In this document: piece after piece, positions 1-34,100 of the stretch
Layout: every line of letters starts with the position of its first letter
How positions within the stretch are numbered: position 1 is the first letter of the stretch
NCBI GenBank assembly: GCA_947372235.1
Contig: CANBSW010000034.1
Coordinates: 1-34,100 of the forward strand
Source: Chitinophagaceae bacterium
GTDB taxonomy: Bacteria; Bacteroidota; Bacteroidia; Chitinophagales; Chitinophagaceae
DNA: 34,100 nt
Direction: 5' to 3'
Position numbers and translations under genes: made by a program
Notes under the pieces: model-generated
The model's database searches: none
Told to the model about the DNA's origin: nothing
What the model saw: only the letters and a program-made list of their open reading frames with translations

Positions 1-1099
1 TCAAAGGAGTAGCAGTAACAGTAACCTGTTTTGTAGTTACATTATTAACTCCACCCACAGCAACCGTATAAGTGATATTAGCGGTTCCGGCAGATACACC
101 TGTAACAACGCCTGTAGATGTATTAACCGTGGCAACTGCCGTATTACTGCTGGCCCAAACACCTGCAGAAGGTTGAAGATATTTTACAATTACAATACCA
201 GCAGCTCCGGCACCACCATTTCCTGATGTGGTAGCGGTAGCACCACCACCACAACCACCACCACCGGTGTTGGCTGTTGCATTACCCCCTGCCATATTTG
301 TTGCATTGGCTCCGGCACCACCACCGCCAATTCCTCCGGGATATATTGTAGCCAATTCAGCATTTCCACCGCCACCGCCACCGGCATACGATGCAGAAAC
401 ACCACTGATACTTGTTGTAAAACCTGCACCACCAGCCGAACCAAGATTTGCAGCGGTACTCGCACCGGGAGCTATAGCACCACCACCACCATTACCGTAA
501 GGAAAACAACATCCACCACCATTATTCTGGTTACCTCCGGCAAAACCCTGTCCAGCAGTACCCGCACCACCATTAGTTCCGTTTGATCCACCTCCACCTG
601 AACCTCCTGCATTACCTACAATATTGTTACTTCCTCCACCACCACCGCCAATGGCGGTAAGGCTTCCAAATGTAGTTTGACCACCATTTACACCATTTAC
701 TAAGCTGTTGGTACTTCCTGCACCGCCGGTACCAATAGCTACAGCCTGTGTTGCATTTATTGAAGTTGATACATTGTATAGTAATCCACCGGCACCACCC
801 CCCCCGGCATGCCTGTTTCCACCTCCTCCACCACCCGCAACAACCAGCAATTCTGCATTAATGGCAAAACCTGAGGGAATGGTAAATGTTCCATTGGTTG
901 TAAAAGTGTGAATATTATAACCACCAATATTGGCAATACTTCCCCCGCTAATAGCCGTTGAAGGTGCTGTATACGTTGTTGATGTTCCGGCAATAACACT
1001 GGATGCACCTGCAATTTGCGCATCTGTATTATTCAAAGAAAATACAACACTCAACAGTGTGGCAATAACAATAACATAACGGCGTAGAGCTGTCTTCAT
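1..1099 (-). CDS. Glycine-rich secreted/surface protein with BIG2-like Ig segment, C-terminus beyond window (partial)
   Basis: Open minus-strand frame from ATG at 1099 to the window edge: MKTALRRYVIVIATLLSVVFSLNNTDAQIAG...ELLVVAGGGGGGNRHAGGGGAGGLLYN...VIVKYLQPSAGVWASSNTAVATVNTSTGVVTGVSAGTANITYTVAVGG. Signal peptide, Gly-rich repeats, BIG2-like SNTAVATVNxxTGVVTGVSAGTANIT motif. Not in ORF track because it has no stop inside the window. Confidence 0.85.
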   Translation of the reverse strand, partial: MKTALRRYVIVIATLLSVVFSLNNTDAQIAGASSVIAGTSTTYTAPSTAISGGSIANIGGYNIHTFTTNGTFTIPSGFAINAELLVVAGGGGGGNRHAGGGGAGGLLYNVSTSINATQAVAIGTGGAGSTNSLVNGVNGGQTTFGSLTAIGGGGGGSNNIVGNAGGSGGGGSNGTNGGAGTAGQGFAGGNQNNGGGCCFPYGNGGGGAIAPGASTAANLGSAGGAGFTTSISGVSASYAGGGGGGNAELATIYPGGIGGGGAGANATNMAGGNATANTGGGGCGGGATATTSGNGGAGAAGIVIVKYLQPSAGVWASSNTAVATVNTSTGVVTGVSAGTANITYTVAVGGVNNVTTKQVTVTATPL

Positions 1100-1343
1100 A
1101 AAAGCATGTTTTTTGGCTGATTTCTTTCCTGGATATTGGAGGGGAAATGGGAAAATAGAAACAATTCTAATACTATAATAATCAAATAGATAGCATGCCT
1201 GACAAAGTAGATTAAAGCGCTTTTTAAGTAGATAGGAAACTGTAAACACAAGAATTCTTTGAATTCTGAGCAAATTTCAGTTTGGCAAAAAGAATATTTT
1301 GAAGGGTGATTTCTGCGCGAGTTTAAAAGTTCGTTTCAACACT

Positions 1344-1781
1344 TTATTTGTTACCCACCAGTAACTTAGTAAACTTCTTTAATTCATTGATTTCATCTGC
1401 GGATAAGGGCTCATGGTTATCATATTTTGCCCGTAAAAATAAAACTCGCTTATGTTGCGGATATTTTTCTAGAATGCCATCGATCAAATTACCGGTTTCT
1501 TCCTCTTTTTGATAGATAGGAGATGGAGTGATCGTTTCCGTTGATTTATATCGGGTAGGCATTTTCAGAATAATTGCTTCTAAAGTACCTAACCAGCTTT
1601 GTGGGATCTCTTTTGCTTTCTGCGCTTTAGACAATAATCCTTCCAATTGCTTTTTGCTAAGGCTTCCACGCTCTTCATATTGGTGCATCAGACTCATCAC
1701 AAACAATGCATCCGGATTATGCGCATACAGGGCATCCAGAATTTTTCCAATGATATCAATACCTGGCCTGGGTTTATACAA
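1344..1781 (-). CDS. Hypothetical protein (145 aa)
   Basis: Open frame of plausible protein composition; only a TTG start with an in-frame TAA two codons upstream, so the start is uncertain. Confidence 0.5.
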   Translation of the reverse strand: MYKPRPGIDIIGKILDALYAHNPDALFVMSLMHQYEERGSLSKKQLEGLLSKAQKAKEIPQSWLGTLEAIILKMPTRYKSTETITPSPIYQKEEETGNLIDGILEKYPQHKRVLFLRAKYDNHEPLSADEINELKKFTKLLVGNK

Positions 1782-2041
1782 AGTTTAGTTTGGCGTTTAA
1801 GGTTGAAAGTTTAATGCTTATTTCAGAATGAAGATAATTGAATATTTCTCTATCTGTTAATAAGGGTTGTTGTGATAAACATCTGTGAAGTCTTTTTTAT
1901 TATCGTTTCTTATATCGAATTCCATATGTGAATCATGTAAGGTTATTGTTTAAACATGTAATTATCCCCCCTCAGTACTTTCTACTTTACATGATTATTT
2001 TTCACTGATTTGTGACAAAGTCTTAATTGATTAACGGAAAC

Positions 2042-2055
2042 ATGATTAAAGTCAT
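2042..2055. promoter_or_regulatory. Candidate Crp/Fnr-type palindrome ATGATTAAAGTCAT
   Basis: Inverted ATGA-N6-TCAT about 90 bp upstream of the redox operon; same consensus as sites at 24138 and 27201. Confidence 0.55.
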
Positions 2056-2063
2056 AATCCAAA

Positions 2064-2077
2064 ATGACTTCTCTCAT
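2064..2077. promoter_or_regulatory. Second, weaker tandem palindrome ATGACTTCTCTCAT
   Basis: ATGA-N6-TCAT exactly 22 bp downstream of the first site. Confidence 0.35.
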
Positions 2078-2108
2078 TGAATAACCATTTTTTGTAAATG
2101 AATATTTG
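2077..2108 (+). promoter_or_regulatory. Possible Bacteroidota promoter (TTG - N21 - AATATTTG)
   Basis: TTG at 2077-2079 and AATATTTG at 2101-2108, one mismatch to the TAnnTTTG -7 element. Confidence 0.3.
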
Positions 2109-2143
2109 TACTGTCTTAAAGTTTTAACATTAAACGTGTAACT

Positions 2144-3433
2144 ATGAAAACTTCTTTCATCGCTTCTTTACTGGTTTGTTGCGCCGTACTATCCATGTAT
2201 TGTACAAAAAACGCACAGGTTGTAACTGCAACTTCAACCAATACAAACGAATTATTGAGTTATAAAACATCTACCGCGCCAACGATTGATGGTTCTGTTG
2301 ATGGTATTTGGGATAATGCCCAAAAGCTGTTTGCCACTCCTACCGTACCCGATCCGGGTAATGGTTTGTTTGCAGGCTACCAGGGTTCTACCTATCCTGC
2401 AACCGTAAGATCAATGTATGACGATAAATACATTTATTTCCTGGTTGAATGGAACGATCCTTCAAACAATCCTGTTCAGCCATGGTATTTTAATCCTACT
2501 ACCAAACTTTGGGCTCAACGTGGTAATGCAAAAACTTTTGATGTAAACGGAAACCTGATTAAAGAAGGTATGGGACAAGACCAATTGGCTATGTTATGGA
2601 ACATTGATAACTCAACACCAAAATTTGTTACCCAAACCTGTTATGCCAGCTGTCACCTGTTTACCCCATATAAAAACTATGCCGGTCAAATGGTTGCCAA
2701 TGCAAGTGCGAATCACTACACTAACGGTGCCAATGAAAAAATTGACATGTGGTGGTGCCACCTGAATAAGGATCTTGTTACCAATCAAATGGATGACCAG
2801 TATCAAGACTGGGCCGGTGGTCCTTCTGTAACAGATACAGTGGGTGGAAGCGGAAATGGCCGTCATGCCGATGACCTGATTCCTCCATCTCCATTCACTA
2901 CTTCTTATATTAATACCAATACCAACTTAAGCAATGGAGCTTTCAATAACTCTCAAAGTTTGAAATTAGATGGAACCGGTGCAGCAGTAAACGTACCTAA
3001 ATGGGTAGTTCCGGGTGCAACAGGCCAATTATACTATCTGGCTACTGATACATTACCTGGTGGTAAAGCACAAAAAGTTACTGCAGTAAGCAGCACAGGT
3101 GTATTAACTTATGCAACCGGAACTATTGATCCAAACGGAGATGCCGGTTATTTAGACAATACAGGAACTGCTCCTTCTGTTGGCGCAAAATGTTTCCCTT
3201 CTTTCATGGCAGCTCCGTTAACAGCAGGTCGCAGTGATTTTTCTGCTACCGGTAAATACACTGGAACTGGCTGGGTACTGGAATTCAGACGTTTATTAAA
3301 AACCCCTGATGTTCTGAAACAGGATATTGATTTCAGCAGTTTAACTGATCAGCCTTTTGGTATGGCCATCTTTAACAGCTCTAACTATCAACATGGTATT
3401 CAACCCAACTTGCTTTTGAAATTTCAGAAATAA
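2144..3433 (+). CDS. Ethylbenzene-dehydrogenase-related (EB_dh-type) heme-binding lipoprotein
   Basis: Lipoprotein-like N-terminus (CAVLSMYCTKN); TAPTIDGSVDGIWDNA, YDDKYIYFLVEWNDP, QDQLAMLWNI, CYASCH (CX3CH) and ADMWW-like (IDMWWCHLNK) segments typical of EB_dh-domain proteins. Confidence 0.75.
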   Translation: MKTSFIASLLVCCAVLSMYCTKNAQVVTATSTNTNELLSYKTSTAPTIDGSVDGIWDNAQKLFATPTVPDPGNGLFAGYQGSTYPATVRSMYDDKYIYFLVEWNDPSNNPVQPWYFNPTTKLWAQRGNAKTFDVNGNLIKEGMGQDQLAMLWNIDNSTPKFVTQTCYASCHLFTPYKNYAGQMVANASANHYTNGANEKIDMWWCHLNKDLVTNQMDDQYQDWAGGPSVTDTVGGSGNGRHADDLIPPSPFTTSYINTNTNLSNGAFNNSQSLKLDGTGAAVNVPKWVVPGATGQLYYLATDTLPGGKAQKVTAVSSTGVLTYATGTIDPNGDAGYLDNTGTAPSVGAKCFPSFMAAPLTAGRSDFSATGKYTGTGWVLEFRRLLKTPDVLKQDIDFSSLTDQPFGMAIFNSSNYQHGIQPNLLLKFQK

Positions 3434-3467
3434 GTAACCCACTGTTTTTACTATAAAACAATAGATC

Positions 3468-3866
3468 ATGTTAACGAAAAAAACAGCAATACTATCCGGT
3501 GGGGTTGCGTTACTGCTGCTCATTTTCACAGGTTGTTATAAAACTACCACGCTCGTAGTAAATCCGGGCAGCAGTATTACAACTGAAATGAGTTATGCAA
3601 AAGATATCACTCCCATTTTTGATAAAAGTTGCGCATTAAGTGGTTGTCATGCTTCCGGAGCAAAAAGCCCGGACCTGACATCTGCCAATTCATACAAAGC
3701 ATTGAACGGTGGAAGCTATATAAAAGCAGGGGATCCCGATAACAGCGTACTGATTCAGTGGCTAACAGGTAAAAAAAGTCCTGTAATGCCATTAGGTGCA
3801 GGCCCGAATCAGGATATCAATGCAAAAGTGTACGCCTGGATTAAACAAGGTGCAAAAAACAATTAA
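3468..3866 (+). CDS. c-type cytochrome-like lipoprotein with CX4CH motif
   Basis: Lipobox-like LLIFTGC; ITPIFDKSCALSGCHASG...SVLIQWLTGKKSPVMPLGAGP; resembles planctomycete/Bacteroidota CX4CH cytochromes. Confidence 0.75.
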   Translation: MLTKKTAILSGGVALLLLIFTGCYKTTTLVVNPGSSITTEMSYAKDITPIFDKSCALSGCHASGAKSPDLTSANSYKALNGGSYIKAGDPDNSVLIQWLTGKKSPVMPLGAGPNQDINAKVYAWIKQGAKNN

Positions 3867-3876
3867 ATCAACTACC

Positions 3877-4803
3877 ATGAAAAAATATCTCATTCGTTTC
3901 TCATCCGTCCATGCAAGAATGCTGTTGCTTCTGATAGTTGCCGCATCCATTGGAGGAACCGAGCTGATGGCACAGGATTCTGCTGCCACAACTCCGGTAG
4001 TTAAAAAGAAATCTTATGTTAAAAATACATTCGAAGGTAATTTCCTGATCGATGAACAAACCGTGATGGTACCCATCAAAGGAACTTTTGAATTCGATAT
4101 CAATCACCGTTTTGGTACAACCGACCATAGTTTCAAAGACCTGTTTGGTTTGTTTGCCAGTGCCAATATGCGTTTAGGTTTTAGCTATACCCCATTAAAA
4201 GACCTACAGGTTGGTTTTGGAGCCAATAACTTCAATATGCAGGTTGATTTCAGTGCGAAATATGCTTTGCTGAAACAAACCAAAGACAATAAAATGCCGA
4301 TATCTGTTACTTATTATGGTAATGCAGCCATGGATACCAGAGAAAGAAATGCTTCTCTGAATATTGTAACCACTTCTGATCGTTTCTCTTTCTATAACCA
4401 GATCATCGTTGCCAGAAAATTCTCAGAAAAATTTTCTTTACAGGCTTCATTCAGCGATACACATTTTAATAATGTAGACGGATATTATGATGGCAATAAT
4501 ATCATCCAGCCTAAAATGCAAAGTGATAACCTTACTTTCTCAGTAGGTGGCCGTTATAAAATATCTCCTAAAACATCTATCATCGTAAACTATGATCAGC
4601 CATTGACTCAAAACCCGATGGACAATCCACACCCGAACCTGAGTTTAGGTCTGGATATGAAATCAAGTGGTCACGATTTTCAGGTGTTCTTTGGTAACTA
4701 TGGTTACACAATACCTCAGAACAACTCTGTGCTGAATCAGAATGATTTTACCAAGGGCCAGTATGTGATCGGATTCAATATTTCAAGACTCTGGAATTTC
4801 TAA
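3877..4803 (+). CDS. DUF5777-like outer-membrane beta-barrel protein
   Basis: Start moved from 3796 to ATG 3877 (MKKYLIRFSSVHARMLLLLIVAASIGGTELMAQ signal peptide, after the upstream stop). Alternating beta strands; GTFEFDINHRFGTTDHSFKDLFGLFASANMRLGFSYTP. Confidence 0.75.
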   Translation: MKKYLIRFSSVHARMLLLLIVAASIGGTELMAQDSAATTPVVKKKSYVKNTFEGNFLIDEQTVMVPIKGTFEFDINHRFGTTDHSFKDLFGLFASANMRLGFSYTPLKDLQVGFGANNFNMQVDFSAKYALLKQTKDNKMPISVTYYGNAAMDTRERNASLNIVTTSDRFSFYNQIIVARKFSEKFSLQASFSDTHFNNVDGYYDGNNIIQPKMQSDNLTFSVGGRYKISPKTSIIVNYDQPLTQNPMDNPHPNLSLGLDMKSSGHDFQVFFGNYGYTIPQNNSVLNQNDFTKGQYVIGFNISRLWNF

Positions 4804-4866
4804 TCGTAACCAACAAATACCTATTATTTTTTGTAACTTTTTCTCCTAAACAAAATCAATTTAACA

Positions 4867-5262
4867 ATGAAAAATTTATCGATCCTTTCTGTTCTCGCAG
4901 TATTCGTGATTGCTGCAGGTTTCACATTCCAGCCTAAACCATGGCCGGTTCCTGACAAAGATGCCAAAACCGCCAACCCGCAAAAAAATGATGCAGGCTC
5001 TGTCTCTGCAGGAAAAGCCTTGTGGGGTCAGCACTGTGCATCTTGTCATGGTAAATCAGGATTGGGTGATGGCAGCAAAGCAGCCCAGTTAAAAACACAA
5101 CCCGATGATCTGACCAAAGCAGCTTTCCAGTCACAATCAGACGGATCTATCTTCTTCAAAATTTCTGCAGGAAGAGAAGACATGCCTTCTTTCAAAAAGA
5201 AATTACCTGAAACAGAAGATATCTGGAACCTGGTTAACTACATGCGTACTTTAAAAAAATAA
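4867..5262 (+). CDS. Class I c-type cytochrome (CX2CH), exported
   Basis: Signal peptide; GKALWGQHCASCHGKSGLGDGSKA...GREDMPSFKKKLPETEDIWNLVNYMRTL. Confidence 0.9.
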   Translation: MKNLSILSVLAVFVIAAGFTFQPKPWPVPDKDAKTANPQKNDAGSVSAGKALWGQHCASCHGKSGLGDGSKAAQLKTQPDDLTKAAFQSQSDGSIFFKISAGREDMPSFKKKLPETEDIWNLVNYMRTLKK

Positions 5263-5297
5263 TTACAAAATAATCCCCCTATAAAGACCTCATTTGT

Positions 5298-5318
5298 GAA
5301 GCAGGGTAATCCTGCTTC
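5298..5318 (+). other. Intercistronic hairpin GAAGCAGG-gtaat-CCTGCTTC
   Basis: Stem extends by a G:U pair (TGTGAAGCAGG/CCTGCTTCGCA); no downstream poly-T, so not a classical terminator. Confidence 0.6.
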
Positions 5319-5369
5319 GCAGATGATCTTTAATTGTTTCTCTTTCTACCACCTATTCAACATACCATC

Positions 5370-5636
5370 ATGAAAGAAACAGCTCCAGTTTCGCAGGAAA
5401 CAAAAACCAGAAGAACCGTATTGCTGGGCGTGGGCCTTTTATCACTGTTTTCTTTTTTTAAGCTTGGCTTCTTATCAAAGAAAAAAAACATCATTGCCTG
5501 TGCTCCCCCTGAAGATGTGAAAACCATGAAGTTTTTAACACAGGATGGACAACTGGTTGAAGTAGATGTATCCAAAGTAAAATCCTTACAGGAAAAAGCT
5601 TCCAATAAAGAAATGCAGGATTGGATTAAAAGGTAA
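5370..5636 (+). CDS. Small twin-Arg membrane-anchored/exported protein
   Basis: ATG at 5370; KTRRTVLLGVGLLSLFSFF then MKFLTQDGQLVEVDVSKVK, similar to the N-terminal region of the next gene product. Confidence 0.65.
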   Translation: MKETAPVSQETKTRRTVLLGVGLLSLFSFFKLGFLSKKKNIIACAPPEDVKTMKFLTQDGQLVEVDVSKVKSLQEKASNKEMQDWIKR

Positions 5637-5656
5637 TCAACAAATAAAAAGATTCC

Positions 5657-6592
5657 ATGAAAACGAATGATAGTTCAAGGAGAGAATTTATTGCTGCCGG
5701 CTTATTGGCAGGATTGACCGTAGCCGGCTGTACAAGCAGCAGCGAGTCTAATCCTTTCGATTCTCTGGCCGATAATCAGGTAAAACCCTCCGGCGAAATG
5801 GTAAAACTTCTTGGTGTAAACGGAGAAGTGATAGAGGTTGACAAAGCTTTTCTAAAACCAGTACCCGACCTTCCGCCCATCTCTAACGAAATGGCCAGAA
5901 GAGGTATTGCCGGTAAAAAATTTGTAATGGTGATCGATCTTTCCCGTTGCAAAAGCGTGAAAGCCTGTCAAACAGCCTGTAACCATGCCCACCAGATTCA
6001 TGGCGGACAAAACTGGATCAAAGTATATCCTTTACAGGAAGCAGAACACACTGCCCCATACTGGCAACCCACCACCTGTATGCATTGCGATGAACCGCCT
6101 TGTGTTAAGGTTTGTCCGGTGGACGCCACATTCAAAAGACAGGATGGAATTGTGTTGATCGATAGTGACCGTTGTATCGGTTGCCGTTTTTGTATGGCTG
6201 CCTGCCCTTACTCAACCCGTGTATTTAACTGGGAAGAAATAGACCTGCCAAAAGAAGTTGCCGAAAAACCATATTCCTGCGAAACCAGTGTTCCGCAGAA
6301 AAAAGGAACCGTGGGTAAATGCGATTTCTGTCCGGATATGGCACGTAAAGGCGAATTACCACACTGTGTATCAGCCTGTCCGAACGGTGTATTCATGTTT
6401 GGTGATATGCTGGAGGATACCGTTACCAATGGTGCTGAAACCTTCCGTTTCAGCGATCTGGTGAAAGACAAAGCCGGCTACCGCCTGATGGAAGACCTGG
6501 GAACCAAACCAAGTGTGTATTATCTGCCACCGGTAAACAGGAATTTCCCTTTCGAGAATAAAGAACCACAAACAGAGACTAAAAAAAGTTAA
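5657..6592 (+). CDS. Tat-exported 4Fe-4S dicluster (DmsB/PsrB/NrfC-type) lipoprotein
   Basis: SRREFIAAGLLAGLTVAGC (Tat plus lipobox); CKSVKACQTAC, CMHCDEPPCVKVCP, CIGCRFCMAACP, CDFCPDMARKGELPHCVSACP. Confidence 0.9.
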   Translation: MKTNDSSRREFIAAGLLAGLTVAGCTSSSESNPFDSLADNQVKPSGEMVKLLGVNGEVIEVDKAFLKPVPDLPPISNEMARRGIAGKKFVMVIDLSRCKSVKACQTACNHAHQIHGGQNWIKVYPLQEAEHTAPYWQPTTCMHCDEPPCVKVCPVDATFKRQDGIVLIDSDRCIGCRFCMAACPYSTRVFNWEEIDLPKEVAEKPYSCETSVPQKKGTVGKCDFCPDMARKGELPHCVSACPNGVFMFGDMLEDTVTNGAETFRFSDLVKDKAGYRLMEDLGTKPSVYYLPPVNRNFPFENKEPQTETKKS

Positions 6593-6608
6593 CCCTAAAT
6601 CATAGATC

Positions 6609-7922
6609 GTGGAAAGTATAGCTAAACAAAAGATAATCGAAGATCTGTTACCACAAAAATTTGGCAAAGCAGGAAAGATCTGGGTAGGTGCTTTATTGGT
6701 TGTATGTGCAATTGGTTTTTTTGCCTATTGCCGGCAATTATCGAAAGGCCTCGTAGTTACTTCCATGAGAGATTATGCTTCGTGGGGTATTTATATTTCC
6801 AATTTTGTATTCTTTGTGGCCATCAGTCTGGTAGGATCATTGATAACCGCAGTTTTGCGTTTAAGTGATGTGCATTGGAGCACACCCTTAACGCGTATTG
6901 CAGAGATCATCGCCGTTTCTGCCATCACATTTGCCTCAATCATTATTATTGTGGACATGGGTCGCCCGGACAGGTTTTATAATCTGTTCATACATGGCCG
7001 TTTACAATCACCCATTGTTTGGGATGTAATCGTGATCACCACTTATTTCTTTGTAAGCTTATTGCTTCTTTATTTTCCTATGTTGCCAGATCTGGCAATT
7101 TTGATGAAATTCAAAGAAAAAACAGGGGCAGGTCTTAATAAAATGTACTCTTTCCTGGGCTCATTCTGGAAAAACACACCTGAGCAGATTCATATCAGCG
7201 AAAAAGCGATCAACCTTTTATCCATCACAATCATACCGGTTGCTTTTGCAATCCATACAGTAACATCATGGCTGTTTGCAACTACTTATCGCCCGGGCTG
7301 GGATAGTACCAATTTTGGTGCTTACTTCATATCAGGTGCTTTTCTGGTAGGTGCCGGTGGTGTGGTGGTTGCCATGTTTGTATTCCGCAAAGCCTATCAT
7401 TTGGAAAAATACATTACCGATTCTCATTTTGATAAAATGGGAAAAGTATTGGTACTGCTTGCCTTATTGTATCTCTATTTTAATGTGAACGAATTTCTGG
7501 TTCCCGCATTTAAAATGAAGAAACCTGAAGAAGAGCATTTACTCGGTTTGTTCACCGGAGAATTTGCACCTGTATTCTGGTTTGCCATTACTACGGCCAT
7601 GATCATTCCGATATTGATCTTATTATTTAAAAAAGGAAGAAAACCATTACCCGCATTTGTAGCAGGTTGTTTGGTGGTGATCGGATCATGGTTCAAACGT
7701 TACCTGATCGTTACCCCAACCTTACTGCATCCATTCTTGCCCATGCAGGATGTGCCGGCTTCGTACAGACATTATTTTCCATCATGGGAAGAGTGGGCAA
7801 TCGCTATCGGATCATTAGCCGGAGCATTATTGATCATTACCATTTTTGCAAGAATATTTCCGATCATCCCAATACAGGAAACCATTACTGAAACTGAACA
7901 ACATGAACATGAAAAAGCATAG
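6609..7922 (+). CDS. NrfD/PsrC-family quinone-interacting membrane anchor
   Basis: GTG start at 6609; multiple TM helices; RDYASWGIYISNFVFFVAIS, FASIIIIVDMGRPDRFYNLFIHGRLQSPIVWDVIVITTYF typical of NrfD/PsrC. Confidence 0.9.
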   Translation: MESIAKQKIIEDLLPQKFGKAGKIWVGALLVVCAIGFFAYCRQLSKGLVVTSMRDYASWGIYISNFVFFVAISLVGSLITAVLRLSDVHWSTPLTRIAEIIAVSAITFASIIIIVDMGRPDRFYNLFIHGRLQSPIVWDVIVITTYFFVSLLLLYFPMLPDLAILMKFKEKTGAGLNKMYSFLGSFWKNTPEQIHISEKAINLLSITIIPVAFAIHTVTSWLFATTYRPGWDSTNFGAYFISGAFLVGAGGVVVAMFVFRKAYHLEKYITDSHFDKMGKVLVLLALLYLYFNVNEFLVPAFKMKKPEEEHLLGLFTGEFAPVFWFAITTAMIIPILILLFKKGRKPLPAFVAGCLVVIGSWFKRYLIVTPTLLHPFLPMQDVPASYRHYFPSWEEWAIAIGSLAGALLIITIFARIFPIIPIQETITETEQHEHEKA

Positions 7923-8772
7923 CCGCCTGTTATTTTCGGCCCTCCTGTTACAATTGATAGGAATTGCCGCTTTTGCTCAAACTGCAAAAAATGATCTATC
8001 GTTAAGCGTTAGCTATTTCAACAATAACAATCAGTTGCATTACCTGGTAGCGCATGCCAAATCGAAGATCGATGGGAAATTTCAGATGATCCCAAACATC
8101 AATGTAAGTTTTTACATTGGCTCAGAAACACCTGCCAATCTTTTAGGAAAAGGTGTTACCAATAATAAAGGCGAATGTCTTGTATTGATACCACCTGCAG
8201 CAAAGCAAGAGTGGAACAAATCTGCCAAACCCGGCTTCATTGTTGTATCACAGACTACCAAACAATTTGATGAATCAAAAGGAACACTCGATGTTACCAA
8301 AGCAAAAATTCAAATTGATACAGCCGCTGACAGAAAAGTTACCGCCGTTTTACTGGAATTAAAAGATACTGTTTGGACACCCGTTAAAGGCGTGGATGTT
8401 AAGATCGCTGTAAAAAGACTGGGTGGCGATTTCAATATTGCCGAAACACCCACTTATGCAACCGATTCATTGGGTATGGTAAGTGCAGAGTATAAAAGAG
8501 ACAGTCTGCCCGGCGATGCAAAAGGCAATCTGATAATTGTTGCTAAAGTAGAGGACAATGATCTGTATGGAAATCTTTCATCAGAAAAAATGGTTCCCTG
8601 GGGTAAGTATTATCCTTACAAATCGGAGTTCGATAAAAGAACTTTGTTCGCAAGAAGAGGTAAGTCTCCAATCTGGTTAGAACTGATGGCATATTCAATC
8701 GTAGCAGCAGTTTGGGCAGTACTGTTTTTCCTTTTCGGACAAATCAGAAAATTAAAGCGTTTAGGTATATAG
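7903..8772 (+). CDS. Exported hypothetical protein with beta-rich domain and C-terminal TM helix
   Basis: Start ATG 7903 (or 7909), overlapping the end of the NrfD gene; signal peptide MNMKKHSRLLFSALLLQLIGIAAFAQ; C-terminal WLELMAYSIVAAVWAVLFFLFGQIRKLKR. Confidence 0.7.
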   Translation: MNMKKHSRLLFSALLLQLIGIAAFAQTAKNDLSLSVSYFNNNNQLHYLVAHAKSKIDGKFQMIPNINVSFYIGSETPANLLGKGVTNNKGECLVLIPPAAKQEWNKSAKPGFIVVSQTTKQFDESKGTLDVTKAKIQIDTAADRKVTAVLLELKDTVWTPVKGVDVKIAVKRLGGDFNIAETPTYATDSLGMVSAEYKRDSLPGDAKGNLIIVAKVEDNDLYGNLSSEKMVPWGKYYPYKSEFDKRTLFARRGKSPIWLELMAYSIVAAVWAVLFFLFGQIRKLKRLGI

Positions 8773-8799
8773 GTATAGGTATGTTGGTTTTACCTACGG

Positions 8800-8828
8800 G
8801 GCGCTGATTCTTCAGCGCCTTTCTTTTT
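8800..8828 (+). terminator. Rho-independent terminator of the redox operon
   Basis: GGCGCTGA-TTCT-TCAGCGCC followed by TTTCTTTTT. Confidence 0.9.
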
Positions 8829-8883
8829 GTAGTATTATCTCTTTGTATTGTTTCAATAATGCAATTGTTGTTAATCGATTATT

Positions 8884-8981
8884 TTTTGAAAACATAGGAT
8901 GGCCATAGGTTAACGCCAAGGCATATAGAATTGAATACTATGTGAACTTTTTCCTAATCTATGTCCTTATATGTTTCAAAG
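8884..8981. repeat. Intergenic palindromic repeat family B, copy 1
   Basis: gaaaacatagg...ccataggttaacgccaaggcatatagaa...actatgtgaac...atctatgtccttatatgtttcaaa; matches copies at 27707 and 31576. Confidence 0.85.
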
Positions 8982-9128
8982 AAATTGTCAAAATTGAACC
9001 AGCCCTCATAAACTGTTACTTACCGGTAATACTATTTATACTGAAAGCAACCCTCTTAACAAATTCCTCCATCAAAACCTGAAAAAAAATCAGGTACATT
9101 CGCTAATCGATTCATAATAAACGACTGT

Positions 9129-11090
9129 ATGAAAAAATTCCTTTCACTTATTACCACTTCTTTATTGCTGAGTGGCCTGTTAACGGCACAAACCAGTAAA
9201 TTAAACCAACACGAAGCTTTTGCACCTTTGTTCTATCCATCCTATGGCGATGATATCCGCAGCGCCAGTGGCAGGCCCGGCCCCAAATACTGGCAAAATG
9301 CCGCCAGCTATAAAATTGATGTTTCGCTGGATGATAATAGCCATGGGCTTTCCGGCTCGGTTCAGGTGCAGTACACCAATAACAGTCCGGAAACCTTACC
9401 CTTTTTATGGATGCAGCTAGATCAGAACATCTACAACGATTCATCACGCTCCGTTGCTCAAACAGAAGTAAGCGGTGGCAGATGGGCCAACCGTAATTTT
9501 AATGGCGGCTATACCATCAAATCTGTAAAACTGGTAGAAGAAGGTAAACAAACTCCGCTTACCTATACCATCACAGATACGCGTATGCGTGTAGATCTTC
9601 CCAAAGCATTGAAAGCCACTGGCGGAGTTGCAAACATCCGAATTGAATATAGTTTTATCATTCCTGAATATGGTACCGACCGACTTGGCCGCCTCAATAC
9701 AAAAAATGGCTGGATCTACGAAGTAGCCCAATGGTATCCGCGTATGTGTGTGTATGATAATGTGTATGGATGGAACACTTTGCCTTATCTGGGCCAGGGT
9801 GAATTTTATTTGGAATATGGCAATTTCGAATACAGGATTACCGCACCTGCATCGCATATTGTGGTAGGAAGTGGTGAACTGGTTAATGCAACAGAAGTGT
9901 TAACGGCAGAACAGCAGCAGCGTATGGCCAAAGCAAAAAACAGCGATGCCACAGTAATGTTACGCAGCGCTGATGAAGTAACCAATGTATCAAGCCGTCC
10001 TGCAGGTAAAGACAAACTCACCTGGAAATTTCGTTGCACCAATGCGCGTGATGTGGCATGGGCTTCTTCCAAAGCATTTGTTTGGGATGCGGCTCGCATC
10101 AACCTCCCCAGCGGAAAAAAATCACTGGCCATGTCCGTTTATCCTGTTGAAAGTGCAACCGATACATCCTGGAATCGTGGTACAGAATATGTAAAAGGGG
10201 CTATTGAACATTATTCTAACCAGTGGTATGAATACACCTATCCAGTTGCCACTAACGTAGCCGGTATTGTAGGTGGTATGGAATATCCGGGTATTGTATT
10301 TTGTTCTTCCAAAGAAACAAAAGGTGGTTTGTGGAACGTGACCAGCCATGAATTTGGACATAACTGGTTCCCGATGATCGTTGGTTCTAATGAACGCAAA
10401 TATCCATGGATGGATGAAGGCTTCAACACTTTCATCAACACCCTTGCAGATAAAGCTTTTAACAAAGGAGAATACGATGCACCTTCTATGATGAGCAATC
10501 TGTACAGAATAGCTCCGTTTATTTTCAGGGATACCACAGAAAGCATTTTGAATATTCCTGATGTACAAACACAGCAGAATCTTGGCATACTCGCTTATTT
10601 CAAACCTGGTCTGGGTTTAACTTTATTGAGAGAAGAAATTCTGGGAGTAAAAACCTTTGATAATGCATTCCGTTACTATATTAATAACTGGGCATTCAAA
10701 CATCCTACGCCTTATGATTTCTTTCATGCGATAGAAAACTATTCCGGCGAAACACTGGATTGGTTTTGGAGAGGATGGTTTATGAATAACTGGAAAATTG
10801 ATATGATGGTGAAAGGTGTAAGATATGTTAGCAATGATGAAACCAAGGGTGCCAATATCACCATCATGAACCTCGAAAAAATGCCGATGCCGGTTACTGT
10901 TGCTATCACAGAAAGCAATGGCAAAAAAGGAACGGTTCGCTTACCGGTAGAAGTATGGCACCGCGGTGGCAGCTGGACCTTTCATTATGCTTCCACTTCT
11001 AAACTATCAGAAGTAACGGTTGACCCTGATAAAAAATTACCGGATGTAAATCCAGCCAACAATACCTGGAAAGAAACAGACAATAAATAA
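9129..11090 (+). CDS. M1-family (gluzincin) metallopeptidase, exported
   Basis: Signal peptide; [10 protein letters not shown] and [33 protein letters not shown] (HExxH-18x-E). Confidence 0.9.
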
Positions 11091-11105
11091 CCTGTTCTAT
11101 TTAAG

Positions 11106-11139
11106 AAGCCTGTAATCGTAATTGTTTACAGGCTTTTTT
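11106..11139 (+). terminator. Rho-independent terminator after M1 peptidase
   Basis: AAGCCTGTAA ... TTACAGGCTT followed by a T-run. Confidence 0.9.
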
Positions 11140-11262
11140 ATTAACAATCCTATTAGATTTCGAATAAGAGATTATTTTTTATCTCTAAAATAGCTGTTAA
11201 TTGTTTTTGTAAGTATCTTTTACTTACCTGTGCATCTCAAAATAATGACGATAATTAGCTAT

Positions 11263-12702
11263 ATGAAAAAAATCCTTCTTTTTTTATATGTACTATCATT
11301 TTCTGTTCAAGCTCAAAAAACGATTCAGAAAACGAAGAACATACTGGTTTTATATAGCGATGACCAGAGTTATAACACCTTACGCATATTGGGTAACAAA
11401 GAGATCTATACACCTAATTTAGATAAACTGGCACAACAGGGTGTTACGTTTACCCAGGCGCATGTAATGGGTGGACATCAGGGGGCGGTTTGCATACCCA
11501 GTCGTGTAATGATGTTAACCGGCCGTTATGTAAACCGTTTACCCGGAGATGGCGGAATATTACCAGACAGTATCATTAGTTTACCTGAGATATTACAACA
11601 GAAAGGATATACAACGTTTCACACCGGCAAATGGCACAGTGATAAAGCCTCATATAACCGTTTGTTTAAAACCGGTGATAATATTTTCTTTGGAGGTATG
11701 CATTTTCCGGGTGATGGCGGACAGGATCATCCTTCTGTATATCATTATGACAGTACGGGAGAATATCCAAAATCAAAAAACTGGCATAGTGATACTTTTA
11801 GTTCTGAGTTGTATGCAGATGCTGCCATTACCTTTTTAAACAGTAAAAAAGCAAAAACAAATCCATTCTATTGTTATGTAGCATTCACATCACCACATGA
11901 TCCGCGAACGCCTCCAAAAAAATATGTGGACATGTATCCTCCGGAAAAGATCAGTCTTCCACCAAATTTTTTAACACAACATCCCTTTGACAATGGCGAT
12001 CTGAATGTACGTGATGAAAACCTCATTGCACATCCCCGTACCGAAGCCGATGTAAAAAGAGAGATCGCATTATATTATGGAATGATCAGTGAAATGGATG
12101 CACAGGTGGGCCGAATACTCGAAACATTGGACAAAGCAGGATTGAGAGAAAACACCATTATTGTTTTTGCAGGAGACAATGGTCTTGCAGTTGGGCAGCA
12201 TGGATTGGTGGGCAAACAAAGTTTGTATGAACACAGCATTCGTGTACCATTGATCATTTCTGGCCCGGGGTTGAGGAGGAATGTTAGATCTGATGCGTTT
12301 GCTTATCTCAGTGATATCTCTCCAACCTTATATGATTACCTGAACGTAGCACCGCCAAAAACGATAGAAGCAAAAAGTTTGTTACCCGTATTATATGATC
12401 CATCTAAAACGATTCGCAGTTCTATCTATAATGTTTATGGACACTGGAGCAGAAGTATCAAAACAAAAGATGGTTTTAAACTGATCGTGTATAACGTAAG
12501 AGGTAAACTCACTTCACAGCTATTCAATCTGAAGAAAGATCCATGGGAAATGCATGACCTGGCAGAACATAAAGAATTCGCAGGAAAAATAGAAGAGTTG
12601 CGACGCTTACTTAAAAAAGAAATGACAGCGGCTTATGACGACCTAAACATAGACTTGCCCGACTGGGGAAGAAAACCCAACCAAAAAAGTTATGGCAGTT
12701 GA
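11263..12702 (+). CDS. Sulfatase (formylglycine type)
   Basis: ATG 11263 gives signal peptide MKKILLFLYVLSFSVQAQ; VLYSDDQSYNTLRILGN, VCIPSRVMMLTGRY (CxPSR), GKWHSD, GDNGLAVGQHGLVGKQSLYEHSIRVPLI. Confidence 0.88.
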   Translation: MKKILLFLYVLSFSVQAQKTIQKTKNILVLYSDDQSYNTLRILGNKEIYTPNLDKLAQQGVTFTQAHVMGGHQGAVCIPSRVMMLTGRYVNRLPGDGGILPDSIISLPEILQQKGYTTFHTGKWHSDKASYNRLFKTGDNIFFGGMHFPGDGGQDHPSVYHYDSTGEYPKSKNWHSDTFSSELYADAAITFLNSKKAKTNPFYCYVAFTSPHDPRTPPKKYVDMYPPEKISLPPNFLTQHPFDNGDLNVRDENLIAHPRTEADVKREIALYYGMISEMDAQVGRILETLDKAGLRENTIIVFAGDNGLAVGQHGLVGKQSLYEHSIRVPLIISGPGLRRNVRSDAFAYLSDISPTLYDYLNVAPPKTIEAKSLLPVLYDPSKTIRSSIYNVYGHWSRSIKTKDGFKLIVYNVRGKLTSQLFNLKKDPWEMHDLAEHKEFAGKIEELRRLLKKEMTAAYDDLNIDLPDWGRKPNQKSYGS

Positions 12703-12727
12703 ATGATTTCATTAAATATATATCCGC

Positions 12728-14263
12728 ATGAAAACTATAATTTCATTTTTATCGATCACTTTTTTATTTCTGTTTGCAGCAACTTCAATTGCACAAAATA
12801 AAAGGCCAAATATTTTGGTGATTTTTTCTGATGATCACGCCCAGCAAACCATCAGCGCCTATGGCAGTAAGATGATGCAGACGCCAAACATTGACCGTAT
12901 TGCCAGAGAAGGAGCCATTCTGCAAAACACTTTTGTTACCAATTCAATTTGTGCGCCAAGCCGAGCAGTGTTACTAACCGGAAAATATAGTCATATCAAT
13001 GGTTTAAAAGACAATAGCCCCAAACGATTATTCGATGGCAGTCAGCAACAGGTTCAAAAACTATTACACGATCAGCAATACCAAACTGCCTGGATTGGAA
13101 AATGGCATTTACAAACACTGCCGCAGGGTTTTGATTACTGGACAGTACTTCCCGATCAGGGCTATTATTACCAGCCAGATTTTATCAATATGAAAAATGA
13201 TACCATCCGGCACAAAGGTTATGTAACTGATCTGATCAGTGATTTTTCGATGAACTGGTTAAATAATAGGGATACTGCAAAACCGTTTTTTATGGTTGTT
13301 GGCGAAAAAGCCACACACAGAACATGGATGCCCGATCTGCAGGATTTGGGTGCCTATGATGCCATTGATTTTCCTGAGCCGGCCAATTTTCATGATAAAT
13401 ATGAAGGCAGAAAAGCCGCATTGGAACAGGATATGATGGTCCGCAAAACACTGGTGATGGATTATGATCTGAAAGTAAATGCAAATTATAACGATAAGAA
13501 TCTCTTCGGCAGATTTACACCAGAACAAAAAAACATTTTTAAAAAATATTATGACAAAATTTCTCTGGAATATGAGAAGATCAAAAACGACAGCAGCCAA
13601 TTAGAGAAATGGAAATTTGAAAGATATATCAAAGATTACCTGGCCACAGCAAAATCGCTCGACAGAAATATTGGCCGCATACTGCATTATTTAGATTCAA
13701 CGGGCCTTGCAAAAAATACGGTGGTGATCTATACTTCCGATCAGGGTTTTTATATGGGTGAGCATGGCTGGTTTGATAAACGTTTTATGTATGAAGAAAG
13801 TTTACGCACCCCTTTTGTAATAAAATATCCCGGAAAAATAAAACCACATACCTCCATAAATAATATGGTGGTAAATATTGATTTTGCACCAACCCTTCTT
13901 GAGATCGCAGGGGCAAAAATACCGGAAGATATACAGGGTAAAAGTTTTCTTAAACTGGTAACTCAATCCAAACAACCCCTAGCATGGCGTGATGCAATGT
14001 ATTATCATTATTATGAGTATCCCGAACCACATCATGTTGCACCACATTTCGGAATCAGAACACAACAATACAAACTCATCCGTTTTTACGGCCCACACGA
14101 TAGCTGGGAATTATTTGATCTTGTGAAAGATAAAATGGAGATGCATAATATATACGGTAAAGCGGGTTATGCTGAAATCATTAAAAAATTAAAAACACAA
14201 TTGAAGGAGCTGATTAGTACATATAAAGATGAAGAGGCTGCGGCGGTCTTAAAAAAAGAATAG
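12728..14263 (+). CDS. Sulfatase (formylglycine type)
   Basis: Signal peptide; ILVIFSDDHAQQTISAYG, CAPSRAVLLTGKY, IGKWHLQ, SDQGFYMGEHGWFDKRFMYEESLRTPFVIKYPG. Confidence 0.92.
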   Translation: MKTIISFLSITFLFLFAATSIAQNKRPNILVIFSDDHAQQTISAYGSKMMQTPNIDRIAREGAILQNTFVTNSICAPSRAVLLTGKYSHINGLKDNSPKRLFDGSQQQVQKLLHDQQYQTAWIGKWHLQTLPQGFDYWTVLPDQGYYYQPDFINMKNDTIRHKGYVTDLISDFSMNWLNNRDTAKPFFMVVGEKATHRTWMPDLQDLGAYDAIDFPEPANFHDKYEGRKAALEQDMMVRKTLVMDYDLKVNANYNDKNLFGRFTPEQKNIFKKYYDKISLEYEKIKNDSSQLEKWKFERYIKDYLATAKSLDRNIGRILHYLDSTGLAKNTVVIYTSDQGFYMGEHGWFDKRFMYEESLRTPFVIKYPGKIKPHTSINNMVVNIDFAPTLLEIAGAKIPEDIQGKSFLKLVTQSKQPLAWRDAMYYHYYEYPEPHHVAPHFGIRTQQYKLIRFYGPHDSWELFDLVKDKMEMHNIYGKAGYAEIIKKLKTQLKELISTYKDEEAAAVLKKE

Positions 14264-14351
14264 TGTATTATTAAACCAAATTATGTGTCGCAAAACTAGT
14301 CATCAATTATGAACACAAACAGTGCCTCTGATATAATCAATGATAGCTCAT

Positions 14352-16499
14352 ATGAAAAAAAATCTTTTCCTTATCTTATATTCTTTAGCAACCGTTTGTT
14401 ATTCTCAAAAAACAGATTGGCTGGTACAACCCATTACCCAAAAAGCAACCATAACAAAATCCGCTGACGGTAAAGACCTTGAACTTAACAACGGATTATT
14501 AAAAAGAGTGTTTCGCCTGCAACCTAATATTGCCTGTACAGATTTTACAAACCTCAGTAACGGCCAACAGTTATTACGTGCTATAAAACCAGAAGCTATC
14601 CTTATAATAAACGGAATACAATATGCAGTGGGTGGCTTACACGGCCAATCAGAAAAAGCATATTTGCGTAAAGACTGGATAGATCAACTCACCACACAGG
14701 ATAGTGATTTTCATTTTACCAATTATGAAATGAAAGAGTTGAAACCTTTTCTAAACAGAAAATCCACTTACTGGGCTATGAATAAAAAAGCGGCAACGGG
14801 TAAGGCTATCAATTTTCAATATCATTCCATAATACCTGCATTACAAAATATATTGGTAACCGTACATTATGAATTGTATGATGGCATTCCGTTAATTGTA
14901 AAATGGCTTTCCGTTGAAAACAAATCAAATCATACAATCATACTCAACAAAGCCATCAATGAAGTATTGGCTTTTGTAGAAGAAGAAAGCGCTGTTGTAG
15001 GCACACCGGAGCAAATGAAAAAACAACATGGCATTTATGTAGAAACCAATTATGCTTTCAACAATGCCATGCGTTATGATATCAGTGACCAGACAACACA
15101 CTGGACAACTGATCGCTCTTACACTTCGCAGGTAAATTATAATTACCAAACACCTTGTGTGCTGGAAGTATATCCTGAAAAAATGAAAGGTGTTACTATT
15201 GAGCCGGGGAATGTTTTTAATTCTGTTCGCACGCATGAATTATTGATGGACAGTTATGACCGTGAAAGAAGAGGATTGGCTATCCGAAAAATGTACAGTA
15301 CTGTTGCACCGTGGACAACCGAGAACCCCATCTTTATGCACCTTGTAAGCAAAAATGATGAGGAAGTAAAACGCGCAATCGATCAATGTTCCGCAACGGG
15401 TTATGAAGCTCTGATCTTAAGTTTCGGAAGCCATTGTAATATGGAAGATTCTTCTGCATCAAATATTGCAAAATGGAAAAGCTTAGCTGCATATGCGCAT
15501 CAAAAAAATATTACTATTGGAGGATATTCTCTTTTCAGTTCGAGAAAGATCAGTGATGCGGATGATGTGATCGATCCTGTTACCGGCAAACCCGATGCAG
15601 CCGCTTTTTTTGGAAATGCTCCCTGTTTAGGAAGTAAATGGGGACTGGCATATCTCGACAAATTAAAATACTTCATCAAGCAAACCGGTTTTGATCTGTT
15701 TGAAAATGATGGGCCTTATCCGGGCGATGTTTGTGCATCAACCACACATCCCGGCCACGCCGGATTAGATGATTCGCAATGGAAGCAGATGGAATTGCAG
15801 AAAGGATTTTATCACTGGTGTAATGAGAACGGAATTTATGTAAATGCACCCGATTGGTATTTCCTGGATGGCACCAATAAAATTGCGATCGGCTATCGCG
15901 AAGTAAATTTTTCATTATCGCGTGAGCAACAAAAAATACTGAATCGCCAGAATATTTATGATGGTCTTTGGGAAAAAACGCCATCTATGAGTTGGGGCTT
16001 TGTTCCCTTAACACGATATCAGGGTGGCGGTGCCGAAGCAGTGCTGGAACCTTTATCAGAACATTTGAAAGATTATGAACAACTCATGTTTCAATACTAT
16101 GGTTCCGGTGTACAGGCCTGTTATCGCGGACCAAGATTGTATGATAACGAAACCACCAAACAAACCGTAATTAAAAGTATCAATTGGTATAAAAAGTACA
16201 GAACTATTTTAAATTCAGATATCATTCATTTACGTCGGGCAGATGGGAGAGATTGGGATGGCATCCTTCATGTAAATTCACAACTGTCTACAAAAGGATT
16301 TTTGTTATTGTATAATCCACTCAAAGAAAAAATTACCCGAACCATACAAGTGCCTTTATATTATTCAGGATTAACCACAACGGCTTCTATTCAGGAAAAA
16401 GAAGGGGCTGCAAAAAAATACATATTGAACAGAAATTATGAAGTTGAAATAACCGTAACCGTAGAACCGGAATCGTATACATGGTTTACCGTTCAATAA
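14352..16499 (+). CDS. Exported glycoside hydrolase-like protein, possibly clan GH-D / alpha-galactosidase-like
   Basis: Signal peptide from ATG 14352; N-terminal beta-sandwich-like region followed by barrel-like segments (YEALILSFGS, FDLFENDGPYPGDVCASTTHPGHAGLDDSQWKQM). Family assignment tentative. Confidence 0.5.
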   Translation: MKKNLFLILYSLATVCYSQKTDWLVQPITQKATITKSADGKDLELNNGLLKRVFRLQPNIACTDFTNLSNGQQLLRAIKPEAILIINGIQYAVGGLHGQSEKAYLRKDWIDQLTTQDSDFHFTNYEMKELKPFLNRKSTYWAMNKKAATGKAINFQYHSIIPALQNILVTVHYELYDGIPLIVKWLSVENKSNHTIILNKAINEVLAFVEEESAVVGTPEQMKKQHGIYVETNYAFNNAMRYDISDQTTHWTTDRSYTSQVNYNYQTPCVLEVYPEKMKGVTIEPGNVFNSVRTHELLMDSYDRERRGLAIRKMYSTVAPWTTENPIFMHLVSKNDEEVKRAIDQCSATGYEALILSFGSHCNMEDSSASNIAKWKSLAAYAHQKNITIGGYSLFSSRKISDADDVIDPVTGKPDAAAFFGNAPCLGSKWGLAYLDKLKYFIKQTGFDLFENDGPYPGDVCASTTHPGHAGLDDSQWKQMELQKGFYHWCNENGIYVNAPDWYFLDGTNKIAIGYREVNFSLSREQQKILNRQNIYDGLWEKTPSMSWGFVPLTRYQGGGAEAVLEPLSEHLKDYEQLMFQYYGSGVQACYRGPRLYDNETTKQTVIKSINWYKKYRTILNSDIIHLRRADGRDWDGILHVNSQLSTKGFLLLYNPLKEKITRTIQVPLYYSGLTTTASIQEKEGAAKKYILNRNYEVEITVTVEPESYTWFTVQ

Positions 16500-16511
16500 A
16501 TACAGGTTGGG

Positions 16512-16583
16512 TTCAATAAGAGGATAAGAGAAAAAGAGTGTAACAAGTAAATGCACTTTTTCTCTTGTCTTTCTCTTATTGAA
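16512..16583. repeat. Intergenic palindromic repeat family E, copy 1
   Basis: TTCAATAAGAG (16512-16522) / CTCTTATTGAA (16573-16583), plus inner purine/pyrimidine arms GAGAAAAAGAGTG / CACTTTTTCTC. Confidence 0.8.
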
Positions 16584-16612
16584 ATCCTCTGCAGCAATCA
16601 AAAGCTTTGTCC

Positions 16613-18847
16613 ATGAAAAAATACCTTTTTATTTTTTGGGGATTTCTCCTTACCAATTTGTCTGTACTTTCTCAGCCATCCAATACCTGTAACTTTATTT
16701 CCACCACCTTACCCACCCGTTGGGATGAGGCCTTCCCCATGGGAAATGGACGCATTGGATTATTGGTATATGAGAAGAATAACAAACTCCGGTTCTCACT
16801 CGACAGGGCCGATCTGTGGGATGAACGTTCAACCCTGAAACTGGAAAAAAATAATTTTCAATGGGTGATCGGTCAGGTTCAGAAAAAAGAGTACGACACT
16901 GTTCAGCACTGGGGCGATGACCCTTATGAAGCCTTTTCATTTCCAACAAAATTGCCGGCCGCTGCTATTGAATTTTCAACAGAGGCCTTTGGTAAACCGT
17001 TGAAAGCAGCGCTCAATATTAAAACAGGGATCTGCACAATTGAATGGCCAAATGGAATTCGGTTTCAAACCTTTGTTCATACAGAACATGATTATGGAGT
17101 GTTTTCTTTTGAAGGTGTTTCGAAAGATTTTATTCCTGAACTGGATGCTCCCAAATATAGAGCAGTTAAACAATTACAGGGAAATTCTGTTAGCGGGCAG
17201 GGGCTTGAACAACTCGGTTATGAACAGGGAAAGATCACTCATCAAAAAAATGAAATTCAATACCTGCAACAAACAGCGCAGGGGCATAGTTATCTTGTTA
17301 CCATTAGATGGCAATTTGCAAACGGAAGATTAAACGGGTATTGGAGCATAGCAAAAGATCCCGGATCGGCCAATCAGAACAAAACAATTACGGTTGCCGA
17401 TACAGCATTGGTATCGCACCTGAAAAGCTGGGGTTCGTATTGGAAAGCGTCATCCATTCATATCCCTGATACTACCATTGAAAAACAATATTACAGAGAG
17501 CTGTATAAATTAAAATGTGTTGCGGCAAAAAATGCACCAGCTATTACGTTGCAAGCCATTTGGACCGCCGATAACGGTAACCTTCCACCCTGGAAAGGAG
17601 ATTTTCATAATGACCTCAATACACAACTTTCTTACTGGCCTGCTTATACTGCCAACCATTTAAGTGAAGCCGCTACTTTTACCGATTGGCTTTGGCAGAT
17701 CAGTGATGTGAATAAAAAATATACAAAACAATATTTTGGCGTAAACGGATTAAATGTTCCCGGCGTAGCCACACTACATGGCGATGCGATGGGTGGATGG
17801 ATACAATATTCCTTATCACCAACGGTAGCAGCCTGGCTTTCACAACATTTTTACTGGCAATGGAAATATTCGATGGATAAAAATTTTCTCAGCAAACGTG
17901 CCTATCCTTATTTACATGAAGTGGCTTTGTTTCTTGAAAAAATAACCATTCTAAAAAATGGCAAAAGGGTATTGCCGATTAGTGCATCCCCCGAAATTTT
18001 TAATAACAGTTTACAAGCCTGGTTTTTGCAAACCACTAATTATGATCTTTCATTAATACACTATGCATTTACCATTGCTGCAGAAGCAGCCAATACGCTC
18101 AACAAAAAACAGGAAGCGGATCATTGGTTGAAAATGGCAAATCAATTACCGGCTTTGGATACCGATGAAACAGGATTAACCATTGCACCGGGTTTTCCAA
18201 ATCAAAGCTCTCATCGGCATCATTCAAACTTAATGGCTATCTACCCTTTGGGCTTATTGGATATTGATAAACCAAATGATAAACCCATCATTCAAAATTC
18301 ACTTCGCCATATGGAAAAACTGGGCACCCGTCAATGGTGCGGCTATTCTTTTTCATGGGCAGCCTGTTTATATGCAAGGGCTCATGAGGGAGAAAAAGCA
18401 AAAAAGATGCTCTCGATCTTTGCCAACAATTTTTGTTCTGTAAACAGTTTTCATTTGAATGGAGATCAAAAAGGGGGTGAACATTCTAATTTTACTTACC
18501 GTCCTTTTACACTGGAAGGAAACTTTGCATTTGCACAAGGACTGCATGAAATGTTATTACAACAAAAAGAAGGTGTGATAGAAGTTTTTCCCGCCATCCC
18601 TTCAGCATGGAGAACTGCTTCATTTCAAAAATTAAGAACAGAAGGTGCAATACTGGTAACTGCTGTGAGAGAATCGGGAGAAACTAAATCTATCACGCTT
18701 GCTGCTGAAAATACCGGAGTCGTAAAAGTAAAACTTCCGTCCATTACGTTTACGCTATCTGATCCATCAAAAAAATACAGGATAGAAAAAGATATTTTAT
18801 TCATTACCCTGAAAGAACATGAATCTATTTCCATAGAACTTAAATAA
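16613..18847 (+). CDS. GH95-like glycoside hydrolase (fucosidase/galactosidase-type fold)
   Basis: ATG 16613; LPTRWDEAFPMGNGRIGLLVY, DLNTQLSYWPAYTANHLSEAATF, ISASPE, SSHRHHSNLMAIYPLGLLD, YSFSWAACLYARAHEGEKA, FTLEGNFAFAQGLHEMLLQ. Confidence 0.75.
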   Translation: MKKYLFIFWGFLLTNLSVLSQPSNTCNFISTTLPTRWDEAFPMGNGRIGLLVYEKNNKLRFSLDRADLWDERSTLKLEKNNFQWVIGQVQKKEYDTVQHWGDDPYEAFSFPTKLPAAAIEFSTEAFGKPLKAALNIKTGICTIEWPNGIRFQTFVHTEHDYGVFSFEGVSKDFIPELDAPKYRAVKQLQGNSVSGQGLEQLGYEQGKITHQKNEIQYLQQTAQGHSYLVTIRWQFANGRLNGYWSIAKDPGSANQNKTITVADTALVSHLKSWGSYWKASSIHIPDTTIEKQYYRELYKLKCVAAKNAPAITLQAIWTADNGNLPPWKGDFHNDLNTQLSYWPAYTANHLSEAATFTDWLWQISDVNKKYTKQYFGVNGLNVPGVATLHGDAMGGWIQYSLSPTVAAWLSQHFYWQWKYSMDKNFLSKRAYPYLHEVALFLEKITILKNGKRVLPISASPEIFNNSLQAWFLQTTNYDLSLIHYAFTIAAEAANTLNKKQEADHWLKMANQLPALDTDETGLTIAPGFPNQSSHRHHSNLMAIYPLGLLDIDKPNDKPIIQNSLRHMEKLGTRQWCGYSFSWAACLYARAHEGEKAKKMLSIFANNFCSVNSFHLNGDQKGGEHSNFTYRPFTLEGNFAFAQGLHEMLLQQKEGVIEVFPAIPSAWRTASFQKLRTEGAILVTAVRESGETKSITLAAENTGVVKVKLPSITFTLSDPSKKYRIEKDILFITLKEHESISIELK

Positions 18848-18856
18848 ATTGTGTAC

Positions 18857-21205
18857 ATGTTACAACGATCCCTTTTATTTATTTTTCTAACCGGTATCTG
18901 CTTTATTACAAAAAGTCAGGAAGTTCTATTTCAAACCATCAAGGGCAATGTTATTGACCGTTCGCTCAAAACTGCTTTACCGGGAGCTACGGTAGAATTG
19001 ATCGGTAATACCGGTAAAAAAACAGTGGGAGATAATACAGGTAATTTCAGATTGGAACATGTGGTGGTAGGCCGCCAATCTATCCGTATTTCTTATGTAG
19101 GATATAAAACAGTTACGCTTAATAATTTATTTCTCGAATCAGGCAAAGAGTTAGAACTGGTGGTAGAAATGGAAGAAGATATCGCTACCGGCAAAGAAGT
19201 AGTTGTAACAAGTAAACCCAACAAATCAAGGCCATTGAACGAAAGTGCCATGGTGAGTGCGCGGATGTTCAGTGTAGAAGAAACCCGCCGTTTTGCAGCC
19301 GGCATCAATGATCCTTCCCGAATAGCAACAGCTTTTGCGGGTGTTAGCGGCCATGGCGATGGCAACTCACTCATTATTCGCGGCAATGCACCCAATGGTT
19401 TGTTGTGGCGAATGGAGGGTGTGGATATTCCCAATCCCAATCACTTTGCAAGCGTTGGAACTTCGGGTGGCGGCATCTCAATTTTGAGTGCGCAGCTATT
19501 GGCCAATTCAGATTTTATGACCGGGGCATTCCCCGCAGAATATGGTAATGCTTTATCCGGTGTATTTGATATCCGTTTACGAAAAGGCAATAAAGACAAA
19601 CGCGAACATACTTTTTCTATCAGCACTATTGGCATTGATGCAGCCACTGAAGGCTATTTCAAAAAAGGATATGGGGGATCTTATCTAATTAATTACCGCT
19701 ACGGTTTTTTAACCCTCATGCAACAATTTGGTTTGAATATTGGCGATGCAGCAACTTCTTTTCAGGACCTGTCTTTCAACATTCATCTCCCCACAAAAAA
19801 ATTGGGCAGTTTTTCCATTTTCGGTTTTGGTGGATTGAGTGAACAGAAAACAGATGCGTTCAATGATTCCATCACCTGGACAAAAGACCCCTCCAAAAGA
19901 AGCGGCAAGCTGAATGCAGGAAATACAGGTGCCGTGGGTATTTCGCACAGTATCCTTCTTTCTAAAAAAACACTGTTAAAAACAATTGTGAGCTTGAATA
20001 GCTATCAATACAAACAACAGAATAACAATTATCCAAAGTTTAATACACCCTTACTGGTTACACGTGATAACCGTTTTACAGAAACAGATGTTATTGTTTC
20101 CATGGTGGCAACTCATAAATTCAACAAACATTTTTTATGGAAAACAGGTTTGTATTCCGGTGCTAAAGGATTTGATCTGCAACAGCGCGAAGCAGTAAGT
20201 AATGTTTTGAAAGACAAAGTAAAATCCAGCGGCGATACCCGTTTAACCAATTACTACACACAATTAAAATGGGACCCCAACAACCGTTTTAGTTTTCAGT
20301 TTGGTATGCATGGACAGTCATTTGCATTAAATAAAACATCCGTTCTTGAACCACGTTTTGGTATGCGTATCATGACGGGTAAAGCACAGTGGCTTTCTTT
20401 AGGCTTTGGTTTGCATTCGCAGATACAACCTTTGGGTAATTATTTTGCGCGTATCAAAGTTGGCACCGATACCGTACAACCCAATATAGGAATGGATTTC
20501 AGCCGGGCCCTGCATTATGTGCTGGGATATTCCGTTCAACTGGCACCCAACTGGAATTTGAAAACAGAAGCGTATTATCAATGGTTATACAATATTCCGG
20601 TTACAGCAGGCAAAGCCACCAATTTCAGTTTAATTAATCAGGATGATGATTATGAAATAGATGCTTTGAATAATGCAGGCAGTGGTAAAAATTATGGTAT
20701 GGAAATAACACTCGAAAGATATTGGAACGACCAGTTTTATTTACTCAGCACACTAAGTGTTTACCAATCCAAATATTTAGCTTCTGATAAAATCTGGCGC
20801 AACACCCGTTTTGCCACCAATACTTCCTGGACATTTTTAATGGGTAAGGAATGGAATATGCACACCAAACGCCCCTCTACATTTGGTATTGATCTTAAAA
20901 TGGTTTACAATGGCGGCGAACGTGTAACACCGATTGATCTTGCCAAATCTATCACACAAAAAACAACCGTGCTTGATAATACAAGGGTTTATGAACAACA
21001 ACTCGGTGCCTTCTTCCGTATAGACCTTCAGGCCGAATGGAAATTTCAATACCATAATCGTACCGGCAGTTTAATTCTTGGGGTACAAAATTTGCTCAAC
21101 CGCCAAAATCCGGTAAGCCAGTATTTTGATGTTGGTTATAACCAGGTTCGTTATAAATATCTATTGGGATTGATTCCGGTGATAGGGTATAAAGTTGATT
21201 TGTAG
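18857..21205 (+). CDS. TonB-dependent receptor with carboxypeptidase-like regulatory N-terminal domain
   Basis: Signal peptide; IKGNVIDRSLKTALPGATVELIG...; plug-like NSLIIRGNAPNGLLWRMEGVDIPNPNHF; long beta-barrel. Confidence 0.88.
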   Translation: MLQRSLLFIFLTGICFITKSQEVLFQTIKGNVIDRSLKTALPGATVELIGNTGKKTVGDNTGNFRLEHVVVGRQSIRISYVGYKTVTLNNLFLESGKELELVVEMEEDIATGKEVVVTSKPNKSRPLNESAMVSARMFSVEETRRFAAGINDPSRIATAFAGVSGHGDGNSLIIRGNAPNGLLWRMEGVDIPNPNHFASVGTSGGGISILSAQLLANSDFMTGAFPAEYGNALSGVFDIRLRKGNKDKREHTFSISTIGIDAATEGYFKKGYGGSYLINYRYGFLTLMQQFGLNIGDAATSFQDLSFNIHLPTKKLGSFSIFGFGGLSEQKTDAFNDSITWTKDPSKRSGKLNAGNTGAVGISHSILLSKKTLLKTIVSLNSYQYKQQNNNYPKFNTPLLVTRDNRFTETDVIVSMVATHKFNKHFLWKTGLYSGAKGFDLQQREAVSNVLKDKVKSSGDTRLTNYYTQLKWDPNNRFSFQFGMHGQSFALNKTSVLEPRFGMRIMTGKAQWLSLGFGLHSQIQPLGNYFARIKVGTDTVQPNIGMDFSRALHYVLGYSVQLAPNWNLKTEAYYQWLYNIPVTAGKATNFSLINQDDDYEIDALNNAGSGKNYGMEITLERYWNDQFYLLSTLSVYQSKYLASDKIWRNTRFATNTSWTFLMGKEWNMHTKRPSTFGIDLKMVYNGGERVTPIDLAKSITQKTTVLDNTRVYEQQLGAFFRIDLQAEWKFQYHNRTGSLILGVQNLLNRQNPVSQYFDVGYNQVRYKYLLGLIPVIGYKVDL

Positions 21206-21224
21206 GATTGAATTCATTTGAAAC

Positions 21225-21321
21225 TTTTTTCACCGCAGAGAGGCAGAGAACGGAGAGTTTTCGCAGAGTCGTATTTCTCTGCGTAATCTCTGCGAACTCA
21301 TGTTCTCTGCGGTGAAAAAAA
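21225..21321. repeat. Intergenic palindromic repeat family A, copy 1
   Basis: ttttttcaccgcagagaggcagagaacggagag...ctctgcgaactcatgttctctgcggtgaaaaaaa between convergent genes; about 10 mismatches over 97 bp to the copy at 33064. Confidence 0.9.
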
Positions 21322-21327
21322 CATCCA

Positions 21328-22833
21328 TCATTTTATATCTTTTATTTTCTGCAGTAATCCAGCCATCTCTTTCACTATTTCAGGATACTGAGAGGCCAGA
21401 TTTTTTTTCTCCCCCTTATCAACACTCAGATCATATAATTGCGGTTCCTTATCATTACCCAATTCTGTTGCGGTAAATTTATTATACGCCGCACCATCAG
21501 AAGGTTCAATATATTTCCATTTGCCTTTGGTGATGCTTAATGTACCGGCATGTTCTATTAAATACTCTCTGTCTTTATTTGATTGCCCCAATAAAACAGA
21601 TAATTGATTAAAACTATCCGGCGCTTCTCCCTCTTTCAAATTTTGTTTACATAATGCAGCCAGTGAAGCAAACACATCCACCTGACTAGCCAATACATCA
21701 GAAGATTTTCCCGCTTTTATCTTGGCCGGCCATTTCACTAAAAATGGAACACGCGTTCCGGCTTCAAAAATGCTGTATTTGCCACCTCTAAAAATACCCG
21801 ATGGCGTATGTCCGTTTAAATTTTCTACAGCACCATCCGCATAACCATCATCTACCACAGGACCGTTATCGCTGCTGAAAATGATCAGTGTATTATTTGT
21901 TAAGTGCAAACTGTCTAAGGTTTTCATTACTTGTCCAACAGTCCAGTCAAGCTGCAAAATCACATCACCCCTTACACCCAATCTACTCTTGCCCACAAAA
22001 CGTTGATTGGGTGCACGGGGCACATGAATATCATGCGTTGAAAAATATAGGAAGAAGGGTTTTGATTTATTTTGTTTGATATAATCTGTGGCTTTCGCAG
22101 TTAATACATCTGCAATATCTTCATCCGTCCACCTTGCTAATTTTCCGCCGCGCATATAACCAATTCGGCTAATGCCATTTACAATCGTGTTATCATGTCC
22201 TTGTGAAGTTTTCATTTTTAATAATTCAGGATTCTGTTTTCCGGTAGGTTCATTGCCAACAGGTTTTCCATAACTCACAAAAATGGAATCGTTGGGGTCC
22301 CATCCAACCACACGATGATTTTCTACAAATACACAAGGCACCCGATCGCCTGTTGCAGGAATGATGAAAGAATAATTAAAACCGATTTCCAATGGACCCG
22401 GTTTGATCTCTCCATTCCAATCCGGACCGCCTTTTGGGCCAAGCCCTAAATGCCATTTACCCACCGCTCCTGTTTGATAACCCGCCTGCTGCAACATTTG
22501 AGGCATTGTTTTTTGATCCAAAGGAATGATCAATGCAGCATCGCCCGGAGCTACACCTGTTCCGGTTTTACGCCAGGCATATTTTCCTGTTAACAATGAA
22601 AAGCGTGAGGGAGTGCAGGTTGCCGAAGTAGCATGTGCATTGGTAAAACGAATTCCCTGTGCGGCCAGTTTATCAATATTGGGTGTTTTTATTTTTGTTG
22701 CGCCATAACAACTCAAATCACCATAACCCAGATCATCCGCATAGATATAAATGATATTTGGTTTTTGTTGGGCACTTACAATAGTTGTTGAAATGAAACA
22801 CAGGCCAACACAAAATTTTTTGATAGAAAGCAT
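21328..22833 (-). CDS. Arylsulfatase-type sulfatase
   Basis: Signal peptide; IIYIYADDLGYGDLSCYGATKIKTPNID, CTPSRFSLLTGKYAWR, VGKWHLGLGPKGGPDWNG, FSSDNGPVVDDGY. Confidence 0.95.
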   Translation of the reverse strand: MLSIKKFCVGLCFISTTIVSAQQKPNIIYIYADDLGYGDLSCYGATKIKTPNIDKLAAQGIRFTNAHATSATCTPSRFSLLTGKYAWRKTGTGVAPGDAALIIPLDQKTMPQMLQQAGYQTGAVGKWHLGLGPKGGPDWNGEIKPGPLEIGFNYSFIIPATGDRVPCVFVENHRVVGWDPNDSIFVSYGKPVGNEPTGKQNPELLKMKTSQGHDNTIVNGISRIGYMRGGKLARWTDEDIADVLTAKATDYIKQNKSKPFFLYFSTHDIHVPRAPNQRFVGKSRLGVRGDVILQLDWTVGQVMKTLDSLHLTNNTLIIFSSDNGPVVDDGYADGAVENLNGHTPSGIFRGGKYSIFEAGTRVPFLVKWPAKIKAGKSSDVLASQVDVFASLAALCKQNLKEGEAPDSFNQLSVLLGQSNKDREYLIEHAGTLSITKGKWKYIEPSDGAAYNKFTATELGNDKEPQLYDLSVDKGEKKNLASQYPEIVKEMAGLLQKIKDIK

Positions 22834-22872
22834 CTTTATTTTTTATGGCTGATAAAAATAGAATTTGATTAT

Positions 22873-22986
22873 TTCAATAAGAGCAGGACAAGAAAAAAAG
22901 AGTGGAAGAGTTTTTTTCTCGTTTTTTCCTAAACTACTATATAACAGGATTATAGCACTTTAGGATATATCAAGACTCTTATTGAA
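22873..22986. repeat. Intergenic palindromic repeat family E, copy 2
   Basis: TTCAATAAGAG (22873-22883) / CTCTTATTGAA (22976-22986), both E copies continuing into ATCC on the right; inner AAAAAAAGAGTGGAAGAGTTTTTTTCTC. Confidence 0.75.
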
Positions 22987-23029
22987 ATCCAACAGCAACT
23001 TACTGTTTTATCAACAGCCTATAAAATAT

Positions 23030-24085
23030 TTACTTCCAGGCAAACTTGGGTCTAACCACCCAGCTTTTAGAATTGGGTTTTCGCAATAGAAACCATGAAA
23101 AGAAGAATATAGTAGTGCTTATGATCATGAGTATAATACTCCATTCGGGCAAAATATTTTTCAGGTTAATCAAAACCCCGTCTTCTGCAAATTTTCCAAA
23201 ACCCAGTAAGGCCGGTATCCGATACCAATAATAACAGGATACACCTGCAGCTGCAAATACTGCAATAAGTTTTGGGCGATCTTTCTCTGCCAGAACCTTG
23301 TCCCATATCAGGTAAATGATCAGTGTTACCAAACAGCCCAATAACGGCAGCTCATAGGTTCCAAAAAACTGTGAAAGGGAAACCGTGCTATTATTATCCG
23401 GCACATGAAACCAACCCCAGATAAATCCGGGTAAACCGCCAATGGTTAAAATACCGGAAATTTTATGATACACGGTTTTTGTAGCCATTGCAGGATGCAT
23501 ATTGGGTGTTGAATCAGGGCAGGGAACCGAGCAATTTACGCATTCACCGCAATGTGCATTTGGCATTGATATCAAAGTGTTGCCACCATATAATTTTTCA
23601 ACCGGATGTACAGGACAAAGAGTAGAACACCAACCACTTTTCCAGTCATAAACAAAACCCATACTAAACCCAACAGTTACTGCAATAAACAAAAGCCAGG
23701 CGGTTGCCATTCCATCGTTATTAAATATGGCATGCCGTAAGGGAACAACCGCATACAGAACAAGTATAGAAACCAATTGCAATTTTGCCTGTGTTCGTAC
23801 ACTTATTTTCATCTTCAATGAAAGATCAAAATGCCTTGGTAATAAATTGGTGATCGCTATTGGGCAAACATTTCGCCATAAGCCGGCAGCTACCACAAAC
23901 AATGCAGGTGCTATAGGAATTAAGATATTCCAGAATACTAATAAACCAATGGAAGGGAAATAAATAAGACTTAAAAAAATAGCAAGGCCAACCAGCCAAA
24001 CCACAAATTGAACAACTCTCCAAATGGTTACAGAACGGGCAGATAATTGATTGCCCGATTTAAAAGGCGTATTAGCAGCGATCAT
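23030..24085 (-). CDS. NapH/NosR-like membrane 4Fe-4S protein
   Basis: Several TM helices; GWCSTLCPVHPVEKLYG and HCGECVNCSVPCPDSTPNMHP; N-terminal VCPIAITNLLPRHF. Start ATG 24085 (or GTG 24091). Confidence 0.75.
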   Translation of the reverse strand: MIAANTPFKSGNQLSARSVTIWRVVQFVVWLVGLAIFLSLIYFPSIGLLVFWNILIPIAPALFVVAAGLWRNVCPIAITNLLPRHFDLSLKMKISVRTQAKLQLVSILVLYAVVPLRHAIFNNDGMATAWLLFIAVTVGFSMGFVYDWKSGWCSTLCPVHPVEKLYGGNTLISMPNAHCGECVNCSVPCPDSTPNMHPAMATKTVYHKISGILTIGGLPGFIWGWFHVPDNNSTVSLSQFFGTYELPLLGCLVTLIIYLIWDKVLAEKDRPKLIAVFAAAGVSCYYWYRIPALLGFGKFAEDGVLINLKNILPEWSIILMIISTTIFFFSWFLLRKPNSKSWVVRPKFAWK

Positions 24086-24137
24086 AATCACAATTTTACA
24101 GACGGCTGCAATTTATTTGAAGCAACAGAGTTAAACC

Positions 24138-24151
24138 ATGATTTAGGTCAT
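24138..24151. promoter_or_regulatory. Candidate Crp/Fnr-type palindrome ATGATTTAGGTCAT
   Basis: 16-bp inverted CATGA-N6-TCATG upstream of the minus-strand 4Fe-4S gene. Confidence 0.55.
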
Positions 24152-24434
24152 GTGAGAGAGGATTCGCGTATTTTTCCAAGCATGGAGAACATGCGTTCGC
24201 AGCGTTTTTGCAAAGAATTGTTACTCTGCGAAAATGCCCCGTTCATTGCAGCCCTGCAGTTGGAAAAAATTTGATCTGTATAACATAAAACAAATACATC
24301 ATATATAAACTCGGATCAAATTCTTCATTTTTTTATTAAAAAACAATCAAAAATCTTGCTTATCATCCCAATAACCCTTCATTTCTGAAATAATTTCACT
24401 AAAATGAGCATTGGAAAGTTAATTTAGTGTTACC

Positions 24435-27062
24435 ATGACAGCAGAGCAACAGAGGCTAAAAGTAAATGCAACAAAGAAGATTCCTTTAGAACAGTGGGGG
24501 CCCTATTTATCAGAAAGACAATGGGGTACTGTTCGCGAAGATTACAGTGAAAATGGGGATGCGTGGAATTATGTTCCTTTTAATCATTCTCATTCCCGGG
24601 CCTACCGTTGGGGAGAAGACGGCTTGGGCGGGATCTCCGATTTTTTTGGCAATCTCTGTTTTGCCATTTCACTCTGGAACGGGAAGGATGCTATTTTAAA
24701 AGAACGATTATTTGGACTTGGAAATAATGAAGGCAACCATGGAGAAGATGTAAAGGAGTTATATTATTATTTAGACAATGTGCCTTCGCATTATTACATG
24801 AAGATGTTGTACAAGTATCCGCAACAGAAATTTCCTTATGAAGAGCTGATCAGTAAAAACAAAAAACGAAGTAAGCAGGAAACGGAATATGAAATCTTAG
24901 ACACCGGCATTTTTGATAACAACGAATATTTTGATGTTTACATTACCTATGCCAAGATCAATAAAAAAGATATTGGTATTAAAATAGAGATTGTAAACCG
25001 TGGTACCAAAGCGGCACCCATTACGGTTTTACCAACACTCTGGTTCTTTAACCGCTGGCAATCGCGCGGTGCTGATAAAAAACCTTTTATCAAAGCCTTC
25101 GATAAGGAGAATAAGGTAAAAGCGGTACATGAAAGAATGGGCGCCTATTATCTCTACTACCAAAAACCGGATGATGTTTTTTTTACTGAGAACGAAACCA
25201 ATACCGAAAAATTATTCGGGAAAAAGAATGAATCTGTGTTTGTGAAAGATGCTTTTCATGATGCCGTCATTCAAAATAAAAACATACCGGCACTGCGTGA
25301 GAAAAAAAGCGGAACCAAATTTTCTCCTGTTTACAAATGCAATATTGCCGGTGGCGAAACCAAAACCATTCTGCTTCGTTTGAGTGATGTGATCATGGAA
25401 TCGCCTTTCACCAAAGGGTTTACGGATATTTTTGAACAAAGAAAACAGGAAGCCACCGAATTCTACGATGAAACCCTGCCACTAAATATTTCTGATGATC
25501 AGAAAAATATTCAACGTCAGGCACTGGCCGGTTTACTTTGGAGTAAGCAATATTATTATTATGATATTGAACGCTGGTTAACTGAGCCGGATGGCATTGC
25601 GCATGTTGGAGAAGAGCGTAACAAAGGCCGTAACCATGACTGGTTACATCTGAAAAATCAGGACATTATTTTAATGCCCGATAAATGGGAATATCCCTGG
25701 TATGCTGCGTGGGACCTTGCTTTTCATTGTGTTCCCATGGCAATGATCGATCCAACATTTGCCAAACACCAGATCTCACTGGTAATGCGCGAATGGTATA
25801 TGAAACCCGATGGGCAATTACCTGCTTACGAATGGAATTTCAGTGACGTAAATCCACCGGTGCATGCATGGTCGGCATTACAGGTTTATCAGATCGAAAA
25901 AAACAAAACCGGAAAGGGCGATATCAGTTTTCTGAAAAAAGTATTTCATAAACTCATCATCAATTTTACCTGGTGGATCAACCGTAAAGACCCTAATGGC
26001 AACAATATCTTTGAAGGGGGGTTTTTAGGATTGGATAATATTGGCGTATTCAACCGCAGCATCCAATTACACAGCGAAGCAAAACTGGAGCAGGCCGATG
26101 GTACCAGCTGGATGGGAATGTATGCATTGAACCTGATGGATATGGCTATTGAAATTGCCATGGAAGATGATGCATTTGAAGACAGTGCCACCAAATTCTT
26201 TGAACATTTTGTACTAATAGCCGAAGCCCTTAACCAGCTTGGCATGTGGAATGAAGAGGACCAGTTCTTTTATGATAAACTGGGTCTGCCCGATAATACC
26301 ACATTGCAATTGCGCATTCAATCGATCGTGGGTTTAACATCCTTGTTTGCGGTATCGGTGATCAATAAAAAAGTATTGAATAAACTGCAGGACTTTACCA
26401 AACGCATCAGTTGGTTTGAGCAATACCGCATTAAGAATAAAAAATTCTGGCCAAATGAAGAAGTAGCAGATGAAGACCTGATCCTCATCTCTCTCATCCC
26501 AAAAAATAAACTAACGGCTTTATTAAAAAGGTTATTGAGTGAAACAGAATTTTTATCGGAAGGGGGTATCAGGGCCTTATCTAAATACCACGAAAAAAAT
26601 CCTTATTCAGTAACCATCGAAGGCCATTTATATTCCATTCAATATGATCCGGGCGATTCTACTTCTGATTTTTTTGGCGGTAACAGCAACTGGCGCGGAC
26701 CCGTATGGATGCCCATCAATTATCTCATCATTAAAAGCATCAAAAAATTTGGAGAGTTTTACGGGCCTTCATTCAGTATTGAATACCCAACCGGTTCGGG
26801 TATTTATATGGAGCTGGGCCAAATAGCCAGTGAATTATCCAAACGTGTGATCAGTTTATTTGAACTGGATGAGAATAACCACCGCAAACTACATGGTGAT
26901 GAGAATGGATTTTACAGCAAACCAGAGAACAAAGACCTTGTTCTGTTCTATGAATATTTCCATGGTGATAATGGAAGCGGCCTCGGCGCCAGTCACCAAA
27001 GCGGCTGGACAAGTTTGATTGCCCAGCTGATTGGGGATACAACTACAACGATTGAGGAATAG
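24435..27062 (+). CDS. GH63-like glucosidase (MGH1-type)
   Basis: WNYVPFNHSHSRAYRWGEDGLGGISD, GEERNKGRNHDWLHLKNQDIILMPDKWEYPWYAAWDLAFHC, WRGPVWMPINYL; cytosolic, no signal peptide. Confidence 0.85.
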   Translation: MTAEQQRLKVNATKKIPLEQWGPYLSERQWGTVREDYSENGDAWNYVPFNHSHSRAYRWGEDGLGGISDFFGNLCFAISLWNGKDAILKERLFGLGNNEGNHGEDVKELYYYLDNVPSHYYMKMLYKYPQQKFPYEELISKNKKRSKQETEYEILDTGIFDNNEYFDVYITYAKINKKDIGIKIEIVNRGTKAAPITVLPTLWFFNRWQSRGADKKPFIKAFDKENKVKAVHERMGAYYLYYQKPDDVFFTENETNTEKLFGKKNESVFVKDAFHDAVIQNKNIPALREKKSGTKFSPVYKCNIAGGETKTILLRLSDVIMESPFTKGFTDIFEQRKQEATEFYDETLPLNISDDQKNIQRQALAGLLWSKQYYYYDIERWLTEPDGIAHVGEERNKGRNHDWLHLKNQDIILMPDKWEYPWYAAWDLAFHCVPMAMIDPTFAKHQISLVMREWYMKPDGQLPAYEWNFSDVNPPVHAWSALQVYQIEKNKTGKGDISFLKKVFHKLIINFTWWINRKDPNGNNIFEGGFLGLDNIGVFNRSIQLHSEAKLEQADGTSWMGMYALNLMDMAIEIAMEDDAFEDSATKFFEHFVLIAEALNQLGMWNEEDQFFYDKLGLPDNTTLQLRIQSIVGLTSLFAVSVINKKVLNKLQDFTKRISWFEQYRIKNKKFWPNEEVADEDLILISLIPKNKLTALLKRLLSETEFLSEGGIRALSKYHEKNPYSVTIEGHLYSIQYDPGDSTSDFFGGNSNWRGPVWMPINYLIIKSIKKFGEFYGPSFSIEYPTGSGIYMELGQIASELSKRVISLFELDENNHRKLHGDENGFYSKPENKDLVLFYEYFHGDNGSGLGASHQSGWTSLIAQLIGDTTTTIEE

Positions 27063-27148
27063 TGAATGGGCAATGGTGAATGGTGAATAGGGTGAATAGG
27101 TATAATGACTATTTCATCCAAATTCACCATTCACCATTGCCCATTCAC
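27062..27148. repeat. Perfect 27-bp inverted repeat (family F)
   Basis: GTGAATGGGCAATGGTGAATGGTGAAT (27062-27088) and exact reverse complement (27122-27148); begins at the last base of the upstream stop codon. Confidence 0.95.
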
Positions 27149-27200
27149 ACCCTTACAACCCGGCTTTTATACCCCTTAACCCCCTCATTCTCAGATAAAC

Positions 27201-27214
27201 ATGACCAAAATCAT
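27201..27214. promoter_or_regulatory. Candidate Crp/Fnr-type palindrome ATGACCAAAATCAT
   Basis: ATGAC-N4-ATCAT about 70 bp upstream of the 27278 CDS; reverse complement ATGATTTTGGTCAT closely matches the site at 24138. Confidence 0.55.
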
Positions 27215-27258
27215 TTCGCGGGCTGACGAAGGTTATAAACCCGGGTATCCGGACAAAA

Positions 27259-27266
27259 TAAATTTG
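27259..27266 (+). promoter_or_regulatory. Bacteroidota -7 element TAAATTTG
   Basis: Exact TAnnTTTG; lies 51.5 bp from the centre of the 27201 palindrome, but leaves a very short leader to ATG 27278. Confidence 0.4.
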
Positions 27267-27277
27267 TAAAAAGGATA

Positions 27278-27703
27278 ATGGTGTTTTTAAAACCTAGAAA
27301 AAAAGAGCCGTTGGTGCTAAACTCCGATTCACTTGTGGATCAGTTCAGGCATGAGAATGATACCTGGAAGCGGGTGCTCAGCTTTTTGACGGAAGAGAAC
27401 GTGATCCTTAAGAACCGTCTTTCTGAAATTTTACAGAGTAAGGAAGAATGCAATAATGACTTTCTGGAACAGGTAGAATATTTTCAAAATAATTTTCTGA
27501 AACAGGATGAGATCATTGGTTTTTTGAGGATGGAAGTAAGCGAGCAAACGTTTTTACTTGTTGAATCACTGATGAATAATCCGGAAGAATTAAAGCAGGT
27601 TCAAAAGAAACAAAAGCAACTTCGAGAAGAATTGGAAAATGCAGAACGCAATTTCAATAAACTCAAATTCGAGTTTAATAATTACCTCAGTCAGGCATTA
27701 TAA
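27278..27703 (+). CDS. Coiled-coil hypothetical protein (141 aa)
   Basis: Continuous charged heptad-like sequence; no signal peptide. Confidence 0.7.
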   Translation: MVFLKPRKKEPLVLNSDSLVDQFRHENDTWKRVLSFLTEENVILKNRLSEILQSKEECNNDFLEQVEYFQNNFLKQDEIIGFLRMEVSEQTFLLVESLMNNPEELKQVQKKQKQLREELENAERNFNKLKFEFNNYLSQAL

Positions 27704-27706
27704 AAA

Positions 27707-27803
27707 ATTAAAACACATAGAAACATAGGTTAAAGCCAAGGGCATATAGAACGATTACTATGTGAACTTTGTATTAACCTATGACCCTATGTGTTTCAAA
27801 AAA
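27707..27803. repeat. Intergenic palindromic repeat family B, copy 2
   Basis: aaaacacatagaaacataggttaaagccaagggcatatagaa...actatgtgaac...aacctatgaccctatgtgtttcaaa, filling the space between convergent genes. Confidence 0.9.
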
Positions 27804-27805
27804 AA

Positions 27806-28864
27806 TTAATTAATCAGCTGCTCCAGCTTAGGGATATTCAACAGGGTAATACCACCATCTTTTATCTCAATCAGTTTTTCGCTTTTAAAATCGCTTAAGG
27901 TGCGTATCAATGATTCTGTGGCAGCGCCGGCAATGGTAGCAAGGTTTTCGCGGCTGATATCAATAGAAAATTTTTCGTTGTTACCGGTATTGTATTTATG
28001 ATAGATCATCAGCAGCGCATCGGCTACTTTTTTACGGAGAGAGTTGTAGGCAAGGCCTAATAATTGTTTTTCTTTATCTGCAATATTTTTAGCAAGGATC
28101 TGGATGAATTTCTTGCTTACTTCCTTATTGTTATTGATCAGTTGTTCAAATTCTTCCTTGGGAATGATGGCCAGTTCAGTTTCTTCAATAGCTTCGGCAG
28201 ATTCTTTGTGATTGGTGTTTTCGAGCATGGCCAGATAACCCAGAAAATCTCCTTCGGCATAAAGATCAATTACCAGTTCCTTTCCATCATCGTTTGTTTT
28301 AAAGGTCTTTACCTTGCCTCTTAATATATAATATAGGTTGGTAGACCGGTTTCCTTCAGAATAAATGATCTGTTTCTTTTTAAAAGCATTTGTATTGCGT
28401 CCACTGGCCAGCTCTTCGAGGAGCTGTGTTCCGCTGGCTGTTTTGATCAGTTCTTTAAAGCCATCCATCCCCCCTTTAAATTCTTCTTTTAATAAAGCCA
28501 CTTTTTTCAAACGGCCTTCAACGGCTTTCAGTAGTTCAGTGCCATCAAATGGTTTGGTTATATAATCATCGGCACCTAATTCCATCCCTCTTCTAAAATC
28601 TGAGCGCTCTGTTTTAGCGGTTAAAAAAATAAAAGGGGTGTTTTGTGTTGTTGGATTGTTTTGTAGCATGTGTAAAACACCATATCCATCCAATACTGGC
28701 ATCATAATATCACAGATGATCAGATCGGGGTTCTCCTGCAGCGCCGATTCTACTCCCAGTTTGCCATTGGCGGCAGTAAATACCTCGTAATTGGCCAATT
28801 CCAATATTTCGGCGGTATTATCGCGTATGTCGTCATTATCTTCTATCAGCAAAATCTTTTTCAT
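27806..28864 (-). CDS. Response regulator: REC domain fused to Crp/Fnr-type cNMP-like and HTH domains
   Basis: KKILLIEDNDDIRDN...DLIICDIMMPVLDGYG...FLTAKT...YITKPFD; then LYYILRGKVKTFK...GDFLGYLAMLEN...; ENLATIAGAATESLIRTLSDFKSEKLIEI Crp-type HTH. Confidence 0.93.
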   Translation of the reverse strand: MKKILLIEDNDDIRDNTAEILELANYEVFTAANGKLGVESALQENPDLIICDIMMPVLDGYGVLHMLQNNPTTQNTPFIFLTAKTERSDFRRGMELGADDYITKPFDGTELLKAVEGRLKKVALLKEEFKGGMDGFKELIKTASGTQLLEELASGRNTNAFKKKQIIYSEGNRSTNLYYILRGKVKTFKTNDDGKELVIDLYAEGDFLGYLAMLENTNHKESAEAIEETELAIIPKEEFEQLINNNKEVSKKFIQILAKNIADKEKQLLGLAYNSLRKKVADALLMIYHKYNTGNNEKFSIDISRENLATIAGAATESLIRTLSDFKSEKLIEIKDGGITLLNIPKLEQLIN

Positions 28865-28960
28865 GGTGTTGGTTTATCCGGCATTTAAAATAAAATTAAT
28901 GCTTTGTGCTGTAAAAAAGTTTTGTGTGTTGATAAAATCTGGGGGGAGGGCTGATTATGC

Positions 28961-29056
28961 ATTTAACCGCAAAGATTCGAAGACGCAAAGTAACACAAAG
29001 ATTTTCCCGATAATTTACCCCGCCATCCTCAGCGCCCGGCGTCTTTGCGGTTAAAT
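28961..29056. repeat. Palindromic repeat family D
   Basis: ATTTAACCGCAAAGA (28961-28975) / TCTTTGCGGTTAAAT (29042-29056) exact 15-bp arms, inner GACGCAAAG word. Confidence 0.8.
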
Positions 29057-29090
29057 AATACTATTTAGAAAAAACACCGTTTGTAAAACC

Positions 29091-30710
29091 TTATTCATTC
29101 ACCAGATCAAACTGTAAAATAAACTCAGTACCCTTTTCCAGTTCACTTTCGCAGGATACTTTTCCGTTCATGAGTTCTGCATATTTCTGAACAATGTGAA
29201 GCCCGAGGCCGGTTCCCTGTATGGCGGTTACATTGGTACCCCGGAAAAAACGTTCAAACAAATGTTGCTGGTCTTCTTTTCCAATACCCAGTCCCTCATC
29301 TTTTACCCTGAATTCCAATCCGTTTGCAGAACTGCTGGTTTGAATCGTAATAGTAGAATTTTCTGGAGAAAATTTAATGGCATTTGATAAAAGGTTCATG
29401 GCAATATGTTTCAGCAGTGACGGATCGAGCCAGATTTTTTCTGCTCCGATATGCTGATATACCATTTGCTGCCCCTTTTTCAATATCGTACTCAATTCGT
29501 TAATGATGCTTTTAATATGATCATTGATATTAAAATTCGTGAATTTTGCCGCGATCTTTCCTTCTTCAATTTTGCCAACACTTAAAAAATCGTTCAATAT
29601 ATCGGTAAGTGTGGTTACGGCAGAAACCACCCGATCAATGTGCTTTTCACGTTTGAGCTGGTCTTCTGTTTTAGTATATTTCTGTAACAGATAAATGGAT
29701 GACAGAATGGTACTCAACGGCGTACGAAACTCATGCGATGCCATTGAAACAAAACGGGATTTCAGTTCATTCAGTTCTTTTTCTTTTTCAAGTGATTTTC
29801 TGAGTTCGGCTTCTACTTCCTCCGTTTCTTCAATCTGTTTTTCCAGTTTGGTAATCGTAAGTGCGAGTTCGTCTGTTCTTTCCACTACTTTCTGCTCCAG
29901 TTCCGCATTTAGCTTTTTAATTTCTTCTTCGGCTTTTTTACGAATAGTAATATCATTGATGAAAGCGATCACAAAGGTCTCATCATCAGCCTTATACATA
30001 CCCAGACTTACTTCTACCGGAAATTCTGTACCATCTTTTTTAATTGCAAACAGGTCCATTCCAATACCCATGGGCCTGTTTTCCTGATTGGCATAATAGC
30101 GTTGCTGGTGGCCATGGTGCCTTTCATGAAAACGGGAAGGAATAAAGGTTTCAATTCGCTTTCCCTTTACTTCAGAAAAATCATATTCAAATAACTGTAT
30201 CGCAAAAGGGTTCATTAAAACGATCTCCTGCTTTTGGTTTACAATGATCACTCCAATTGAAGCGTGGTCAAGTAGGGCACCAAATCGTTTCTTTTCGTTC
30301 TCCAGTCTTTCTTCTGCTTTTTTGGCCCGGTCAATTTCAACAATTTGTACCAGTAAATAATCAGTGCTTTTGGTTTTAAAATGGTTTAACTGCAAATACC
30401 CCCAAAACGATTTGCCATCTTTCTTTACAAATTCTTCTTCTACTGAAAAAAAACCTTTTTCGCCTATTCCTTTGTTCAGTTCATTGAGGGTAAAGGACTG
30501 CTGAGATTTTTTACGAAGAGATGGGGCATGTACGCCAATCATTTCCAGTGGTTTCTCATACCCAAACAAGACGGCACCCATATCGTTTACAAAAACAAAT
30601 TTCCGGTCATCTTCACGCACCACGCCAATAAAATCAAAAGTGCTTTTTGAGATTACGTTTAACAGCGCTTCCTGAAACCCGGGAGCATTATGTAAAAAGG
30701 ACTGAGGCAT
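29091..30710 (-). CDS. PAS-PAS sensor histidine kinase (HisKA + HATPase_c)
   Basis: Two PAS regions; FVSMASHEFRTPLSTILSSIYLL (H-box); HIAMNLLSNAIKFSP (N-box); VKDEGLGIGKEDQQHLFERFFRG, GTGLGLHIVQKYAELMNG (G-boxes). Confidence 0.95.
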   Translation of the reverse strand: MPQSFLHNAPGFQEALLNVISKSTFDFIGVVREDDRKFVFVNDMGAVLFGYEKPLEMIGVHAPSLRKKSQQSFTLNELNKGIGEKGFFSVEEEFVKKDGKSFWGYLQLNHFKTKSTDYLLVQIVEIDRAKKAEERLENEKKRFGALLDHASIGVIIVNQKQEIVLMNPFAIQLFEYDFSEVKGKRIETFIPSRFHERHHGHQQRYYANQENRPMGIGMDLFAIKKDGTEFPVEVSLGMYKADDETFVIAFINDITIRKKAEEEIKKLNAELEQKVVERTDELALTITKLEKQIEETEEVEAELRKSLEKEKELNELKSRFVSMASHEFRTPLSTILSSIYLLQKYTKTEDQLKREKHIDRVVSAVTTLTDILNDFLSVGKIEEGKIAAKFTNFNINDHIKSIINELSTILKKGQQMVYQHIGAEKIWLDPSLLKHIAMNLLSNAIKFSPENSTITIQTSSSANGLEFRVKDEGLGIGKEDQQHLFERFFRGTNVTAIQGTGLGLHIVQKYAELMNGKVSCESELEKGTEFILQFDLVNE

Positions 30711-30813
30711 GTTGGAATCTTAAATCATGCGTAAATTAATTTAATATGTTGGATTAGGGAGAGGTTTCCTTTGGATTTGTTACCGTTTAACATGTTAAAT
30801 GAGTTGAAATTCG

Positions 30814-30852
30814 TTTTAGCCACAGATGCACAGATTTTCACAGATAAATCAG
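30814..30852. repeat. Solo half-arm related to family C
   Basis: ttttagccacagatgcacagattttcacagataaatcag, similar to TTTAGCCGCAGATTCGCAGATT, with no opposing arm seen. Confidence 0.5.
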
Positions 30853-30920
30853 AATAAGTAACCATGAAATTTTGTTTAGGTTAGTTGGTGGTGTATCGGT
30901 TTGAAAATATATGCAACGCA

Positions 30921-30981
30921 ATTATTTAGCCGCAGATTCGCAGATTTACACCTATAATCTGCGAATCTGCGGCTAAATAAT
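30921..30981. repeat. Perfect 26-bp palindromic repeat (family C)
   Basis: ATTATTTAGCCGCAGATTCGCAGATT (30921-30946), 9-nt loop, AATCTGCGAATCTGCGGCTAAATAAT (30956-30981). Confidence 0.95.
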
Positions 30982-31153
30982 CATTTTAAATTAAGGCCTC
31001 ACTAAAACTATTAACCTGATTTATTTTGCAGACATACTTTTGTCTGAGCATTTGTAGCAAAAAAAAAACTTGAAATATTTCTGCAGGCGTCTATTAAAAA
31101 GAAAGTCGGATTTTTCCTACCTTCCCTTCTTAACCGGCAATAAGCATAGCTGT

Positions 31154-31573
31154 ATGACCAAACAGGAACTCTTACACGAATTACTACACGAAACCCTTAT
31201 TGCCCTGCAACCATCAGGTATTCATGGGATTGGCGTTTTTGCCATCTGTGATATTCCAAAAGGTTTCAGGCAGCTGTTCTCTAAAAACAATACCGGGTGG
31301 ATTGAATTAAGTTTTGCAGAAACTGAACAATTGCCCCTTCCTGTAAAAGAATTGATTGAAACCTATTACTTATATGATGCGGAAAAATATTTTATCCCCG
31401 ATCATGGATGTAAAGTAATGGATATGGCCAATTACCTCAATCATTCTAGCACACCCAATATTATTTCTGTGAATGATGGCGAATATTTTGAAACCATTCG
31501 CGAAATTAAAAAAGGGGAAGAGTTGCTGGTGAATTATGGGGAGATTGTTGATGGAGTGGAAGAGTATCGATAA
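31154..31573 (+). CDS. SET-domain protein (putative protein-lysine methyltransferase)
   Basis: ATG 31154; GIHGIGVFAICDIPKG...DMANYLNHSSTPNIISVNDGEYFETIREIKKGEELLVNYGE (NHS, GEEL.xxYG motifs). Confidence 0.85.
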   Translation: MTKQELLHELLHETLIALQPSGIHGIGVFAICDIPKGFRQLFSKNNTGWIELSFAETEQLPLPVKELIETYYLYDAEKYFIPDHGCKVMDMANYLNHSSTPNIISVNDGEYFETIREIKKGEELLVNYGEIVDGVEEYR

Positions 31574-31575
31574 TG

Positions 31576-31674
31576 TTTTTTTGAAACACATAGGGTCATA
31601 GGTCAAAGCCAAGGGCAGATAGAATGAATACTATGTGACTTTTTGCTTAACCTATGTCCCTATGTGTTTCAAAA
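31576..31674. repeat. Intergenic palindromic repeat family B, copy 3
   Basis: tttttttgaaacacatagggtcataggtcaaagccaagggcagatagaa...actatgtgac...aacctatgtccctatgtgtttcaaaa. Confidence 0.9.
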
Positions 31675-31750
31675 CTCGCTTCAATATAAACCCTGATCCC
31701 ATGTCTTAGCAGAACAAAGAATCCTTACCTTTAAAACAACATCTGCTAAT

Positions 31751-33025
31751 ATGAAACCCAAAACTCCCACTCAAAAAAGCAGGCGGCAATTCCTGCAAAA
31801 CACCGCTGCTATTGTTGCAGGATTTTCGATTGTTCCCCGCCATGTATTGGGCAGAGGTTTTATTCCACCCAGTGATCAGCTAACCAAAGGCATTATTGGT
31901 GTAGGTGGTATGGGGCGCGGACACATTCCTTATGCAGGAACAAGGGTGGTAGCCATTTGTGATGTAGATAAAAATCATCTACAAAGTGCTGAGCAGTTAA
32001 TAGGTGGTGGTGTGAAAACCTTTCATGATCATCGCGAACTGATCGCATTACCGGAAGTAGATATCGTTCATATTGCCACACCTCCACACTGGCACGGCAT
32101 CATGGCCATTGAAGCTGCCCGTGCAGGAAAAGATATCTGGTGCGAAAAACCCATGACACGTACCATTGGTGAAGGCAAACGTGTTGTGGAAGCCGTTAAA
32201 CAATATGGCCGTATGTTTCGACTAAATACCTGGTTTCGTTTCTCTGATAATTTTTATGGGATGAATACGACGGTAAAACCCATTAAAAAATTGGTTGAGT
32301 CTGGTTTACTGGGTTGGCCCCTTACAGTTACGGTTAGCAAGACCACCGGCTTCGACTGGAAATTTTACTGGGTAGGAAAAACACAATTGGAAACACAGGC
32401 CGTGCCGGCAGAACTCGATTACGACAGGTGGCTGGGGCCCGCTCCTTTCAAACCTTACAATGCACATCGTGTTCATCAAACATTTCGTGGTTATTGGGAT
32501 TATGATGGGGGTGGTTTGGGAGATATGGGCCAGCACTATATCGATCCCATTCAATATTTTTTGGGGAAGGATGAAACAAGCCCGGTGTTAATAGAAGTTG
32601 ATGCCGAGCAACAACATCCGGATGCCTGTGGCACTTTCAGAAAGATCACATTTACTTATGAAGATGGGTGTAAAATTATTTTAGATGGTGAAGCCAAAGA
32701 TCCTGATGCTGCATATATAGTAGGACCGAAAGGAAAATTATTTGCAGGATTTAAATCTGATATTCCTAATCTTAAAGAAAAACTGGCATTGATGCCGGAT
32801 CCTGAACCGCAGGTTACCAATTTTCTGGATTCAGTAAAATACAGAATACCGTTTGCTTTGAATGAATCGAATGGGTTCCGCTCCTGTACCATTATTAATT
32901 TAGGAAAGATCGCATTGCAGCTGGGCCGCACACTTAAGTTTGACCCGGTAACGCAGGATTTTATCAACGATTCAGAAGCCAGCCGAATGATCAATCCGGC
33001 TATGCGGGCACCGTGGAATATTTAA
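31751..33025 (+). CDS. Gfo/Idh/MocA-family oxidoreductase with Tat signal
   Basis: SRRQFLQNTAAIVAGFSIVPRHVLG; IGVGGMGRGHIPYAGTRVVAICDVD; EVDIVHIATPPHWHGIMAIEAARAGKDIWCEKPMTRTIGEGKRVVE. Confidence 0.92.
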   Translation: MKPKTPTQKSRRQFLQNTAAIVAGFSIVPRHVLGRGFIPPSDQLTKGIIGVGGMGRGHIPYAGTRVVAICDVDKNHLQSAEQLIGGGVKTFHDHRELIALPEVDIVHIATPPHWHGIMAIEAARAGKDIWCEKPMTRTIGEGKRVVEAVKQYGRMFRLNTWFRFSDNFYGMNTTVKPIKKLVESGLLGWPLTVTVSKTTGFDWKFYWVGKTQLETQAVPAELDYDRWLGPAPFKPYNAHRVHQTFRGYWDYDGGGLGDMGQHYIDPIQYFLGKDETSPVLIEVDAEQQHPDACGTFRKITFTYEDGCKIILDGEAKDPDAAYIVGPKGKLFAGFKSDIPNLKEKLALMPDPEPQVTNFLDSVKYRIPFALNESNGFRSCTIINLGKIALQLGRTLKFDPVTQDFINDSEASRMINPAMRAPWNI

Positions 33026-33063
33026 AAAGGTTGTATTGTTAACAGCAGATTTAATATCGATTA

Positions 33064-33160
33064 TTTTTTTCACCGCAGAGGGGCGGAGAACGGAGAGGCT
33101 TCGCAGAGACCTATTTCTCTGCGCTAACTCTGCGAACTCATGTTCTCTGCGATGAAAAAA
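33064..33160. repeat. Intergenic palindromic repeat family A, copy 2
   Basis: ttttttcaccgcagaggggcggagaacggagagg...ctctgcgaactcatgttctctgcgatgaaaaaaa. Confidence 0.9.
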
Positions 33161-33218
33161 AATCAACACAACAGGTTTTTCCAAATTCAAAGAAATTTTT
33201 CAATAGTCAATACTTCTC

Positions 33219-34100
33219 ATGAAAAAAACAATCCTCTCTTTTCTGATCGTATTACTTACCATCGGTCAGCTATCTGCACAAAAAGAAGTGGTAACACAAA
33301 CCATTAGTGTATTCCCCTACCAAAGAACAGCCGATGCAGATGCTGCTATCAAAACCATGCAATCATGGAATAAAAATAACTGGGGCATTTTATTATCTAT
33401 GTTGGATGATGATTCGCTTAAACTAAAAGCATCCTATGCAGTAAGTGCCTGTGTAAACCAATCAGCCAATATTCCTGAAAAGAAAAGATCGATCGCTAAT
33501 ACACTTTCTGCAGAATTAAGTTCACTAAAAACTTATTATGCAAAAGAACTCATCATTAAAAACCTCGGATTATTGGGAGATGAAAGTGCAGTAAAACCAC
33601 TATCACAATTATTAACCGATGAAACACTCGCAGATAATGCAGCCAGAGCATTGGCAGCCATTCATTCAAACGGTTCTATCGCAGCATTAAAAAAAGCATT
33701 GGCTGTTGCAAAAGATCCGCAAAAGAAAAATATTCAATCCGCTTTGGATAATGTAAACAAAGCTCTTCCACAAATAAAAGTTGTAGCAGCAAAAGATATT
33801 TTTGTACAAAACCCGGTGCAAACTTTACTCACATTAGAAAATCAGATGGATGCAGCAAAAAATCCTGTTCAGAAAAAAAGTATTCTTGCAGCAGCATCGC
33901 ACATTCCCGGTATCAATGCCTTTTTATTTGTAAGCAAATTTCTAAACGATGCAGAACTCGCCAACGATGCGGCACCTATTTGTACAAGACTTGCAATAGC
34001 TGATAAAAATATTTACGGCCCAGTAGTTCGTGAAGCATTAGAGAAAGCAAGCAAACTCATCAAAGGTGAAGACAGTGCGATACTCGTAAAAAAATTAACT
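33219..34100 (+). CDS. Exported HEAT-repeat-like protein, C-terminus beyond window (partial)
   Basis: ATG 33219: MKKTILSFLIVLLTIGQLSAQKEVVTQTISVFPYQ...YAKELIIKNLGLLGDESAVKPLSQLLTDETLADNAARALAAIHSNGSIAALKKAL; no stop before the window end, hence absent from ORF track. Confidence 0.8.
   Translation, partial: MKKTILSFLIVLLTIGQLSAQKEVVTQTISVFPYQRTADADAAIKTMQSWNKNNWGILLSMLDDDSLKLKASYAVSACVNQSANIPEKKRSIANTLSAELSSLKTYYAKELIIKNLGLLGDESAVKPLSQLLTDETLADNAARALAAIHSNGSIAALKKALAVAKDPQKKNIQSALDNVNKALPQIKVVAAKDIFVQNPVQTLLTLENQMDAAKNPVQKKSILAAASHIPGINAFLFVSKFLNDAELANDAAPICTRLAIADKNIYGPVVREALEKASKLIKGEDSAILVKKLT

Follow-up and report, generated by a model that had tools for sequence, protein, structure and literature searches.

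An Fe-S/NrfD operon lacking a molybdenum subunit as a candidate low-oxygen menaquinol:cytochrome c oxidoreductase in Chitinophagaceae

The operon described here is interpreted, with moderate confidence, as encoding an accessory menaquinol:cytochrome c oxidoreductase that works without a molybdenum subunit and is induced by oxygen limitation. It comprises eight genes in the window, the whole 34,100-nucleotide stretch of a Chitinophagaceae contig that was analysed. The interpretation is founded on gene content, an architecture of core and cassettes, the absence of a Mo subunit, the preservation of quinone-site residues, conserved upstream boxes and co-occurrence with a cbb3 oxidase. If true, the respiratory chain of widespread and common environmental Bacteroidota that already possess alternative complex III (ACIII) would gain an exchangeable, previously undescribed low-oxygen branch that leads from quinol to cytochrome c without Mo.

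Gene content and the quinone-reactive core

All eight open reading frames reported in the first-pass annotation, which was made from the DNA letters alone, are recovered on the + strand, including the overlap of the last pair (7903-7922). Pfam backs the EB_dh, DUF5777, cytochrome c and NrfD (1.8e-30) assignments and also recognises 4Fe-4S domains in the operon.

2144-3433, +: gene 1, EB_dh-domain lipoprotein with an invariant CX3CH (PF09459, 5.7e-20; 29-sequence alignment)
3468-3866, +: gene 2, small lipoprotein with a CX4CH haem motif (conservation; NF047812, 5.1e-6, under its cut-off)
3877-4803, +: gene 3, DUF5777 outer-membrane beta-barrel (PF19089, 1.4e-72; AlphaFold model)
4867-5262, +: gene 4, monohaem cytochrome c with CX2CH and a conserved Met (PF13442, 2.4e-12; conservation)
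5290-5326, +: hairpin between genes 4 and 5, 17 pairs, -25.1 kcal/mol; terminator, attenuator or processing site
5370-5636, +: gene 5, small twin-Arg protein, homologue of the gene 6 N-terminus (hhalign)
5657-6592, +: gene 6, Tat/lipoprotein Fe-S subunit, DsrO/PsrB-like (NCBIfam DsrO; PsrB 2vpw_B, 1.6e-30)
6609-7922, +: gene 7, predicted NrfD-family quinone-reactive membrane subunit (PF03916, 1.8e-30; ActC 6f0k_C, 5.6e-56)
7903-8772, +: gene 8, periplasmic Ig-like protein with a C-terminal TM helix (kept in 72 loci; Pfam Big_1 sub-threshold only)
8798-8821, +: terminator-like hairpin (hairpin search)

The terminator proposed earlier near 8800 corresponds to the hairpin at 8798-8821, but the stronger hairpin at 5290-5326, which divides the operon, had been overlooked. 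Hairpins of differing sequence lie in the gap between genes 4 and 5 in many relatives as well, so that genes 1-8 may not form a single, evenly expressed unit. A search of Rfam returns no match in the window above gathering score, and only chance-like weak matches for the 5290 hairpin.

Genes 6 and 7 encode a CISM-type four-cluster Fe-S subunit and its membrane anchor, cluster motif I of gene 6 reading C-x5-C-x3-C with one usual Cys missing. Among solved structures, the nearest relative of gene 7 is ActC of ACIII (family-profile comparison). Three of the four ActC quinone-site positions, the roles of which have been described (PMC8076601), are kept: D116, S134 and D139 of gene 7 align to His139, Ser164 and Asp169, whereas the fourth, Asp253, is replaced by L222. 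In addition, R364 and E295 align to Arg395 and Glu326. An NrfD-like protein carrying quinone-site residues, and predicted to be quinone-reactive, adjoins an Fe-S subunit, as in known NrfD/Fe-S redox modules. Gene 5 aligns with the N-terminus of gene 6 over 67 columns (hhalign probability 96.4, E-value 1.2e-9); its description as a twin-Arg protein suits 38 of 56 relatives, in which twin arginines lie near the N-terminus.

We infer the direction of electron flow and the identity of the acceptor as follows. The NrfD protein would oxidise quinol, the clusters of the lipoprotein Fe-S subunit would relay the electrons to the monohaem cytochrome c, and the latter would deliver them to the high-affinity cbb3 oxidase or to other periplasmic cytochrome acceptors, with the small Tat-like and Ig-like/TM proteins acting as structural or assembly subunits. 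Two considerations count against this scheme: NrfD-based complexes can also work toward quinone reduction, as in Qrc, and ACIII could already supply cbb3, which leaves the purpose of another quinol:cytochrome c enzyme to be explained.

Exchangeable cassettes beside a fixed core

Comparison of loci identifies a fixed core, made of the monohaem cytochrome c, the small Tat-like protein, the Ig-like/TM protein and the Fe-S and NrfD proteins. It recurs in 80 related loci, and four more distant Bacteroidota loci have it too. The complete eight-gene set is also found in the cultured Niastella vici DJ57 (locus L035). The set formed by the EB_dh protein, the CX4CH cytochrome and the DUF5777 barrel is one among several exchangeable upstream cassettes, in which EB_dh and YceI proteins occupy equivalent places, and up to three lipoprotein/cytochrome/barrel cassettes can stand beside one core. 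The eight genes had earlier been treated as one set; the comparison shows the EB_dh/barrel part to be a swappable cassette and not a constant member. In the preferred scheme, the cassette would be an exchangeable redox partner of the core on the outer-membrane side. The small haem lipoprotein and DUF5777 nevertheless accompany the core even in the distant loci, which suggests that the pair is more than optional and counts against the main reading; a six-haem-motif lipoprotein is also present in two of these four loci.

The three cytochromes claimed at first can be retained as three candidate c-type haem motifs, CX2CH, CX4CH and CX3CH, the last of which, in the EB_dh protein, is newly added. 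The CX4CH of gene 2 is at least 95% conserved across 56 relatives. Gene 1, for which a fold search returns NXR-C, CBM9 and EBDH gamma, has the same EB_dh fold as the gamma subunits found in type II enzymes of the DMSO-reductase kind and in nitrite oxidoreductase (7b04_C, 2ivf_C). However, gene 1 encodes a lipoprotein, has no alpha Mo subunit beside it and possesses an invariant CX3CH that points to c-type instead of b-type haem.

The AlphaFold model of gene 3 is a barrel of 12 long strands (pLDDT 86) that resembles small-molecule channels such as COG4313, although its fold matches are generic (TM ~0.5). Porin-cytochrome conduits such as MtrCAB and Cyc2 are built on a large barrel that encloses a haem protein. 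With 12 strands, the modelled barrel is probably not wide enough to hold a folded cytochrome as its plug in the manner of MtrAB or Cyc2. A Cyc2- or Mtr-like conduit was rejected on this model, and the suggestion that the barrel and EB_dh lipoprotein extend the pathway to the outer membrane gains no support from it. The open-access literature searched contains no paper on DUF5777, and none that links EB_dh either to Chitinophagaceae or to NrfD of Bacteroidetes; the present assignment would give DUF5777 its first functional setting. Tentatively, the EB_dh/YceI lipoprotein, the odd-spaced haem lipoprotein (CX4CH/CX3CH) and the 12-strand barrel may constitute an interchangeable, hitherto undescribed outer-membrane redox cassette of Bacteroidota that joins a Mo-free quinol dehydrogenase, a new form of low-oxygen, outer-membrane-linked respiration.

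Two other readings of the cassettes appear doubtful. Electrons from quinol could leave the core through the lipoprotein cytochromes (CX4CH and EB_dh CX3CH) and cross the outer membrane by a conduit that includes DUF5777, reaching an acceptor at the cell surface or outside the cell. The retention of the haem lipoprotein and DUF5777 in distant loci, the six-haem-motif addition and the presence of three flanking cassettes beside one core are consistent with such an outward route, but the 12-strand barrel model and the lack of a multihaem protein in the window speak against it, and we know of no extracellular acceptor in such bacteria. Conversely, a substrate that enters through the barrel and binds to EB_dh or YceI might give electrons to the cassette, the core then reducing menaquinone in a Qrc-like manner. 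This inward route is a similarly unlikely prospect: the equivalent places of EB_dh and YceI, the channel-like barrel model and a TMH2 quinone position occupied by Asp, a feature shared with Wolinella PsrC, QrcD and DsrP, argue for it, whereas the barrel matches are generic, the cassettes hold no recognisable oxidising enzyme and a box shared with terminal-oxidase genes better fits a respiratory outlet.

Upstream boxes and co-occurrence with cbb3 oxidase

The region upstream of gene 1 and a linked regulatory pair outside the operon contain the following features.

2042-2055, strand not assigned: FNR-type palindrome 1, ATGATTAAAGTCAT; identical copies in 25/37 regions upstream of EB_dh (shuffle mean 0.05)
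2064-2077, strand not assigned: FNR-type palindrome 2, ATGACTTCTCTCAT, with one mismatch, 22 bp from palindrome 1
2101-2108, +: possible, tentative Bacteroidota -7 promoter element AATATTTG, TAnnTTTG-like; offset from box 1 roughly constant across loci (51 or 58-59)
27806-28864, -: receiver-cNMP-HTH_Crp regulator, candidate for the boxes (Pfam; seven loci have an orthologue near the core)
29091-30710, -: PAS histidine kinase, FixL-like haem-PAS, candidate oxygen sensor (FixL 1d06_A, 1.2e-13, haem His aligned)

Classical FNR (TTGATN4ATCAA) and CRP boxes show no excess upstream, which led to the box searched as ATGAY-N4-RTCAT. The window holds three sites (shuffle mean 0.29), and a second box lies exactly +22 in 27 of 33 loci, against about 1.6 expected from shuffles. 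Intergenic copies precede the cbb3 operon and the Crp/FNR gene belonging to it, NifJ (pyruvate:ferredoxin oxidoreductase), NuoA, a nosZ-adjacent Crp gene and a gene that has ScdA behind it; a copy also lies upstream of cassette II. A palindrome common to low-oxygen genes in this way is characteristic of an FNR/CRP-type low-oxygen regulon, although many single sites are due to chance, since 48 are found against 31 in the reversed control. As regulator, the L089 Crp/FNR protein, which keeps the positions of FNR Glu209 and Arg213, is a further candidate; the FixL-like kinase and the receiver-Crp regulator also occur near the core elsewhere. The tandem boxes, like the internal hairpin, were missed in the first-pass annotation.

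Within the genus, among genomes at least 88% complete, cbb3 oxidase is present in 12/12 core-carrying members versus 4/13 others (p=0.0005, in a test that ignores phylogeny). In the same genomes nosZ shows no association with the core (6/12 versus 4/13, p=0.43), and was discarded as an obligate partner. A dedicated electron supply to NO or N2O reduction is improbable: boxes at the nosZ-associated regulator and before the ScdA-linked gene would suit it, as would one distant core (L114) that has a haem-copper-oxidase-like gene and a small cytochrome nearby, but nosZ lacks this association and is missing from many small core-carrying genomes.

The molybdenum subunit and related systems

As noted at first pass, no molybdopterin subunit is encoded in the operon, and none is found in the 80 related loci. 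In the source genome a single bis-MGD protein was detected, a 1175-aa open frame on another contig, adjoining a NarK-type transporter, and six core-carrying genus-mate genomes, each at least 93% complete, contain no match to PF00384; a Mo subunit supplied in trans was rejected on these grounds. Together with the kept quinone-site residues, these absences support the stand-alone route from menaquinol to a periplasmic cytochrome first proposed from the sequence. A CISM complex, whose hallmark is a Mo/W bis-PGD catalytic subunit, with that subunit encoded elsewhere or decayed is very improbable and is contradicted by these genomes and by the strong conservation, without decay, of the Fe-S and NrfD proteins, even though Mo-type subunits of 719-818 aa are encoded in the operons of L118 and L119, whose NrfD proteins are the next closest relatives.

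ACIII performs an analogous job, from quinol oxidation to a monohaem cytochrome c, and its ActC is the closest solved relative of gene 7, but the operon has no pentahaem ActA, ActB Mo-like domain, ActD or ActF when compared with a true ACIII (L086). The earlier statement that no ACIII with ActB is visible holds for the locus but not for the genome, which encodes it in assembly pieces (an ActB N-terminus, and ActF-CoxB-COX1, at contig ends). These pieces exclude the module as main complex III in a genome lacking ACIII, and the core module is therefore regarded as an accessory branch; the two systems also coexist in well-covered genus-mates.

The pairs QrcCD, NrfCD, MccCD and DsrOP likewise join an Fe-S subunit to an NrfD-like membrane subunit, with other cytochromes as partners, and may operate without a Mo subunit (PMC6303296, PMC8076601). 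DsrO and DsrP are the best NCBIfam matches of genes 6 and 7, both under the curated cut-offs (182 bits against 200 and 137 against 350), and the locus lacks DsrM, DsrK and the trihaem DsrJ. Nor does the operon contain pentahaem NrfA or any other multihaem open reading frame. Sequence comparison places the module among the known NrfD/Fe-S redox modules, as a variant with a new gene combination: its partner is a monohaem cytochrome, its Ig-like/TM protein, Tat-like N-terminal paralogue and DUF5777 cassettes fall outside the published list of complexes, and its Fe-S proteins (type A) form one clade of their own in a tree that also holds ActC and the L118 and L119 CISM proteins.

A fixed core and exchangeable cassettes

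All eight ORFs reported in the first-pass annotation are present on the forward strand, the final pair overlapping, and a terminator-like hairpin closes them at 8798-8821; but a stronger hairpin that it had missed, at 5290-5326, lies inside the set, at a position that is kept in many relatives while its sequence is not. The EB_dh, DUF5777, cytochrome c, Fe-S and NrfD assignments are backed by Pfam. Two identities are corrected: the EB_dh protein (gene 1) contains an invariant CX3CH motif, and gene 5, described as a small twin-Arg protein, is a homologue of the N-terminal segment of the Fe-S subunit (gene 6).

Neighbourhood comparison of the best 80 loci among 520 gene 6 relatives from one scan, mostly in draft MAGs, shows a constant core of genes 4-8 and an exchangeable upstream set. 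EB_dh, CX4CH cytochrome and DUF5777 are elsewhere swapped for YceI, CX4CH cytochrome and DUF5777, or for a two-motif haem lipoprotein, a second cytochrome, YceI (visible in some cases, not all) and DUF5777; these replacement cassettes are sometimes on the opposite strand. Two loci combine them:

L105, 4890-18834: gene array with one core and all three DUF5777 cassettes around it
L106, 4356-14660: gene array with one core and two DUF5777 cassettes visible

The source assembly carries the two other cassettes on a separate contig (C151, locus L099), and core-less DUF5777 cassettes also exist. Distant families (L114-L117) keep a small haem lipoprotein, DUF5777, Fe-S, NrfD, Ig-like/TM and cytochrome c proteins; at L116 (6915-14089) the Fe-S, NrfD, Ig-like and cytochrome genes are duplicated in tandem. 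Of 395 sampled genomes of the phylum, 10 have clear core-type (type-A) NrfD proteins (>570 bits); they come from five families, a sparse yet wide distribution.

A molybdenum-free module beside alternative complex III

As first proposed, the module has no Mo subunit: a profile built from the source assembly's own Mo protein together with four Mo or Mo-like proteins found none when run over the ORFs of the 80 loci, 34 of them covered to about 10 kb on each side. This profile does detect true Mo-type or ActB proteins at L118, L119, L103 and L087. PF00384 has no match in six core-carrying genus-mates, each at least 93% complete (G012, G015, G025, G027, G033, G035). A whole-genome check for an orphan subunit returned a single bis-MGD protein, adjoining a NarK-type transporter and likely an assimilatory nitrate reductase. 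Separately, NrfD relatives at L118 (6377-10866) and L119 (8945-13301) share their operons with QrcB/ArrA-like Mo-type subunits and multihaem cytochromes.

The best structural matches of gene 7 are ActC proteins; the best matches of gene 6 are PsrB and DsrO. With residue roles taken from PMC8076601, gene 7 keeps quinone-site positions D116, S134 and D139, and Asp253 is replaced. Trees place the type-A Fe-S proteins in one clade (98/98) and, without fixing a branching order with ActC and CISM, also group the type-A NrfD proteins, apart from two divergent ones:

L088, 8031-9371: divergent NrfD in a core operon (NrfD 38-40% identical, Fe-S 61%)
L092, 957-2297: divergent NrfD in a core operon (NrfD 38-40% identical, Fe-S 61%)

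The sequences of these two suggest NrfD replacement or fast change.

Alternative complex III is present, in fragments, in the source assembly, and ActC is matched in all 11 other core-carrying genus-mates at least 88% complete (one match partial); the module is therefore accessory. Since NrfD/Fe-S pairs without a Mo subunit are known in principle (PMC6303296, PMC8076601), we do not class it as a new kind. Its gene set is absent from the published list of complexes in the open-access papers searched, to which it adds the Ig-like/TM protein, the Tat-like paralogue of the Fe-S N-terminus and the exchangeable DUF5777 cassettes.

FNR-type boxes, cbb3 and a proposed electron route

Of 37 EB_dh upstream regions, 25 carry an exact copy of the palindrome ATGAY-N4-RTCAT (shuffle mean 0.05) and 34 have it with at most one mismatch; it is absent from all 81 regions upstream of gene 6. 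In 27 of 33 loci it is followed, at exactly 22 bp, by a second box. The window's pair is:

2042-2055: FNR-type box 1
2064-2077: FNR-type box 2

Of 37 loci that lack EB_dh, 24 have a box (at most one mismatch) in front of gene 4. The source assembly holds 48 exact sites against 31 for a reversed control, so many single sites are chance. Even so, intergenic boxes stand in front of the cbb3 operon and of its Crp/FNR gene, whose product keeps the FNR Glu209 and Arg213 positions, as well as NifJ, NuoA, a Crp gene beside nosZ and a membrane-protein gene followed by ScdA; another lies upstream of the cassette II YceI gene. Further candidate regulators, with orthologues close to the core in seven other loci, lie 19 kb from the operon:

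27806-30710, reverse strand: neighbouring receiver-cNMP-HTH_Crp regulator and FixL-like haem-PAS histidine kinase

Among genus-mates at least 88% complete, source assembly included, ccoN is found in 12/12 core carriers versus 4/13 others (P=0.0005); nosZ shows no such association (6/12 versus 4/13, P=0.43). The ccoN P value overstates the evidence, because these are related genomes and the idea arose from the very set on which it was tested, once the boxes had been noticed.

Most likely, NrfD would oxidise menaquinol when oxygen is limiting, and the electrons would travel by way of the Fe-S subunit and the monoheme cytochrome to cbb3 or some other acceptor in the periplasm. The composition, the boxes and the co-occurrence are established, and we infer the direction, the acceptor and the role of the cassette. 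In single-chain predictions, the DUF5777 barrel has 12 strands and generic, channel-like fold matches, and the EB_dh model, whose confidence is low around CX3CH, has NXR-C and EBDH gamma as fold matches.

Elsewhere in the window, an exact FNR-type box (24138-24151) lies 47 bp upstream of a reverse-strand gene (23030-24091) whose 353-residue membrane product has Cys motifs and matches nothing in Pfam or NCBIfam. Positions 11230-22833 resemble a polysaccharide-use locus, with sulfatase-like genes, a GH95-type glycoside hydrolase and a TonB-type receptor; positions 1-1100 are repeat-like and of low complexity, and both strands there yield Pro- or Val-rich ORFs.
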